From: Planctomycetia bacterium
GTDB taxonomy: Bacteria; Planctomycetota; Planctomycetia; Gemmatales; HRBIN36
Length of the DNA: 64,000 nucleotides
Reading direction: 5' to 3'
Assembly (NCBI GenBank): GCA_016795155.1
Contig: JAEUIE010000053.1
Location: 1-64,000, forward strand
The notes under the pieces: generated by a model
Database searches by the model: none
What the model was told of the DNA's origin: nothing
Seen by the model: the letters and a program-made list of their open reading frames with translations, nothing else
Made by a program: the position numbers and the translations under genes
In this document: positions 1 to 64,000 of the stretch, piece by piece
Layout of the letters: each line of letters begins with the position of its first letter
How positions within the stretch are numbered: the stretch's first letter is position 1

Positions 1-49
1 AGAGTGCGGCAAGAGTGGTCACAATAGCATTCCAGAGTTGGTGCTCCAT
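1..49 (-). CDS. Possible transposase N-terminus, cut by window edge
   Basis: An open frame begins with ATG at 49 on the minus strand and runs off the left edge; its first 16 residues read MEHQLWNAIVTTLAAL. From memory this resembles the start of IS4-type transposases found in planctomycetes, but 16 residues cannot prove it. The idea fits the accessory look of the next 4 kb. It could equally be chance coding. Confidence 0.25.
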   Translation of the reverse strand, partial: MEHQLWNAIVTTLAAL

Positions 50-215
50 AATCGGCTCCGAAGGTGGTACTTCTGGTGCCTAGTATGGAGCCCAACTTGT
101 TGTCGCGCAATACCTTTCGGCTCATGGCGCAAAAAGCTCGCTAGCCCTGGGTTGTTTGCTAGAATAAGATTCAAGCCCTGAAGGGGCGGGAGAATGCCAT
201 TTCTTTGGCTTTACC

Positions 216-3167
216 CTACTTTGCATTCTCGAATATGTCTTCGTGATCAACATCATCTGACCAGTATCCATATCGTCGAGCTAGTATGTCTTCAATCACC
301 TCTGGAGTAAATCTAGGATGATGCGGTGCCAGCCCCCACGTCATAAGAATTGAACCCAGATTCGTCCGACGTGCAAACTCGAGTTCCTCAATAGTGAATA
401 TACTGTATGGCAAAGGAGGCTGGTCAATCTTAATTGTCCCCTTCATCACATCCCGCATATATTCAAACATTGCACGTGGATCTGCATGCTTTCCGAGTCT
501 TTGATGCATTCGATTATTCATTGTCACCCCAAAGATAGAGTGTGCAATGTGCCAGTCTTTCCAGCCACGTTTTCTTAATTCTTCCACCAACGCCTGGAAT
601 GGTATCTCGCCTGCCAATTTTTTTAAGGTCTCTGGAATCATTTCAATGATGTTTTGATATCTGTTTCGAATCTGGGTCTGAGACTCTTCTTTGGAATACG
701 TAGGACCTGGCCCCGATGGTTGTTGAAGCGATTCATGGCAGCTCACTGGAAATTCATCCTTTGATTCAGGTAAAGAATCAATCACATTGCGTGTTTCATT
801 GAATCGATCTGCTGTAATAAAGTTACGGATGACTTGAGCATAGGGTTGTCCAACAAACATTTTGCCTGGAACGCCACTTTTAAAAATCTCTTCCAGTAAC
901 TGTGAGACACGATCGTGCGGCAAAAAAGATATGTTTAGTAACAGTTGGACTATGGTTGCGAGCATATGCGGAAAAACTTCATCTAAATGTTTCTCGGCCA
1001 CTTGTGATGGCCATTGCACGGTCCACTCTTGTATTTCGCCATTGAGTTCTGGCTTTACGACAGGCTCTAAGTTTGAACCGACTGAAAAGTTAAGAATGAC
1101 CGATGTTTTAGGGAGACATAAGTCAACTTTTGTCGTTTCTGCTTGCAGAATCTGGAAACATGCTATGAACTGTTCGGCTAGCGTAGTTGACTCATAAGTA
1201 TTCAACCAACTTACCTTCCAAGTGATTCCTTGGGCACCCCATGTGTAACTTCTCTTAAATCCTAAGTCGCTTGCCGGAAACCCATTAAGTTGTTTCCTGC
1301 AAGATGCTACAACAGCATCAGCATCCATGTCCTCAAACTCTTTTTCTGCTTTCCTAACTAGTTCATCAAAAGATCCACCTAAATTCCATTTCGCAATTTG
1401 ATCATATAAGTGTTGCCCGATCTTCGGCGACAGCTTCTTAGCGAGAACCACCACCATACAAGCATGGTAGTAAAGGCCATCAAACTCTTGATGAACGTCG
1501 CTGTCAAATGGGCTTTTCGCCAACTTCCCATGAAAGAATAGGGAAAGGTGTGCAAGCTCAATGAAACCAGCCCAGGCACCCACCGCATAGTCACATTGTG
1601 CGGCTTCAAGAATTGCCGTCCATGCCCTGTGTTGTATCTGAGCACGCTGCTGACTTAGTGCAAATTGTGCAGCAAAAAGGGCGTGGTATTTCGCCGCATA
1701 GTGCAGGCCAATCTCCTGATAAAACTTTGAAAGCACCATCGCAGCTAGGAAGAATCCCTCAGCGGTTTCCTCAGTAAACCAATTAATTTTCGCCGTATGA
1801 ATTTCAGAAATTGCATCACGCAGTCTCCCATGTTTGTAGTGAACCATTGCACGATCTCGACTTTTTTCAGCCGCGCTAAATCCGCCAACACGTTTTGACA
1901 ATGCCTCATCGACTTTAGCAGTAAGCTCAGAGTAATTTGGACGATCAGAAAGTATGTGACAGACGGCGGTTAAAATGTCAGCGAAGTTTTCCAAGGGAAA
2001 AAGTGGCGCTTCAGGGAGAAGTTCGGTTAGCTTCATCCACCATTTGATGGGCTCATCAAATTCGGCTTCGATACCGGTCTCAGAGATCTTGTGAATTGCT
2101 AGGTGACCACGTAACCGCAGCAGTTCTGCTTTTGTTGATGGGAAAGCACGCTGCTCAATCGCCTTCTCCAACAATGAAATTGTTCTTGCGTATGAGCTTT
2201 GAAGTTCTGACAATGTGAATTGAGCATGGCCATGTTTTGTTGCGCTAATGCTATAACTTAATAGCATGCAGTAATCGATAATCTCATCAATATCCGATTC
2301 GACTTTGAAGGAACGGTGCAGATACTCAAGTACTTTTCCCTCGTGTCCAATTAGTGTTCCCAGCCCACGAAGTTGTGCTACGGCAATTTCATAGGATGCC
2401 CGTCTTTGCAAGTGTTTCGCGCTATTATCACTAGCAAAGACCTCCATATGCCTGAGCCAAAAAGGGATGTCTTGCTGAACTGATTCTTCACTTGTGGCGT
2501 GCCTAAGAAGCCCTTTGATCTCGAAGAAATCTGCATAACTACCTTTCTCGGCTGACTTGGTCTTCCATTTTTCAAGCATTGATTCGTATGAATCATCCTT
2601 GTCAAAGAGATCTCTTGGATAAATCTCACTCGGAACCTGCAAATACCTGCTTGCAATGTGAAAAGTATCTTTTGCGGAGAGTTCCTCCGACATCGCTTTG
2701 CCATCATGGACTTCCAGTTCAACACTGTGCGTTGTTTTTGCCCATTCCTGTAATGCATGTCTTTTTGATACTGCAAGGTCGGTCGAAAGGAAGTAATGGA
2801 TGGCTTGCACATGTGTGCCTTGTGCCAAAATTGTTTCTATGTCAGCTTTGACCTTAGACTCGATGCTCTCCTTCTGAATCGTACATGCAAATGCAATAGG
2901 CTTATCGGAGACCAAACCTAGAAAAGCCGATCTAGATAGTGAAGTAGTGGCTAAGTACGAACGATAAGTTTCAAAATCACGTCCCTGATCGCCACCTGCT
3001 GAAACGGGACCTGTTGCTGGCAAGATGTTACTGCAGATTCTCGCACGAGCAAAGTGACGACACATTTCCTCAAATTCATGATGTCCATTCCGGGCACTAA
3101 TCTGCTCTAATCCGAATCGTATTTGTTGAATAACTTGATCGATGGTCGATGCCATACTATCCACCAT
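216..3167 (-). CDS. Large nuclease-like N-terminal domain plus long helical region
   Basis: A 983-residue protein I cannot assign to a named family. Residues about 25-110 hold a conserved-looking core: an H-x-F-E-E helix near 30-34, G-G-D-Q-G-R-D at 58-64, then a hydrophobic strand ending in C-T-I-Q-K at 95-99. That order recalls the PD-(D/E)XK (Mrr-like) nuclease fold, although the Q-K spacing is not the classical (E/Q)-x-K. The rest, from about 190 onward, is rich in helices with paired aromatic and Ala positions and looks TPR- or HEAT-like. There is no signal peptide or membrane segment, so a cytoplasmic protein is expected. Start chosen at 3167; a second Met four codons later (3155) is possible. 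No partner gene follows on the same strand. A single-gene defence or nucleic-acid-directed role is plausible but is inference. Confidence 0.6.
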   Translation of the reverse strand: MVDSMASTIDQVIQQIRFGLEQISARNGHHEFEEMCRHFARARICSNILPATGPVSAGGDQGRDFETYRSYLATTSLSRSAFLGLVSDKPIAFACTIQKESIESKVKADIETILAQGTHVQAIHYFLSTDLAVSKRHALQEWAKTTHSVELEVHDGKAMSEELSAKDTFHIASRYLQVPSEIYPRDLFDKDDSYESMLEKWKTKSAEKGSYADFFEIKGLLRHATSEESVQQDIPFWLRHMEVFASDNSAKHLQRRASYEIAVAQLRGLGTLIGHEGKVLEYLHRSFKVESDIDEIIDYCMLLSYSISATKHGHAQFTLSELQSSYARTISLLEKAIEQRAFPSTKAELLRLRGHLAIHKISETGIEAEFDEPIKWWMKLTELLPEAPLFPLENFADILTAVCHILSDRPNYSELTAKVDEALSKRVGGFSAAEKSRDRAMVHYKHGRLRDAISEIHTAKINWFTEETAEGFFLAAMVLSKFYQEIGLHYAAKYHALFAAQFALSQQRAQIQHRAWTAILEAAQCDYAVGAWAGFIELAHLSLFFHGKLAKSPFDSDVHQEFDGLYYHACMVVVLAKKLSPKIGQHLYDQIAKWNLGGSFDELVRKAEKEFEDMDADAVVASCRKQLNGFPASDLGFKRSYTWGAQGITWKVSWLNTYESTTLAEQFIACFQILQAETTKVDLCLPKTSVILNFSVGSNLEPVVKPELNGEIQEWTVQWPSQVAEKHLDEVFPHMLATIVQLLLNISFLPHDRVSQLLEEIFKSGVPGKMFVGQPYAQVIRNFITADRFNETRNVIDSLPESKDEFPVSCHESLQQPSGPGPTYSKEESQTQIRNRYQNIIEMIPETLKKLAGEIPFQALVEELRKRGWKDWHIAHSIFGVTMNNRMHQRLGKHADPRAMFEYMRDVMKGTIKIDQPPLPYSIFTIEELEFARRTNLGSILMTWGLAPHHPRFTPEVIEDILARRYGYWSDDVDHEDIFENAK

Positions 3168-3291
3168 TGTTTGATTGTACTTCTATTCTACATGCCCAGG
3201 CCCGGATCAATCATCAATCAAAAGCTGAACCAGGATTCTCCACAACTCCTGATGATCTTGCTTCGTCACACCGCAAGTTGGGAAAGCCTGC

Positions 3292-3582
3292 TCAACCGTA
3301 CTTGGCAGCGACTTGAATTGCAGCTTGGAGGTGGATTTTCTCTAGCCCATCTTCAATTAACTCAGCATGCTCGCGAACTTGGCTCAACGTAACGTCAAAC
3401 ACTTCCCCATTCTCCATTTGTAAAGTAATTCTACCGCCAGGTTTGCCTACTGCGTTTGTGACATGATCTGCTCGAATGACCTCACATTTACCCAAGCATT
3501 GGAGCAACACTCCGCCGCCATGAAATTTTATTAGGGAGCCTACTCTTGGCAGTTCAGGCCAACCGGTAGAGTCGAGGTCCAT
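3292..3582 (-). CDS. Small hypothetical protein
   Basis: A 96-residue soluble protein without a family I recognise. The start at 3582 is supported by a good ribosome-binding site (AGGGAGA, about six bases upstream on the minus strand). The sequence is mixed alpha/beta, with a Gly-rich turn near residues 22-25 (HGGG) and a C-terminal helix. It lies 124 bp upstream of the large minus-strand gene and could be co-transcribed with it. No signal peptide or membrane segment is visible. Function unknown. Confidence 0.55.
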   Translation of the reverse strand: MDLDSTGWPELPRVGSLIKFHGGGVLLQCLGKCEVIRADHVTNAVGKPGGRITLQMENGEVFDVTLSQVREHAELIEDGLEKIHLQAAIQVAAKYG

Positions 3583-3780
3583 CGCAATCTCCCTAAAGAA
3601 GGACCAGCAACCTCCATAAGGCTAGACAAGTTTTCTTACTCTATCAAGATCAAACACTATTTGCATGGTGCCCTGAAGATTCATGAGATTGCCATGCCAC
3701 GGAAGTGATGTACTCATCTCTTCCGTGCTAAGTGTGCGATCATCCCCGAACCTCACTTCACCGCTCGCACTCCAATCCCC

Positions 3781-4017
3781 ATGAAAACCCTCACCCTCGA
3801 AATCGCCGACTCCCACTACCTCTACGCCGAAAGACTAGCAGCCAGCCTCAACGAACCTCTCACACAACTCCTTCACCGGGCGCTCATCGAGAAACTCGAC
3901 GAGATCGGAACCGCTCACACTCAAGAAAGAGCCAAGCGTGGCAGCCGTGAAGCTTTTCGGGCGGCCTTGAGCAAAGTTCCCGATGTACCACCAGATGCCG
4001 GCGATGAGCTTGATTGA
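3781..4017 (+). CDS. Antitoxin-like small protein (orphan)
   Basis: A 78-residue protein. It opens with a beta strand (K-T-L-T-L-E-I) followed by two amphipathic helices, then ends in an acidic, Pro-rich tail (P-D-V-P-P-D-A-G-D-E-L). This layout is common for antitoxin-like proteins with a ribbon-helix-helix-like N-terminus and a disordered toxin-binding tail. No toxin gene (PIN, RelE or similar) lies next to it on either strand, so it would be an orphan. There is no clear Shine-Dalgarno before ATG 3781, which is frequent in this window. Placement in the antitoxin class is inference from shape and composition. Confidence 0.6.
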   Translation: MKTLTLEIADSHYLYAERLAASLNEPLTQLLHRALIEKLDEIGTAHTQERAKRGSREAFRAALSKVPDVPPDAGDELD

Positions 4018-4021
4018 GTCA

Positions 4022-4037
4022 GCCCCCGAATGGGGGC
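4022..4037. terminator. GC hairpin after antitoxin-like gene
   Basis: A six-base-pair stem (GCCCCC at 4022-4027 with GGGGGC at 4032-4037) closes on a GAAT loop, five bases after the stop codon. It lacks a T-run, so it is a weak terminator candidate. The 170 bp that follow contain another possible stem-loop (GCTGG/CCAGC) but no gene that I can support. Confidence 0.35.
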
Positions 4038-4209
4038 GACCGGGTGGTAGCTGGCTGCCTGGTGCCCCAGCCGAATGCCCGGATTATCAAAACAACCGAA
4101 GCTGTGGCAGGGTCGTTTGGTACTCCAATCGACCCTGTGGAATTGCAACTACATTACGTCTCAGCATCAGGGTTAAGTTGATTACAACACAACCCTGCCA
4201 AACATATGC

Positions 4210-4695
4210 TCACCCCCTCATCGCCTTCTCAATCACTGCAATATCAATCTTCTGCATCATCATCATCGCTTCGAATGCTCGCTTGGCTACGGCAGGATCG
4301 GGGTCGATGATCGCTTGTGTCAAAGCCACTGGTGTGATCTGCCAATTGATGCCCCATTTGTCTTTGCACCAGCCGCACTGGCTTTCCTTGCCGCCGTTGC
4401 CCACGATGGCGTTCCAGTAGCGGTCGGTCTCGGCCTGGTCTTCGGTGGCCACTTGGAACGAGAACGCTTCGCTCTGCTTGAATGCCGGTCCGCCGTTGAG
4501 CCCCAGGCAGGGTATGCCGAGCACGGTGAACTCGACGGTAAGTACATCGCCTTTCTTTCCAGAAGGGTAATCCCCCGGCGCCTTGTGGACAGCCTTCACC
4601 TCAGAGTTTGGAAAAGTCTTGGCATAAAACCTCGCTGCCTCCTCTGCATCCCGATCATACCAGAGACATATCGTATTCTTAGCTGGCTTGGCCAT
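4210..4695 (-). CDS. VOC-fold (PhnB / glyoxalase-like) protein
   Basis: A 161-residue protein of the vicinal-oxygen-chelate superfamily, PhnB-like branch (often mislabelled 3-demethylubiquinone methyltransferase). It shows the family pattern: a beta strand with L-W-Y-D, the helix A-A-R-F-Y, F-P-N-S near residues 25-30, and G-x-N-G-G-P in the middle. The second half carries the C-G-W-C-K-D-K-W-G-I-N-W-Q motif. A longer reading frame starts at 4767, but ATG 4695 is preferred because GGAGAG sits just upstream and because homologs begin at this point. It is divergent from the next gene across about 100 bp. The substrate cannot be predicted; metal binding and a small-molecule or resistance role are family-level expectations. 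Confidence 0.85.
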   Translation of the reverse strand: MAKPAKNTICLWYDRDAEEAARFYAKTFPNSEVKAVHKAPGDYPSGKKGDVLTVEFTVLGIPCLGLNGGPAFKQSEAFSFQVATEDQAETDRYWNAIVGNGGKESQCGWCKDKWGINWQITPVALTQAIIDPDPAVAKRAFEAMMMMQKIDIAVIEKAMRG

Positions 4696-4796
4696 GGTGG
4701 TTCTCTCCAAAATGAAATTCGAAGGTGTACCCTTTGCAGACAATCCACACTCCCACTCAACCGTCATAATAACAGATGCCTCTCAGGAGAAAACCC

Positions 4797-5231
4797 ATGT
4801 CATCTCAACCAATCCTCCTCACCCTCGCATTCACGTTTCTTTTCTTCAATAGCATCCAGGCCGACGACAAACCCGATTCCCGAATCCAGGCCGTCGTCGA
4901 CTACTTCGGCAAGAACTGCTTCAAGATGGAAAAGTCCAAGGAGGGTGGATGGGATGTGATCGATCCTAAGTTCGATGGCTGGTACATCAACATTTACTTC
5001 AAGAGCTTCCCAACTAACGCAACCGAGGAGGAGATGTGGAAAGTGCTGAGGCAGATCAACCTGGCGTTCATCCCCAATGCCCCGGCCAAGCTTGCCATGT
5101 CCTACCCCGGCCTGCGTGCCGATGCCCCTGGTGAACCAAAGCGCAAAGCACCCGATTTGAAGAAGCTGGGAATCCATGACAAAATGATCAAGCTCTTCAA
5201 GGAGTACAGACCAGCTGAGGTGAAGAAATAG
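4797..5231 (+). CDS. Small exported hypothetical protein
   Basis: A 144-residue protein with a clean N-terminal signal peptide: a hydrophobic core L-L-T-L-A-F-T-F-L-F-F and a likely cleavage site after S-I-Q-A. The mature part is about 120 residues, Lys-rich and without cysteine pairs. It contains the aromatic segment G-W-Y-I-N-I-Y-F. I recognise no domain. ATG 4797 is preferred over the upstream ATG 4776 because AGGAGA lies at 4785-4790, directly before it, and the signal peptide begins there. It is probably periplasmic. Confidence 0.7.
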   Translation: MSSQPILLTLAFTFLFFNSIQADDKPDSRIQAVVDYFGKNCFKMEKSKEGGWDVIDPKFDGWYINIYFKSFPTNATEEEMWKVLRQINLAFIPNAPAKLAMSYPGLRADAPGEPKRKAPDLKKLGIHDKMIKLFKEYRPAEVKK

Positions 5232-5744
5232 CGGGAGTCTGTAACTGCGCTGACCTCAAGTTCTCTCGCGAGAATTAAAATATTTCTCCACATCTGAAAC
5301 ATTGTTCACATATGCACTAGACAAATGACGATGTGAGTATATATTTCCTTCAGTGACGTTCTTTGTGCAGCAGTTTGTACAGATAGCTATCACCTCTCGT
5401 TTTGATTGGCTTCGCTTCTGATCCTGTCAGTTTATCTCACTCTTGTCGTGCCCTTTATCTGGCTCATCTTCATTCTGGCAATTCCAGCCTGTACACGACT
5501 AGTCCGTGCGTTTCATTCATTCGAAGTACGATGGAATTCCATCGTGTCTTCGAGGGTCAGTCTCCAGTCAAATCGTTTTACCAAGAACCTGCTATTTGTG
5601 GCAGTAACTCCTCGCCATGCTTCCGGTGTCGGAAGCGGAGCCTGCTGCCTTTTGAATCACCTGTAGAAATCGTTCTGCAGGAGTTTACCTGGTCTGAAGC
5701 AATTCACCGTGAAACGCTGAATGACCAGGTTTGGAGTAGAGACA
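5232..5744 (+). promoter_or_regulatory. 513-bp gene-free leader before RRM gene
   Basis: No gene is supportable here; the open frames have poor composition and no ribosome-binding site. The end of the segment holds an inverted repeat with perfect 8-bp arms (ACCTGGTC at 5687-5694 and GACCAGGT at 5723-5730). Its right arm stops two bases before the GGAG ribosome-binding site (5733-5736) of the RNA-binding protein gene. A long structured leader is expected for cold-induced or autoregulated RNA-binding protein genes. Calling it regulatory is inference. Confidence 0.4.
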
Positions 5745-6047
5745 ATGAGTAAGAAGTTGTATGTCGGTAACCTCTCGTATGAGACCACCGATGCCGATCT
5801 GCGTGACATGTTTGAACAGCATGGTAGCGTTTCGTCAGCACAAGTAATTATGGACCGCGACACTGGTCGCTCCAAGGGTTTTGGTTTTGTTGAAATGGGT
5901 GAAAGCCAGCACGCTGATGCTGCTATTTCAGCACTCAATGGCCAATCCAGCGGTGGCCGTCAGTTGACGGTGAATGAAGCTCGCCCCAAGACCAATTCCG
6001 GTGGTGGCAGCCGTGGTAGCTTCGGTGGTGGCAACCGTCGTTATTAA
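5745..6047 (+). CDS. RRM-domain RNA-binding protein
   Basis: A 100-residue single RNA-recognition-motif protein of the glycine-rich (cyanobacterial Rbp / cold-inducible) type. RNP2 (LYVGNL) is at residues 5-10 and RNP1 (KGFGFVEM) at 44-51, so the aromatic RNA-stacking residues are present. The domain is followed by a short Gly/Ser/Arg tail (GGGSRGSFGGGNRRY). Start at ATG 5745, with GGAG at 5733-5736; an in-frame ATG at 5721 is upstream and less likely. It stands alone between a long leader and a strong terminator. Members bind single-stranded RNA and act in RNA folding or stability, often at low temperature (family knowledge). Confidence 0.93.
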   Translation: MSKKLYVGNLSYETTDADLRDMFEQHGSVSSAQVIMDRDTGRSKGFGFVEMGESQHADAAISALNGQSSGGRQLTVNEARPKTNSGGGSRGSFGGGNRRY

Positions 6048-6090
6048 TCGTATCGAGCTGGGTATTCCCATTGAAAATAGTAATAGCTTC

Positions 6091-6120
6091 AAAGGTAACG
6101 GCATTCCCGTTACCTTTGTT
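6091..6120 (+). terminator. Rho-independent terminator of RRM gene
   Basis: A perfect 11-bp stem (6091-6101 with 6107-6117) and a 5-base CATTC loop, followed by TTTGTTGTT. It lies about 45 bp after the RRM stop codon. Confidence 0.85.
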
Positions 6121-6540
6121 GTTAAACAATGCTCCATGGTTTGCCATTTTCCGGTTTACCATGGTTGACTTGTCGTACTTCCCACTCAGCTACACATTTC
6201 AATTATTGTCGCTCACATCCGAACATCAGCTCATCATTTCCGCACCTAATCTCGGTGAACTGCCTCTACAGCAGAATCGTGAATAGTTCTGGCAAGAATC
6301 GATGTATGAGTAATTGCACAGGCGTTGAATTGGCAAATGAGTTACTGCTGTGAACAAAGCTTTGCCAGAGATAATGAAGAATCTTTGGAAAAGCTTCCTA
6401 TGATAGAACATCAACGGTGTAACTGGCAATCACACCCATTCAAAAATGCTCTGTCCTGCACCGTAAGATTCAACCATTCAATCAGTTGAAGTCTGCCAGC
6501 ATGGCGACGCGTTTAGTTTTTTGTGTCCTCGAAAGAATTC
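6121..6540. other. 420-bp stretch without recognised gene
   Basis: Between the RRM terminator and the Rieske gene I see only short frames without ribosome-binding sites or recognisable domains. The sequence is AT-richer than the neighbouring genes. It probably carries the promoter of the next gene, but no convincing -35/-10 pair was identified. Confidence 0.4.
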
Positions 6541-7587
6541 ATGCAGCCTGTCACGGAGGCTCTCTACGATTGCTGGTATCTGGCAATTCCAGGCAGGCAA
6601 TTGAAGCGAGGTCGCACCTTGCGGAAAATGTTGCTGGGCAAGTCGGTTCTGCTGGGGCGTGATTCTGATGGCGTGGTCTTTGCTCTCGTTGATATCTGTC
6701 CGCACCGTGGCATACCACTGTCACACGGCAAGTTCGACGGCAAAGAGATCGAGTGCTGTTATCATGGCTGGAAGTTCGATTGCTCAGGCACCTGTACTCA
6801 TATCCCTTCGCTGCTGAGTACGCAGAAGTTTGAGCTTGACCGAGTTCACACAGGCAACTTCCCCTGCAGGGAGGTTCAGGGCAACATCTGGGTCTATATT
6901 CCCCAGGAGAAAAATAAACTACCTGAAGCTTTGCCGGAAATACCACTCTGCCCACAAGTTGATGCCAGTCATTATCGCATGGTGGAGCACAGTGTTTTCA
7001 ATTGCTCGATAGATCAAGCTGTCATCGGGTTGATGGATCCTGCCCACGGGCCTTTTGTTCATCAATCGTGGTGGTGGCGTACTGCCAAAACGATGCATGA
7101 AAAGTCCAAGGAGTTCGCGCCCTCGAACCTGGGCTTCACGATGGTTCGCCATCGTCCTTCTTCAAACTCCAAAGTGTATCAACTGCTCGGCGCGGAGGTC
7201 TTTACCGAGATCCGCTTTGAACTTCCCGGCAGCCGTATCGAACACATTAGCGTCGGCAAGCACAGCATTGTCGGGCTGACATCACTAACCCCGCTTACGG
7301 CAGATCAGGCAGAACTCCATCAGGTTTTCTACTGGACGTTCCCCTGGCTCGGCGTCATCAAGCCGTTCATGCGACATTTTGTCAGAACCTTTATCGAGCA
7401 GGATCGCAAAGTAGTTGGTCAGCAGGCGACTGGTCTGAATGAAGACCCGGCTCTGATCCTGATCAACGATGCCGACAAGCCGGCTCGGTGGTACTACGCT
7501 TTGAAGAAAGAACTGATCCAGTCCAGAACCGAAGGCAGACCCTTCGTCAATCCCGTGCCTCACACCACGCTGCGTTGGCGAACTTGA
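6541..7587 (+). CDS. Rieske non-heme iron oxygenase
   Basis: A 348-residue ring-hydroxylating oxygenase-type alpha subunit (PaO/VanA-like class). The Rieske 2Fe-2S motif is complete: Cys53-x-His55 (CPHRG) and Cys73-x2-His... in CYHGW (Cys73, His75 by my count). The downstream D-P-A-H-x4-H motif provides the mononuclear iron site, and Trp-rich residues follow it. A frame opening with GTG at 6523 has no ribosome-binding site; ATG 6541, with GAAAG upstream, is preferred. No reductase or ferredoxin gene lies nearby, so electrons must come from elsewhere. Substrate unknown; family members hydroxylate or demethylate aromatic, sterol or pigment substrates. A hairpin-free 98-bp gap separates it from the ABC-F gene. 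Confidence 0.9.
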   Translation: MQPVTEALYDCWYLAIPGRQLKRGRTLRKMLLGKSVLLGRDSDGVVFALVDICPHRGIPLSHGKFDGKEIECCYHGWKFDCSGTCTHIPSLLSTQKFELDRVHTGNFPCREVQGNIWVYIPQEKNKLPEALPEIPLCPQVDASHYRMVEHSVFNCSIDQAVIGLMDPAHGPFVHQSWWWRTAKTMHEKSKEFAPSNLGFTMVRHRPSSNSKVYQLLGAEVFTEIRFELPGSRIEHISVGKHSIVGLTSLTPLTADQAELHQVFYWTFPWLGVIKPFMRHFVRTFIEQDRKVVGQQATGLNEDPALILINDADKPARWYYALKKELIQSRTEGRPFVNPVPHTTLRWRT

Positions 7588-7685
7588 AACCTGGGTGAAT
7601 GTAGATTCCGATTACTATCAGTCCACGCCAAGGCAGCCTCGTCACCAATCCATAGAATGCTTGTTTCTTCAAGGTTCTTATTCGT

Positions 7686-9470
7686 ATGGGCGTTCTGCTG
7701 CAAATCACACAAGCTTCCAAGAGTTATGGCGACCAGATATTGCTGGATGGTGCTGAGGCGACCTTTCATGACAATGTCAAAATCGGGTTCATCGGCCGCA
7801 ATGGGGCGGGCAAGAGCACACTGCTCAAATGCATCCTGGGCGAAGAGGAACTGGACCGTGGCGATATCATCCGCTCTTCGAACCTGAAGCTGGGCTACCT
7901 CCGGCAACACGATCCGTTCCTGCCTGGCGAATCAGCGCTCGACTTTCTGATGCGTGACAGCGAGCAGCCTGACTGGAAATGTGGCGAAGTCGCTGGCGAG
8001 TTTGAATTGAAAGGCAGCTACCTCAGAGGTCCCATTGCCAAGCTCTCGGGTGGCTGGCAGACTCGTGTCAAGCTTGCTGCACTATTGCTGCATGAGCCGA
8101 ATCTGCTGCTACTTGATGAACCGACCAACTTTCTTGATATCCGCACGCAGATTCTGCTCGAACACTTCCTCAAGAATCACCGCTCGGCCTGCCTCATTGT
8201 CTCGCACGATCGGGCGTTCCTGAATGCCACGTGCACCCACACGCTCGACTTGAGCAGGGGCAAACTGACACTATTTCCCGGCAAAGTGGATGCCTACCTC
8301 GAGTTCGTGAAAGAGCAGCGGGAACGGGACATGCGTGCCAACGAAACGATCATGTCGAAACGCAGGCACCTGGAGGAGTTCATTGCCAAGAACAAGGCAC
8401 GGGCTGCTACCGCGACATTGGCTCGCTCCAAAAGCAAACAGCTTGAACGGCTCGAATTGAACGAGATTGACGGCAATGAATCGACCGCGAACATCCGTCC
8501 GCCGAAAGTTGAACCTCGCAAAGGCAACGCCCTGCGCTGCATCCATCTCAGCATGGGTTATCCGGATCGCACGATTGCTGAGGGCATCGAACTCGAAATC
8601 GAGCATGGTTCGCGTGCCGCCATCGTGGGTGATAACGGTCAGGGAAAGACAACATTTCTCCGCACGCTGGTCGATTCTCTGCCACCACTGTCAGGCGAAG
8701 TAAAGTGGGGGCATGGCTGCAACATCGGCACTTACGCCCAGCATGTCTACACCAGTCTGCCTGAAGACCGAACGGTGCTCGAATATCTGCATTCACAGGC
8801 AGCACCGGGCAAAAAGGATCAGGAAATTCTCGGCCTTGCCGGTGCTTTGCTCTTCAAGGGCGGGGCGGTCAACAAGCGTATCGCGGTACTTTCGGGTGGT
8901 GAACGTGCCAGGCTTTGCCTGGCGGGTCTTCTGCTCAGCAAACACAATGTGTTGATTCTGGATGAACCGGGTAATCATCTTGATGTCGATACCATCGAAG
9001 CGCTGGGCGACGCGCTGGTTGAGTATGAAGGTACGGTCATCTTCACCAGCCACGACCGCCACTTCATGACCAAGGTGGCTACCAGTGTCATCGAAGTGCG
9101 TGATGGCCGTGTGGTCAATCACAGTGGCCGGTATCAGAACTACCTCGATCGGGTGAACCAGGAAATTGAAGATGGAGAGCGAGAGTTAGCGAGCACCAGG
9201 GCACTACTGCCACGCGAGGTGCGTCACGCAGTCGTTGAAACAAGTGCTGGTCCACGGACGGAAAAGATGGTCCGCAAGGAAATGAAAACCATTGAAAGGC
9301 AGATTGCACAATTCGATGAACAGAAGAAAACGCTTACACAACAAATGAACACGACCCAGGATGCCGACGAACTCGTCAAGCTGGAAGCCGAACTGAATGA
9401 GATCACTTCTCAATTGGAAGAAGCCGAGAACAAGTGGAGTGAACTCTGGGCCGAAGCCGAAGGAATGTAG
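7686..9470 (+). CDS. ABC-F family ATPase (Uup/YheS-like)
   Basis: A 594-residue cytoplasmic protein with two ABC ATPase domains and no membrane segments. Domain 1 has Walker A GRNGAGKST (37-45), signature LSGGW (120-124) and Walker B with DEPTNFLD (about 143-151). Domain 2 has Walker A GDNGQGKT (315-322), signature LSGGE, and a DEPGNHLD Walker B. The charged inter-domain linker (about 205-265) is the ABC-F P-site tRNA-interaction region. The C-terminal 90 residues form a Lys/Glu-rich coiled coil, as in Uup. ABC-F proteins act on ribosomes (translation rescue or antibiotic protection) and Uup types also affect DNA structures. The C-terminal coiled coil favours a housekeeping Uup/YheS role over drug resistance. 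The second ATPase has Gly where Thr is usual in DEPTN, a mild deviation. Confidence 0.93.
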   Translation: MGVLLQITQASKSYGDQILLDGAEATFHDNVKIGFIGRNGAGKSTLLKCILGEEELDRGDIIRSSNLKLGYLRQHDPFLPGESALDFLMRDSEQPDWKCGEVAGEFELKGSYLRGPIAKLSGGWQTRVKLAALLLHEPNLLLLDEPTNFLDIRTQILLEHFLKNHRSACLIVSHDRAFLNATCTHTLDLSRGKLTLFPGKVDAYLEFVKEQRERDMRANETIMSKRRHLEEFIAKNKARAATATLARSKSKQLERLELNEIDGNESTANIRPPKVEPRKGNALRCIHLSMGYPDRTIAEGIELEIEHGSRAAIVGDNGQGKTTFLRTLVDSLPPLSGEVKWGHGCNIGTYAQHVYTSLPEDRTVLEYLHSQAAPGKKDQEILGLAGALLFKGGAVNKRIAVLSGGERARLCLAGLLLSKHNVLILDEPGNHLDVDTIEALGDALVEYEGTVIFTSHDRHFMTKVATSVIEVRDGRVVNHSGRYQNYLDRVNQEIEDGERELASTRALLPREVRHAVVETSAGPRTEKMVRKEMKTIERQIAQFDEQKKTLTQQMNTTQDADELVKLEAELNEITSQLEEAENKWSELWAEAEGM

Positions 9471-9478
9471 TTTTCTCC

Positions 9479-9499
9479 CCTCTCCCCTGGTGGGAGAGG
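9479..9499. repeat. CCTCTCCC/GGGAGAGG hairpin
   Basis: A perfect 8-bp stem (9479-9486 with 9492-9499) around a CTGGT loop, eight bases after the ABC-F stop codon. It is followed by a G/T-rich run ending in GAGGGGGTTCTT. The CTCTCCCC...GGGAGAG layout is a widespread intergenic REP-like element in many bacteria; it may also stop transcription. Confidence 0.55.
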
Positions 9500-9634
9500 A
9501 GTTGGGTTGAGGGGGTTCTTATTGTGAGTCGTTTAGTCAGAAACTGCTTGATGCAAATCAAATGAAGATGAACCCGATATAGTAGATTCTCGTCTGAATA
9601 TGGATTAAGCTATCCGCATTCGCGCGAAAACACC

Positions 9635-10648
9635 ATGTCACCATTAGATCAACTACTGCAGGCTCGAACAGAACGGGAACGCAATGCCGCCCTGAAAGGG
9701 TGGACGAAGGTGCACGGACCCGTGTTCGAATTCATGGTAACGATCAATCAACCAGGCGTAGTGGCATTGCTGGTGCCAGCAGATCGTTTTGCCGAGTTGC
9801 TCGAAGCTTATCAGAGATCCCGTCACCATTACTTAAAACAGCTGTCAGAACAGTTGCCTCAGTTAAGTTTTGATAATGATGAGTTTGAATACCACCTGCT
9901 CGTTTATTCACTCGCAGAGCACCTGGAGGGTGATCTCGAGCCGATACGTCCGATCATGGAGAAAATGCTGCTGGAGAAAGATACTGAAATCATGGGAGTA
10001 GCCACGAAGCTTTTTGAACGCATGGGGGTAAATTGCTGGGCATCGTGGCCCGTCATTCGCAAGGCATTTGCCTGTCAGGGTATGTGGGAAAGCCCGTTTC
10101 ATCTGGGTAATGCCGTTGCCGCTACGGTGAGAGAAAAGCCTGATCGCCTGGAGGCCATTAGAACGGCATTACAGGCTGGCAAAGAAAAGGAACAACAGGC
10201 ACTCTGCCATGTACTCGTCGAGTTAGGCCCATTGGCAAACCCGTTGACCGATGATGTGATTCGTATAACTCTTACGCCATCTGCTTCGCCTGATACCATC
10301 AGCTGTGCTATCATGGCACTTGGCTATCTGGGAGAAAAGAACGCTGAGATCTCTGCCATCCTTCGGCATGCCATAGGCAGCGAACACTGGTTTGTTCGTG
10401 CCAATGCGATTGCCTCGGCAGGGCAATTGCGACTTGAGCCGGAAATGTTCGTGCCACTCATTATCCAGCGTCTGCAGGATGATTTCGGCTACGATGGCTG
10501 GTCAGCATCCAATGCAGCGGTAAAGGCGCTGGGGCAGTATGGGCCTGATGCAAGGATCGCACGCGAACCACTTATTGTCTTGCAGAATTCGACTGATGAT
10601 GAAGACATGCAGAAGGCTATATCTGAAGCGCTCACTCCGATTCGCTGA
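9635..10648 (+). CDS. HEAT-repeat-like protein
   Basis: A 337-residue soluble protein without a signal peptide. From about residue 95 it consists of paired helices with the Ala/Leu spacing and the V-R-A-N-A-I-A-S-A-G pattern of HEAT repeats. The last two repeats (about 225-335) are clearest, with S-A-S-N-A-A-V-K-A-L-G-Q-Y-G-P. HEAT arrays bind proteins or nucleic acids; no catalytic residues are visible. No ribosome-binding site precedes ATG 9635. It is separated from both neighbours by gaps of 95-160 bp, so it is probably its own unit. Function unknown. Confidence 0.75.
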   Translation: MSPLDQLLQARTERERNAALKGWTKVHGPVFEFMVTINQPGVVALLVPADRFAELLEAYQRSRHHYLKQLSEQLPQLSFDNDEFEYHLLVYSLAEHLEGDLEPIRPIMEKMLLEKDTEIMGVATKLFERMGVNCWASWPVIRKAFACQGMWESPFHLGNAVAATVREKPDRLEAIRTALQAGKEKEQQALCHVLVELGPLANPLTDDVIRITLTPSASPDTISCAIMALGYLGEKNAEISAILRHAIGSEHWFVRANAIASAGQLRLEPEMFVPLIIQRLQDDFGYDGWSASNAAVKALGQYGPDARIAREPLIVLQNSTDDEDMQKAISEALTPIR

Positions 10649-10700
10649 AAATCATGGTCAAAAAACGGGCTTCCATGGATCAGCGGGAATTTATGTATTG

Positions 10701-10724
10701 ATATATCGAAATATCACGATATAT
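10701..10724. promoter_or_regulatory. Palindromic operator upstream of ArsR-type gene
   Basis: Perfect 8-bp inverted arms ATATATCG (10701-10708) and CGATATAT (10717-10724) separated by 8 bases, 19 bp before the regulator's ATG at 10744. Position, spacing and symmetry fit an ArsR-family dimer site that would autoregulate this gene and the rhodanese gene behind it. Binding is inferred. Confidence 0.7.
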
Positions 10725-10743
10725 TGACTGATAGAGGTGCTGA

Positions 10744-11043
10744 ATGCAGAAGGAAGCAATGCTGGAACTTGAAGCACTGACAGAGGCAGCGGAATGTCTG
10801 AAGATACTGGCTCATCCGCATCGCCTGCGCATTGTGGAAATGTTGCTGCAGAAACGCTACACGGTCGGCGAGTTGGCTGATGCCTGTGAGATAACCAGCA
10901 GCATCGCCTCAGGTCACCTGCGACTGATGCAGCGCTGCGGGCTTTTGCTGCCCGATCGCGATGGCCGCCATGTCTGCTATCGCATCGCCGATCCCTGCCT
11001 TAAAAAAATCATGAACTGTATTCGTGAACGATTTGCCTCATAA
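10744..11043 (+). CDS. ArsR-family transcriptional regulator
   Basis: A 99-residue winged-helix repressor. The N-terminal helix with L-A-H-P-H-R-L-R-I-V, the helix-turn-helix (about 41-63, with S-S-I-A-S-G-H-L-R-L-M-Q as recognition helix) and the beta wing (D-R-D-G-R-H-V-C-Y) are all present. Six cysteines (18, 48, 65, 78, 85, 92) are visible. Pairing with a rhodanese gene 17 bp downstream suggests a sulfur-responsive (BigR/SqrR-like) function rather than arsenic or metal sensing, but I cannot assign the reactive pair with certainty. A perfect palindrome just upstream of the start is a likely autoregulatory operator. Confidence 0.9.
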   Translation: MQKEAMLELEALTEAAECLKILAHPHRLRIVEMLLQKRYTVGELADACEITSSIASGHLRLMQRCGLLLPDRDGRHVCYRIADPCLKKIMNCIRERFAS

Positions 11044-11060
11044 ACCAGGGGAGTGTGATC

Positions 11061-11624
11061 ATGGTAACCATCCATCCATCGGAACTGGCTGCAAAGATAC
11101 AGGCTGGTGAAAACATCGAACTGCTGGATGTCAGAACCCCAGCAGAGTTTAATGCAGTACATAGCGAATTTGCCAAAAACCTGCCGCTCAACGATCTGAA
11201 CGCAGCAGAGTATCTGAAGGTCAGGCCACGTGCTGATCAGCCACTGTACGTCATCTGCCAGTCCGGAACGCGTGGCCGCAAGGCTTGCGAGGCATTACAG
11301 GCTGCGGGTGGCACCTCGGTTATCAATGTTGAAGGTGGCACTGCAGCGTGGATTGCAGCGGGCCTACCCGTCGTGCGAGGAAGGCAGGTCATCTCACTTG
11401 AAAGGCAGGTCCGTATCGCTGCAGGCAGCCTGGTGTTCGCATCGGTCTTGCTGGGCTGGTTTGTGCATCCCTATTTCCTGGGCCTTGCAGCATTTGTGGG
11501 GGCAGGGCTGGTCTTTGCTGGAATCACAGATACCTGTGGCATGGGATTGATGCTGGCTCGCATGCCGTGGAATAGAGTTCGAACCGCTACACCAGCCAGT
11601 TGTCCAGTTCCACAAAACACTTGA
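11061..11624 (+). CDS. Rhodanese-DUF2892 membrane sulfurtransferase
   Basis: A 187-residue fusion. Residues 1-100 are a rhodanese domain with D-V-R-x-P-x-E-F and the active loop C-Q-S-G-T-R-G (Cys66). Residues 110-175 hold two hydrophobic helices with the DUF2892 signature D-T-C-G-M-G-x-x-L-A-R-M-P-W-N. It moves sulfane sulfur (persulfide or thiosulfate) at the inner membrane. ATG 11061 is preferred to GTG 11055 because GGGGAG lies at 11048-11053, eight bases before it. It follows the ArsR gene by 17 bp and is almost certainly co-transcribed and controlled by it. Confidence 0.92.
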   Translation: MVTIHPSELAAKIQAGENIELLDVRTPAEFNAVHSEFAKNLPLNDLNAAEYLKVRPRADQPLYVICQSGTRGRKACEALQAAGGTSVINVEGGTAAWIAAGLPVVRGRQVISLERQVRIAAGSLVFASVLLGWFVHPYFLGLAAFVGAGLVFAGITDTCGMGLMLARMPWNRVRTATPASCPVPQNT

Positions 11625-11735
11625 TCCGTTGCACGGTGGACTGCTGATGGTGGTTATGCAGATTGACAACCATGGCGAGATTTCCACTCTCCAAAAGAAC
11701 CCAGACCGTCCCTTGGTTTTCAACCCCCAACTATC

Positions 11736-11753
11736 TAAGATGCCCCTATCTTA
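11736..11753 (+). promoter_or_regulatory. Small stem-loop before guaB
   Basis: TAAGAT (11736-11741) pairs with ATCTTA (11748-11753) around a GCCCCT loop, fifteen bases before the guaB ATG and adjoining its GCGGGG ribosome-binding site. It may be a translational control hairpin or chance; the stem is short. Confidence 0.25.
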
Positions 11754-11768
11754 CGCGGGGTGTGCTAC

Positions 11769-13253
11769 ATGCTTGATCGTATTGCTTACCAGGGTATTAC
11801 TTTTGACGATGTCTTGCTTGAACCAGGTTACAGTGAAGTCCTGCCCCGCGATGCTGATGTCAGAACCAATCTGACGCGCAACATCCGCCTCAACATTCCC
11901 ATCATCTCCTCACCTATGGATACGGTCACAGAAAGTGACCTCGCGATTGCTTTGGCTCAGGAAGGTGGTCTAGGTGTCATTCACAAGAACTTGACCGTAG
12001 ATCAGCAGACCCGCGAAGTGGATAAGGTGAAACGCTCTGAAAACGGTGTCATCACCGATCCGGTAACCTTAAGCCCCGATGCCACGGTCGGCATGGCCCG
12101 TCGCGTGATGGAACAGTACAAGATCAGCGGAGTACCTATCACGGTAGGACCGGTGCTCAAAGGCATTCTCACCCGGCGTGATCTTCGTTTTTTGACAGAT
12201 AATGAGCAGAAACTGCATGAGGTGATGACGAAAGACAACCTCGTTACTGCCCAGGAGGAAACGACACTGGAGGAGGCAGAGAAGATACTCACCAATAATA
12301 AGGTAGAGAAACTTCTCCTAGTAGACCGATATTACCATTTGAAGGGGCTGATAACGATCAAGGACATCGACAAAATGCAGAATTACCCTAATGCCTGCAA
12401 GGATAAGCGCGGGCGTTTACGGGTAGGTGCAGCTATTGGGGTGCGTGATTACGAGCGCGCTTCCTCGCTCATTAAAGCAGGCGTTGATGTACTAGTAGTC
12501 GATTCAGCACATGGTCATTCGTCCAATGTCATTGAAACCGTTGCTGAACTGAAAAAACGGTTCACGGTTGATGTCATAGCAGGAAACGTGGCTACGGCAG
12601 AAGGCGCCAGGGCATTGGCCCAGGCTGGTGCAGATGCCATTAAAGTAGGCATCGGGCCAGGTAGTATCTGTACGACACGAGTGATTTCCGGCGTGGGAGT
12701 TCCCCAGATTACGGCAATTGCCCATTCCGCCAAAGGTGTGAATGAATACGAAGTGCCCTTGATCTCCGATGGGGGAATACGCTATTCGGGCGACATTACC
12801 AAGGCCATTGCAGCAGGTGCAAACTGCGTGATGGTAGGTGGCCTGTTTGCGGGGTTAGCGGAAAGTCCGGGACAGACGATTCTGTACCAGGGCCGAACAT
12901 TCAAAGCGTATCGCGGCATGGGTTCCATTGGAGCCATGCAGGCTGGTAGCAGTGATCGCTACCGACAGGATGCCAGAGATGGCCAGGTCAGCAAGCTGGT
13001 GCCGGAAGGAGTCGAGGGCAGGGTGCCGTTCAAAGGCCCACTGGCTCCCTTTGTCTTCCAACTGGTAGGTGGCTTGCGGGCAGGCATGGGGTATTGTGGG
13101 ACCAGGACCATTGAAGATCTTCGCACCAAAGCAAGGTTCATTTCAATCAGTCCTGCTTCCGTCCAGGAGGGACATCCACATGATATTTACATTACGAGCG
13201 AATCGCCAAACTACAGCCAGTCGCCAGCTTACGCTTCTGAGCGTAGCCACTAG
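11769..13253 (+). CDS. guaB: IMP dehydrogenase
   Basis: A 494-residue enzyme catalysing NAD-dependent oxidation of IMP to XMP, the committed step of GMP synthesis. The N-terminal F-D-D-V-L-L-E-P motif, the paired CBS region (about 95-210), the catalytic loop G-P-G-S-I-C-T-T-R with Cys301, and the flap region near the C-terminus are all intact. ATG 11769 is used; GTG 11760 is in frame but upstream of the ribosome-binding site GCGGGG. The protein continues about a dozen residues beyond the usual end (E-S-P-N-Y), and this tail overlaps the next gene by 74 bp. It is cytoplasmic and housekeeping. Confidence 0.97.
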
Positions 13254-13884
13254 CCTGTTGCTGGTATGCAGCCAAACAGTGCTGGCCCAGGAACCCGTTC
13301 AGCCGCCCAAGCCATTGCCTGCAGTGTTAAAGCAGGATACTCCTCCGCAAATCAAGCCGCTGACGCCTCAGGAAGAACGTGCCGTTCAGCTGGAAATGGA
13401 AGAAGGACAATTTACGCCTCCGACGCGTGACCAGCTTTACCGCATGGATAGCGAAGCAGCCAAGCTGGAACGTCTGAAGCAGTTACGCAAGGCCATGAAC
13501 CGCACCGATCTTGATTACCCCGACGAAGATGCGATCCGCATCATGACCAAGTTGGAAACACGCAAATTTGAAGAGATGAAGGCTATGGTTCAGGCCTCAT
13601 ATGTCGTTTATCAGCCTCTCTACTTCCAGCAGATCAACGTGGAACGCTATGGCTGGGAATGCGGCGTATTTCAACCTGTGATCAGCACTGCCCAGTTCTA
13701 TGGCGATGTGCTGCTCTTCCCTTACAAATTCGCATCTAACCCACCGTGGCATTGTGAAGCCAATGCCGGGTACGCCCTGCCAGGCGACCCTGAACCGCTT
13801 CGCTTCCTCACCACGCCATTCAGTTGGCGCGGCGTGGCAGCCCAGGCCGGAGTGGCAGTTGGAGCTGCAGGCATCTTCCCATAG
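13180..13884 (+). CDS. Secreted hypothetical protein overlapping guaB
   Basis: A 234-residue protein with a signal peptide ([17 protein letters not shown] core, cleavage after V-L-A). The mature region is Pro-rich, then has a Glu/Arg-rich helix and an aromatic section with [19 protein letters not shown]. It ends in a hydrophobic Gly/Ala-rich tail. The start at 13180 is fixed by a perfect AGGAGG at 13165-13170, so the gene begins inside guaB in another frame. No family recognised. The Y-F-Q-Q-x-N-x-E-R-Y-G-W stretch recurs, as far as I recall, in planctomycete secreted proteins of unknown role. Confidence 0.75.
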
Positions 13885-13916
13885 TGCCAATAGTTGCAAT
13901 GCGAATCGCCGCGTAG

Positions 13917-13942
13917 TAGCATGGGGCTAGTGCCTCATGCTA
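13917..13942 (+). terminator. Hairpin after the guaB pair
   Basis: An 11-bp stem with one G-T wobble (13917-13927 with 13932-13942) and a TAGT loop, followed by TTTGGCGTTT. It ends the guaB / secreted-protein unit and abuts the start of the next gene. Confidence 0.6.
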
Positions 13943-13952
13943 TTTGGCGTTT

Positions 13953-15113
13953 ATGACAACTCAATGCAAAAAAGTGGAAGTGATTGCTGCAGGTCAGCCC
14001 TTTGATGCCGGGCTTTCTCAGGGGCTGGCGCTCCGTAACAAAATACATCACGCATGGAATGCACTGAGCCAGCTTGAAGCATTTCGATTGCAACAGCCCT
14101 GGTGGCTGCCTTATGAAGCCTATTGCTGGGTTGCAGCCAACAAGGCTCGCCGTTTTCTTGAACCGTGCTTGCTGAATACGTTGCCATCACAGACCAGGCG
14201 ATTGGATGGAATAGCTGCAGGCGCCGAACTTCCATTGCGTTCCATCTATCTGTTCAACGCTTTAGAACCGGTGTTGTCATCCGTGGGTGGTTGCACTGTA
14301 TGTCCCAGCGCCTGTTCCGCCGTTGCCGTGCGAGGAAAGCGATCCGTTCAGCAAGAGCCGATCCTCGTTCGCAACTTCGATTACCTGCCACTCGTTCAAC
14401 CCTATTATGTCATCCGCGATTCACGTCCAGATGGGAAACTCCGTTCGCTGGAGTTCACCACAGCTCCGCTGGCCGGTGCAGTGGATGGTATGAATGAAAA
14501 TGGCTTGTGCATCACCTACAACTACGCTTACACCATTGATATTCCCGGCGGATCAGCGGTGCCCATCTCCATGTTGATTTCGGAAGCTCTGCAGCATTGC
14601 AGCACGGTCAGCGATGCAGCACAATGGATTGCCGCCCAGCCACGCTGGGGTGGTGGCATCCTCATGCTCGCTGATGCTAGTGGCGACATCGCAGCGCTCG
14701 AATTATCCAGCACGCAGAGTTTTCTGAAGCGACCAGCCGATGGTTGCGATTACCTGTTCCACACCAATCACTTTTACGGCTCGATCATGAAGCAGGTGCA
14801 GTCGCCGGAGCAGGCTGTCTTCACCAACCTGGCTCCCACTCCACTGCGAGGCAAACAGTTGCACCTTTCCGCACAACTCCGCGATCAACGGCTGGAACAG
14901 TTGCTGTCCAAGCCCACCGCCCACGATGGCGAATCTCTTCATGCCATCATGTCCGATCATGGCGAACAGCATTCGCCCACGGACACCACCATCTGTGTGC
15001 ACAGCAATTACTGGTACACCACAGCCTGCCTGCAGTTTTATCCGAGATCAAGAACGATGCGGGTATCATACAGTTCAGCCTGCCAGGCAGAGTTTGAGGA
15101 TATTACGTTTTGA
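13953..15113 (+). CDS. C45-family Ntn-hydrolase / acyltransferase-like
   Basis: A 386-residue protein of the peptidase C45 (acyl-CoA:6-aminopenicillanate acyltransferase-like) group, an N-terminal-nucleophile hydrolase. The probable nucleophile is Cys121 in A-C-S-A-V-A-V, followed at the expected distance by I-L-V-R-N-F-D-Y. A nearby G-C-T at Cys114 is an alternative. Later motifs G-M-N-E-N-G-L-C-I-T-Y-N and H-T-N-H-F are also typical. Such enzymes self-cleave before the nucleophile and hydrolyse or transfer acyl groups on amides; the substrate is unknown. No signal peptide is visible. ATG 13953 is chosen over TTG 13944, which touches the terminator hairpin. Confidence 0.85.
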   Translation: MTTQCKKVEVIAAGQPFDAGLSQGLALRNKIHHAWNALSQLEAFRLQQPWWLPYEAYCWVAANKARRFLEPCLLNTLPSQTRRLDGIAAGAELPLRSIYLFNALEPVLSSVGGCTVCPSACSAVAVRGKRSVQQEPILVRNFDYLPLVQPYYVIRDSRPDGKLRSLEFTTAPLAGAVDGMNENGLCITYNYAYTIDIPGGSAVPISMLISEALQHCSTVSDAAQWIAAQPRWGGGILMLADASGDIAALELSSTQSFLKRPADGCDYLFHTNHFYGSIMKQVQSPEQAVFTNLAPTPLRGKQLHLSAQLRDQRLEQLLSKPTAHDGESLHAIMSDHGEQHSPTDTTICVHSNYWYTTACLQFYPRSRTMRVSYSSACQAEFEDITF

Positions 15114-15120
15114 TCAGGCA

Positions 15121-15197
15121 GGGTGGGTCGAGCGCTAAGTATTCTGCGAAGAGATCCACACGAAACCAAGCTCGCCCCACCAGTGGTTGCAATCGCT
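15121..15197. repeat. 77-bp hairpin repeat, copy 1
   Basis: The left arm (GGTGGGTCGAGC) pairs 11 of 12 with the right arm GCTCGCCCCACC (15170-15181). The segment ends in TTGCAATCGCT. A second copy of the same length lies at 15672-15748 in the same orientation, so the two bracket the pilin-like gene. Confidence 0.8.
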
Positions 15198-15229
15198 TTG
15201 CTAGGGCGATAAGTTGACGAGTAACCACC

Positions 15230-15664
15230 ATGACAAGAAGACAGATTACTATTATCCTTCGTGCAATCGGTGCTGCCGTATTGTCATTAGTATTTGTCTC
15301 CATACTTGTAGTCGTGGTTTTCAACAACTATAACTCGCGACGGATAGATTTGCTTAACAAGATCGTCTTAGCGGAAAATGCTTACTATAAATTGAATGGC
15401 AAGTATGCAGATCTTGAAACTCTAACGGCAGATATGTACATATCGTCTGACGAAATAAACACTTCTGGATATGTGTCACTCCATATAATTGAAGGCACTT
15501 TGATTGACACTTGGTGGGCCATCGCAGGTCCCCAGCATCCCATGCAAGGAAATATCTACTACATAAACGGCAGCGGATATCGTGTATACAGTATTCTGCC
15601 ATTTCATCTCAAGATCGATAAGGCTACTGGATTGCCACCATCAAATATTAAAAATACATGGTAG
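15230..15664 (+). CDS. Pilin-like membrane-anchored small protein
   Basis: A 144-residue protein with a short basic N-terminus, one hydrophobic helix (about residues 10-32) and a soluble domain that opens with L-L-N-K-I-V-L-A-E-N-A-Y-Y-K-L-N-G-K-Y. That hydrophobic helix plus E-x-A-Y-Y-x-x-N-G-x-Y-x-x-L-x-x-L pattern resembles type IV pilin or pseudopilin minor subunits. However, there is no prepilin peptidase G-F-x-x-x-E cleavage motif. It is probably an inner-membrane-anchored periplasmic protein. The gene is AT-richer than its neighbours and sits between two direct copies of a 77-bp repeat, suggesting insertion or duplication. Confidence 0.6.
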   Translation: MTRRQITIILRAIGAAVLSLVFVSILVVVVFNNYNSRRIDLLNKIVLAENAYYKLNGKYADLETLTADMYISSDEINTSGYVSLHIIEGTLIDTWWAIAGPQHPMQGNIYYINGSGYRVYSILPFHLKIDKATGLPPSNIKNTW

Positions 15665-15671
15665 CAAGGTA

Positions 15672-15748
15672 GGGCAGGTCGAGCGCTTAGTAGCTTGCGA
15701 TGTAACGCTTACAAAACCAAGCTCGCCCCACCAACGCTTGCAATCGCT
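15672..15748. repeat. 77-bp hairpin repeat, copy 2
   Basis: Direct copy of 15121-15197. The right arm (GCTCGCCCCACCA) and the TTGCAATCGCT tail are identical, while the left arm has diverged and pairs 9 of 12. The copy begins eight bases after the pilin-like stop codon, so it may serve as its terminator. Confidence 0.8.
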
Positions 15749-15852
15749 GTTTTTGATTTGACTGTGATGTGCAATTTAGCGAATCTGGTAATCGTGAAGT
15801 GCAGTGAAGAGACTGCTGAATTCATGTTCAGTGGCGATGTACTCGAGGCCTC

Positions 15853-16173
15853 ATGGCACAACTGGTCAATCAACCTGGCGAAATAATCCCTGGCGACCTA
15901 TATGAAGATTGTCGCTACCACCCGTGCCTTTGCGTTGACGCCAATTCGCTTGATGATGTGGACGGTGTGTATGGCATTTCGTTGGTTGATGGAACGCCTT
16001 CCAACTGTAGCATTCGGCATTGCGGTCTTCGTAAACTGTCAGTTGAAGAAGCGGTTCATTGGAAATACCATGGTCCTAGCGACGTGGCCGTTGAGGACCA
16101 TTGGTGGGAGCGCTGGCCTCAAGTAGACAGCCAGCCACACGCAACTCATGATCGAAGCAACTTGGAAGAGTAA
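15853..16173 (+). CDS. Small Cys-rich hypothetical protein
   Basis: A 106-residue cytoplasmic protein. Its core reads G-D-L-Y-E-D-C-x-Y-H-P-C-L-C, then G-I-S-L-V-D-G, C-S-x-x-H-C-G-x-R-K-L and H-W-K-Y-H-G-P. The five Cys and the His residues are arranged as if to bind a metal. Codon use and the compact motif set suggest a real gene rather than chance. No ribosome-binding site is obvious before ATG 15853. Function unknown. Confidence 0.55.
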   Translation: MAQLVNQPGEIIPGDLYEDCRYHPCLCVDANSLDDVDGVYGISLVDGTPSNCSIRHCGLRKLSVEEAVHWKYHGPSDVAVEDHWWERWPQVDSQPHATHDRSNLEE

Positions 16174-16241
16174 GTCGAATTTATAATAGCGAAATCGCCG
16201 TTGCATTCTGAATTCTATCGCTCGACCCACAAAACGTCTGA

Positions 16242-18062
16242 TTACCACCCCACCCCTTCCCGTTTCCACGCATCACACCAGAGAGCTAATATCGCCAGTC
16301 GCCAGGCGACGGTGTTATATGCCAGATGTTTGCGTACATGCCTCCACGATGCGTCGTCCTTCCCCTCGAAAAACCGTTCCATTGGTCTCCGTAATCCAAA
16401 GTGATCCGCCAGCCCGCCTGGTTGCAGCATGGCATCGCGTGCCAGGTTCTTGAACTCACTCGCCTGTTCCATCCATTGCCCCGGCAGCATCATGCCGAAC
16501 TTCTGTCGCTGGTAAATTTCCGCAGGCAGCAATTGGTGCTTCTGTGCCAGCATTCGAAGCACGCGTTTGTTCATGCCATCGCCAAGCAATGCCGAGGTGG
16601 GCCAGCGACAGACGAGGTTGAGCAACCGTGGGTCCTGGAACGGAACGCGAGCTTCCACGCTGCTGGCCATGCTCGCCCGGTCTACCTTCATATTCAAATT
16701 GTTGGGAATCTGATGTCGTAACTCAAACTGCCTCACTGCCTGAAAGCGATCACCTTGATTCTCAAACAGCAGTCGATTCTGCAAACGCATCATCTGCTGG
16801 AAAGAGTTGCCCCACTGCTGGCCGCTGCGATGCCGGTATTGACGATATTGAAACAACTGGTTAGGCAGCCAGCGATGCTGAACTGCCGATTGGAAATTCT
16901 GGTACCCGCCAAACAGTTCATCGGAACCTTCGCCCACCAGCATCACGGTCAGGCCTTGTGCCTTGCAACTGCGATAGATAGCCAGGCTGCTCAGAAACCC
17001 GGTATCCCAGAACAGGTCATCGTAATAGAGAATGTTGGTCTGAATCTCGGACAGAATGTCATCGGGCCGGAAGATCATCTCGCGGTGATCGGTCTTGAGG
17101 AAGTCTGCCACCTGCCGGGCATAGGGGCGCTCATCCAGTGGCGTCGGATCGAAGCCCATGCACACCGTTTTCAGTGGCTCCTTGAGTGCCCGCACTGCAT
17201 ATGCAGCCAGGATGCTCGAATCGAGACCACCCGATAACAATAAGCCAACCGGTACATCCGACTGTAGTTGCGTAGCAACTACTTCCTGCAAAGTGGTGTG
17301 CAACTGTTCAACGAGATCATCCAATTCAGATGCTGAAAGCGGCCTGTCAGCTTCCGCTTGCGGATACTTCCAATAAGCCTGCGGGCCGGAAACATGGATG
17401 CTGCCCTCTTTCCACGTACAGTTCACCATGCTGCCAGGCGGCACTTTTTCCACATCGGTAAACAGTGTACTGAGGTTGTCGTAGAGGTAGCCAAACTCCA
17501 GGTAGGTTGCCATCGAAACCCGGTTGATTTCGAGTTTCATTCCTGGGACAGGCAGAAAGCCTTTCACTTCTGAAGCGAATGCGAAGTGAGTTTCCGAGTA
17601 ACGATAAAGCAACGGCTTCACACCGGTCGGATCACGCACCAGTTTCAAGGTGTGATTTGAAGCATCCCACAATGCCAAGGCAAACATGCCTGCCAGTTTT
17701 GAAAAGACCTCATCGCCCCATTGCTGGTACCCAACCAGAATGACTTCGGTATCGGTTTGTGTGCGGAAAGAATGTCCGAGTGATTGCAATTCCTGTCGCA
17801 GGGTGCGGTAGTTGTAAATTTCCCCATTGAAGGTAATGACCAAACGACCATCCGGCGTTGACATCGGCTGCCTGCCAGCGGGCGAAAGGTCGATGATCGA
17901 CAGCCGCCGATGTCCCAGGGCTAAACCGTGAGACTCCAATATCTTTGCACCGTAGTCATCGGGCCCGCGATGGCGAAGTCTATCCCCCATGTTCTGCAAT
18001 ACAGCCTGTGCAGCTTCATCAGGAAGCCGAGGCGATTGCCAAAACCCGTAGATGCCACACAT
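16242..18062 (-). CDS. asnB: Asparagine synthase (glutamine-hydrolysing)
   Basis: A 606-residue AsnB-type enzyme. Cys2 after the initiator Met is the glutaminase nucleophile (M-C-G-I-Y-G-F). The class II amidotransferase domain covers about 1-215, with R-H-R-G-P-D-D and F-N-G-E-I-Y-N. The synthetase domain has the PP-loop S-G-G-L-D-S-S (277-283) and G-E-G-S-D-E-L-F-G-G-Y. It makes Asn from Asp and Gln, but in clusters with glycosyltransferases such enzymes often amidate sugar or peptide intermediates. It starts three bases after the stop of the upstream glycosyltransferase gene, so the two are co-transcribed. C-terminal to the PP-loop it is full length. Confidence 0.95.
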   Translation of the reverse strand: MCGIYGFWQSPRLPDEAAQAVLQNMGDRLRHRGPDDYGAKILESHGLALGHRRLSIIDLSPAGRQPMSTPDGRLVITFNGEIYNYRTLRQELQSLGHSFRTQTDTEVILVGYQQWGDEVFSKLAGMFALALWDASNHTLKLVRDPTGVKPLLYRYSETHFAFASEVKGFLPVPGMKLEINRVSMATYLEFGYLYDNLSTLFTDVEKVPPGSMVNCTWKEGSIHVSGPQAYWKYPQAEADRPLSASELDDLVEQLHTTLQEVVATQLQSDVPVGLLLSGGLDSSILAAYAVRALKEPLKTVCMGFDPTPLDERPYARQVADFLKTDHREMIFRPDDILSEIQTNILYYDDLFWDTGFLSSLAIYRSCKAQGLTVMLVGEGSDELFGGYQNFQSAVQHRWLPNQLFQYRQYRHRSGQQWGNSFQQMMRLQNRLLFENQGDRFQAVRQFELRHQIPNNLNMKVDRASMASSVEARVPFQDPRLLNLVCRWPTSALLGDGMNKRVLRMLAQKHQLLPAEIYQRQKFGMMLPGQWMEQASEFKNLARDAMLQPGGLADHFGLRRPMERFFEGKDDASWRHVRKHLAYNTVAWRLAILALWCDAWKREGVGW

Positions 18063-18065
18063 GCC

Positions 18066-19163
18066 TTAATCCGGTGTGCCGTGCTGGAAGAGGTGAATGT
18101 ACCGCTGTGCCATGCGATCTACATGGTACTGTTCCCTGACTCGCTGCGCTGCTGCAGAGGTGAGTTGCTTCTGCAACCTTGGGGCCGATTGCAAATCAAC
18201 AATAGCTTGAATGAGCGAATCCACTTCTCCTTTTACAAACAGCTTGCCACAAACGCCATCCTGAATCAATTCCCTGCACGGTTCAATATCCGAAGCAATG
18301 ATCGGAATCTCGGCAGCCATCGCTTCAAGCAGCACATTGGGCATGCCCTCGGTTCGGGTGCTGTGAACCAGAAAGTCTGCTTGCCCCAATAACTCTGGCA
18401 CATTCTGGCAATTGCCGAGGAATTGCACTTGATCGACAATGCCCAGTTGCCTGGCGAGCGCTTCATGGCTCGGTCGCGATGGGCCTTCGCCTGCCAGTTG
18501 CAGTTGCACTTTCTTTCCCTGTGCACTGAGCTTCGCCACTGCCTGAAGCAAAGTTTCATGATCCTTGGCATCATCCATGCGACTGACCATGATCAGTCGA
18601 AGTGTATCAGAAGGAATATGGACTGAACGATTGGCACGCGATTGAATCTCCTCCACTTCGCAACCATTTTCAATAGTGAAGACACGGTTTGCAGGCAGGC
18701 CAATGTTTTCGACCAGTTGCCGGGCGGTTGCTTTCGAAACAGCAATTTCACCGTGACAGAATGGACGCCCCAGCTTCGTCATCAGCTTCGATTTTTTCAA
18801 ATGCCTGACAGGCTCACCCGCTACGCGAACATAATTGCGTGGAATACCCGCGAGCCAGGATGCAATCGCCACCATGGCATGCGTGCCATAGGCGTAGGAA
18901 AGAACGATGTCAGGCCGAATGCCTTTCAGTTGTCGCGACAGTGCACGAATGAATCGTACTCGCCTCCGATGCTGATAATAACAATGAAACGCAGGCAGGT
19001 TGACTTCAGCAACAAAATCATCGTATCGCTTCCCCTGCTCAGGCGTTGTAATCATGATGGAGGAGCGGAATTGATCACGAGGCAATCGCTTCAGCAGACG
19101 CAAGGCAAAACTCTCGATGCCCCCATACTCCAGCGATGTAAGAACATGAACCAGGTGAAGCAT
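18066..19163 (-). CDS. GT4-type glycosyltransferase
   Basis: A 365-residue GT-B fold enzyme. The N-terminal half opens with H-V-L-T-S-L-E-Y-G-G-I-E, the classic acceptor-domain start. The C-terminal half holds the donor site: a P-D-T-L-R-L-I-M-V-S-R strand, K-D-H-E-T-L-L, and T-E-G-M-P-N-V-L-L-E-A-M-A with the retaining GT4 E-x7-E pair. It transfers a sugar from a nucleotide donor, probably at the cytoplasmic face during exopolysaccharide or cell-surface glycan assembly. Neighbours are a radical SAM enzyme 61 bp upstream and asparagine synthase 3 bp downstream, consistent with one modification pathway. Confidence 0.92.
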   Translation of the reverse strand: MLHLVHVLTSLEYGGIESFALRLLKRLPRDQFRSSIMITTPEQGKRYDDFVAEVNLPAFHCYYQHRRRVRFIRALSRQLKGIRPDIVLSYAYGTHAMVAIASWLAGIPRNYVRVAGEPVRHLKKSKLMTKLGRPFCHGEIAVSKATARQLVENIGLPANRVFTIENGCEVEEIQSRANRSVHIPSDTLRLIMVSRMDDAKDHETLLQAVAKLSAQGKKVQLQLAGEGPSRPSHEALARQLGIVDQVQFLGNCQNVPELLGQADFLVHSTRTEGMPNVLLEAMAAEIPIIASDIEPCRELIQDGVCGKLFVKGEVDSLIQAIVDLQSAPRLQKQLTSAAAQRVREQYHVDRMAQRYIHLFQHGTPD

Positions 19164-19224
19164 AGGCGATCAGAGTGAACAGAAACAGGGTGGGGCTATG
19201 ATATGAAGCTGCAAGTACAGGTAC

Positions 19225-20289
19225 TTACTTTTTGAATGAAGGAGCAGATCGTTTCAGCGAAAGCTGTATCAACTCTCCCGAATAGTTAGGCCGTTGCCCC
19301 ATCCATTTCCCCACCTGCCCACCACCGCCGGGCATGTTCTCCACCAATCCACGGGTGAGGACATACCAGCAGACATAACATTGATTGGAGGATTGCCCGG
19401 GCAGGGCCGATGGATCGCGCTCCAGAATATCTTCCACCACCGAAGTTAATCCATCGCGGAAGACTTTGCCAACATAAGGGTGCTTGCGTGCCTGCAGGAT
19501 GATATCCGCCACCGAATCAGTATGAATGTTGCCGATGGTCAGTTGATCCAGATCAGAAGCGAAGCCACAGCACGGCTTCACTTCGCCTTTAGGTGTAACA
19601 ATCAATGCCTGCCCTGGCCCTTCGCAGTAATCTTCCTTGAACCATGTGCCATCCCAGCCGCCAGCAAACTTCTCTGCACGCTCGACAGGCGCCAGGTGGT
19701 TCCAGTTCAAGGTCATCGTCAGTTCATCACTTACCACCATGTAGCGATGCAGCATTTGAGAATATTCCAGCACACCGCCGAGCGCCTTCGCTAATCGTTC
19801 GATCAATTCCAGTCCTTGATCTGGAGCACGGCTCGCATACGAGAGAGAAAGGATGTTGTCCTTATTGAATACTCTCCGTGCAGTCAGGCAGAAGAGTGCC
19901 AACTTGTCGATTTCAATGCCATGAAACTTGTCGACGGTCATGCCCAGCTTGCCGGTGAACCCTGCAGCACGCAGATCAGTCAGAACTTTTTGCAGGTGTG
20001 GTTCGTCTTGAAACCAGACTCCATTGGACATGATCTTGTCAAACCGGAAACCAAGTTGTGCAGCTCGTCGGCTGACCGAAATGACGAACTCGGGATAGAC
20101 AAACGGCTCGCCTCCGGTAAAACCCAGACGCTTGATGCCATACTCATGGGCATCTTCAAGGAAACGGATGGCAGTCGGTATGGGCAGCTGGTCCGTCCAT
20201 TCAATGGGCACGCAACAATGCGGACACGACAAGTTGCACTGGTATGTACCGGCAAATGAGACATAATCAGGACGGAACGTTCGACGCAT
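19225..20289 (-). CDS. Radical SAM/SPASM-type enzyme
   Basis: A 354-residue radical SAM protein. The cluster motif C-x3-C-x2-C is Cys18, Cys22 and Cys25, followed by the G-F-T-G-G-E-P motif for SAM binding near residues 55-62. The C-terminal third has the SPASM-like cysteines in C-E-G-P-G-Q-A, P-C-C-G-F and C-Y-V-C-W, suggesting one auxiliary Fe-S cluster. Such enzymes modify peptides or sugars; with a glycosyltransferase and an amidotransferase downstream, a surface glycan or small-peptide modification is likely. It is divergent from the large PQQ gene. Precise chemistry cannot be deduced. Confidence 0.9.
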   Translation of the reverse strand: MRRTFRPDYVSFAGTYQCNLSCPHCCVPIEWTDQLPIPTAIRFLEDAHEYGIKRLGFTGGEPFVYPEFVISVSRRAAQLGFRFDKIMSNGVWFQDEPHLQKVLTDLRAAGFTGKLGMTVDKFHGIEIDKLALFCLTARRVFNKDNILSLSYASRAPDQGLELIERLAKALGGVLEYSQMLHRYMVVSDELTMTLNWNHLAPVERAEKFAGGWDGTWFKEDYCEGPGQALIVTPKGEVKPCCGFASDLDQLTIGNIHTDSVADIILQARKHPYVGKVFRDGLTSVVEDILERDPSALPGQSSNQCYVCWYVLTRGLVENMPGGGGQVGKWMGQRPNYSGELIQLSLKRSAPSFKK

Positions 20290-20346
20290 GGGGTGATTCT
20301 ATAATGAATCAGAGGATGTTGAAGTTCTGAGAAGTTCCTCACCGAT

Positions 20347-20382
20347 AGGCAGGCTTTGATTGCAATACGCGTTAGCCTGCCT
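20347..20382. promoter_or_regulatory. 9-bp inverted repeat between divergent genes
   Basis: AGGCAGGCT (20347-20355) and AGCCTGCCT (20374-20382) are perfect inverted copies separated by 18 bases. They lie about 25 bp before the ribosome-binding site of the giant PQQ gene and 58 bp from the start of the divergent radical SAM gene. It could be an operator or a leader hairpin for the long operon. A TATAAT at 20300-20305 lies upstream, without a good -35. Confidence 0.4.
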
Positions 20383-20406
20383 TATCCTGTAAGCAGGGAG
20401 GACATG

Positions 20407-23400
20407 ATGCTGCAACGCACCGAAGTGAAGGGACTCAGTCGCACACTGGGCATCGGCCTGTGTTTGTCCACCAGCCTGGCCATCAGCCTGGCTGCAGCCC
20501 AGCAACCCAAGCCACCGTTATCCACCAAAGTGGCGCAGGCACCACCGCCAGCCCAAGGTGTCAAGCCGGTAGCACCGCCGGTGCAGTTCCAGATGATGGT
20601 CAACGGGCAGGTGGTTGTCGGTGGCGGACAGCCCGGCAATGACAATAAGGAAACTGGCAACCAGCGTGTTAAATTGCCAGTCGATCCCCGCGCTCGACGG
20701 AAAATGGAAGAAGCACGTCGCTTTATCGAAACGCAGGATTGGCAAAGCGCTGTCAAGATTCTGCAATCCCTTCTGGATGCCACGGAAGACAACTTTCTGC
20801 AGGAAGTTGAAGGCGATAAAGGCAGGCGTGTCAGTGTACGTGCCGAAGCCAATCGCATGCTGAGCAGTCTGCCTCCCGATGGCAAGCGTTTTTACGAGCA
20901 ACAATTCGGTTCGGCAGCCAAGCTGGCTTTCAAGCAGGCCAAAAGTAAAGCTGATCCGCAGGCGATGGCCGATATTGCCTTGAAGTATGTTCATACCGAA
21001 GCTGGTGCCGAAGCTGCCAGTTGGCTTGGCTCCTATCACCTCGATCATGGTCGATACATTGTCGCAGCCCTTTGCTTTGAGCGATTACTTTCCCGCGAAA
21101 ATGCCAGTAACGATCTCAGTGCCAGTACGCTGTTCAAAGCAGCCTGTGCTTTCGAAAGGGCAGGGGATGTGAACAATCGCGATCGCGCCTGGAGGCTGTT
21201 CCAGGCTAAAGTAAACCAGCCCAACGAGCGACTGCCATCAGCCATGCGCAGTTGGGATGAGGCAAAACTCAAAGACGCACTGAAAATTGCTTCAGCAACC
21301 CGAGGCATCCTCGATGTCCAGGACTGGCGATTGTTCATGGGCAGTCCTGATCGTACTGCCATCACCACCAGCACCTCGCCATTCCTTGAACCATCCTTCC
21401 CAGCCATAGCCACAGCAGAACCGGGACAGGCCAAACAGGAAATTGAACAGGCAGCCAAGAAACTGTCAACGCAGGGTGTGCCCATCATTCCCGGCTGTCA
21501 TCCATTGATCGTGCGAGACCTGGTCATCTTTCGTACGCTGCACGGCATCAGTGCCTACCATCTGAAGACGGGAACCAAGGCATGGGACAGCCATTCCGAT
21601 GCCAGCCTGGCTCAATGCCTGAAAACACAGAACCAGGGAGATCCGGAAGCGCAGGTCTACCTCGGAGCTTATCGCGAAACCGCTCCCAACATTCTGATTG
21701 AGAATACGCTGCTGGGAACGCTCAGTGCCGATCAGGAACTTCTGTATGCCGTGGAAGACCTGGCATTACCTCCTTATGTTCAGAATTATGGAGCACCCTG
21801 GGGCGGTCGATGGAACCGCAACAATCCGCAAGTGGGAAACCGTCTCGGTGAGTTCGTTCAGAGCAATCGCCTGTTAGCCTATGATCTCGATGGGGGCAGA
21901 ACGGTCTGGTCCATTGGCACGCAACTTCCCGATCAGCCATTTTCACGAATGTTTTTCCTCGGGCCACCGCTGCCACTGGGCGACAAATTATATGTGCTGG
22001 CTGAGGTCAGCGCGGAAATCAAGCTGCTCTGCCTGCAGAACCGGAAGACTGTCAAGTCGCAGATTGGTTCCAGTATCGAGTATGAGTACGGCATTGATCT
22101 GGTCTGGTCGCAGCCTCTGGGCGTGGTAGATCGCAGCATCACCGAAGATCCTGTTCGCCGAACGCAGGCAGCCTTGCTTTCTTACAGCGATGGTATCCTC
22201 ATCTGTCCAACCAATGCAGGTTCAGTGATCGGTGTTGATCTGCTCACTCGCACTCTGGTCTGGGCTTACAACTATCAAAATGAAGTTGCTGCAGATCAGC
22301 CTTTGCAAATGCAGATGATGAATGCTCGTGGTCGCCCTATGCGGATGTTAGCCACGGAACCTCTCACCAGGGGTGCACAATGGTCGTTTTCCGCCCCCGT
22401 TGTCAGCCAGGGCAAAGTGCTTCTGGCCCCATCTGATGGCAATGCCCTGCATGTCATCAATCTGCGTGACGGTACCCTGGCCTGGACGGTGAACCGTGTG
22501 GATACTACCAGCAAGGAGCCACTGCCTCCCGATTATTACCTGGCAGGTGTCTTTGGAAACAAGGTTGTTCTTGTTGGCAAACAGAATATCCATGCATTGG
22601 ATTTGAATACCGGCAAGCATCTCTGGAATACTGCTACCGGTCTCCCCAGCGGCCGTGGCATCGCCAACGATGAGATGTACTTCCTGCCCGTCAAAGGCAA
22701 TGAACTGATTGCCGTCTCGCTGAAAGACGGAGCCATCATTGCACGTAACAAGGCCCGGCACAAGGAACAGTTAGGCAATCTGGCTCTTATTGGAGATTAC
22801 TTTGTATCGTTGAACCATTTCCACCTGATGGTTTTCCCCATCCAGGCCATGAAGGAACGGCAGGTCGCCCAGAGGCTGAAAGCCAATCCGAATGATCCCA
22901 TCGGGCTTGTGGATCGTGGTGAGTTGCGCTGGCACCAGGGCGACATCGCCAATGCCATTACCGATTTCCGCAATGCACTGAAAACCAAACCCGCTCTGGA
23001 AATTAAAACCAAGGCCGAAGCTAAACTGTCTGATTCTCTGCTGGCTTTGCTCGAGCAGAATTTTGATCAGCATGAATCCAGTGTTCCGGAACTGGAACAA
23101 TTGACTCTGCATGTCTCCACGGATGATTGGAAAGACGAAGACAGGCAGAACCTGCTCGACAGAAAAGCACGATTCTATCGGGTTCTCTCCAAGGGGCGGG
23201 AGGCACAAGGCAGAATCGGTGACTCGCTCGATGCCTTGCAGGCGTTTGCCCAGTTGGATGACAAGATGATCATCAATCCCGATGATCCGCTCGTTCGCGT
23301 CATTCCTCGAGTCTGGTCGCAGGCCCAGGCCAAAGCGATGGCCGAACGTCTGAAACCCGAGTTGCGTGGCAAGCTCGATCAGATCATTGAAGCCAAATGG

Positions 23401-25368
23401 AATGCCATTCGCAATCATTCCCAGCCCGATGCACTGAGGCAGTTCGTCGATTTTTATGGCGAACTGAACAGCACAGGGCAGAATGCTCAACTGGTGTATG
23501 CGGAGAAGCTTCTCGAGCAGAAAAACTATCCGGATGCGTTGCTTCGCCTGTTGCCCTTGCTGAAGGTGCAGAATCCGACGATTGCTGCTCGAGCCTATGA
23601 TGGAATCGCCAGGCTGAATATTCAGTTGGGGGAAATGGAAAACGCTGCCTACTATTATCGCCTGCTGGCGAAAAAACATCCCACGGTGCAGGTTCGCGAT
23701 AATAAATCTGGTCTGCAGTTATTCCAGGAACTCATGTACGATAAGCGGTTCCTGCCTTATCTCGAAGAACGTCAGGGACTTTCCAACCTGCAGAACATCA
23801 CCATCGAAGATTTGAAATACGTTCGTAAATACAACAATAACCACAACTCATTCGTGGCGAACTTTGAGTCGGTCGATGAGTTGCCTCCCAGCCTGCGCAA
23901 GTACACGTTGCAGGTGATTGCCGATAATCAGAATCAGTATCGATGTAACTACATCCTTCGCGATCAGGAGCAGGGAAAGGATCTGCTCTCCAAGTGGAGC
24001 TTTGCACTGCCCACTTTCAATTACAGCAACCAGGATCGCATCTGGCCCACCTTCAAACTCTGTGGAAACATTCTTGTCTTCTCCTGGTCAAATCGTGTTA
24101 TCGGCCTTGATCTGGTGAACAAGACGGAAGCCTGGTCGATCAATGTTCTGGGCGATCTGAGTACCTCCGACCAGGGTGGAAATAACAGAACCCAAGTCTT
24201 TCCCCTGGAAGATACACCGGGGCGATTTCGTTTTGTGGATCAATTCAACAATATCTCTGAAATTCTCGGAACTTCTGGCCCGGCTACGTCGACACGACTT
24301 CTTGTCACCATTCGTCATGAAGGCCTGGTCTGCATCAACCCGCAAACCGGCGAAAAGCTCTGGACCCGATATGGTGTTCCCACTAGTTCCGAACTATTCG
24401 GCGATGATGAGTACGCCATCATAATCCCGTACAATCCCAAAAATCAGGCTCGGGTAGAACATCAGACCATGGCTATCAGTCTGCACGATGGCCAGGCTAT
24501 TCCACTCAAGAACACCGTTGAAGCCCAGTATCGTTCTGCACTGGCCATTCGTGGCAGGCATCTTCTTATGCGTCAGCCCGCCAATGCCGATTCAGACGAC
24601 CTGCAACTGATGGATCCCATTACTTCCAAACCGGTCTGGAGCACCAGAATCAATTCCAAATCGACCATGGTGAAATCGCCCAGACCAAGCGAACAGATTG
24701 GCCATCTGAATCCGCAGGGCGTGTTTACGTTGTGCAATATTCAGACCGGCACAACGGCATTTGTTTCGAAAATGCCTTTCGAAGCAGACAGTTTCACCCA
24801 GGCTCATTTTCTTTTTGATGGCAATGAGTGCTACTTGCTGTACTGTCGCAATCTGGAACAGAAAGAGGATTCTGGAACCCGACGCGAGTTGTTCCGCCAG
24901 TTTCAATGGCTCCGCAGCATCCCGGTCAATGGTCCCGTGGTTTGTCTGAACAGGGAAAATGGCAAACTGCTCTGGCATGAAGAACTGCCGTTGCATTATG
25001 TGGTGATTCAGCGATTTGAAGAACTGCCCTTTTTACTCTGTTCCTCGGTAACCATGTCCACCCGCCAGCCGCCCAACGCCAATGCGAAAGCGAATAAAGG
25101 AATGGTCCAATTGAACATCGTGAATGCAGGCAACGGTCAATTGCAGAATGAACTGGCCCTGTTTTCCAAAATGACCGGCAAATCTATTCCTCTCTCGGAA
25201 GCAGCTACGCGCGAACTGCAGGGGCAATATGCAGGGCGGGTAAATACCACCACTGGCTATCAGGAACTGCTGATTGATCAGCAAACAGGAAAAGTTGAAT
25301 TGAAATCGCATGCACAAACACTGTCGTTCCTCTTAACTCCTTCCATTCTCGCAGGCAATCAGAAATAA
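20407..25368 (+). CDS. Giant exported PQQ/WD-type propeller and TPR protein
   Basis: A 1653-residue exported protein. A signal peptide (G-I-G-L-C-L-S-T-S-L-A-I-S-L-A-A-A) is followed by a Pro-rich linker and an N-terminal helical TPR-like part (to about 280). Two large PQQ-binding-like beta-propeller regions follow (about 300-830 and 1180-1640), with repeated D-L-x-T-G-x-x-x-W and L-x-W patterns. A second helical TPR section lies between them (about 830-1150, with W-H-Q-G-D-I-A-N-A-I-T-D-F). The start is ATG 20407 (20404 is also possible) after GGGAGG at 20396-20401. It is the first gene of the long co-directional cluster. No enzymatic PQQ ligands are evident; a scaffold in the periplasm or paryphoplasm is more likely. 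Confidence 0.88.
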   Translation: MLQRTEVKGLSRTLGIGLCLSTSLAISLAAAQQPKPPLSTKVAQAPPPAQGVKPVAPPVQFQMMVNGQVVVGGGQPGNDNKETGNQRVKLPVDPRARRKMEEARRFIETQDWQSAVKILQSLLDATEDNFLQEVEGDKGRRVSVRAEANRMLSSLPPDGKRFYEQQFGSAAKLAFKQAKSKADPQAMADIALKYVHTEAGAEAASWLGSYHLDHGRYIVAALCFERLLSRENASNDLSASTLFKAACAFERAGDVNNRDRAWRLFQAKVNQPNERLPSAMRSWDEAKLKDALKIASATRGILDVQDWRLFMGSPDRTAITTSTSPFLEPSFPAIATAEPGQAKQEIEQAAKKLSTQGVPIIPGCHPLIVRDLVIFRTLHGISAYHLKTGTKAWDSHSDASLAQCLKTQNQGDPEAQVYLGAYRETAPNILIENTLLGTLSADQELLYAVEDLALPPYVQNYGAPWGGRWNRNNPQVGNRLGEFVQSNRLLAYDLDGGRTVWSIGTQLPDQPFSRMFFLGPPLPLGDKLYVLAEVSAEIKLLCLQNRKTVKSQIGSSIEYEYGIDLVWSQPLGVVDRSITEDPVRRTQAALLSYSDGILICPTNAGSVIGVDLLTRTLVWAYNYQNEVAADQPLQMQMMNARGRPMRMLATEPLTRGAQWSFSAPVVSQGKVLLAPSDGNALHVINLRDGTLAWTVNRVDTTSKEPLPPDYYLAGVFGNKVVLVGKQNIHALDLNTGKHLWNTATGLPSGRGIANDEMYFLPVKGNELIAVSLKDGAIIARNKARHKEQLGNLALIGDYFVSLNHFHLMVFPIQAMKERQVAQRLKANPNDPIGLVDRGELRWHQGDIANAITDFRNALKTKPALEIKTKAEAKLSDSLLALLEQNFDQHESSVPELEQLTLHVSTDDWKDEDRQNLLDRKARFYRVLSKGREAQGRIGDSLDALQAFAQLDDKMIINPDDPLVRVIPRVWSQAQAKAMAERLKPELRGKLDQIIEAKWNAIRNHSQPDALRQFVDFYGELNSTGQNAQLVYAEKLLEQKNYPDALLRLLPLLKVQNPTIAARAYDGIARLNIQLGEMENAAYYYRLLAKKHPTVQVRDNKSGLQLFQELMYDKRFLPYLEERQGLSNLQNITIEDLKYVRKYNNNHNSFVANFESVDELPPSLRKYTLQVIADNQNQYRCNYILRDQEQGKDLLSKWSFALPTFNYSNQDRIWPTFKLCGNILVFSWSNRVIGLDLVNKTEAWSINVLGDLSTSDQGGNNRTQVFPLEDTPGRFRFVDQFNNISEILGTSGPATSTRLLVTIRHEGLVCINPQTGEKLWTRYGVPTSSELFGDDEYAIIIPYNPKNQARVEHQTMAISLHDGQAIPLKNTVEAQYRSALAIRGRHLLMRQPANADSDDLQLMDPITSKPVWSTRINSKSTMVKSPRPSEQIGHLNPQGVFTLCNIQTGTTAFVSKMPFEADSFTQAHFLFDGNECYLLYCRNLEQKEDSGTRRELFRQFQWLRSIPVNGPVVCLNRENGKLLWHEELPLHYVVIQRFEELPFLLCSSVTMSTRQPPNANAKANKGMVQLNIVNAGNGQLQNELALFSKMTGKSIPLSEAATRELQGQYAGRVNTTTGYQELLIDQQTGKVELKSHAQTLSFLLTPSILAGNQK

Positions 25369-25378
25369 GGAGATTCCT

Positions 25379-26563
25379 GTGAATCGCCTCGGTTACACGC
25401 GATGGATAACCTGCCTGATTGTGAGTCTGATCAGCTTCTCTGTCATGCATTCCGCAGTCCAGGTTGATGATGCGGAAACGGAAACGCAGAAAGTGCTGGC
25501 CAAGTACAAACCAACCGTGGATGCCGGGCTGCAATGGCTGGCCAGAAACCAGTCTCGGGATGGTCACTGGGAAGTGGCTCCGGGTGGTTCGCATCCCATA
25601 CCCATGACAGCACTGGCAGGTATGGCACTCCTGGCGGAAGGCAGCACCATGTCGCAGGGAAAATATTCTCGCGAAATCGAACTCGCCGTCGAATACCTGC
25701 TCGGTAGAGTCACACGTAAAACGGGTTTGATCGGTCGCGCTGATGATGCCCGCGAACAGCAGCGCTATATGTACGGCCACGGCTTCGGCACCATGTTCCT
25801 GGCACAGGTATATGGCGAAGAACCAGACGGCGCACGACGCAAGGAAATGGAAAAGGTACTGACAGCTGCGGTACAATTCATTGGCAAAGCCCAGACCAAT
25901 CTGGGTGGCTGGGGTTATGTCTCCGCTGCCGATGGCAGTGATTTTGACGAAGGCTCGGTGACCATTACCCAGTTGCAGGCGTTGCGTGCCTGCAAGAATG
26001 CAGGCATACCCGTACCGAAGGAGGTTATCGACAAAGCAGGTGAATACCTTCGAAAATCATCTGTGGTCTTTCACAAGTCAGGCAATCCCATGACGGAAGA
26101 AGCAGGTGTGACCTACAGTTTGCGTGGCGGTGGAGGCGGCGGAATTCGCCCGCCACTGACGGCTGCCGGCATCTGCTGCATGTTTTCTTCCGGTGAGTAC
26201 AACAACGAACTTGCTCTCAAGTGGATCAATTACTGTCAGAAGTACATCCCCGTGGATAAATCAGGTCGAGACAGCTTCGGGCACTGGGAATACACCCATC
26301 TGTATTATGCCCAGGTGATGTATGTTCTTGGTGAAGATCGCCATGCCAAAATGAGACCTGACCTGGCTCAGAAAGAAGCAGATGGCGAGAAGAAGCTGCT
26401 CAAGTGGAGCCGGTATCGTGAAGTGGTGTTTGATTATCTGGCAGGCAAACAGGCGCCGGATGGTTCCTGGAATTCAGGTGCTGTGGGGCCGGTCTACTCC
26501 ACCGCGCTGCACCTGATCATCTTGCAGCTCGATAAAGGTTGTCTCCCCATTTATCAGCGCTAG
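25379..26563 (+). CDS. Exported prenyltransferase/squalene-oxidase-repeat protein
   Basis: A 394-residue protein with an N-terminal signal segment and an alpha/alpha-toroid of squalene cyclase-like repeats. Typical Q-W-L-A-R-N-Q-x-x-D-G-x-W, G-G-W-G-Y and A-P-D-G-S-W repeats are present. The acidic catalytic motifs of true cyclases (D-x-D-D or D-C-T-A-E) were not found, so it is probably a binding or structural member. It uses GTG 25379, supported by AAGGAGA at 25367-25373 that overlaps the previous stop codon, so it is translationally coupled to the PQQ giant. MoxR follows 72 bp downstream. Confidence 0.88.
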   Translation: MNRLGYTRWITCLIVSLISFSVMHSAVQVDDAETETQKVLAKYKPTVDAGLQWLARNQSRDGHWEVAPGGSHPIPMTALAGMALLAEGSTMSQGKYSREIELAVEYLLGRVTRKTGLIGRADDAREQQRYMYGHGFGTMFLAQVYGEEPDGARRKEMEKVLTAAVQFIGKAQTNLGGWGYVSAADGSDFDEGSVTITQLQALRACKNAGIPVPKEVIDKAGEYLRKSSVVFHKSGNPMTEEAGVTYSLRGGGGGGIRPPLTAAGICCMFSSGEYNNELALKWINYCQKYIPVDKSGRDSFGHWEYTHLYYAQVMYVLGEDRHAKMRPDLAQKEADGEKKLLKWSRYREVVFDYLAGKQAPDGSWNSGAVGPVYSTALHLIILQLDKGCLPIYQR

Positions 26564-26635
26564 TAAATGCACTGGACATTCCTTGACAGCCCTGTATCAA
26601 CCTATCAACCCGTTTAATGCTCTGCGAGACGACGT

Positions 26636-27718
26636 ATGACAGACATGGTGAGTCGCAACAGTGCCAATAACGCCCCGCTGGGTCAGGATGATCTGAGTGA
26701 AGCCAGAAAACTTCAGGAGACATTCCAGTCGATCAAAGTACAGCTTGCACGTGTCATCGTCGGGCAGGACATGGTCATCGAACAGTTGCTGATCGCACTG
26801 TTCAGCAAAGGGCACGTCATTCTGGAAGGTGTACCGGGTCTGGCCAAGACCTTGCTCATCAGCACGTTGTCCCGCTGCCTGTCACTGGAATTCAGTCGTG
26901 TGCAGTTCACACCGGATCTGATGCCTTCGGATATCACCGGCACGGAAGTTATTCAGGAAAACCGCACTACCGGAGGACGTGAATTCAAGTTCCTGCAGGG
27001 GCCGCTGTTTGCCAACATCATTCTGGCGGATGAAATCAACCGTACGCCGCCCAAAACACAGGCTGCATTACTGGAAGCGATGCAGGAACGACAGGTTACC
27101 GTGGGCCGAACCCGCCATCAGTTGCCCAGTCCGTTCTTTGTGCTGGCCACGCAGAACCCCATTGAACAGGAAGGCACATATCCACTGCCCGAAGCCCAGC
27201 AGGATCGCTTCATGTTCAAGGTTTTTGTTTCCTATCCCAGCTTCAAGGAAGAATTCGAAATTGCAAGGCGTACCACTGGGCTGCAGGTGGAAGAACTGCA
27301 GCCTGTGCTATCCGGCGATGAAATTCTGCATCTGCAGAGCCTGGTACGCCGGGTACCAGTCAGCGATCATGCCATCAACTATGCTCTAGCCCTGGTCAGG
27401 CAGACTCGTGTGAAACAGGATGGCTCTCCTGATTATGTTAAAAACTGGCTCGATTGGGGCGCTGGTCCGCGTGCTGTGCAGTTTCTCATTCTAGGCGCCA
27501 AAGCTCGGGCACTGCTGTATGGCCGCACCCATGTCCAGACGGAAGACCTGGCTGCCTTGGCGCTACCCGTTTTGCGACATCGCATCCTGACCAACTTTGC
27601 TGCAGTTTCTGATGGCATTACCACCGACAAGGTGATTGAACGCCTGGTGCAGGATACTCCACTGAAAGAAAGTGACCTGACCCGTGATGCACGGTTTCAG
27701 AAAATCTTTGCTTCTTAA
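26636..27718 (+). CDS. MoxR-family AAA+ ATPase
   Basis: A 360-residue AAA+ protein of the MoxR group. Walker A GVPGLAKT is at 65-72, Walker B with L-A-D-E-I-N-R around 130-136, sensor 1 A-T-Q-N-P at 171-175, and the family motif [10 protein letters not shown]-x-D-R-F follows. MoxR proteins act as chaperones with VWA partner proteins, helping fold, activate or insert cofactors into client complexes. The next three genes (DUF58 and two VWA proteins) are the expected partners. No strong ribosome-binding site precedes ATG 26636. Confidence 0.96.
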
Positions 27719-27773
27719 TTAATATGTCGGGTACGGCCAACCTTGGATGGATCATCGCTCAGGCAACCGTGAT

Positions 27774-28679
27774 ATGACTGAAAATCCACGACGATTTTTG
27801 AGCCCCCAGGCTATTTCGCGGATATCCCGCCTGGATCTGCGTGCCCGGCGTGTTGTCGAGGGCTTCATCAGCGGCATGCACAAAAGCCCGTTCTTCGGCC
27901 ACTCGGTCGAGTTTGTCCAGCATCGCGATTACACCCCCGGCGATGATATCCGCCATCTCGATTGGAAAGTCTGGTCCAAGACAGATCGCTTTTACATTAA
28001 GCAGTTTGAGGCAGAAACCAACCTGCGGGCCATGCTCCTGCTTGATGTCAGCGAATCGATGCGTTACGGCCGTGGCCCGATGACCAAGTACGATTATGCC
28101 TGCACCATGGCTGCTTCGCTGGCGTATATGCTTTTGCACCAGGGCGATGCCGTCGGCTGCATGACGTTTGATAATCAGTTGCGACAGGCAGTACCGGCTC
28201 GCAGCCATCTGACCCATCTCGATTCCATCCTGCAGTCCATGCATGTCAGCAAGCCTGCCGAAAAAACCAATTTGAAATCGATCCTGCAGCGAGTCTCGGA
28301 AAGCCTGCCTGGCCGAGGTATGGTCATCCTGATTTCCGATCTGCTGACAGACCGGCCTGAACTGTTTGCCGGGCTTGATCTGATCCGCCATCGTCGACAT
28401 GATGTCATCGTCTTTCATGTACTCGATGAAGATGAAGTGAACTTCGATTTTCAGGGCACCACCCGGTTTCTCGGTATGGAGGCCATGCCCGATCTGGTGT
28501 GCGACCCGCGAGCACTGAGGCAGGGATACCTTGAAGTGCTGAATGAATATCTCGATGAAGTGCGACGAGGCTGTGCGTCGCATGGCATTGAATACTCGCT
28601 CATCCGTACGAGCGATTATCTGGATGCGGTGCTGGCCCGCTTCCTGGCTTCCCGCATGGCACTGCGTGGCAGAAAGTAA
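27774..28679 (+). CDS. DUF58 VWA-like protein (MoxR partner)
   Basis: A 301-residue DUF58 protein. The canonical segment R-D-Y-T-P-G-D-D-I-R-H-L-D-W-K-V-W (51-67) and a MIDAS-like D-V-S-E-S (91-95) are present. Unlike many DUF58 proteins it has no N-terminal membrane pair, so it is predicted to be cytoplasmic. An earlier ATG at 27747 is also possible; neither has a good ribosome-binding site. It lies 55 bp after MoxR and 13 bp before the BatA-like gene. The MoxR-DUF58-VWA order is a conserved gene trio in many bacteria. Confidence 0.94.
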   Translation: MTENPRRFLSPQAISRISRLDLRARRVVEGFISGMHKSPFFGHSVEFVQHRDYTPGDDIRHLDWKVWSKTDRFYIKQFEAETNLRAMLLLDVSESMRYGRGPMTKYDYACTMAASLAYMLLHQGDAVGCMTFDNQLRQAVPARSHLTHLDSILQSMHVSKPAEKTNLKSILQRVSESLPGRGMVILISDLLTDRPELFAGLDLIRHRRHDVIVFHVLDEDEVNFDFQGTTRFLGMEAMPDLVCDPRALRQGYLEVLNEYLDEVRRGCASHGIEYSLIRTSDYLDAVLARFLASRMALRGRK

Positions 28680-28692
28680 GGATCAAACGGAC

Positions 28693-31599
28693 ATGTTCGA
28701 AAACGTGCTCAATCCGTTTGCCTGGTGGGGAATGCTGGCCCTGGCTGTCCCCATCATCATTCATTTGATCAACCGGCTCCGCTATCGGAAAGTCCACTGG
28801 GCTGCGATGGAATTTCTGCTCAAGGCCATGCAGAAAAACAAGCGCAAGCTGCTTCTCGAACAGTTACTATTGCTGCTGCTCCGCTGTCTGCTCATTGCAC
28901 TTGTGGCCTTGCTATTCATCCGGCCACGGTGGTTTCTCGGTGGCGCCGGCAACGAATCGGGCTCGGTGCATCACCACTACTTTCTGATGGACGACAGCTA
29001 CTCGATGTCTGATCTGGAAGACCCATCTCGCCCAGATGGTGTATCAGCATTCAAGCGTGGCACCCAGCTGCTGGCTGACCTGGCTGCAGCACATAGCAAC
29101 AGTAATGCATTGCATCACTGGACGGTTCTCTCCTGGTCGAACCCGGCGGTGCCTGAATTCGGCTCGCCACTCACCAGCGAGAAGCCGGAAGGTTTCAGAA
29201 TGACCCCAGATGCTCTCACCAGGCTTCGCGAGCGATTCGATGAGTGGAAGCCAACACATCTGGCACTCACGCCGCTAGCAGCAGTGCAGCAGGCTAACAA
29301 ATACCTCGAAACAGTGACTGATGGCAGAAGGCACATTCATATCGTCAGTGATTTCCGATTGGGAACCTGGCGCAATTCAGGCGATGAGGTTTATTCCCTC
29401 CTGGCAGACCTGTCCCGGCAAGGCAAAGTAGATGTACAACTGCATGACGTGGCTCAGCCGGCCCGTTCTCAGGTCGCTGGTGATGTTCCCCCGGCACACG
29501 GCAACCTGGGCGTTACCAGCATTCTCGTCAAGCCTCGCCGTGTTGCGGACAGTGTAATGTCTCCGGGCGATGCACCGTTGCGTGTTGTCACTCCCCGACT
29601 GCCCTTTGATGTACATGTGACTGTCAGGAATTTTGGTTCCGCCGAGCACAGCAGGATCAATCTTTCCCTGCTCAGCAACCAGCAGCAGCGTGCCGAACGC
29701 ATCCTCGACAGACTGGCCGGGGCTGAAGAACGCACGTTGGTTTTCAATATGGAGTACGCTACTGATGAACCGATAGGCCTGAAATCGCTGACGGTTCGCC
29801 TGTCCGACAGTGAAAATCGTGATCATCTTCTGGTGGACAATGAGCGTTATGCCCAAGTGGAGTTGCGGAGCCATGTGAAAGTGCTGCTGGTTGATCCGGA
29901 AGCCCGCAGCAGCCAGGCTGCCAGTGACTGGCTCTACATCAATGCTGCGCTGACTGGCACCAGCCGAACCGGCGTGCAGGCTGATATTATCACGCCACGC
30001 GAGTTGTCTGCACGACGCAATCTCTCAGCGTATTCGGTGGTTTACCTGCTGAATATTGCCGGTGTCGGTCGCAGCGAAGGCGATCTCGATGAAGATGGAT
30101 TGCGTAACATCACACGATATGTCAGACAGGGAGGAAGTCTGGCCTGGTTTCTGGGACCACGCACGAATGTCTCCAGCTTTAACGACAGGTTGTACCAGAA
30201 AGGGCAGGGCATCTTTCCTGTTCCGCTGATGCTCAGACCTGATCCGGATGGCAGAAAAAATTTCCCGTTCATCGATGAAGAACCAGACAAGGATGATTTC
30301 TTTGCCAAGGTGCGGTTTATGAAACTGCATCCCGCCTTTCCCTTTACCGGTGAAATTGCCGACACCTTCGCACGCTTCATTCACATCAACCGCTACTTCC
30401 GAATCGATCCGCAATGGAAACCGGGTGAAGGATCCGAAGTGCTGATGCAACTCGTTAATCGCAGGCCGCTGCTCCTCTACCGGGATCAGGTGCGACAATT
30501 AGCAGAAGAACTCAATGCAGTGGCGTCCCAGGTGCCTGCCGGCAAGCTGACTTCGCATGTTGGTAAAATCCTGGCCAGCATCGTGGAAGCTGACAGAAAG
30601 AAAGCACGTAAGGGTGAACTGATCCAAGCACTCAGTGCTGCACTATCAGAACCTGCTGCAGCAGATTTCTGGAAGGACAAGAAGAATGCGGACTTGCTCA
30701 AGAAGTTTAATGACCTTCAGATGCTCCTACTGCAGGGCGATCCTGTGGTCGTGGAAGCTGCGGTCACCGGCGGTATTCGCACTGGCCGGGTCATGGCATT
30801 TATGATTCCTGCCGCCCCAAGCAGCATTCAAGGCAAGGACTACGGCTGGCATGATATGGCAGTGGGCGACCTGGGTCAGTTCTTCTTTGTCCCCATGATA
30901 CTGGGAGTACAGGATCATTTGTCCGGACAATCGCGTAATGTGGAACTGTCGAATACTGCACTGGTTCAAGCCCAGCCGCTCGAACTGCGACTCGAACAGG
31001 ACAGATATCATCCCCAGGTGGAACTCTGGTATCAGGGGCCTGAAGAAAAGGAGCCAGCCAAGGTTGATACAATCACAGGCGAACGCTTCAAGTCCCTGTT
31101 CCAACCAGCACCCGGGAAGGAATCGGGTGCCAGCATGGCGGAACAATTCGACTGGATGGTGAAAATCAAGGCGGTGAAAGGCCCAGGTCATTATCGCTTG
31201 AAGTTCAACCAGGTGGGTACAGCATCAGGTATGAGCGATACAGCAGTCCGTGGCGAAGCCAGCATTAATCTGGATACTGCCAAGATACCGGAAGAACGGC
31301 CATTGTCATTCAATCTGGATGGGCAACAGGAAGGTGATATGTCCCGCCTTTCGGAAGATCAGATACGGGAATCTTTGGCCGATGGTCTGCAGAAAGGTGT
31401 CAGCAAACTGCCAGCTGGCGAAGCACGTGAATTTGTTCAATCGAAAAACTGGTTTGTCGTCAATGCAATTGATACACAGGCTCTGGAAGCGTTGCAGTCG
31501 CAAACCTGGTCGGAATTCTCCTGGGTGCTGCTCCTCTTCCTGGGTCTATTGATGCTGGAGCAGTACCTGGCTATGAAGTTCAGTCATCATCTGGCATGA
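28693..31599 (+). CDS. BatA-like VWA membrane protein
   Basis: A 968-residue membrane protein. The first 80 residues are the BatA N-terminal double-transmembrane domain (F-A-W-W-G-M-L-A-L-A-V-P-I-I-I-H-L and a second Leu-rich helix). A VWA domain follows, with MIDAS D-D-S-Y-S (100-104). A long extracytoplasmic region and a final helix (W-V-L-L-L-F-L-G-L-L-M-L-E) complete it. The middle part (about 420-560) looks like the class I glutamine amidotransferase-like fold of this family. ATG 28693 is chosen because everything upstream is the DUF58 gene in another frame. Its stop overlaps the next start (ATGA). Confidence 0.9.
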   Translation: MFENVLNPFAWWGMLALAVPIIIHLINRLRYRKVHWAAMEFLLKAMQKNKRKLLLEQLLLLLLRCLLIALVALLFIRPRWFLGGAGNESGSVHHHYFLMDDSYSMSDLEDPSRPDGVSAFKRGTQLLADLAAAHSNSNALHHWTVLSWSNPAVPEFGSPLTSEKPEGFRMTPDALTRLRERFDEWKPTHLALTPLAAVQQANKYLETVTDGRRHIHIVSDFRLGTWRNSGDEVYSLLADLSRQGKVDVQLHDVAQPARSQVAGDVPPAHGNLGVTSILVKPRRVADSVMSPGDAPLRVVTPRLPFDVHVTVRNFGSAEHSRINLSLLSNQQQRAERILDRLAGAEERTLVFNMEYATDEPIGLKSLTVRLSDSENRDHLLVDNERYAQVELRSHVKVLLVDPEARSSQAASDWLYINAALTGTSRTGVQADIITPRELSARRNLSAYSVVYLLNIAGVGRSEGDLDEDGLRNITRYVRQGGSLAWFLGPRTNVSSFNDRLYQKGQGIFPVPLMLRPDPDGRKNFPFIDEEPDKDDFFAKVRFMKLHPAFPFTGEIADTFARFIHINRYFRIDPQWKPGEGSEVLMQLVNRRPLLLYRDQVRQLAEELNAVASQVPAGKLTSHVGKILASIVEADRKKARKGELIQALSAALSEPAAADFWKDKKNADLLKKFNDLQMLLLQGDPVVVEAAVTGGIRTGRVMAFMIPAAPSSIQGKDYGWHDMAVGDLGQFFFVPMILGVQDHLSGQSRNVELSNTALVQAQPLELRLEQDRYHPQVELWYQGPEEKEPAKVDTITGERFKSLFQPAPGKESGASMAEQFDWMVKIKAVKGPGHYRLKFNQVGTASGMSDTAVRGEASINLDTAKIPEERPLSFNLDGQQEGDMSRLSEDQIRESLADGLQKGVSKLPAGEAREFVQSKNWFVVNAIDTQALEALQSQTWSEFSWVLLLFLGLLMLEQYLAMKFSHHLA

Positions 31600-34547
31600 G
31601 CGGAACTATGCAAGCGAGTTCTGAACAACGCATGGAATTCATCTGGCGCCGCCTGCAGGAGCCGCCCGAGTTGTTCGGCATTCCACTCTCGTTTGATCCC
31701 TACTGGTGGCTGGCGGTTCTCATCCCGCTGCTGCTGATTGCCTTCGTACTGATCATCCTGAACTGTCGCCGCGAGAGTCGGACGATTGGTATGAAGTGGG
31801 CCAGCCTGCTCGCCCTGTTACGCATCGGCGTTTGTCTCGTCATTGCCATAGTCTGGCTGTTGCCCGCCATGCGGCAGGTAACTCTCAGCGAACAACAGTC
31901 GAAAGTGGCTTTGCTGTTCGACGTTTCTGCCAGCGTCACGGAAACCAGCGACCAGAGTGCTTCTGAGGAACCCGGTGCATTACGACTGACCAGACAGGAA
32001 GAACTCATGGCATTGCTGCAAAAAGCAATGCCTGCAACTCCGGGTGCGCCTGTTCAACCCGATTTTCTAACCAAACTTCTCGAGAAAAACCCATTAGTTT
32101 GCTATCGCTTTGGTGATACGCTCGATGCTGAACCATGGCAGATTGCTGCGAACACGCGGCCTAGTCTGGGAAAATGGAAATCGCTTCTGTTTCCCGGCCA
32201 GCCAATCACGCTTGATGAAGTACCACCTGCTGATTTGATGACTTCCCTCAGCGATCTGGCGACACAAGCACAAGCTGAACAGCAATCAGGGCAGGCATCA
32301 CGTGCCAAATCCCTCGTGGATGCATTTGAACGTATTTCTGCTGAACGCAAGACGCTGCAGAATCGCTTGCCGGAACGTACCAATCTGGGTACCGCAGTAC
32401 GTGAATTGCTCCAGAAAGAGAAAGGGCAGTTGCAGGGAGTCATTATCTTTTCCGATGGCAAATCAACCGCTGGTTCCAGTCAGGATTTGAAGGAAGCACT
32501 CAGCCTGGCTCGTCAAGATAATGTACCCATCTTCACGGTAGGTCTTGGCTCAGCACAGTCGATTCCCAATCTCCGCCTGGTGGATGTGCTTGCGCCCGCC
32601 CGCGTTCAGCCCGAAGACGACTTCCCCGTTCGCGTGGCAGTGGAAGGTGATAACCTGACTGCAGGTCAAGCCGCCTCGGTCATTCTGCAGGTAGAGAAGC
32701 CTGGTGAAGCGCCATCCGATCTGCCGGCGCAGCAGGTCAATCTCCTGCAGGCTGCCGGACAGCAATCGCGAGGAACTGCGGAATTCCGCATTACCAACCC
32801 GAAAAAGATCAAGGGAGAATGGAAATTCCGGGCTCGAGTCGTGCCCGTGGCAGGTGAACGCACTCGTGCCGATAATAGTTCAACCGATGCAAGTCTAGTC
32901 AAGGTTGAGGACCGTAAGTTGAGTGTGCTGCTCTTCGCCTCAGCAGCTACCAGAGAATATCAGTTTGTCCGCAGCCTGCTGGTGCGTGAAGCGGAAAAGT
33001 TTGAATTCAGCATCGTGCTGCAATCCGCCCAGAATGGCACTGTCCAGGATATTGATCCCAAGCGGTTACTGGATCGATTCCCCACCGTGCTGCGTGCGAG
33101 AGACGCAGACCCCAACAACCTCGGCAATTATGATGTCGTGGTGGCATTCGATCCGGACTGGCGATACCTGCTGGCAAAAGAAGACAGCATGGGCAGGGAA
33201 TCGAGTCAGGAACTGCTGCGTCGCTGGGTGCAGGAACAGGGCGGCGGGCTGGTTACCATAGCCGGCCCGGTGAATACCTTCAACCTGGTGCGCGATCCGG
33301 AACTCGCAATTATTCAGAATCTCTACCCGGTGATCTTTGATGATTCTCCCGATGCCCTGCATATCCTGGATCGGTCCAACCGTGAACCCTGGGCTTTGAA
33401 CTGGGACCCCAGTGCCAGCAGTCAGCCCTACCTGGATCTCAATGATTCGAGTTCGCCAGGAAACTTTTTCGAAGGGTGGAATGCCTTTTTCGATCTGCAG
33501 AAACAGGGAGATGTACCACAGATAGATATGCCTTCCTCGCGAGGCTTCTTCAGTTATTTCCCTGTCAGACAGGTGCGTGCAGGCGCCCAGGTGCTGGCAC
33601 GCTATGGCGATCCGAATCGCAAGGCGCAGACTCCGCAGGGTGAACGTCAGCCTTTCTTCGTCCTTTCCAAATCGGTCAAAGGGAATGTCTTCTACATTGG
33701 TTCCGGCGAAACGTATCGCTTGCGCAGCTTCAGTGAAAAGTATCACGAACGGTTCTGGACCAAGCTGCTGCGTGCCATGGGCAAACGTGAATCCTCACGT
33801 GGCCTGCTCATGGTCAGTGGAAGACATCATGAAGGTGATACCGTTCTGGTGGAGGCGGAACTGCTGGATAATGATCTGAAGCCACTGGCCGCCGATCCCC
33901 AGTCGCCGGTAATCCTGCAGGTCAAGGCGCCGCCAGCAGCTCGAGATGTTCCCAGGGAGTGGGCCGAAGGCATGCCCATGCAGCAGGATATGGGAAAGCC
34001 CGGTGCTTACTCCAGTCGGCTTCTCGTCAAGTCAGCTGGGAAGTATATTGTTGAATTAAGGGTGCCTGGCACGGGAGAAAAACTGACTGCCAGCTTCATC
34101 GTCGAAACAAGTGACCCGGAACGGGACAATACCCGGCCTGATCATGCATTGCTGCATCGCATGGCTTCAGTCAGCCAGGTTGTCACCCTGCTTGATGAGA
34201 AAAAGAGACCAGCTTTCATGGAAGCACTGCTGGATGCCCGTCAACGCATGACCGCTGATGCCAGAAATGCTCCTGGCGGTGCTGTCGCCAATCTTACTGC
34301 AGAGAATGAAACAGATCGTCTTTACTTTTCACTGAATTCGATGATGTGGATCACTGAATGCCTGGACAGTCATATTGTCCCCTACAGTACCGAAGGCAAA
34401 GTGTACGATTTGTGGGACAAAGGCATTTCCGTTCTGAATCATCTTGATCAGCCTGACAAGGCTGATGGTATTTCCTGGGCGCTTTGGCTGATAGGTGCAC
34501 TGCTCGGCACAGAATGGCTGATTCGCAAACTTCTCAGGTTGGCCTGA
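31596..34547 (+). CDS. Second VWA / GATase-like membrane protein
   Basis: A 983-residue membrane protein translated by ATGA overlap with the gene before it. Two N-terminal helices (about 38-57 and 70-90) precede a VWA domain with MIDAS D-V-S-A-S (109-113) and the strand V-I-I-F-S-D-G. The central part has a class I amidotransferase-like fold (Q-E-Q-G-G-G-L-V-T-I-A-G-P), and a C-terminal helix anchors the protein again. It is paralogous in layout to the BatA-like protein upstream. The two may form a heteromeric MIDAS complex at the cytoplasmic membrane that MoxR acts on (inference). Confidence 0.88.
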   Translation: MSGTMQASSEQRMEFIWRRLQEPPELFGIPLSFDPYWWLAVLIPLLLIAFVLIILNCRRESRTIGMKWASLLALLRIGVCLVIAIVWLLPAMRQVTLSEQQSKVALLFDVSASVTETSDQSASEEPGALRLTRQEELMALLQKAMPATPGAPVQPDFLTKLLEKNPLVCYRFGDTLDAEPWQIAANTRPSLGKWKSLLFPGQPITLDEVPPADLMTSLSDLATQAQAEQQSGQASRAKSLVDAFERISAERKTLQNRLPERTNLGTAVRELLQKEKGQLQGVIIFSDGKSTAGSSQDLKEALSLARQDNVPIFTVGLGSAQSIPNLRLVDVLAPARVQPEDDFPVRVAVEGDNLTAGQAASVILQVEKPGEAPSDLPAQQVNLLQAAGQQSRGTAEFRITNPKKIKGEWKFRARVVPVAGERTRADNSSTDASLVKVEDRKLSVLLFASAATREYQFVRSLLVREAEKFEFSIVLQSAQNGTVQDIDPKRLLDRFPTVLRARDADPNNLGNYDVVVAFDPDWRYLLAKEDSMGRESSQELLRRWVQEQGGGLVTIAGPVNTFNLVRDPELAIIQNLYPVIFDDSPDALHILDRSNREPWALNWDPSASSQPYLDLNDSSSPGNFFEGWNAFFDLQKQGDVPQIDMPSSRGFFSYFPVRQVRAGAQVLARYGDPNRKAQTPQGERQPFFVLSKSVKGNVFYIGSGETYRLRSFSEKYHERFWTKLLRAMGKRESSRGLLMVSGRHHEGDTVLVEAELLDNDLKPLAADPQSPVILQVKAPPAARDVPREWAEGMPMQQDMGKPGAYSSRLLVKSAGKYIVELRVPGTGEKLTASFIVETSDPERDNTRPDHALLHRMASVSQVVTLLDEKKRPAFMEALLDARQRMTADARNAPGGAVANLTAENETDRLYFSLNSMMWITECLDSHIVPYSTEGKVYDLWDKGISVLNHLDQPDKADGISWALWLIGALLGTEWLIRKLLRLA

Positions 34548-34563
34548 TACAGGAGTTCGATGG

Positions 34564-37500
34564 GTGTCCACAGCGACAACAACAAGACTGGTACAACGTA
34601 AGGCACCATCGCCATTGAGCAGCGGCTTAACCAGCCCGCTGGCAAGCCTGCAAACTGCCATCCGTCGTTATGTCGTTCTGGAAACACTGGCCCTGCTGGT
34701 ACTGGCTGCTTCCATCTGGTCGCTGGTCTCACTCTGTTTCGATTGGGGCATCTTTTTCAAACTGTTCGGATTTGATTACCTGCGTGAGGGATCGCCAGGC
34801 GTACAGACATTTCTGCGCACCAGTGCCCTGCTGATTCTGGTGGGTGTGGCGGGATGGATCATCTGGCGATATCTCGTCGTACGAATGCTCAAACCTCTTA
34901 CTGCATCTGATCTGGCCATGGCATTGGAACGAAGGTATCCAGGAGCACTGGCAGATCGACTGATTACCGCGGTGGAGTTGAATGATATCGAGGAAGCTGC
35001 CAGGAAGGGATATTCGCGCTCCATGCTCGAGGCAACTGCCCGGCGAGCTGAAGAATCGCTGCAGGGACTGAACGTTGGCGATGTTCTGAACACGCAGCGA
35101 CTTCACAAACGGTTGGGATTGGCAACAGTGTGCCTGCTCATCGCAACCTTGTTATTCCTGCTCATGCCGGAAATTCTGCAGACATGGGCTGAGCGCAATG
35201 TTCAGTACCGGCGCACACTCTGGCCACGAGAAGCCATACTTGAATTCACCGATTTTCAGAACCGGAACAAGGCGGTTCCGGTGGGCAGTGAATGGAAGGC
35301 GGTTATCCGTTCAGCCCGCTGGGCGGTGAAAGATGCATCTTCATCGGAAGGCTGGCGACCTCTCATGCCGGATGACTTTCAGAGCCTCAATACGCCTTGG
35401 GAACTGGTTGACATGCAGAAGGACACGTTGCTGTCATTCCTTCCTGCTGACTGGCATCATTGGTCGCTCGACCGGATTGAATCGAACCTGATCACCGAAG
35501 GAGCGCAACGGGAATTGGGGCTGACCTGGGCAAGCCAGGCCTTGCAACAGTTAAAGAGTGCTCAGGATGCGCTGCCAGATTCGATCAGATCATTTCTTCC
35601 GGAATCCATGCAGAAGTATTCGTTACAGCAGGTCTCGCAGGTGCTGGAGCTTGCACGGACCTTAACGCGTGAAGACGCCATCAGATTGCAGAAGGAGTTG
35701 TTCACACTGCGACCTGTCTCAAACGACATGGTCTGGACAGTTGCTTCCATGCATCAGACGGGGTTACCCATTCCTCTCTCCTCGATGGCATTTATTCAGA
35801 AACTAGCGTACGACCGCGACGCCAATGCACCGGCTTTTGCCATGCCCGCTGCTGACTGGAATCGCTTGCCTGTTGACTGGCAGAAGCTTGCCATCCGTGA
35901 TCTTTCCAAACGACTGAAGCTCTTTGCAGAATCCGAATCGGCTGATGCACTGGGCCAGCGGGTAGCATCGCAGGGCAAGGCATTCTTTGCAGATTTGCAG
36001 GCACGGGCAGCACTCACTAGTTTTGCAATACGTAAAGCATTTCGTCAGTTGACCATTCCAGACAAAATAACTCTGGAATTCGAGAATCTTTCCGAGGTGG
36101 ATGCGCGAGGCAAAGCCAAGCGTGGGCAGCCTGAGGTGAAACGTCAGCCATCCTCCAATGAATTCCAGTACGAGTTTAAGAAAGTCGATCGCCCGATGCG
36201 GCTACGGGCCTTGAGCAGTCAGACTTCCACGCCCTGGTATCGGGTGGATGTCAAGCCGTTGCCGACTCTGAAAAGCCTGGTGCGTTGGCAGGAAGAGCCT
36301 GGATATCTGCACAGCAGCGCGAGTAAAGTTCGCATTGGCCCGCTGGTCATGCCGGTAGATGGTGAGGAAACCAGAGTTCAGGCGCCGTTCGGTTCGCTCG
36401 TCCGTATCGAAGGAGAAAGTCATAAGGCGCTGTCTGATGTCAAAGCAACTGCTGATCTGCCTGAGCAAAATCCAGAAGTTGAACTGCAAAGCGACCAGGT
36501 CACGTTCCAGCTCCGCTTTACCAACCCCTTACGCGAAGATGTCAGGCTGAAACTGACTCTGAAAGACCAGGATGGCATCTCAGCAGTACGAACTCTGCTC
36601 ATCCTGATGACTCCCGATAAATCGCCTGAATTCATCAAGGGTCAGTTTGAGGCACTCAATCGCAAGTTTGTCACCAACAAGGCTGTCCTGCCGTTAAGCG
36701 TTTCCGTTCGCGATGATGTAGCTCTGCTCGCTTTGGAATACGATGTGAACATTCTGAAGAATGATCGAACAAGTGTGCATCAATTCCGTGTGCCGTTGCG
36801 TACCTTTGAGCCATACCCCGAAGTTCCTGCGATGCCAGGTGGATTGAATTTTGAAATCCGGGAAGACGTTACGCTACCCCGGCTGTTGACACATTACAAC
36901 CAGGCAGCAACGGGAGCGCCGATGTATCACCTCAGCCGACTCGGAGCATTGCCCGCAGGTTGGATGGTACTGATGCCGGATTGGAACTTTGGCCTGCACA
37001 AGGAGTATAGTCGCGACTATGTCGATCGCGCTATGTCGGGGCCGGTTTATACTAACAAAGATGAATATCTCGATACCTTGGAACTCCGGACCCTTGCCAA
37101 AAAGCCGATCACCGAGCCACTCCTCGAAACGCCCTATCGCATGGTGATTCGCATCGTAGCTCGCGACAATCGAATGAACCAGGGTAAGCCCGGTCATCAG
37201 GAAGGTTACTCGTCAGAATCGTTTGAATTCAATGTCGTCAGCGAACAGGATGTCCTGATTGAAGGCGGTCGTCGCGAGGAAGATTTGCGGGACCAATTTG
37301 AGGAATCTATCCAGGCCTTAAGGAAAGTGCGGAACGGATTGAAAAGAATCCGCGATGAGATCGATACGTCAACCACCGCGCGTGCCGAAGATGTCCGACG
37401 GGGCATGAACGATGCCCAGGATGCCACCAGGAGTCTGGCCCAGATCAGGGCAGCACTTGATGAGAAAGTTCTCAGGGAATTCAGGCAGATATACAGAGAA

Positions 37501-37866
37501 TTCGCTTTATGCAGAGTTGATGAGAGAGTTCTCAATCGAATTGATCAAAGAATCTGTAATCCCCTTTCAATTCTCTTGCAACCAGAGCAGGGGTTCGCCA
37601 AACTGGAAAGTGGGGTTGACACTCTGGCCCGACGATTGGAGAGTGAAGGCTCCTCCCTGCCGAAGAGTCTGCTGCAGGATCCCGTATCCCAGGCAGATCG
37701 AGTACTGCAGAAACTGGAAGAGATCCTGAACGACATGCGCAAACTCATCGAATTCAATGAAGCGCTGCGTGTCTTGCGTGATCTCATTAATAACGAACAG
37801 AAGCTGGTCGACGAGATGAAGAAACTAATTCAGCAAAAACTGAAGAATGATCTCGATGACAGGTAA
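34564..37866 (+). CDS. Large membrane protein with C-terminal coiled coil (DUF4175-like)
   Basis: A 1100-residue protein. Two N-terminal membrane helices (about 40-62 and 80-100) and a third at about 185-205 resemble the DUF4175 type. A long periplasmic region, rich in beta strands, leads to a C-terminal coiled coil (about 900-1095) dense in Arg, Glu and Leu. The GTG at 34564 is the start: AGGAG at 34551-34555 lies eight bases before it, while the nearby ATG 34560 is in a frame that stops after 13 codons. It follows the VWA gene by 16 bp. Function unknown; a structural spanning role is inferred. Confidence 0.82.
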   Translation: MSTATTTRLVQRKAPSPLSSGLTSPLASLQTAIRRYVVLETLALLVLAASIWSLVSLCFDWGIFFKLFGFDYLREGSPGVQTFLRTSALLILVGVAGWIIWRYLVVRMLKPLTASDLAMALERRYPGALADRLITAVELNDIEEAARKGYSRSMLEATARRAEESLQGLNVGDVLNTQRLHKRLGLATVCLLIATLLFLLMPEILQTWAERNVQYRRTLWPREAILEFTDFQNRNKAVPVGSEWKAVIRSARWAVKDASSSEGWRPLMPDDFQSLNTPWELVDMQKDTLLSFLPADWHHWSLDRIESNLITEGAQRELGLTWASQALQQLKSAQDALPDSIRSFLPESMQKYSLQQVSQVLELARTLTREDAIRLQKELFTLRPVSNDMVWTVASMHQTGLPIPLSSMAFIQKLAYDRDANAPAFAMPAADWNRLPVDWQKLAIRDLSKRLKLFAESESADALGQRVASQGKAFFADLQARAALTSFAIRKAFRQLTIPDKITLEFENLSEVDARGKAKRGQPEVKRQPSSNEFQYEFKKVDRPMRLRALSSQTSTPWYRVDVKPLPTLKSLVRWQEEPGYLHSSASKVRIGPLVMPVDGEETRVQAPFGSLVRIEGESHKALSDVKATADLPEQNPEVELQSDQVTFQLRFTNPLREDVRLKLTLKDQDGISAVRTLLILMTPDKSPEFIKGQFEALNRKFVTNKAVLPLSVSVRDDVALLALEYDVNILKNDRTSVHQFRVPLRTFEPYPEVPAMPGGLNFEIREDVTLPRLLTHYNQAATGAPMYHLSRLGALPAGWMVLMPDWNFGLHKEYSRDYVDRAMSGPVYTNKDEYLDTLELRTLAKKPITEPLLETPYRMVIRIVARDNRMNQGKPGHQEGYSSESFEFNVVSEQDVLIEGGRREEDLRDQFEESIQALRKVRNGLKRIRDEIDTSTTARAEDVRRGMNDAQDATRSLAQIRAALDEKVLREFRQIYREFALCRVDERVLNRIDQRICNPLSILLQPEQGFAKLESGVDTLARRLESEGSSLPKSLLQDPVSQADRVLQKLEEILNDMRKLIEFNEALRVLRDLINNEQKLVDEMKKLIQQKLKNDLDDR

Positions 37867-37888
37867 GTTGTAACGTCGATACTAAGAG

Positions 37889-37913
37889 GGTGTTGTCGAA
37901 ATAATACAGCACC
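37889..37913 (+). promoter_or_regulatory. Hairpin in the largest gap of the operon's second half
   Basis: GGTGTTGT (37889-37896) pairs with ACAGCACC (37906-37913), with one G-U pair, around a 9-base loop in the 117-bp gap. No T-run follows, so it is more likely an RNA-processing or attenuating structure than a full terminator. Confidence 0.3.
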
Positions 37914-37983
37914 ATCGCATGATGAAATGCCACTCCGCTCCCTGGCGTAAGGTACAATGTACAATGCAGGTGGAGGTAAAGCG

Positions 37984-39735
37984 ATGCGAAGGATTATTGC
38001 ACTCACCGTATTCCTGGCAGGCAGCATCACCCTGCTGACATGGGGTCAGGATCAGGGCAAACAGCCTCCGCTCAATCTCTCCGGTACCCAGGACGATATT
38101 GCCAGAAGTTACAAGGCTCTTGAAGGCACTCTGATCAAGATTGCCAGCAAGCTCGAGCGCACCGGTACCAAGGAAGGAGTCGAAAAATCGCGGATCATCT
38201 TGCGTGCCTTGCAGGAAGCTCGTGAAAAAGATATCGCCATCAACCTGACTCAACTCGCAGATGTTCTGAAAGAGCCAGACATTGCCCGTCTTAAGAATGC
38301 AGTCGAAAAGGGTGGAGCAATCAAAGGCGACTTGGAGGCACTGCTGACAGCCTTACTCTCGGAACGCTCCTCCAAGGAGCATGTTGAATACCTCAAGCAA
38401 CTGGTCAAGGAACTGGAAAAGGCTATCCGCGATCAGAAAGTGGCCATCAGCAAGAATCAGTCGAGTGCCGTCGATAAGGAAGACGCAAAGAAAGCTCAGG
38501 AGGTAGCAGAAAAGCAGGTGCAGAAGATTCTGCAGCAGATCAAGGACTACGAAGCCAAGACTGGCCCCAAGCCAGGCGAGCAGAAAGACGGTAAGCCTGG
38601 CGAGAACAAACCGAACTCCAAATCAGACCAGAAAGATAAAGAGCAGAAATCCAAAGACCAGCAGGACAGGAATCCGCCAGAAAAGAAGGACAGTAAACCA
38701 CAGGATAAGTCAGCTCCATCAAAAGATGGAAAACCGAAGCCTGGTGAATCCAAAGATGGCCAGTCCAAGGAAGGCCAGTCTAAAGAAGGCGAACAGAAGG
38801 AAGGTGAGCAAAAAGAAGGTCAGTCCAAGGAAGGTCAGCCTAAAGAAGCTGAAGGCAAAGAAGGACTGTCCGGCAAGAGCAAGCCCGGTGAGCAGAAAGA
38901 AGAAGAACAGGATGCCGGCGTTCCTCGCAAGCGAATTCAGGACGCCAACGATTCACAATCCAAAGCCCGCGAAAAGATCGAAAAGAATGAACGCAAGAAT
39001 GCGATAAACGATCAGGAAGATGCGAAAACCAAGCTGGAACAAGCTCGTAAGAAGCTTGAAGAGATTCTGCGACAGATGCGTGAGGAAGAAATCGAACGTG
39101 TATTGGCTGATCTGCAGAAACGATGTGAAAAAATGCTGCAGATGCAGGAAATCATCAATGCAGGCACCAAGCAGGTGCAGGCACGCATCATCAGTCAAGG
39201 CAAATCTGAACGCGAAGATGAGCAGGTCTGCAGACGCTTAAGCGAAGATGAAGACAAGGTGCTGCACGAAGCTGACAATGCCATCGCAGTCATTGAAGCA
39301 GAAGGAACCGCGGTAGCATTCATTGAAGTCTTCCATCAGGTACGCAACGACATCATGCAGGTTTCACGCAGACTGGGTCGCATCGATGCCGGTCAGGAAA
39401 CACAGTTGATTGAAGAAGACATCATTGCCACGCTGAAAGAGATGATTGAAGCTTTCAAGAAACAGCAGCAGGAACAGCGCGACAAGAAGGAAAGCGAGCA
39501 GAACAACAATAATAACAATTCCAATTCTCAGGAATTGATTGACAAACTCGCAGAACTTCGGATGATCAAGGCTATGCAACTTCGTGTTAATATCCGCACT
39601 ACCCAGTGGGGCAAGCGATACGAAGGCGAGCAGGCCCAGGAACCGGCCATTGTTCAGGAACTGAATGATCTGGCCAAGCGACAGCTTCGTATCTGGAACG
39701 TGACAGATAATATCGCCAAGGGGAGGAATAAATGA
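37984..39735 (+). CDS. Exported Lys/Glu/Gln-rich coiled-coil protein
   Basis: A 583-residue protein with a signal peptide (I-I-A-L-T-V-F-L-A-G-S-I-T-L-L-T-W-G). Residues 180-320 are low-complexity, with Lys, Gln, Glu, Ser, Pro and Gly dominating and repeats such as Q-S-K-E-G and E-Q-K-E-G. A coiled coil follows (about 325-420), then a second helical region and the W-G-K-R-Y-E-G-E-x-A tail. Start at ATG 37984 because GGAGG lies at 37972-37976; ATG 37957 is earlier without one. It is exported and probably extended. Similar proteins accompany MoxR/VWA loci in planctomycetes as I recall. It overlaps the next gene (ATGA). Confidence 0.8.
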   Translation: MRRIIALTVFLAGSITLLTWGQDQGKQPPLNLSGTQDDIARSYKALEGTLIKIASKLERTGTKEGVEKSRIILRALQEAREKDIAINLTQLADVLKEPDIARLKNAVEKGGAIKGDLEALLTALLSERSSKEHVEYLKQLVKELEKAIRDQKVAISKNQSSAVDKEDAKKAQEVAEKQVQKILQQIKDYEAKTGPKPGEQKDGKPGENKPNSKSDQKDKEQKSKDQQDRNPPEKKDSKPQDKSAPSKDGKPKPGESKDGQSKEGQSKEGEQKEGEQKEGQSKEGQPKEAEGKEGLSGKSKPGEQKEEEQDAGVPRKRIQDANDSQSKAREKIEKNERKNAINDQEDAKTKLEQARKKLEEILRQMREEEIERVLADLQKRCEKMLQMQEIINAGTKQVQARIISQGKSEREDEQVCRRLSEDEDKVLHEADNAIAVIEAEGTAVAFIEVFHQVRNDIMQVSRRLGRIDAGQETQLIEEDIIATLKEMIEAFKKQQQEQRDKKESEQNNNNNNSNSQELIDKLAELRMIKAMQLRVNIRTTQWGKRYEGEQAQEPAIVQELNDLAKRQLRIWNVTDNIAKGRNK

Positions 39736-40796
39736 TCAGGACTATACGCCTTGGTATGTTGACCTTTGCCTGGTTCGTGCCTCTTGCTGTATGGGCTGAT
39801 GGCAAACGGCCTGTGCCACCTTCTCAGCCTCCTGCGCTGACTGATGTGCAGTCGCTGGGGCAGATTCAGGTGCCTGCTTTGGAACAGGCTCGCAAGCTTG
39901 CACAGGATTATGTCCTGCATCAAGCCGATGGCAAAGCCAAATGGGCTGCCATCGAATCTCTCTGGGCTGCTCAGGAAACCCGCACGCTGCTTGATCGTAC
40001 TGTCGATTCGCTCAGCCAGGTCGATCCCGCCATTGCCGAACTGGTCACCAGCATTCGCCAGCAACCAGGTACTTCACTGCTGCGTTCTCCCGTGTTGCAG
40101 GAAACCAGCTACACGCCCTATGTAAAAGATAATCTGAAACTGTTTCTGGCTCGTGCCCTTACCAACAAGCGCCTGCATGAAGATGCACTGGCCCTGTTGC
40201 GATCACTGACCCCGGAACAACTGATAGACCCGGCCAGCTACTATTTCTACCGGGCTGTTTGCGAAAATAAGCTGCGGCTTAAGGAAGACGGGTTGCTCTC
40301 CGCCCGTCGTCTGCTGTCATCCATGCAGAATACCGCCCCGGAACGATACCTGGTCGTTACCACACTGATGCAGGATGAAATGCAGAAGTGGGAAGATCAG
40401 GATCTTGGCGATGTAGCCCGCCGCATGGAAGAAATTGAAGGACGGCTTGATAACGCTCAGGGTGGTGCGAAAACGCAGGAAAAGCAGAAAGAAGTCATTA
40501 ACATGCTGGATAAGCTGATCAAGGACATGGAAAACCAGTGCCAGCAGTGCAACAAGAGTTCCCCAAGCCAGGGCCAGGCAAAAACCGAGCAGCATGCTCA
40601 AGAGAGTAAAGTCATGAATGGTGCCGGGAAAGGTGAAGTCGAGAACAAAAAACTGATCCTCACCGCTGATGTCTGGGGTAAAATGCCTGAGAAGGAAAAA
40701 GTGAAAGCCCTGGAAGCTGTCAATCGACAGTTGCCTGCCCATATTCGCGAAGCTGCTGAAGGGTTCACGAAGAAACTTCAGACAGGTGGCAAATAG
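39732..40796 (+). CDS. Exported hypothetical protein of the MoxR cluster
   Basis: A 354-residue protein starting by ATGA overlap. A signal peptide (L-T-F-A-W-F-V-P-L-A-V-W-A) is followed by a helical, TPR-like part (about 130-220) and a Lys/Gln-rich segment with C-Q-Q-C. The end is a conserved-looking W-G-K-M-P-E-K-E-K-x-K-A-L-E-A-x-x-R-Q-L-P motif. It resembles a partner of the preceding coiled-coil protein; both end in helical motifs with W-G-K. Periplasmic location is predicted. Function unknown. Confidence 0.78.
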   Translation: MIRTIRLGMLTFAWFVPLAVWADGKRPVPPSQPPALTDVQSLGQIQVPALEQARKLAQDYVLHQADGKAKWAAIESLWAAQETRTLLDRTVDSLSQVDPAIAELVTSIRQQPGTSLLRSPVLQETSYTPYVKDNLKLFLARALTNKRLHEDALALLRSLTPEQLIDPASYYFYRAVCENKLRLKEDGLLSARRLLSSMQNTAPERYLVVTTLMQDEMQKWEDQDLGDVARRMEEIEGRLDNAQGGAKTQEKQKEVINMLDKLIKDMENQCQQCNKSSPSQGQAKTEQHAQESKVMNGAGKGEVENKKLILTADVWGKMPEKEKVKALEAVNRQLPAHIREAAEGFTKKLQTGGK

Positions 40797-40866
40797 CCTG
40801 CGAATCAACTCTTGTCTGAGGGGCATGGCCAACCGTGCCCCTAGTCTGTTGGCGGAGTCAACGGTA

Positions 40867-42081
40867 GTGAATACATCCCGATTTCGACTTCTTCTACTCG
40901 TCTGTTGTGTTCTCACCGGCCTATTCTCATCATTGCAAGCCGGGGAAATCAGAACCATTGATGGCGCAAATCATGTCGGCGAAATTACCTCGCTCGACTC
41001 CTCGGAGGTCAAACTCCGCAGCGGCGAAGGCGACAAGATCACCTCCTTCCCGCTGAAAGAGGTTATTTCCATCGACTGGAACAATGCAGCACGCAACGTG
41101 ACTCGTGTTCCCTATCTCAAAGTAAAACTCATTGACGGCACGCTGATCTATTGCCTCACGCTTGAGATGAAAGCCAAGCAGATTGAACTGCTGCTCATCA
41201 ACGGCCATCGTTGGACAGTGACATTCGATCAAGTTCATGTCATTGTGTGTGATGCACAGGATACCGCATCGCTGGCTGCTTTTGAAGCTCTCGAAGCAGA
41301 ACGTCCCAGGGAAGATGTTATTCGTGTTCAAAGCCGTGAAGGCAACAACATAGAGCCATACCAGGGCCTGATACAGGAAGCCAATGCCCAGGGAACCCGG
41401 CTGGTTTTCAAAGCTGTAGGCCTCGATCAGGCATCCAATATTGATGTAGCCCGCCTGCGAGGACTCTATTTTCACCGCTCGAGTGTTGGTGTTGGCCCCC
41501 AGGCCATTGCCCGCATTTACGATACATTTGGCAATTGCTTTACCGCAACCGCTTGGCAGTGGGGCAAATCAGATTGCACTCTCACCACGCAACTCGGCAA
41601 ACAACTGGTGTTACCCAATTCCACTATTACCAAGATGGATTTGACTCCCGGCAAGCTGGTCTATCTCTCCGATCTGGAGCCGCTGAAAGTCGAAGAGTCG
41701 CCTATTCTGGCTGACCTCTTTCGTTACCGCAAAGATAAGAACCTGGAAGGCGGACCGCTCAGCGTAGGCAGGCGGGTCTATGAAAAAGGCCTGGCTCTCC
41801 ATTCCCGCACCATTCTTGAATACGATATCAAAGGCTACTCCTCTTTCCGCTGCACGCTAGGACTCGATGATGCCATGGCAGGTTCGGCTCATGCACTGGT
41901 ACGCATCGAAGGCGATGATAAGGTGCTGCTCTCTACCAACATTAACAGCCGCGAAAACAAACCGCAGCAGGTCAACGTCGATATCAAGGGGTTGCAGAAA
42001 CTGCGAATCGTGGTCGATTATGGCGAAGATCTCGATCTGGGAGATCACATCAACCTCGCCGATGCCAGGCTCATCAAGTAA
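40867..42081 (+). CDS. Exported protein with C-terminal NPCBM domain
   Basis: A 404-residue exported protein. The start is most likely GTG 40867: GGAG at 40854-40857 lies nine bases before it, and the signal peptide (F-R-L-L-L-L-V-C-C-V-L-T-G-L) follows immediately. ATG 40825 is an alternative. The middle part holds beta-rich repeats with L-K-E-V-I-S-I-D-W. The last 140 residues form an NPCBM/NEW2 domain (L-S-V-G-R-R-V-Y-E-K-G-L-A-L-H-S then G-L-D-D-A-M), a jelly-roll related to carbohydrate-binding modules. It is expected to bind glycans in the envelope. It lies 9 bp before the protease gene. Confidence 0.88.
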   Translation: MNTSRFRLLLLVCCVLTGLFSSLQAGEIRTIDGANHVGEITSLDSSEVKLRSGEGDKITSFPLKEVISIDWNNAARNVTRVPYLKVKLIDGTLIYCLTLEMKAKQIELLLINGHRWTVTFDQVHVIVCDAQDTASLAAFEALEAERPREDVIRVQSREGNNIEPYQGLIQEANAQGTRLVFKAVGLDQASNIDVARLRGLYFHRSSVGVGPQAIARIYDTFGNCFTATAWQWGKSDCTLTTQLGKQLVLPNSTITKMDLTPGKLVYLSDLEPLKVEESPILADLFRYRKDKNLEGGPLSVGRRVYEKGLALHSRTILEYDIKGYSSFRCTLGLDDAMAGSAHALVRIEGDDKVLLSTNINSRENKPQQVNVDIKGLQKLRIVVDYGEDLDLGDHINLADARLIK

Positions 42082-42090
42082 GGAATCAAC

Positions 42091-43857
42091 ATGTTTACAG
42101 GGCGATGGATGTTACTGCTCCTGGCTTGGTTGATCCTGCTCAATGGTTTAAAAGCACAGGAAAAGACCTCTCTGCAGGCAGCAGAGCAGAAACGTATCGC
42201 TGCGATTGATAAAGTACGTCCGGCAGTCGTGGCGGTCTTTGGTCCGGGTGGAGGCGGTGGTGGTTCAGGTGTTGTCATCCATCCCGATGGTTACTGCCTG
42301 ACAAATTTTCATGTCACCCAACCCTGCGGAAACTTTCTCTATGGCGGCCTGGCCGATGGCACGCTTTACGATGCGGTGATTGTTTCCATTGATCCTGTCG
42401 GCGATGTGGCCATGATTAAACTCATTCCCAAGGAGCCGGGTAAACCGTTCCCTTTCGCCCCGATGGGAAATTCTGACAAGGTGCAGATTGGCGACTGGTC
42501 CATCGCGATGGGCAATCCCTTTCTCCTTGCTACCGATTTCACACCGACAGTTACCTTCGGCATCATCTCTGGCACGCATCGCTACCAGGGACCAGCCGGC
42601 ATTATCCTGGAATACACTGATTGTCTGCAGACTGAGGCCTCCATCAATCCCGGCAATTCCGGTGGGCCCCTCTTCAATCTCGATGGTGAAGTCATTGGCA
42701 TCAACGGTCGCGGTTCGTTTGAGAAACGTGGCCGGGTGAACTCTGGTGCAGGGTATGCCATTTCCATTAACCAGATCAAGAATTTCATGGGGCACCTGCG
42801 GGGCGGACTGAATGTCGATCATGCAACGCTCGGCGCTTTGGTGAAAACGGAAGATGATGGCCGAACGCGGGTAACGAAAGTTCTGGAAACGACAGATGCT
42901 TATCGGCGAGGTTTACGAGAAGATGATGAACTGATTGCTTTTGCAGGCCGCTCGATCGGCAGTGTCAACCAGTTCAAAAACGTTTTGGGCATCTACCCCA
43001 AAGGCTGGCGGTTGCCCATGACTTATGTACACCAGAGTGTGGAAAAGGATGCCACCAGTATTCGCCGGGAAATCTTGGTCCGGCTTGCCGGCGTGCAGGC
43101 TCGCGAAATTGTCGGTGAAGGTAAACGCCGCGATCGCGAACAGCCTGCAAGGCCCCCCGCTGCTCAGGCGCCCAGCACCCATGCAGGCCGTAAACTCTAC
43201 AAGAAAAAAGAAGGTTTCACCAATTACTACTTCAATGAACTCGAACGGGATCGTGTGCTTGCAGCATTCGCGAAAACTGGCAAGTTTGATGCATTGACCG
43301 GCACTTGGTCGTTCCAGGGTGAAGTAGAAAGGCCACTCAAAAGTGAAGTCCTCCTCACCATCGATGACAAGCAGGTCTCTGTGAAAATCGATAACAAGGA
43401 ATCGATTATTGAACCACTCAAAGCGGGTGAATCGCCTGAAAACCTGGCATCACCGGCGGGCAGCGGTGGCTTGGCGATGACGCTCTATCACTGGCGGCGG
43501 TTTCTCATTCAGGGAAAAACCGGTTTCGATGCTGCGTTCTTTTATGCCGGCACCGAACCCTATTACCCGCTCGGTGAACCGGCCAACTACACGCTGGCTG
43601 ATGTGATCCAGACTGAATATGCAGCAACCGTCTGCAAATGGTACTTTAATCCCGCAGATGGCATGCTGCTCGGTTGCGAATGCTGGCTGCTGCCTGATAC
43701 CGATCCCTGTGAACTCACGTTTCTGGATTACGCCAAGACTGGTGACAACCTGCTGCCAACCCGCCTGCTGATTCGCCATGCAGATAGGGAGTTTGGTTTA
43801 TACAAATTGACAAAGGCCAGCCTGACACCAGGGCCAGCGAGGGAGGAAAAGAAATGA
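42091..43857 (+). CDS. Active S1C (HtrA-like) serine protease with PDZ
   Basis: A 588-residue exported trypsin-fold protease. After the signal peptide comes a Gly-rich loop, then His74 in T-N-F-H-V, Asp105 in V-G-D-V-A and Ser190 in N-P-G-N-S-G-G-P: the full triad. A PDZ-like domain follows (about 255-330) and then a C-terminal domain of about 230 residues without a recognised family. It would cleave misfolded or envelope proteins like DegP/HtrA (family knowledge). Its TGA overlaps the ATG of the next gene. It is the only intact enzyme among three trypsin-fold genes here. Confidence 0.93.
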   Translation: MFTGRWMLLLLAWLILLNGLKAQEKTSLQAAEQKRIAAIDKVRPAVVAVFGPGGGGGGSGVVIHPDGYCLTNFHVTQPCGNFLYGGLADGTLYDAVIVSIDPVGDVAMIKLIPKEPGKPFPFAPMGNSDKVQIGDWSIAMGNPFLLATDFTPTVTFGIISGTHRYQGPAGIILEYTDCLQTEASINPGNSGGPLFNLDGEVIGINGRGSFEKRGRVNSGAGYAISINQIKNFMGHLRGGLNVDHATLGALVKTEDDGRTRVTKVLETTDAYRRGLREDDELIAFAGRSIGSVNQFKNVLGIYPKGWRLPMTYVHQSVEKDATSIRREILVRLAGVQAREIVGEGKRRDREQPARPPAAQAPSTHAGRKLYKKKEGFTNYYFNELERDRVLAAFAKTGKFDALTGTWSFQGEVERPLKSEVLLTIDDKQVSVKIDNKESIIEPLKAGESPENLASPAGSGGLAMTLYHWRRFLIQGKTGFDAAFFYAGTEPYYPLGEPANYTLADVIQTEYAATVCKWYFNPADGMLLGCECWLLPDTDPCELTFLDYAKTGDNLLPTRLLIRHADREFGLYKLTKASLTPGPAREEKK

Positions 43858-44936
43858 GATTCTCCCGTTCTATTGCACTGCTGGTTTGCTGGTGCTTCAC
43901 TGGCTTCGCATTCGCCGACGATACCTTTGCCGGCATTGCCAGAGAAGTGAATCAGAAGATGGTCAAGATTTACGGGGCAGGTGGCTATCGTGGCGTGAAT
44001 GCCTACTGCACCGGCGTAGTAATCTCGCCCGATGGATACATCCTGACGGTCTATTCCCCCACCCTCGATACGCAGAATCTGCGCGTGCATCTGTACGATG
44101 GCACGCGTCATACCGCTGAACTGGTCGCGGCAGAACCACAACTCGATGTTGCCCTACTTCGCATCAAGGAACGGGAGTCATTCAAGGAACAGCCTTTACC
44201 TCACTATGACCTCTCCAAGCCCGCGCCACTGGCTCAGCCGGGCGATTGGGTGCTGGCGTTCTCGAACCAGTTTGAAGTAGCGGTGCGCGATGAACCGGTT
44301 TCCGTGCTACGGGGTGTCGTTGCCGCGGTCGTTCCTTTTGCTGGCAGACGAGGCATCACAGAAGCGAATTATAAAGGCATGGCTTACATCGTCGATGCCA
44401 TCACCAACAACCCCGGCGCCAACGGCGGCCTGCTCACTACCAGGCAGGGCGAACCACTCGGATTGATTGGCAAGGAACTGAAAAACACGCTTACCGAAAC
44501 CTGGGTCAACTATGCCATGCCACTCGCTCCCCTGGCCGATTTCGCCCAGAAAGCCATGAAAGGGCAATACAAACGCCAGGTTCGCAATGAAGATACAGTA
44601 ATCGAAGATAAGAAAGCCTATCATGGCATCACCCTCATCACAGATGTGCTCGACCGTACGCCGCCTTACATTGAAGACATCATTCCCGGTTCGCCTGCTG
44701 CCCAGGCTGGTCTTCGCATCAACGATCTGATCATCTTTGTTCGAGCTCCCCGGGCTGATGTTCCGGAAGAACTCGAAGAACGCCTGATCTCCAGTTGTAA
44801 GACCTTTAAGGAAGTCATGGCGCCAATATCGCCCGGCACCAGAATCGGGCTGGTCGTGCGCCGTGATGGACAACTCGTTACGTTTGAATTGACACTGGGT
44901 AAACCACTGCAACCTGTTACTCCTGCCAAGAAATAA
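43854..44936 (+). CDS. S1C-like pseudoprotease
   Basis: A 360-residue exported protein clearly homologous in layout to the protease upstream, but lacking two catalytic residues. In G-Y-I-L-T-V-Y-S the expected His is Ser68, and in N-P-G-A-N-G-G the nucleophile is Asn190. Asp98 in Q-L-D-V-A remains. A C-terminal PDZ-like domain covers about 250-350 (P-G-S-P-A-A-Q-A-G-L-R). The frame is intact and the start overlaps the active protease (ATGA). It probably acts as a regulator or substrate adaptor of the active enzyme (inference). Confidence 0.9.
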   Translation: MRFSRSIALLVCWCFTGFAFADDTFAGIAREVNQKMVKIYGAGGYRGVNAYCTGVVISPDGYILTVYSPTLDTQNLRVHLYDGTRHTAELVAAEPQLDVALLRIKERESFKEQPLPHYDLSKPAPLAQPGDWVLAFSNQFEVAVRDEPVSVLRGVVAAVVPFAGRRGITEANYKGMAYIVDAITNNPGANGGLLTTRQGEPLGLIGKELKNTLTETWVNYAMPLAPLADFAQKAMKGQYKRQVRNEDTVIEDKKAYHGITLITDVLDRTPPYIEDIIPGSPAAQAGLRINDLIIFVRAPRADVPEELEERLISSCKTFKEVMAPISPGTRIGLVVRRDGQLVTFELTLGKPLQPVTPAKK

Positions 44937-44939
44937 TTG

Positions 44940-46082
44940 ATGAATAGATACCTTTCCATTGATGTGCTGCGTGGCGTCATCATGATCATCATGGCGCTTG
45001 ATCACGTCATCGGCGCTATCGCAGTTCATCCTGCTCCTGAAATCTCGCTGCCAGGCAGTTTCTACTTCAAAGGCTACACCAGCGACGCTCAGCAATGGAG
45101 CAGACTGCTGACACATTTGTGTGCACCCGGCTTTCAGCTTCTGGCAGGCATGGGCCTGGCCATTTCAGTGGTTCGAGCAACGAAGGCCGGAACCAGTCAG
45201 GGGAAAATAACTCTCGATCTTCTGATACGGGGTGTCGTACTCATTCTTGCCGATTTCATCATCATGTATCCGATTTTTAAAGTCACCATCTTTTTCATGG
45301 TGCTTGCCTGCATCGGTTCCTGCACACTATGTTTCCTCGTGCTGCGCTGGCTACCACGCGACCTCATTGGCATTGTGGGTCTCGCCATCATTTTCCTGGC
45401 GCCGGTCTACGGCCCAACAGCTTTTACACAGCTTACTGGCGAAAGATACCTGCTTGATATCTGGACTAAGGTTGGATTTGGTAAGGGTAGTTTAGGCATT
45501 TTCTATCCCATCCTGCCCTGGCTTGGCATCTTTGCCGTGGGCTGGTGGATGGGACTCAAACTGTTCGAACAACCTGCTGAAGCTTCCGTTACACGTTCTG
45601 CCCGCATGTTTACTTACACAGGGCTGGCTTGCGTCATTCTTGGTATGGTTCTGCGTATGTCAGGCTGGACCTATGCCGAAGCTTTGCCACTCAATGGCGC
45701 TGATAACATGCAGCCTGCATTCTGGCAGTTTACCAAGTATCCGCCATCTATTGTCTTCATGACCTTGACCGTTGGAATACTGCTGATGTTGCTGGGACTG
45801 TTCCGCTGGCTGCTTGACGGTCCAGACAAGACTATTCCACTCTGGGCCAATGTGGTGGCAGTGTATGGCAGAACGGCTTTCTTCTATTTCATTGCACACT
45901 TCTACCTGATCGGTGTCATTGCTCTCTTCCTGGGACAGGAAGGTGTGACTAACCCCGATTTAAAACTCTCCTTCGGCATGGCGTACTTTATCTGGATTGT
46001 CGTGCTCTTCATTATGTTCCCGCTCTGTTACTTCTACGATCGTCTACGCCAGCGTTATCGCAAGGTTCTCCGTTATTTTTAG
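44940..46082 (+). CDS. DUF1624 / heparan N-acetyltransferase-like membrane protein
   Basis: A 380-residue polytopic membrane protein with about ten hydrophobic helices. The N-terminal signature R-Y-L-S-I-D-V-L-R-G-V-I-M-I-x-M-A-L-D-H is that of DUF1624 and the heparan-alpha-glucosaminide N-acetyltransferase superfamily. Members move acetyl groups across membranes onto sugars. It begins four bases after the pseudoprotease gene (ATG 44940; TTG 44937 is also in frame). In this cluster it may acetylate an envelope glycan recognised by the NPCBM protein (inference). Confidence 0.9.
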   Translation: MNRYLSIDVLRGVIMIIMALDHVIGAIAVHPAPEISLPGSFYFKGYTSDAQQWSRLLTHLCAPGFQLLAGMGLAISVVRATKAGTSQGKITLDLLIRGVVLILADFIIMYPIFKVTIFFMVLACIGSCTLCFLVLRWLPRDLIGIVGLAIIFLAPVYGPTAFTQLTGERYLLDIWTKVGFGKGSLGIFYPILPWLGIFAVGWWMGLKLFEQPAEASVTRSARMFTYTGLACVILGMVLRMSGWTYAEALPLNGADNMQPAFWQFTKYPPSIVFMTLTVGILLMLLGLFRWLLDGPDKTIPLWANVVAVYGRTAFFYFIAHFYLIGVIALFLGQEGVTNPDLKLSFGMAYFIWIVVLFIMFPLCYFYDRLRQRYRKVLRYF

Positions 46083-46087
46083 CGAGT

Positions 46088-48145
46088 ATGGATATGTCTG
46101 CATGGATTTGCCTGACACTCTGTTTGCTGCAGCCACCCGCAGGCGATGTGCATGCTGAACTGGAAGCTGCAACCCGGAAAGCACTCTCCCAGATCGCTCC
46201 TACCGTAGTGCAGGTACGTACCGTAGGTGGAGCTGAATTCATCGGCAAGCGAGAAGGCACGGTGCAGCGCGGCACCGGTCCCACCACTGGTACCATTGTC
46301 AGTGCCGACGGTTACATTCTTTCCAGTTCCTTTAATTTCGCCAACAAGCCTGCTGCCATCACGGTCATGATTCCCGGCAGAAAGGATCCATTGGCAGCCA
46401 AAGTGATTGCCGAAGACCAGACACGTATGCTGACACTGCTCAAGGTTGAAGCCACAGGATTGCCTGTTCCCGCAGTTGCTCCACAGAAAGAACTGAAAAT
46501 CGGCCAATGGGCCATGGCCGTCGGACGAACCTGGAGCGATTCACAAAACACCATGCCCAGCGCCAGCGTCGGCATCATCAGCGCTCTTGACCGCGTCTGG
46601 GGCAAGGCGCTGCAGACTGATGCCAAGGTATCACCCGTCAATTACGGCGGACCGCTAGTTGATCTGCAGGGGCGTGTCATCGGCATCCTGGTGCCTCTTG
46701 CTCCACGAGGCGAATCAGAAACTGCCGGAGTGGAATGGTACGATTCAGGCATCGGTTTTGCCGTGCCTTTCGATGATGTGCAAGCCGTGTTGCCCAAACT
46801 GAAGCAGGGCAAAACACTGCAAAAGGGCCGCATGGGCGTCATCATGAAAAACGAAGACCCCATCATGACCGAAAGTGAAATCACCAGCGTGACCCTTGAA
46901 TCGCCCGCGAGCAAGCTCGGCATCAAGCCAGGCGATAAGATTGTGAGTGTCGATGGCAAGCCGATCAAGAACCAGGCTCAGTTCCTGCACGCCATGGGGC
47001 CGAAGTACGAAGGCGATACCATTTCACTGAAAATCAAACGAGGTGAGGAGATACTCTCTTTTGAATCAGTGACCCTGGCTGGCCAGCCTGCCAGCCATGT
47101 GCATGCATATCTCGGCATTCTGCCGGTGCGTGATGACAATGAAAACGGTGTACTGGTAAGGTATGTCTATCCTGAATCGCCCGCCGCGAAAGCCGGCATT
47201 GAACCAGGCGACCGCATCATGCGCATGGATAACGTTCCCATCAGCGATCGTAACTTGCTCCTGGCCCTGATGAACCGCATGCTTCCAGGCATGCAGACAA
47301 AACTGGTGGTGAAGAAGCCCAAAGAATCAAAAACGCTCACAGTGGCTTTGGCATCTCTCGATGATGCATTGCCAGTGGGCGAACTGCCAGTAGGCACCGC
47401 AAAAAAAGCATTGGAACAACGAAAACCATTGCCTGGCGAGTCACCTGCGCCAGGCAAAGCTCCGAGCAAACGGCCAGCCGAGAAAGCCCCTCCCTCAAAA
47501 ACCGTACCTGCAGCGAAACCGAAAACCGGCTACTACGAAGTGAACGACACCACCAGTGGCCGCTCCAGTTGGTATTACGTTCCGGAAGATTACGATCCCA
47601 ATATCTCGTACGGGGTGGTGCTCTGGCTGCATCCAGCGGGCGACGCCATGATGGAAGGTATGCTTTCCGTCTGGAAGCCGATCTGCAACCAGCATCATCT
47701 GATACTCATGGCGCCACGCGCCGAAAACCAGCAGGGCTGGATGACCAGCGAATCTGATCAAATTCAATCGGAACTACGTGCACTGCTGAATCAGTACACG
47801 ATAGACAGACAGCGCATCGTCGCGCATGGCCTGCGGCAGGGTGCTCAGTTTGCCCTCTATATGGGCTTTGATGCCCGGGAAATGATCCGTGGCGTGGCTT
47901 CCGTAGGAGGCAGCCTCGCTCAGCCTCCCAAGGAAAATGTTGATCAGCAAAGGCTCAGCTTCTTCCTGGTGGCAGGCGAACGGGATCCGCAGATCGAAGC
48001 TATCCGGGCGGTGCCGGGGAAACTGAAAGAGAATCGTTACCCGGTCAATTACTTCGAATTAACCGGGCAGGGGAACGGCTATATCACCGATGTGAATGTC
48101 TTCGAGCAGTTGATCCACTGGATCATTGGTCTCGATCGCCTTTAA
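46088..48145 (+). CDS. Double pseudoenzyme: S1C-like, two PDZ, hydrolase-like
   Basis: A 685-residue exported protein. Residues 25-235 form a trypsin-like fold in which the His position is Phe82, the Asp position Met114 and the Ser position Tyr186 (S-P-V-N-Y-G-G-P). Two PDZ-like domains follow (about 245-335 and 340-415, each with S-P-A-A/S-K-x-G-I-x-P-G-D). A Pro/Lys-rich linker (440-480) leads to an alpha/beta-hydrolase domain (482-685) with L-W-L-H-P-A-G-D. Its nucleophile elbow reads G-L-R-Q-G: Arg583 stands where Ser is expected. The frame is intact. It most likely binds substrates or partners rather than catalysing. The stop overlaps the convergent gene by four bases. Confidence 0.9.
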   Translation: MDMSAWICLTLCLLQPPAGDVHAELEAATRKALSQIAPTVVQVRTVGGAEFIGKREGTVQRGTGPTTGTIVSADGYILSSSFNFANKPAAITVMIPGRKDPLAAKVIAEDQTRMLTLLKVEATGLPVPAVAPQKELKIGQWAMAVGRTWSDSQNTMPSASVGIISALDRVWGKALQTDAKVSPVNYGGPLVDLQGRVIGILVPLAPRGESETAGVEWYDSGIGFAVPFDDVQAVLPKLKQGKTLQKGRMGVIMKNEDPIMTESEITSVTLESPASKLGIKPGDKIVSVDGKPIKNQAQFLHAMGPKYEGDTISLKIKRGEEILSFESVTLAGQPASHVHAYLGILPVRDDNENGVLVRYVYPESPAAKAGIEPGDRIMRMDNVPISDRNLLLALMNRMLPGMQTKLVVKKPKESKTLTVALASLDDALPVGELPVGTAKKALEQRKPLPGESPAPGKAPSKRPAEKAPPSKTVPAAKPKTGYYEVNDTTSGRSSWYYVPEDYDPNISYGVVLWLHPAGDAMMEGMLSVWKPICNQHHLILMAPRAENQQGWMTSESDQIQSELRALLNQYTIDRQRIVAHGLRQGAQFALYMGFDAREMIRGVASVGGSLAQPPKENVDQQRLSFFLVAGERDPQIEAIRAVPGKLKENRYPVNYFELTGQGNGYITDVNVFEQLIHWIIGLDRL

Positions 48146-48882
48146 CTCTTCTTGCGTGTTCGTCCCACTTTCGGAATCCGTTTCGTCTTCATTTTGGGAT
48201 TCATTGCTCGGACTACGAAATACGCAACTTGAGCTAGCGAAGTCAGTGTGGCAGCTACATACGTCATGGCCGCTGCCTCCAATACTTTGCCCATCACCTT
48301 GTCTTCATCTTCCCCGACGAGTCCAGCGAGGATCAGGTTCTCCCGGCCACGGCGTGTGGCATTGAATTCCACAGGCAGGTTGAGCAGTTGAAACAACACC
48401 GTAATGGAAAACGCAGCGATGCCTGCAATCAGTATCCATTTGCCCAGCACCTGCTCACTGGCACTAAGCCCCAGCCCCGCCAGGATCATTGCAATACCTG
48501 TGGTAGAACCGAAACCCGCGAGCGGGACAATGAGGTTGCGAATACCGAGAAACGGATAGTTCATACCATCCTGAATCGCATGCCCTGCTTCATGGCAGGC
48601 AACTCCCAGTGCAGCGAGCGATTTGCCTTCATACACTTCCGACGATAAACGCAGTACCTTGCCTCGTGGATCATAATGATCCGACAACTTACCTTCCACT
48701 TCCTCCACAGTCGCTATAACACCTGCCTGCTTGAGCACCCGTTCCGCTGCTTCAGCACCAGTCAAACCGCAACGGGCCATCACTTTCTGGCCTTCAGCGA
48801 AATTCGTTTTCACCCGCCAGGCAGCCCATGCTGAAAGTAAGAGTGCAGGCGCCAGGAAATAAAGGTACTGCAGATCATTCAT
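48142..48882 (-). CDS. YugP-type zinc metallopeptidase
   Basis: A 246-residue membrane metallopeptidase. An N-terminal helix (L-Y-F-L-A-P-A-L-L-L-S-A-W) is followed by the catalytic H-E-A-G-H (97-101), which matches the H-E-x-x-H zinc motif. Two or three further helices are present (about 115-175 and 205-230), with E-F-N-A-T-R-R in between, a signature of the family. The tail is Lys/Arg-rich. It is predicted to act at the cytoplasmic membrane; substrates are unknown. It is convergent with the preceding gene, sharing four bases. Confidence 0.92.
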   Translation of the reverse strand: MNDLQYLYFLAPALLLSAWAAWRVKTNFAEGQKVMARCGLTGAEAAERVLKQAGVIATVEEVEGKLSDHYDPRGKVLRLSSEVYEGKSLAALGVACHEAGHAIQDGMNYPFLGIRNLIVPLAGFGSTTGIAMILAGLGLSASEQVLGKWILIAGIAAFSITVLFQLLNLPVEFNATRRGRENLILAGLVGEDEDKVMGKVLEAAAMTYVAATLTSLAQVAYFVVRAMNPKMKTKRIPKVGRTRKKS

Positions 48883-49050
48883 TTCGAAACCTCAACGGTA
48901 TTCTCCTGTCAGCGCAGTTTAGCCAGTTTACAAATTCCGGGGAAAAATCGAAACATCAGACCGCCGAACGCCCCCGTTTCACTACAGCCGTTCAAGTTTG
49001 CGTAGCTTTACAGCCGATAAGAAAGTGGGATACTCTCGGGAGGTGGTAGC

Positions 49051-50670
49051 ATGAAGTCGTATCGTCAAACCAGCGCCTACTGGTTGTCGTGTTTCATGCT
49101 GTGCTTCACATCTATCGGTCTGGCTCAGACGACCTCGCTGGGTACGGTAAGTTTTCCATTGAATAAGCCGAAGGCTCCGGTGGAGTCCGTCACTGACTGG
49201 TCCAAAACAGTCATTCATACTGCCAACACCGCCTGGGCTGAAACCAATGCAGCGCAGCGCGAAAAGCTGCTCAATGCCTGGGCCGAAGCAACACCTTCCC
49301 AGATGGCTTACCTCACACGAGTGCTGCAGCAGAATCAGCCAGCTGAAACCGCTCAAACCATTCAGACATTGAAAGAACTCTTTGGCATCATTCGCCGCAT
49401 CACCTGGCAACCAGCCGATGTGCCTGCCATGCAACGCGTGGTAGCTGCCTGGGTAGTAGTCGTACCGCCATTAGTGAAACGAATTCCTTCAACCGAGCTT
49501 TCCTCCCACCAGCGACGCAATCTGGAACAGGTCCTGCTCGATCTTGCATTACTAAGCCGTGAAGGCCCGTTGGCTTCACCCGTAGCCCGACAAACCTGGC
49601 AAGCTGAAGTCAAGACTCTCGCAACCATGCTTCAGCATTCCAAACATTCTGTGCGACTGGTCGCCTTGAGTGTGCTCGAAGCTCTGGGCAGCGATGCTGC
49701 AGATGCAAAGGAACAGGTAACCAAGGCACTCAACGATAGTGATTGCTTTGTTCGCTGGGTTGCTGTACGAACCGTGCAGGCTCTGGGGCTGACAGAATCC
49801 GCTCGCCAGCAATTAACCAAGCTGGAAAACGATTCCGATTCACAGGTCCGTCAGGCAGTGTTGGCAGCTTTGCAGAAACCTGTTACTGGCAATGATGCAG
49901 CAATGGAACTCAAGAGTGTTCCAACCTCAACAAAAACTGAAGTGGTTCAGCAGTCCGTGGTAACATCGGTGCCTGCGAAACCAGCAGAAAGCTTGACGAA
50001 TGTTGAGACACCGAAGCCTGCACTGACCATCAGGGAAGAGACCAAACTGGAGATTCCCAAGATGGAAGTTCCAGCCAGAATCGAAGTCCCGGCAAAGCTG
50101 GAAATACCCAAGGTCGAAGTCCCTGCGGTTGAATCCAGACCAATGCCTAAGCCAGCCATGAAAGTCGAAACATCGTCACCAGCGAAACCCGCGCCGTTGA
50201 CTGCGCTTCCGGTCCAAAGGCAAATCCCGGTCAGAAAACCAGTAGCTAAAGAACTACCTGCAACCAGTTCGCCAATGTTTGGCCCGGCTCCAACTCCTGT
50301 ATCACAAACATCAACCCGGCCTACAGTTCAGCAGACCGCTGCCGTGGCTCCTGTCAACTCTCCTGCTCCGGTAAAGCCTGCACCGACATCGCTCTGGCTC
50401 TCCAGGCTGCGACAAGGTTCGGTGGAGCAGCAGGTAAACGCTGTCATGGAACTAGGTAAACTGGGTGCATCTGCCAGCGATGCCATTCCAGTGCTGTCTG
50501 AATTCCTGCTGCGAGGCGATGTCGCTGTCCGCCGTGAAATCCCACTGGCTCTGGCCAAAATGGGCAAACCTGCCCGCATGGCAACAGCCGTTCTCGAACG
50601 GGCCTTGCAGGATCAGGATACCGATGTCAAAGTCAACGCCGCACGTGCGTTACTGGAACTTTCCGAATAG
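49051..50670 (+). CDS. Exported HEAT-repeat protein with Pro/Val-rich linker
   Basis: A 539-residue protein with a signal peptide ending in G-L-A-Q. Residues 40-280 form helical repeats of HEAT type (V-R-L-V-A-L-S-V-L-E-A-L-G and V-R-W-V-A-V-R-T-V-Q-A-L-G). A disordered linker (about 285-440) carries an imperfect E-I-P-K-x-E-V-P-A repeat, and a second HEAT block (445-539) ends the protein. Start at ATG 49051 after GGGAGG. HEAT proteins of this kind serve as protein-binding scaffolds. The next gene, a parvulin foldase, follows 80 bp downstream, so a shared envelope role is possible. Confidence 0.82.
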   Translation: MKSYRQTSAYWLSCFMLCFTSIGLAQTTSLGTVSFPLNKPKAPVESVTDWSKTVIHTANTAWAETNAAQREKLLNAWAEATPSQMAYLTRVLQQNQPAETAQTIQTLKELFGIIRRITWQPADVPAMQRVVAAWVVVVPPLVKRIPSTELSSHQRRNLEQVLLDLALLSREGPLASPVARQTWQAEVKTLATMLQHSKHSVRLVALSVLEALGSDAADAKEQVTKALNDSDCFVRWVAVRTVQALGLTESARQQLTKLENDSDSQVRQAVLAALQKPVTGNDAAMELKSVPTSTKTEVVQQSVVTSVPAKPAESLTNVETPKPALTIREETKLEIPKMEVPARIEVPAKLEIPKVEVPAVESRPMPKPAMKVETSSPAKPAPLTALPVQRQIPVRKPVAKELPATSSPMFGPAPTPVSQTSTRPTVQQTAAVAPVNSPAPVKPAPTSLWLSRLRQGSVEQQVNAVMELGKLGASASDAIPVLSEFLLRGDVAVRREIPLALAKMGKPARMATAVLERALQDQDTDVKVNAARALLELSE

Positions 50671-50750
50671 CAAAACTGCTCTCGCCAATTTCGAAAAGAC
50701 CTGCTATCTGGCAGGCGTGAATTGGCTTTGGTTCGTGTCTGGAGTCGGTC

Positions 50751-51677
50751 ATGCGTATAGTTGTGTTACATGGCATGGTGTTGGCTGTTCTGTCGCTGTT
50801 CGCCAGCCAGGTTCAAGCTCAATTGTTCAAAGCCAAACCTATTGCAGTGGTCAATGGCCAGGCGATTGATCGTGATGAATGGGAAGCAGCAGTAAAGCGT
50901 TTGCCGCCTCCACCGCCCAATATCAGTGCCGAGGCGAAAAAAGGCGCTGCCATGCAGGTGCTGGCACTGATGATTGATGATGTTCTGCTTCGACAGTATC
51001 TCAACAAACAGGTTCCACCACCCAGCGCCGCCGATATTCAGCAGAAATTGACACAACTCGAAACAGCACTGCGTGCCAACAAGAAAACACTGGCTGATTA
51101 CTACCGCGAAACAGGGCTCAACGACGAAAAACTCCGCTCCGGCATTTCCGCAGAAACTCAGTGGCAGCTGTTCCTGTCCAAACGCATTTCCCACGATGAC
51201 CTCAAAAAATACTATGAAGACAACAAGGACATGTTCGACGGAGCCAGGATTCGCGTCTCACACATTGTTTATACGATCCCGCCCGGCAATGCTCAGGCTG
51301 AAGCTGCAGGCAAGCAGGCAATGGAAAACGTGAGACTGAATCTTCTCAAAGGCGCTGACTTTGCAGGCTTGGCTAAACAGTATTCACACGACAAGACCAG
51401 CGCTGAACGGGGCGGAGATCTCGGCTGGTTCCCACCACGCAAGGCTGATCCCGATCAGTTCATCCGAACTGCATCCAGCATGAAGAAAGGCGAAGTCAGC
51501 GGACTGGTGCGTACCGATTATGGCTTGCACATCATTCAGGTAGCAGATTTCCAGCCTGGCAAAACCAGCACTTACGATGAAGTCAAGGAATCAGTCAGAG
51601 ATGTGTATGCCGATGAGTTGAAGGTAGCCATCATCCTGCAGCAACGCCGCGACGCCAAGATCGAAATCAATGACTGA
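50751..51677 (+). CDS. Parvulin-type peptidyl-prolyl isomerase (SurA/PrsA-like)
   Basis: A 308-residue exported foldase. The signal peptide (V-L-H-G-M-V-L-A-V-L-S-L-F-A-S) is followed by a SurA N-like helical domain with V-V-N-G-Q-A-I-D-R-D-E-W. The parvulin domain (about 160-265) has the strand R-V-S-H-I-V, the A-x-x-Y-S helix, G-G-D-L-G-W-F and G-L-H-I-I-Q-V. It isomerises prolyl bonds of envelope or secreted proteins. ATG 50751 has GGAG six bases upstream. A hairpin (51753-51774) ends the unit. Confidence 0.93.
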   Translation: MRIVVLHGMVLAVLSLFASQVQAQLFKAKPIAVVNGQAIDRDEWEAAVKRLPPPPPNISAEAKKGAAMQVLALMIDDVLLRQYLNKQVPPPSAADIQQKLTQLETALRANKKTLADYYRETGLNDEKLRSGISAETQWQLFLSKRISHDDLKKYYEDNKDMFDGARIRVSHIVYTIPPGNAQAEAAGKQAMENVRLNLLKGADFAGLAKQYSHDKTSAERGGDLGWFPPRKADPDQFIRTASSMKKGEVSGLVRTDYGLHIIQVADFQPGKTSTYDEVKESVRDVYADELKVAIILQQRRDAKIEIND

Positions 51678-51681
51678 CAGT

Positions 51682-51723
51682 TTGTAGTCATCACTCTCCG
51701 AGTGATGACCCGGCGGTGAACGT
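51682..51723. repeat. REP-like hairpin, copy 1
   Basis: GTCATCACTC (51687-51696) pairs perfectly with GAGTGATGAC (51700-51709) around a TCC loop, and is followed by CCGGCGGTGAACGTC. Related copies occur at 53813-53857 and 55152-55194. It lies directly after the parvulin gene. Confidence 0.8.
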
Positions 51724-51752
51724 CAATCGCGGTTGGTCAAAATGCCAAGCGA

Positions 51753-51774
51753 AGCCCTGATGTTTGTCAGGGCT
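51753..51774 (+). terminator. Hairpin downstream of parvulin gene
   Basis: Perfect 8-bp stem AGCCCTGA (51753-51760) with TCAGGGCT (51767-51774), loop TGTTTG, followed by a moderately T-rich ACTTCATTCTC. It probably ends transcription of the parvulin gene. The remaining 140 bp before yidD contain no gene. Confidence 0.5.
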
Positions 51775-51913
51775 ACTTCATTCTCGGTAATCGTTTCTTA
51801 GACTACAAGGTGCCCACGCATGTGAAGTCATGCTGATGGGTGCCACGGTTTGCGTGTACCTGCGCTCACCGTGCCAATTCACCGCATTGTTAATTTTTGC
51901 GGGCTAACTGAGC

Positions 51914-52141
51914 ATGCGCTGGCTGTCGAACGGGCTATCATTCCTGCTGATTCTTTTAGTACGAGCCTACCAACTCGTACTCAGTCCGATCTTTGGCGGC
52001 CAGTGTCGCTTTTACCCCAGTTGCAGCCGGTACATGATCATGGCTATTCAGAAGCACGGCCCGATTCGTGGCACCGGCAAAGGCCTCTGGCGACTCTGCA
52101 AATGCCATCCCTGGCACCCCGGCGGATTTGATTATCCGTGA
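51914..52141 (+). CDS. yidD: Membrane protein insertion efficiency factor YidD
   Basis: A 75-residue protein matching YidD across its length: an amphipathic N-terminus, Y-Q-L-V-L-S-P, the Cys-rich core C-R-F-Y-P-S-C-S-R-Y and the C-terminal C-H-P-W-H-P-G-G-x-D. YidD assists YidC in membrane protein insertion at the inner membrane. Here it is not next to rpmH, rnpA or yidC, the usual neighbours. Confidence 0.95.
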   Translation: MRWLSNGLSFLLILLVRAYQLVLSPIFGGQCRFYPSCSRYMIMAIQKHGPIRGTGKGLWRLCKCHPWHPGGFDYP

Positions 52142-52151
52142 GATAATTCAG

Positions 52152-53666
52152 TTAACTTTCACTGACACTCGCAAATAGTGCATCTACTGATTGCTGGGAT
52201 GTCCTTCTATCATCTTTTAATTTCATCAGTGCAGTCATGATTTCAGCACTGGACCATTTGCCGAGTGTACCCTGTTTGGCCTGCAATTGTCTGGCTTGCT
52301 GTAATTGCCTGTTCAGCGTCGAAGCAAATTCAAGGCGATTCCGGGAAGTTTGATTGTCACCGCTCGATAACATCATGGCGGATCCACCCCCACCAAGGTT
52401 CGCAGGCTGCTTCAGTTTCCGCTTGGAATAGCCTTCAAAAGCGCCAATATCTACACCTGCTCCACTGGGGCGACTTGCTCCGACAATATCGCTCGGCGGT
52501 GCAAAGCTCAAGATGCCACTGTCCTTTGCCACACTGGTTAGAGACAGCCGGTAATCGTTAATACCGACATTGAGGAACAATGCCCCGGGCGTCGAAAGGA
52601 ACGAGTGCGTATCCTGACCAGTATTGGATTGCCAGGCGCTTTGCGTAATCACCGTGCTTCCACCATTAATGGAAAACCGGTTCATCGTAACATTGTAATC
52701 GCTGGTGAAACCCAGCAGGCTGTCAGCGGAAATGGTAATCGATCCACGGAAACTGTGTGCACTATAGAAGATGTTGTTCCGCAGCGTGTTGCCGGTGCTT
52801 CCATTGGAAATGTTCATCGCCCAGCGGCCATCGGATGCCACCAGCACCGTATTGTTCACCACCAGGTTGTTGGTAGAGGGTGCTCCACCATCAATGCGAT
52901 ACAGCGAAATGCCGCTGGCATGCGTGTTGTAAATCAGGTTGTTACGAATGACAGAATTAACCAGGCCATCGCCATTGATGCCTGAACCTCCACCCACGCC
53001 ATTGTTGTAGATGACATTATTTTCAATCAGCGCATCCATGATCAGTCCATTGCCACCGCCGATGACTGCATCGCCATTGAGGTGTATTCCATTGGCATTG
53101 TTATTGAAGATGAGGTTGTTGCGAATGGTCGGCCGCACACTGCTGTTGCTGACATAAATTCCATGTTCAACGAGTGAACCACTGGTCTGGTTGTTTTCAA
53201 TCAGCAAGTCATCACTGTAGCCGGTGAGTATGCCCCAGGTATTGTTGTTATGTGCAACATTATTGCGGATAATGACATGATTGTTGAGAACGCTGCGGAT
53301 GCCCGTGCGCGGCTGATTGATAACCGTGAACCCTTCGATGGTGATGTAATCAGCGCCTTCCAGGTTGATACCATCGGGAGTCGTGGCATTGCGTGTTACG
53401 ACGCGAACTCCCGGCTCAGCACTGAAAGTGATCCGCTGGCTGGCGGTGCCATCACGAGTTAAGTGAAAACCGACATAATCACCAGCCCGCACAATGACGG
53501 TATCTCCCGCCTGTACCACATTGGCAGCATGCTGCAGTGTCAACCAGGGTGTTGAAGAACTGCCATTGTTCCCGTTATTTCCCGTGGGAGCAACGTAATA
53601 CACCGCTGGCATGTCGCGGGCTTCAAGCACTTCCAGGTTGAGTAAGGTTGTTCGGCGAGGCTTCAT
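52152..53666 (-). CDS. Surface beta-helix protein with planctomycete sorting motif
   Basis: A 504-residue protein starting with a basic segment and the motif L-E-V-L-E-A-R-D-M-P-A. This N-terminal L-E-x-L-E-x-R-x-x-P form is shared by many planctomycete cell-surface proteins. Residues 30-390 consist of a right-handed parallel beta-helix: successive rungs with I-R-N-N-x-I and V-x-x-N-x-V asparagine ladders, similar to pectate-lyase-like or DUF1565 proteins. An early G-N-N-G-N-N-G-S turn precedes it. The C-terminal 80 residues are Gln/Ser-rich and probably helical. Such folds bind or cut polysaccharides; the catalytic residues are not identifiable by eye. Confidence 0.88.
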   Translation of the reverse strand: MKPRRTTLLNLEVLEARDMPAVYYVAPTGNNGNNGSSSTPWLTLQHAANVVQAGDTVIVRAGDYVGFHLTRDGTASQRITFSAEPGVRVVTRNATTPDGINLEGADYITIEGFTVINQPRTGIRSVLNNHVIIRNNVAHNNNTWGILTGYSDDLLIENNQTSGSLVEHGIYVSNSSVRPTIRNNLIFNNNANGIHLNGDAVIGGGNGLIMDALIENNVIYNNGVGGGSGINGDGLVNSVIRNNLIYNTHASGISLYRIDGGAPSTNNLVVNNTVLVASDGRWAMNISNGSTGNTLRNNIFYSAHSFRGSITISADSLLGFTSDYNVTMNRFSINGGSTVITQSAWQSNTGQDTHSFLSTPGALFLNVGINDYRLSLTSVAKDSGILSFAPPSDIVGASRPSGAGVDIGAFEGYSKRKLKQPANLGGGGSAMMLSSGDNQTSRNRLEFASTLNRQLQQARQLQAKQGTLGKWSSAEIMTALMKLKDDRRTSQQSVDALFASVSES

Positions 53667-53812
53667 AGAACCATTCCTGAAAGAACATATTTCATCGACA
53701 CAAAATGATGTCGATGCAGAATAATCTGTTGAAAGTGTGGACAGTTGATTCAGAAACGAATCGCAGACGGGGCGATTACAGAATAGGCTGAAAACTAGGC
53801 TTAGTCAAATAA

Positions 53813-53857
53813 GTTTGTAGCCATCAATCTCCGAGTGATGACCCGGCGATGAGCGTC
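53813..53857. repeat. REP-like hairpin, copy 2
   Basis: TTTGTAG, an 8-bp stem CATCAATC / GAGTGATG with one mismatch, and CCCGGCGATGAGCGTC: the same element as at 51682. It lies in the 207-bp gap between the surface protein's start and the DEAD-box gene's end. No gene is visible in that gap. Confidence 0.75.
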
Positions 53858-53873
53858 TAGTGCAATGCTATAT

Positions 53874-55073
53874 TCACTGTGCCGCCCGGCGTTGTTCCCT
53901 CGGACGTACCGCTTCAAAGCCGGGTATGAAATCTTCCTCCACGAGCGTGTTCATCAGCATCTCAATGGAAGTAAGCTGCTTTCCTTCACCGGGCACAATA
54001 AAGGCGATGGCAACTCCATCTTTCCCCATACGGCCTGTTCGGCCAATGCGATGCACATAGCTCTCCGGGTCTTCCGGCAAATCATAGTTGATGATGTGCG
54101 AGATGCCTGTCACATCAATACCCCTGCTGACAACATCGGTTGCCACCAGCACACGGATTTCACCGGTCCGAAAGCGACCCATGATGTTCTTGCGAAGCCC
54201 CTGTGCTAAATCACCATGCAACACACCCAGCCGGTTCTTCAGGTTGCTCTTGGAAAGCATTCGAAAGAGCTTGTCCGCTCCCCGCTTGGTGGCAGTGAAG
54301 ATGATGCACTGCTTGGGTTGTTCACGCACCAGAACATGTTTTAGCAAAGTAAACTTGCGATCTTCATCGACGGTGAAGAATGTCTGCCTGATTTTATCAA
54401 CGGTCAATTTCTCAGCGCTGACATCCACGGTATGAGGCTGATCCATGTATCGCAGTGCCAGCCGCATGACACTGTCGGGCAGCGTGGCCGAAAGCAACAG
54501 TGTTTGGCGATCGCTGGGAGTATTGCGGAGAATGCGTTCGATATCAGGCCGGAAGCCGATGTCGAGCATGCGGTCTGCTTCATCCAGCACCACGAAACGA
54601 ATGTTACCAAGCTGCAGACTGCCTCGCCGCTGCAGATCGATAATGCGACCCGGCGTGCCAATCACCAGTTGTGCCCCTTCCTGCAGGCCGCGAATCTGGC
54701 GATCAAACCGTTCGCCTCCCATAATGGCAACGGTCGGTATGCCGAGTGGCTTACAGAACCTGACTGCTTCTTCCGCAATCTGTTGCGTCAGTTCGCGGGT
54801 GGGTGAAAGGATGATGACTTGCGGGCCGGGCAGCTTGGGATCCAGATTTTGAATGATGGGCAGCAGAAACGCACAGGTTTTGCCGGTGCCCGTCTGAGCT
54901 TTGCCAATGATGTCCTTGCCGGTGAGCGCAGCGGGGATGAACCGAGCCTGGATGGGGCTGGGCACTTTGTATCCCACATGCTCAATGACTTGTAACAATG
55001 CGGGACGAAGAGGTAAATCAGCAAACTGCTTGATCTCAACCGCAGGCGAAGAATTTTCAGACACTACGAACAT
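53874..55073 (-). CDS. DEAD-box RNA helicase (RhlE-like)
   Basis: A 399-residue ATP-dependent RNA helicase with all motifs in order: Q-motif P-S-P-I-Q, motif I A-Q-T-G-T-G-K-T (59-66), Ia P-T-R-E-L, Ib T-P-G-R, II D-E-A-D (164-167), III S-A-T, IV I-I-F-T-A-T, V A-T-D-V-V-S-R-G-I-D and VI H-R-I-G-R-T-G-R. The C-terminal tail is short, as in RhlE-type core helicases without extra RNA-binding domains. Roles in ribosome assembly, RNA turnover or cold adaptation are typical. It could work with the RRM protein at 5.7 kb in cold response, but no direct link is visible. Confidence 0.95.
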   Translation of the reverse strand: MFVVSENSSPAVEIKQFADLPLRPALLQVIEHVGYKVPSPIQARFIPAALTGKDIIGKAQTGTGKTCAFLLPIIQNLDPKLPGPQVIILSPTRELTQQIAEEAVRFCKPLGIPTVAIMGGERFDRQIRGLQEGAQLVIGTPGRIIDLQRRGSLQLGNIRFVVLDEADRMLDIGFRPDIERILRNTPSDRQTLLLSATLPDSVMRLALRYMDQPHTVDVSAEKLTVDKIRQTFFTVDEDRKFTLLKHVLVREQPKQCIIFTATKRGADKLFRMLSKSNLKNRLGVLHGDLAQGLRKNIMGRFRTGEIRVLVATDVVSRGIDVTGISHIINYDLPEDPESYVHRIGRTGRMGKDGVAIAFIVPGEGKQLTSIEMLMNTLVEEDFIPGFEAVRPREQRRAAQ

Positions 55074-55151
55074 AAAATGAACAACTCAATACGACAAAGT
55101 TCAAATGATTATTTCAGTATACAACGTAACCGCGTTTCCCCCAATGCCAGC

Positions 55152-55194
55152 TTGTACTCATCTCGCTCTGCGAGATGACACGGCGATGAGCGGC
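55152..55194. repeat. REP-like hairpin, copy 3
   Basis: TTGTAC, then TCATCTCGC pairing with GCGAGATGA around a TCT loop (55158-55178), then CACGGCGATGAGCGGC. Two stem positions differ from copy 1 and both are compensated on the other arm. Confidence 0.78.
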
Positions 55195-55210
55195 TATCAG
55201 AACAGAAACC

Positions 55211-55261
55211 AAAAAGGCACGCGAAAGCCGTGCCACTGCTTCACGTACTCGTTAAGCAGTG
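55211..55261 (-). terminator. Double-hairpin terminator of radical SAM gene
   Basis: Read on the minus strand after the stop at 55273 there are two stems: an 8-bp stem (55261-55254 with 55241-55234), then GGCACG/CGTGCC (55234-55229 with 55221-55216) followed directly by TTTTTGG. The second is a standard rho-independent terminator. Confidence 0.75.
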
Positions 55262-55272
55262 CTGTTCCCGAG

Positions 55273-56604
55273 CTACGTATACCGCACCCCCCGGTGCTTC
55301 GGCAAAAAGAACGCAGGCAGCTGCTTGTCAATCTGCAAATATCCCTGACTAGTCAGGGCCAGGGTGCCGTTGCGTTGCTGCAAGAAACCCTGCTGGCTGA
55401 GTTCTGTGATGGGTTCCTTGAAGCGATCCATGATGTTGACGCCAAATTTCTGTTCGAAGTATTGCCTCTCCACGTGGCCTGTCTTCAACTGCAGCACCAG
55501 TTCACGGATCAGCGCCTCATCGGGATTCAATTTGAACGCACGGGAGAAAGGCAACTTGCCTGATTCCAGTGCTGAAAGATAAGTATCCCAAGCATCCAGG
55601 TTCTGCACATGCAGGCCACCCAGATGCCCGAAGCTGGCGACACCGGTGCCTAAGAGATCTGCCCCATGCCAGAGTGCATCGCGATACACAAACGACACAC
55701 CCGCATTCCGCTTGACCATCGTGTAGGCCGACGATTGATCGTAGCCATGCTGTTTCAGTTCATCGACAGCATACTGCATCCAGGCTCGCTTGGTGGGCCA
55801 GTCGGCAAAGTCGGGCACGCCTTCCGCATCAGGCTTGTGCATCTCCTTGGAGAAAACAGTGTTATAGGGCAACTCCATCTGGTAGATCGTGACGCTTTCG
55901 GGCGACAGATCGATGACTTTGCTGATGCAGTCCTTCCAGTTGTCCCACGTTTCACCCACCATGCCTGCAATCAGATCGATGTTGATCTGGTTGAATCCCA
56001 GGTCTTTGCACCAGCCATAAGCTTTGTAGATTTCAGGCGAACGGTGAGCCCGCCCATTGATTTCGAGGATGCGATCCTGAAAGTTTTCAATACCCAAGCT
56101 CAGGCGGGTAACGCCGAGATGTCTGAGTGCTTCTAGCTTGGGCAGTTGCAACGTGCCCGGTTCGCATTCAAAGGTGACCTCTTCCGGCTTGCTCCAGTTC
56201 ATGCGGGATTTGATGCCTTCAAATAACTCGGTCAACTGCCGGGCACTCAAGTACGAAGGCGTGCCACCGCCAAAATATATGTAGTTCAGTGGACGTTGGC
56301 CGATATATTTCGTGGCTGCATAGAGTTCGAGTTCCTTCATTAAGCCGGTAACGTACGCTTCCACATCACGGGCATTCTTATCGGTATACACGCGGAAGTA
56401 GCAGAACTTACATCGCTTGCGGCAGAACGGAATGTGCAGGTACAAACCGAGCGGCGTTTCCGGTTTTGCTTCCTGAGCCAGCAATTGATGCACATCAGGC
56501 AGGTAATCGGGCTTCCAGTAAGAAAACGGCGGGTAGTTCGCAATGAAGTAATTGCCTAGCCCAGTCGATTCCTGATTGCCGGCTTCCACCGTTGGCAGGT
56601 TCAT
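55273..56604 (-). CDS. HemN/HemW-like radical SAM protein
   Basis: A 443-residue radical SAM protein of the coproporphyrinogen III oxidase-like family. The cluster Cys residues are 61, 65 and 68 in Y-L-H-I-P-F-C-x3-C-x2-C-Y-F, followed by Y-F-G-G-G-T-P-S and the HemN C-terminal domain (about 330-440). It lacks the long N-terminal extension of true oxygen-independent HemN. The C-Y-F rather than C-x-F-D ending separates it from classic HemW. It could be a heme chaperone, a coproporphyrin enzyme or another radical SAM methyl/dehydrogenase. The upstream PQQ gene on the same strand ends 12 bp before its start, so they are likely co-transcribed. Confidence 0.88.
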   Translation of the reverse strand: MNLPTVEAGNQESTGLGNYFIANYPPFSYWKPDYLPDVHQLLAQEAKPETPLGLYLHIPFCRKRCKFCYFRVYTDKNARDVEAYVTGLMKELELYAATKYIGQRPLNYIYFGGGTPSYLSARQLTELFEGIKSRMNWSKPEEVTFECEPGTLQLPKLEALRHLGVTRLSLGIENFQDRILEINGRAHRSPEIYKAYGWCKDLGFNQINIDLIAGMVGETWDNWKDCISKVIDLSPESVTIYQMELPYNTVFSKEMHKPDAEGVPDFADWPTKRAWMQYAVDELKQHGYDQSSAYTMVKRNAGVSFVYRDALWHGADLLGTGVASFGHLGGLHVQNLDAWDTYLSALESGKLPFSRAFKLNPDEALIRELVLQLKTGHVERQYFEQKFGVNIMDRFKEPITELSQQGFLQQRNGTLALTSQGYLQIDKQLPAFFLPKHRGVRYT

Positions 56605-56616
56605 AGTTCTCTCCTG

Positions 56617-57711
56617 TTACTTGCTGCCAAAACAATAGACGGCGCCATCATTGTTGCCGACGATGAGCTTGCCTTGTCCGTACGCACACGATGCGGTAAC
56701 CGATGCGCCGAGAGCATGCTGCCAGAGTTTATTGCCAGTCTTGAGATCAAGACAGTAAAGATTGCCATCGCCCGAGGGACAGTATATTCGCTGGCCTATG
56801 ATTATCGGAGAGCAATCAACCCGGCCACGCGTTTGAAATACCCAGGCACCTTTACCATCCTTCATATGAATGGCGTGAATCTTACGGTCACGTCCACCCA
56901 CCACCACCAAGCCTTCAGCTAGTGCCGCTGAGGAATAAAAGGAAGCAGTACGCGGTGGTTCATATTCCCAAACCACTTCTCCCTTTTTCCAGTCGATGCA
57001 CAGGAAGCTACGTTCCATGTTGCCTACATAAATATTCTGCCCTTCGATAGCTGCCGATGCACCCGATGGCCCACCCATCGGCACCTTGTGCACATTGGTG
57101 CCGTCACTGATTTTGACAACGTGCAATGCCCCATCGCAACCCGCAACAAAAGTCATGCCATCGACAATGCCCGGCGAACCATTGATCGGGCCATCGATCT
57201 TGTACTTCCATTTCATCTCGCCGGTTTTCAGGTCAAGGCAGTAGAGATGCTCATCGTTGGAGCCGATCAGCACTTTGCCATCGCCGGTGATGTTCGCGGA
57301 AGAAACTATTTCGCCTTGCGTGGTGAAAGTCCATTTCTTGTCACCAGTCTTGGCATCCAGGGCATGAACGATACCTTCCCCATCGCCAATAACAACGATG
57401 TCATTCATGACTGCTGCAGAGGCCTTGAGTGTTACCGCTTTGGTGAAATATTTCCACTTCGTGCTGCCATCTTTCATGGACAGCGCCAGCAGATGTCCAT
57501 CAATGGTGCCCAGGTAAGCAGTGTCACCAACGATGGCTGCGGTAGAATCCACTCCTTCGGGCACATTGATTTTCCAGAGCAGTTCTGGCTTTTCAGGCAA
57601 TGTACCCTTGGCGAGGTAACCTGTTTGGTTGATATCGCCACGGAAAAACGGCCAGTTCTCGGCAGCAGGCTCATTCCAGGGCATCAGCAGTAAAGCAATC
57701 ACAGTCAGCAT
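56617..57711 (-). CDS. Exported PQQ-like beta-propeller protein
   Basis: A 364-residue exported propeller. Start at ATG 57711, preceded by GGAG (57720-57723 on the plus numbering) and followed at once by a signal peptide (L-T-V-I-A-L-L-L-M-P-W). Earlier in-frame starts at 57738 and 57765 (TTG) are weaker. Seven to eight repeats with D-A-K-T-G-x-K-x-W or D-L-K-T-G-x-x-x-W form a complete propeller. It resembles PQQ-binding-like proteins of planctomycetes rather than a catalytic dehydrogenase. It shares a unit with the radical SAM gene and diverges from hisD. Confidence 0.9.
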   Translation of the reverse strand: MLTVIALLLMPWNEPAAENWPFFRGDINQTGYLAKGTLPEKPELLWKINVPEGVDSTAAIVGDTAYLGTIDGHLLALSMKDGSTKWKYFTKAVTLKASAAVMNDIVVIGDGEGIVHALDAKTGDKKWTFTTQGEIVSSANITGDGKVLIGSNDEHLYCLDLKTGEMKWKYKIDGPINGSPGIVDGMTFVAGCDGALHVVKISDGTNVHKVPMGGPSGASAAIEGQNIYVGNMERSFLCIDWKKGEVVWEYEPPRTASFYSSAALAEGLVVVGGRDRKIHAIHMKDGKGAWVFQTRGRVDCSPIIIGQRIYCPSGDGNLYCLDLKTGNKLWQHALGASVTASCAYGQGKLIVGNNDGAVYCFGSK

Positions 57712-57846
57712 CTTGATTACTCCGGTATCACTGTTCATTCTCTGAATTATCCACGTGGCTGGCAAATGATTACAGTTACTTAGGCAGCATCAACTGGCAT
57801 TCAGGCATCTATACCCATAATACTACCTGCATACCATGAATCTGAA

Positions 57847-59217
57847 ATGAGTATCATGCCCCTGGCGATTAGACAGATTGATTGTTCCCGCGACAATGCT
57901 GCTGTATTCCTGCAGTTGATTCGTGATCAGCTTTCCCCCGATGGGGAAATTGTTCCTGCGAGCGGGCAGGCACTGACGAAACAGGTCTTTGGTGAAGCTT
58001 TGTCCCCCAGCCGTAGTGTCGAACGGATCTGTCAGGCTATTCGACAACAGGGTTTTGCCTCGGCTCAACACTTCTCCAAGGCATTCGACCGATTTGATCT
58101 GACGGAATCCAATCTGAGCGTGGCAGCCAGTGAACTGGAAGCAGCTCATCGCAAGGCAAGTCCAGAGTTCCTGAAAGCGGTCAGGCAGATTCGGCAGAAT
58201 GTGCTCACCTTCCAACTGGGCATACTCAACCGCGATGCCCGCCTGGAACCCAAGCCGGGTACCGAAATCACCTTGCGATATAGGCCGTTGCGTCGCATTG
58301 GTGTCTGTGTGCCCGGTGGTGCTGCTGCCTACCCTTCCACCTTACTGATGAGTGTGATACCGGCCCAAGCCGCTGGAGTTACTGAGATCATCGTCGTCGC
58401 ACCACCCACCAGCTTTGGTGCAAACAATACCAACGTGCTGGCGGTGTGCCACGAACTTGGGGTGAAGGAAGTTTACCGTCTCGGTGGCGCCCAGGCGGTT
58501 GCTTCGATGGCATATGGCTTGGGACAACTCTTACCCGCTGTCGATATGATAGTTGGCCCAGGCAACCTCTTTGTCGCACTGGCTAAGAAGTATGTGTATG
58601 GCCACGTAGGCATTGACAGCATTGCCGGGCCGAGTGAAGTGGTGGTACTGGCCGATGATTCTGCTGATCCTTCTCTGGTAGCACTCGATCTGATTGCCCA
58701 AGCCGAGCATTCTCCCGGCGCCAGCCTGCTCATCACCTGGTCAAGTTCACTGGCTGACCAGGTGAAAACGAAACTGGAATATCATCTCAATTCATTGTCC
58801 CGCAGTGAATTGATCAATGAATCACTGGAACGGTTCGGCGCCATCATTGTTGCCCGTGATGAAGATGAAGCCATCACGCTGACCAATTCCATTGCACCAG
58901 AACATCTGCACATTCAGACCAGACAATGCGATGAACATGCAGATCGTATTACCAATGCGGGTGCCATTTTTCTGGGCCCGCACACTCCTGTAGCAGTGGG
59001 TGATTATGCTGCCGGGCCATCGCATGTACTACCCACCGGAGGTACCGCCCGTTTTGCTCACGGCCTCAACGCGAATGATTTCCTGAAACCGATGAGTATT
59101 GTCAAACTCGATCAAACCGGTTTGGATCAGATGGCAGACTCGATAGAAACCATAGCAGCCATCGAAGGTCTTACCGGTCATGCGAAAAGCGTGAGTGATC
59201 GACGGATCAGGAACTAA
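57847..59217 (+). CDS. hisD: Histidinol dehydrogenase
   Basis: A 456-residue enzyme that oxidises histidinol to histidine in two NAD-dependent steps. The family motifs are present: C-V-P-G-G-A-A-A-Y-P-S-T near residue 155, V-G-P-G-N, I-A-G-P-S-E-V, E-H-S-P-G-A with the zinc and catalytic Glu/His, and I-A-P-E-H-L-H-I. ATG 57847 is the start; an internal Met three codons later is possible. No other his gene lies nearby, so the pathway genes are scattered. Its end overlaps the convergent FGGY gene by 11 bp. Confidence 0.97.
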   Translation: MSIMPLAIRQIDCSRDNAAVFLQLIRDQLSPDGEIVPASGQALTKQVFGEALSPSRSVERICQAIRQQGFASAQHFSKAFDRFDLTESNLSVAASELEAAHRKASPEFLKAVRQIRQNVLTFQLGILNRDARLEPKPGTEITLRYRPLRRIGVCVPGGAAAYPSTLLMSVIPAQAAGVTEIIVVAPPTSFGANNTNVLAVCHELGVKEVYRLGGAQAVASMAYGLGQLLPAVDMIVGPGNLFVALAKKYVYGHVGIDSIAGPSEVVVLADDSADPSLVALDLIAQAEHSPGASLLITWSSSLADQVKTKLEYHLNSLSRSELINESLERFGAIIVARDEDEAITLTNSIAPEHLHIQTRQCDEHADRITNAGAIFLGPHTPVAVGDYAAGPSHVLPTGGTARFAHGLNANDFLKPMSIVKLDQTGLDQMADSIETIAAIEGLTGHAKSVSDRRIRN

Positions 59218-60496
59218 ACAATTTCGCAATACCGAGCAGCGATGCCTGCTCCAGTTCGATTACCTCAACCTGCTGATATTCAGGCAACAGTTTCCTCACT
59301 ACACTGGCCCCACCGCCACTGAGAAACACTCTTCTTGGTGGCTGTTGCCGTTCTAGATAACTCCACGCCTGCCGATGCCCGGCTTTCATCGCCTGCAATA
59401 CTGCCGCCAGCAGATCCATGCGATTCGTACTTAATGTCAATCCGTTCAGACAGGCTTTCTTTTCTTCGATCTCCATGCGGTCGCCGCCGAGAAACGATGG
59501 GTTCAGCGACACACTGGTATTTCGATGCAGTGCCTCATCCATCACCGAGCGATAGAAATCTGGTTCAGGAACATCGGCAAAACATAGCTGATGAATCCAG
59601 TCAAGTGCCACTCCACCAACGGGATTATGCGTCACATGAATGTAACTTTCCCCCACGCCCAGGTGTCTGGTCAATCGATGAGGCGAAGGCTGAGGCGTAT
59701 CGGTCAAGATGGCGAGCACCTGCGTCGTGCCCACGAGGTGAAGCAGATCACCCCGTTCCATGCCGCTGGCCAGGATAGCGCTGCTGGTGTCAGCCAACCC
59801 CAGCTTCACCGGAATGCCGGCAGGTAGCGACCATGCGACCGCCCATTCTTCGCGCAATCCACCCAGCGTGGTGTTACCAGGCAGAATGGCAGGAAGCCAG
59901 CCTGGCCTCACACCTAACTGCTCACCCCAGACAGGCGACCATGTGAGGTCGGTCCATTCACAGAGTCCCGTGAAGCAGGCGTTGCCGGGATCAAAGGCAG
60001 TATTACCTGTCAGCTTCAATCCCAGCCAACTGTTCAGATGCAGATAACGGCGAACCAGGCTGACCAGTTCCGGGTGAGCATCGGCCCAGTGTTTGAAAAA
60101 CACCGCACTGATCCCGCCAGGCAGCGGTCGATTGCCGGTATCCCGCAGAATCTCGGTGCCCCAGCGGCTATCCAGCATCTTGGCTGTAGCCCGCGCTCGC
60201 CGGTCAAGATGGGTGACAAACGGCAACACAGGTTGATCCCGCTGATCGAGCAACACCAGGCATGGGGTCAGACAGGAAATGCCAATTCCTTCCACCTGTT
60301 GTCCATTAACCGCATGATGCACTGCCTGGGAAATGGCTGTCCAAAGCTCATCAGGAAGAATGGCAGCGGTATCTGCATCGGGCTGATGCAGGGCATACTG
60401 AGACTTGGCAACCGGGCCAACGGGCTGTCCCGAAGCCTGATCCAGCACAGCAGCCTTCACCGAAGACGTTCCAATATCGATGGCGAGTACGTTCAT
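59207..60496 (-). CDS. FGGY-family carbohydrate kinase
   Basis: A 429-residue sugar kinase of the FGGY group (xylulokinase or related). The N-terminal phosphate loop A-I-D-I-G-T-S-S-V-K and the C-terminal ATP motif R-V-F-L-S-G-G-G-A-S-V-V are present, with G-T-T-Q-V in between. ATG 60496 is chosen over a longer start at 60553 because GGTGGAAG lies directly before it and the family motif begins at the second residue. It phosphorylates a sugar or polyol; the substrate cannot be fixed from sequence. The upstream YkgJ gene on the same strand is 95 bp away. Confidence 0.9.
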   Translation of the reverse strand: MNVLAIDIGTSSVKAAVLDQASGQPVGPVAKSQYALHQPDADTAAILPDELWTAISQAVHHAVNGQQVEGIGISCLTPCLVLLDQRDQPVLPFVTHLDRRARATAKMLDSRWGTEILRDTGNRPLPGGISAVFFKHWADAHPELVSLVRRYLHLNSWLGLKLTGNTAFDPGNACFTGLCEWTDLTWSPVWGEQLGVRPGWLPAILPGNTTLGGLREEWAVAWSLPAGIPVKLGLADTSSAILASGMERGDLLHLVGTTQVLAILTDTPQPSPHRLTRHLGVGESYIHVTHNPVGGVALDWIHQLCFADVPEPDFYRSVMDEALHRNTSVSLNPSFLGGDRMEIEEKKACLNGLTLSTNRMDLLAAVLQAMKAGHRQAWSYLERQQPPRRVFLSGGGASVVRKLLPEYQQVEVIELEQASLLGIAKLFSS

Positions 60497-60590
60497 GCTT
60501 CCACCATGCCCATGTCCGCTTTCGGGGTCAAGGTGAGTTCTGCCTGTAGTCACCTGATTGCTTTTGTGACAATCATGAAGATAAATAATT

Positions 60591-61346
60591 TTACTGACGT
60601 GTTTCTGAAGTGTGGTTCTTCAGCTGTTGAAGTACTTCCTGAAACCACTCCGGCCCAGGCCGTGTGGGCGATTGATCTGTATGTTTCTCCGAAAAGTCGA
60701 GTGCTGATATCAAAGGCAGCCAGGGTACCGGGCGGGAATGCGACAACTGTTTAACAACGGATGAAACATGTGCCGGGATCGTGATACAGTGCACCGTCTC
60801 GCGGGTAGGGTTGGCACAATGTTCAGGAGAAGAGACTACCAGATACTCGCGACAGGCTAACGGCCGATCCTGATGGATGGAACAGGATTCCTCCTCCAGA
60901 AACGGGCAGGGCACACCAGTATGGAAATACTTCAATCCTAACGCAATTGCCTCTTCCTTGTTGGTGGCACTCGGGGTCTCCACCTTCTCCAACACTCCCG
61001 CCTCGATTAACTTTTCTCTGCCATCTGAGAAGCGTTTTTTGATCTCAGTACGTCTCGGTTCTGGCATGGCCTCTACCAGGGCCTGTAGTTGATATGCCTC
61101 TGGTTCGGCAATCGGCACCAGTTGCCTGCAGCAGGCTCCACACCCTTTTTTGCAGGAGATCTTTTCTCCAGTTGCTTCTATCTGTTCGACCCCTTCCTGA
61201 ACAATCATGTTGGTTAACTGCTGAAACAGCGGCAACATGGAAACGCAACGCACCGGCTTGGTAGTCATAGTGACTTCAAGGTTGATCTTGGCGTTGCCCA
61301 GCCTGAGCACGCCTTTGCCGGTAACTGATTGCGGTTCGGAAGACAT
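60591..61346 (-). CDS. YkgJ-family cysteine cluster protein
   Basis: A 251-residue cytoplasmic protein. The metal-binding core begins C-K-K-G-C-G-A-C-C-R (Cys65, 69, 72, 73) and continues with C-P-F-L-x4-C-x-I-H-x-x-R-P-L-A-C-R-E-Y, the YkgJ (zinc/iron-chelating domain) pattern. The Cys spacing is complete, so a bound Zn or Fe-S is expected. Its biological role is unknown for the family. The C-terminal 60 residues are outside the domain and probably helical. Confidence 0.9.
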   Translation of the reverse strand: MSSEPQSVTGKGVLRLGNAKINLEVTMTTKPVRCVSMLPLFQQLTNMIVQEGVEQIEATGEKISCKKGCGACCRQLVPIAEPEAYQLQALVEAMPEPRRTEIKKRFSDGREKLIEAGVLEKVETPSATNKEEAIALGLKYFHTGVPCPFLEEESCSIHQDRPLACREYLVVSSPEHCANPTRETVHCITIPAHVSSVVKQLSHSRPVPWLPLISALDFSEKHTDQSPTRPGPEWFQEVLQQLKNHTSETRQ

Positions 61347-61403
61347 GATTCATCCACCCTGGTGAACCGTTTTACGATAACACGAATTGATTCTGGGGTC
61401 GAG

Positions 61404-62783
61404 CTATTGTCCGAGCTTTGCAGGTTTGGCAGAGGCGTTGATGAAGCCAATCAAGGTGCCTGCCAGAATAGTCCCGAGTGAAAGCAGTGTAGGCCAGCGT
61501 TTTCCTTCGGTGAGCAATGCCTGCACAATCGTCCAACTGGTCAACAACAGATAAAAGAGTGGAGGCAGGGGATACCACGGCATACGGTATGCGTCAGTGT
61601 CTTTCAACTTGCGACGAAGCGGGAAAATGCTGGCCACCGTCATCCCAGATAACGCAGCCAGCCCCACAGTTGTATAGTCGAGCAATTGCAGGAAAGTTCC
61701 CGACCAGAGAAAGGCGATGGCTAATAATCCCTGTAGCAATGTCGCTGCGACAGGGACCTGAGTGCGAGAGTGCAATTCCCCCATGCTCCGAAAGAAAAGT
61801 CCATCCTGGGCCATGGCAAACATGACACGAGGCCCGGCCAGCAGATAGGCACTGACAGAGGCAATAAGTGATATTCCGAGTATGACGGAAAGAGGTGTAG
61901 CAATCTGATCGCCAAACGCCTGGGAAGCTGCTAGCTCGGCGACTCTGGCTACCTGATCCATCGGTGCAGTTTTCATCATCACCGGATCAAGTGCATAGAT
62001 GAACATCGCATTGAGTAACAGGTAAAGCATGATAACCGCCAGGCAGCCGCTGATCAGTGCGCGAGGCAGCAGCCGCCGTGGATTGGGTACCTCACCCGCC
62101 AGGTAACTGGCTCCGTTCCAGCCTGAATAGGCGTAGCCAATGTAAATAAGCCCAACTCCCAGTGCTGGCCATTGCTCTGCCGAAGGCATTCCACCCTGTG
62201 CAAAATGTTCCCAATTGCCTCTACCGGCGAACAGGCCTATGGAAGCTAATCCCACCAGAATGATGAGCTTGATCAGCGTTGAAATGATCTGGGCTCGGGT
62301 GCTTTGCCGATGTCCGAAACAATGATTGACAGTCAGCAACGAAATCAGCAGGCTGGCAGCCAGTGCATGTCGATGCGTCATCAGCCAGGCTGGCCAGTGT
62401 TGCACCCACTGCTCAGGAATACCTGCCATCACATAGTTAGCGGCTGTAGTGGATACCACTGCTGTTGGTGCCGCAAAGCCAAGAACAAAAGTAGACCAGC
62501 CACACACGAATCCTGCACCCCGACCATAGGCTTGTCGAACATAAAGATAGTCGCCACCGGCACGAGAAAGCATGGTCGCCAGTTCTGCAACCGTGAGTGC
62601 TCCAGCTAGTGCCATCAACCCGCCGATGCCCCAGAGCACCAATAATGCCTGGGGATTGCCTGTCGCCTGCAGGGTGAAGCCGGAGGTTGTGAGAATGCCT
62701 GCCCCCACCATGCAGGAAACCACAACAAAATGAGCTGACCAGAAACCAAACTGTCGCACGGGTTGGAGGGGCGATTGAGACAT
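61404..62783 (-). CDS. APC-superfamily amino acid permease
   Basis: A 459-residue inner-membrane transporter with about twelve helices. The first helix carries the substrate-binding G-A-G-I-L-T-T (G-x-G-I motif of the APC fold), and helix 6 shows the usual Y-S-G-W-N region. Start at ATG 62783, preceded by AGAG; ATG 62789 is two codons earlier. It moves amino acids or polyamines with protons or by exchange. The exact substrate is unknown. It shares no operon with the YkgJ gene, which begins 58 bp downstream. Confidence 0.93.
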   Translation of the reverse strand: MSQSPLQPVRQFGFWSAHFVVVSCMVGAGILTTSGFTLQATGNPQALLVLWGIGGLMALAGALTVAELATMLSRAGGDYLYVRQAYGRGAGFVCGWSTFVLGFAAPTAVVSTTAANYVMAGIPEQWVQHWPAWLMTHRHALAASLLISLLTVNHCFGHRQSTRAQIISTLIKLIILVGLASIGLFAGRGNWEHFAQGGMPSAEQWPALGVGLIYIGYAYSGWNGASYLAGEVPNPRRLLPRALISGCLAVIMLYLLLNAMFIYALDPVMMKTAPMDQVARVAELAASQAFGDQIATPLSVILGISLIASVSAYLLAGPRVMFAMAQDGLFFRSMGELHSRTQVPVAATLLQGLLAIAFLWSGTFLQLLDYTTVGLAALSGMTVASIFPLRRKLKDTDAYRMPWYPLPPLFYLLLTSWTIVQALLTEGKRWPTLLSLGTILAGTLIGFINASAKPAKLGQ

Positions 62784-62813
62784 CGGCATCTCTGAAAAGA
62801 TCGTAGTAACAGG

Positions 62814-63518
62814 TTACTTGCCTGATGCCTTCTCTTTGTTCTTTTCAAACACGATGAAATAATTCTCTTTGAAGATGTTCTTATGCTCGCCGTTTTTGGT
62901 GAAGCCAACCTGCGTAATTTCCTTTTCGACCAGATCCTGACCTGCCCGCACATGGTTGAGTACCCACTCTCGGCTCTGACCAGGGATGCGAATGAAATCA
63001 ATGATGATCAGCTTTCCACCAGGCTTCATCGCAGCATGGATTTCCTTCATGATCTTGTAAGGGAACTCAAAGTGATGGTAAGTATCACAGATGAAAACCA
63101 CATCAACACTGTTGGGTGCCAGCTCTGGCGAAGCATCTTTACCCAGAATGGTTTTGATGTTTTTGAAACCCAGCTTGTCGGCTGTTTCCCTGATGTAGTC
63201 CAGAAACTTCTGGGAAATATCAACAGCATAGACCTTGCCTTGCTCACCCACCGCTTGTGCAAACAGCCTGGTGTACAATCCGGTGCCTGCACCAATATCA
63301 GCAACCGCTTGACCCGGCTTCAGATCGCAAGCCTTCAGGACAGCATTGCGTTTATCGAAGATTTCCCGGCTTTCGCCTTCGAACCGTTCAACAAACTCCT
63401 TGACATTCGGATTGCGAAATGTGTCATTGATCCCCGGCTTGACGCTCTGTTCCTGAGCATTCAAATGGGCAAATCCAAAACCAGAAAGCACCAGACAGAT
63501 GGAAAAACGAACAAGCAT
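62814..63518 (-). CDS. Exported class I SAM methyltransferase
   Basis: A 234-residue protein with a class I methyltransferase fold: motif I V-A-D-I-G-A-G-T-G (72-80), V-Y-A-V-D-I-S for the SAM ribose and D-V-V-F-I-C-D-T-Y-H-H as motif IV. The preferred start, ATG 63518 with GGAG six bases upstream, places a signal peptide (F-S-I-C-L-V-L-S-G-F-G-F-A-H-L-N-A) in front. The enzyme is therefore predicted to be exported, unusual because SAM is cytoplasmic. A longer frame to 63623 has no ribosome-binding site. It lies 30 bp upstream of the permease gene. Substrate unknown. Confidence 0.85.
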   Translation of the reverse strand: MLVRFSICLVLSGFGFAHLNAQEQSVKPGINDTFRNPNVKEFVERFEGESREIFDKRNAVLKACDLKPGQAVADIGAGTGLYTRLFAQAVGEQGKVYAVDISQKFLDYIRETADKLGFKNIKTILGKDASPELAPNSVDVVFICDTYHHFEFPYKIMKEIHAAMKPGGKLIIIDFIRIPGQSREWVLNHVRAGQDLVEKEITQVGFTKNGEHKNIFKENYFIVFEKNKEKASGK

Positions 63519-63941
63519 TGAAAGCTCCATGGAACAAAACTGCGTCTCACAGAGGCTTGTTATACTTGATGAATCGGATACGAGTATCAGCTTTCGTTGT
63601 ATGAACCGGAATTCAAAAGACACTTTGAGTCTCAGATGGTCTCAACAAAGTTGTGTGGTTCAGAATTCCAATTCTGAAAGAGATCAACCAAAGCAGTGTG
63701 ACTTGTACGGAAACCCCATGAAAACAGGCGCGCGCACGAGGTGCTGCAGGAGGCCGATTTCCGAAGTGGTTCAGAATTCCAATTCTGAAGAAGATGAACC
63801 AATGCAGTGGGATTTGAACGAAAACCCCACGAAACCAGACGCGCGCACGAGGCGCTGCAGGAGGCCGATTGGGTACTTTTCACTTTCCTGTTTGACACCA
63901 AACTGAAAAACTATCACTATGGGCTTTAAAAGAGGAACCAT
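63519..63941. other. 423-bp intergenic region with tandem repeat
   Basis: Apart from the tandem repeat listed separately, no gene is convincing. A frame on the plus strand (63499-63906) runs through both repeat units because the period is a multiple of three, but it has no ribosome-binding site and no recognised domain. Divergent promoters for the two flanking genes must lie here. Confidence 0.45.
63655..63870. repeat. Two-unit 111-bp tandem repeat with palindrome
   Basis: Unit 1 is 63655-63759 and unit 2 is 63766-63870 (period 111). Each begins GTGGTTCAGAATT and contains a perfect palindrome, TTCAGAATT-CC-AATTCTGAA (63659-63678 in unit 1). Each ends with a shared CGCGCGCACGAGG and GCTGCAGGAGGCCGATT. 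The units are close to 85 % identical by eye. Confidence 0.85.
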
Positions 63942-64000
63942 ATGCTGGGGCCGGTGTTTACTGCTGATCTGCGAAGCCACTCGCGCCGGCCCAGAGTTAT
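63942..64000 (+). CDS. Start of probable ABC-2 type permease, cut by window
   Basis: A frame opens with ATG 63942, preceded by AGAGGA at 63931-63936, and its 19 complete codons read M-L-G-P-V-F-T-A-D-L-R-S-H-S-R-R-P-R-V. This opening resembles planctomycete ABC-2 type transport permeases, whose cytoplasmic N-terminus precedes the first helix. The rest lies beyond the window, so the assignment is tentative. Confidence 0.45.
   Translation, partial: MLGPVFTADLRSHSRRPRV

Follow-up and report, generated by a model that had tools for sequence, protein, structure and literature searches.

Why should a planctomycete encode, in one string of genes, three proteins with a trypsin fold when only one of them carries a catalytic triad? 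The window analysed here, a stretch of 64,000 nucleotides, contains three such genes, which we call H1, H2 and H3 (Table 1). A sequence-only reading of this locus had described an active HtrA-like protease made together with two pseudoproteases, and this description is strongly supported by the sequences. All three frames are open where that reading had placed them. H1 ends in AAATGA at 43857 and the ATG of H2 lies at 43854, so the stop and start codons share ATGA at 43854-43857 and the reported overlap is real. The residues that had been listed for the three proteins are likewise present, with one correction for H2: Ser68 and Asn190 replace the histidine and serine, but Asp98 is kept, and therefore two of the three catalytic residues are missing.

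Table 1. Genes of the operon and the interposed gene, with the residues at the His, Asp and Ser triad positions (nucleotide coordinate in brackets) where these apply.
Feature	Coordinates	Strand	Description	Pfam match	Triad positions
MoxR-type AAA+ ATPase	26636..27718	+		PF07726, 216 bits	
DUF58 protein	27747..28679	+		PF01882, 158.7 bits	
BatA	28687..31599	+	aerotolerance regulator N-terminal; start uncertain	PF07584, 57 bits	
VWA-domain membrane protein	31596..34547	+		PF00092	
1100-aa protein	34564..37866	+	membrane and coiled-coil; conserved in operon	no family	
A592	37957..39735	+	conserved; coiled-coil/low-complexity		
B354	39732..40796	+	conserved; signal-peptide-like start	no family	
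NPCBM-domain protein	40786..42081	+	start codon uncertain	PF08305, 93.6 bits	
H1	42091..43857	+	588 aa; HtrA-like protease, triad intact	Trypsin_2 (58-204), 101 bits	His74 (42310), Asp105 (42403), Ser190 (42658)
H2	43854..44936	+	360 aa; pseudoprotease	Trypsin_2, 66 bits	Ser68 (44055), Asp98 (44145), Asn190 (44421)
HGSNAT_cat-like gene	44937 or 44940..46082	+	membrane acyltransferase	PF07786, 43.5 bits	
H3	46088..48145	+	685 aa; pseudoprotease	Trypsin_2, 71 bits	Phe82 (46331), Met114 (46427), Tyr186 (46643)

All three proteins have the Trypsin_2-type domain of family S1C, with matches above the Pfam cut-off, and in profile comparisons the best relatives of H2 and H3 with a solved structure are DegP/DegQ-type proteases. 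A structural model of H3 matches DegQ with an E value of 1.7e-31 over 428 columns. The C-terminal PDZ domains that are typical of the family, one or two in number, are present as a single domain in H2 and as two in H3 (residues ~247-326 and ~339-421). H1 has a PDZ-like region at ~240-335, where Pfam detects no PDZ domain in the window protein; 33 of 58 orthologs have a recognisable one. The N termini of H1 and H2 resemble signal peptides. The sequence-only reading had allowed that the triad residues of the dead copies might lie elsewhere. However, profile alignments to solved DegP-type proteases set S/D/x of H2 and F/M/Y of H3 opposite the catalytic H/D/S, confirming the assigned positions and ruling out misplacement.

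The same division holds among orthologs. In approximately 100 H1 sequences, the three triad positions are occupied as expected in 100/100, 101/101 and 101/101 cases. No intact triad occurs in any H2 or H3 protein, with more than 100 sequences of each, which answers the ortholog check that had been proposed and identifies H2 and H3 as HtrA-derived pseudoproteases rather than proteases. In H2, serine is found at position 190 in two orthologs and histidine at position 68 in two distant ones, but never both in one protein. Many H2 proteins carry a histidine one residue late (e.g. TVWSHVLD), and we considered this as a shifted catalytic residue; the serine is also lost in these proteins, and the window H2 has proline at that place. 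The dead-site residues of H2 vary among orthologs, so its role need not involve the former active site. H3 is different in this respect, with tyrosine at the serine position and an aromatic residue at the histidine position in 124 of 124 proteins. Tyr186 and its neighbours show zero entropy among 105 H3 sequences that are less than 90% identical, which indicates strong selection on the altered site rather than decay. The genome's other Trypsin_2 proteins, where readable, keep a GxSGG-type serine. Together with the loss of the same residues in all orthologs, this makes the triad loss more than chance.

The three genes are old and are inherited as a set. In a phylogenetic tree, H1, H2 and H3 each form one clade (support 97/95, 100/99 and 100/99, respectively), and these clades reach from the order through its class into further classes of the phylum. 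Among 392 genomes of the phylum, H2 and H3 occur together in 66, H3 occurs alone in one, and H2 alone in none. All three genes are present in 38 of 40 genomes of the same class, and the remaining two have none of them. Co-inheritance does not depend on linkage, since H2 and H3 lie far apart in some genomes, and in one (G206) H1, H2 and H3 are found at 4.06, 3.73 and 6.61 Mb. The joint retention or loss of the trio suggests a role for the dead copies in controlling the live protease. In addition, H1 and H2 are joined in single ORFs of 858-1096 aa at five loci, a count restricted to ORFs with both domains in one frame because in GC-rich genomes an H2 frame can be long without being a fusion. No second signal peptide was seen at the junctions of these five ORFs.

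These patterns also dispose of the view that H2 and H3 are decaying duplicates on their way to becoming pseudogenes. The lost catalytic residues and the drifting H2 site might be read in this way, but open H2 and H3 frames occur in some 95 genomes of the order, the clades are old and monophyletic, Tyr186 and its motif are invariant, and the genes persist even when dispersed. We therefore consider decay refuted by conservation, with practically no likelihood left to it.

H3 carries a further domain at its C terminus (~480-685) with an alpha/beta-hydrolase fold, which raises the question of whether H3, or H2, has been turned into an enzyme of another chemistry, for example with the H3 hydrolase domain doing the work and the trypsin domain serving as a scaffold. 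We judge this improbable. Aligned with the solved esterase 3wyd, the window H3 lacks the Ser-Asp-His triad of Abhydrolase_2 or feruloyl-type esterases and has Arg583 at the nucleophile position, Asp633 and Asn663 instead; glycine occupies position 583 in 53 of 79 H3 hydrolase domains. Five of the 79 proteins, all from Planctomycetaceae-type loci, do combine Ser583, Asp633 and His663, and thus a hydrolase domain that is dead everywhere is ruled out as well. The domain is confined to one class, however, and the H3 proteins of the other classes examined lack it and still keep the tyrosine.

H1 also ends in an additional domain (~380-583), with the half-barrel fold of the LolA/LolB type. Its model has a pLDDT of 94 and matches LolB in a Foldseek search (E 4.7e-5, prob 1.00), and the highest-scoring structural comparison is with 3bk5 (VIA Z 11.8, rmsd 4.7 over 185 residues). 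The modelled fold would by itself say nothing about an acyl-chain ligand. Profile searches detect the domain only within the class and in one further genome, and lipid sensing may therefore not belong to the core function of the system.

The locus had been described as one operon, and a conserved gene string is indeed present, but it is larger than the span 42091-48145 that had been given. The trio stands at the end of a conserved MoxR/DUF58/BatA/VWA operon, with the NPCBM-domain gene conserved immediately upstream of H1. Conservation of the genes from MoxR through H1 extends beyond the class, and the Bat-type order of MoxR, DUF58 and BatA/VWA is found in the window and in most upstream stretches examined, including those of other classes. 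In this genome, H2 and H3 are separated by the HGSNAT_cat-like gene. This gene is missing from the 60 other loci, so we dropped it as a component, and it probably lies outside the conserved system. The interposed gene, the MoxR/BatA operon, the LolA-like domain of H1 and the degenerate hydrolase domain of H3 are all additions to the sequence-only reading.

Our preferred interpretation is that H1, H2 and H3 represent three lines of HtrA-type paralogs of ancient origin that act as one exported unit, to which we assign a probability of about 0.5. The earlier suggestion that dead paralogs regulate the protease or deliver its substrates fits the co-occurrence, the retention after dispersal and the H1-H2 fusions, from which contact and regulation can only be inferred. 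Co-occurrence and fusion are also compatible with proteins that share a pathway but do not gate one another directly. H2 and H3 could be independent chaperones or ligand binders of the same envelope pathway, in which the HtrA fold and PDZ domains are reused with neither contact with H1 nor regulation of it. Their retained PDZ domains, the restriction of the H3 hydrolase-fold domain to one class and the dispersal of the trio genes are consistent with this scheme, as is the separate metal-binding role of MamO, a pseudoprotease with a known surface di-histidine metal site (PMC4794232). We nevertheless regard it as rather unlikely, because the single-chain fusions and near-perfect co-occurrence speak for a physical unit that includes at least H1 and H2.

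If the three proteins do act as one exported unit, they might form a hetero-oligomer at the envelope or in the periplasm, for which a mixed HtrA trimer is one possibility. H1 would be the sole cutting subunit, and its LolA-like domain might bind a lipidated or hydrophobic ligand. H2 would be an obligate structural or activating partner, fused to H1 in some lineages. H3, through its remodelled, Tyr-filled pocket and its PDZ domains, may bind a ligand or client, thereby gating or feeding H1. Presumably, the unit would then be linked to envelope stress or to the remodelling of clients through the MoxR ATPase and the BatA/VWA proteins, which are membrane-anchored.

HtrA proteases are textbook homo-oligomers, and DegP-type complexes are built from active subunits. 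The planctomycete trio shares the Trypsin_2 plus PDZ architecture of DegP, DegQ, DegS and AlgW, but differs in the lack of a triad in H2 and H3 and in the LolA-fold domain of H1. As analogies, iRhoms and ClpP/ClpR had been offered; two other systems are closer. In magnetotactic bacteria, MamE-dependent proteolysis requires the HtrA-fold pseudoprotease MamO but does not require the MamO triad (PMC4794232). The MamE/MamO system (with LimO) likewise encodes an active HtrA-type protease near a trypsin-fold pseudoprotease. However, it has one dead partner and resides in the magnetosome island, whereas in the present locus there are two dead lines, each altered differently at the active site, together with a LolA-like domain and a MoxR/BatA operon. 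Scores against the NCBIfam MamO model NF040961 (39.6, 31.0 and 24.1 bits for H1, H2 and H3) fall far below its cut-off of 800 bits, so the trio and MamO belong to different families. The bacterial S1C case had been called little described. Our literature searches found no description of the trio, and its genes go unmentioned in the main text of a transposon study on Planctopirus limnophila (PMC10632474), but MamO/MamE is an S1C precedent.

The second system, CspB/CspA/CspC of Clostridioides difficile spores, comprises one active protease and two pseudoprotease paralogs; the active member is synthesised fused to one of the dead ones (PMC6636752). These proteins have a subtilisin (S8) fold, function in spore germination and share no ancestry with the trypsin-fold trio, in which all three members are trypsin-type by profile and H3 by model also. 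The likeness is one of convergent design. Inactive trypsin domains have also been described as effectors in MoxR-vWA ternary conflict systems (PMC7159879), which, like Bat-type MoxR-vWA operons, share the MoxR AAA+, DUF58 and BatA/VWA genes with this locus. Those effectors are hypervariable, in contrast to the exported-looking, HtrA-like trio that is fixed as a set along the phylum.

A fuller version of the unit, which we put forward tentatively and at less than even odds, is a phylum-scale mixed HtrA particle. It would combine one catalytic subunit with two dedicated, separately evolved pseudoproteases, one a structural activator and the other a ligand-sensing gate whose site is filled by the invariant tyrosine and an aromatic residue. 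Such an envelope protease would be controlled by a MoxR/BatA machine and would be the trypsin-fold counterpart of the CspB/A/C trio. If true, a fixed set of one live and two dead members across several planctomycete classes would represent a natural division of labour in an HtrA system. The conserved dead site of H3, with its tyrosine and aromatic residue, invites structural work. A proteolytic output would also be attached to the little-understood MoxR/BatA/VWA operons, which would be testable in cultured planctomycetes.

The three trypsin-fold genes form open frames on the forward strand, and the sequence confirms the earlier claim that all are intact and that H1 and H2 overlap through a shared ATGA. 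H1, H2 and H3 alike exceed the Pfam Trypsin_2 cut-off, and H1 carries the triad His74, Asp105 and Ser190. The sequence-only reading had placed Ser68 and Asn190 at triad positions of H2, and Phe82, Met114 and Tyr186 at those of H3. Profile alignments uphold these positions, with the altered residues falling opposite the catalytic residues of solved DegP-type proteases. The loss of His and Ser from H2 was read correctly, but the retention of its Asp98 had gone unmentioned. The acyltransferase gene between H2 and H3 is absent from the other operons examined, and the last few bases of H3 are shared with a convergent peptidase gene.

Coordinates of the trypsin-fold genes and associated features in the window
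Feature	Position	Strand	Length	Remark
A592	37957-39735			long low-complexity stretch, EGQSKEGEQK-type repeats
H1	42091-43857	+	588 aa	open frame
H2	43854-44936	+	360 aa	open frame
HGSNAT_cat-like membrane acyltransferase gene	44937-46082			between H2 and H3
H3	46088-48145	+	685 aa	open frame
H3 C-terminal hydrolase domain	47519-48145	+		aligns to feruloyl/carboxyl esterases
Zn_peptidase_2 gene	48142-48882	-		convergent with H3

The 5.28 Mb planctomycete genome, whose closest named relatives are Gemmatales metagenome assemblies, has 17 Trypsin_2 matches. H2 and H3 are exceptional among these because the remaining readable members retain a GxSGG-type serine. Two other members deserve mention: in an HtrA paralog (L002, G000:C16:44141-44557) whose His and Ser are intact, the catalytic Asp is replaced by Glu (NNELAVLK), and a 744 aa protein (L005, G000:C2:122282-123667) has two Trypsin_2 matches, the second of which is partial and may be degenerate.

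The same division holds among orthologs, in sequence sets that are partly shared between collections. The H1 triad is unbroken throughout (His 100/100, Asp 101/101, Ser 101/101), and neither H2 nor H3 has a complete triad in any ortholog examined. Two H2 sequences have Ser at the Ser position; in the rest the residue there is Ala, Gly, Gln, Pro, His, Phe, Tyr or another, and the His position is chiefly Ser or Asn. H3 has Tyr at the Ser position in 124/124 sequences, Phe (117), Trp (4) or Tyr (3) at the His position, and at the Asp position chiefly Met inside the class and variable residues outside it. After removal of near-duplicates, 105 H3 sequences (<90% identical) exhibit zero entropy at Ser182, Pro183, Asn185, Tyr186, Gly187 and Gly188, whereas the H2 triad positions rank 125, 63 and 150 of 217. 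H3 thus carries a new, specific site under strong selection, whereas the former active site of H2 can drift freely within a conserved NPGxxGG loop.

Order-wide matches to H2 and H3 occur in 95/102 and 96/102 genomes, respectively, from about 40 genera. Most of 60 loci fetched from genomes of the order have the gene order A592-B354-NPCBM-H1-H2-H3. From a scan that gave 399 relatives of H3, the best 80 were retained; H1 and H2 are within reach in most of these, and the same order recurs among them, including those of the Planctomycetaceae type. Outside the class, 20 loci selected by H3 score, from genomes that are partly draft, contain H2 and H3 in 20/20 cases and H1 in 19/20; the exception is on a contig (L222) that stops within H2.

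In a tree of 76 trypsin domains, H1, H2 and H3 each form one clade (97/95, 100/99 and 100/99). Each clade spans the order, other Planctomycetaceae-type loci and outside-class sequences, which means that the live line and the two dead ones had separated before these lineages arose. Among 392 genomes of the phylum, with H2 called at E up to 1e-30 and H3 at a minimum of 230 bits (a cut-off set in the gap between 231 and 197 bits), H2 is found in 66 and H3 in 67. The two occur together in 66 genomes, H3 only in one (the fragmented G292), and H2 only in none. Within the class, 38 of 40 genomes, the window's own counted, carry H2, H3 and the H1-specific C-terminal domain, and the identical two lack all three. 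The trio is kept despite gene dispersal, as in G206, where H1, H2 and H3 lie at 4.06, 3.73 and 6.61 Mb.

At five outside-class loci (L225, L226, L228, L230 and L233; families f88, f50 and f45), H1 and H2 are fused in a single uninterrupted frame of 858-1096 aa. H2 follows directly on the H1 C-terminal region, and the junction shows no sign of a second signal peptide. It is possible that the fusion has more than one origin. Such gene fusions are usually read as a sign of physical or functional partnership. The main rival explanation, by which the three proteins serve a common pathway without H1/H2/H3 contact, strikes us as less likely than a joint complex.

In H1, the last 237 residues are modelled with a mean pLDDT of 94 and match the LolA/LolB superfamily of lipoprotein carriers (Foldseek E 4.7e-5, probability 1.00; VIA Z 11.8 against 3bk5), with the envelope-stress sensor RseB further down the match list. 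The H3 model (pLDDT 90.3) matches DegQ over 428 columns (E 1.7e-31). At the nucleophile position of its hydrolase domain, residue 583, Gly is found in 53/79 sequences, Ser in 8/79, and Arg in the window copy. The Ser-Asp-His triad is complete in 5/79 domains, all from Planctomycetaceae-type loci, and the nucleophile is gone from almost all Gemmatales-type proteins. Because Arg at 583 adds to the altered trypsin-type site, the window H3 looks dead in both domains. The loss of this hydrolase triad could be traced over time. The domain is absent from H3 at all 20 outside-class loci except L235 (G231).

A 2008 survey (PMC2605481) had already recorded 42 prokaryotic homologues of serine proteases that are inactive, so the existence of such proteins is in itself no novelty. 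Closest in kind to the trio are two systems. MamE proteolysis requires MamO but not the MamO triad (PMC4794232), although the trio falls outside the MamO family by model score. Among the paralogs CspB, CspA and CspC, one is live and two are dead, and the live one is fused to a dead one (PMC6636752); their fold is that of subtilisin and differs from that of the trio. Like the trio, MoxR-vWA ternary conflict systems include inactive trypsin domains (PMC7159879). No account of the planctomycete trio was found in the open-licence papers searched.

Upstream and in the same direction lie genes for a PQQ/TPR protein, a squalene-cyclase-like protein, MoxR, DUF58, BatA, VWA and a large membrane/coiled-coil protein. 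In most of the genomes inspected, some of them outside the class, this string leads into A592, B354, NPCBM and H1, and we infer that the genes share a single transcript. All three proteins begin with signal-peptide-like sequences, as judged by eye, and thus are probably exported. Sequence comparison establishes that one line is live and two are dead, that they are inherited coherently, that fusions occur and that the gene string is conserved. In the reading to which we give a probability of about 0.5, H1, H2 and H3 would form a hetero-oligomer with one working active site, in which H2 would be the obligate partner of H1 and H3 a gate that binds a ligand or client, and the assembly would be coupled to the MoxR/BatA machine.
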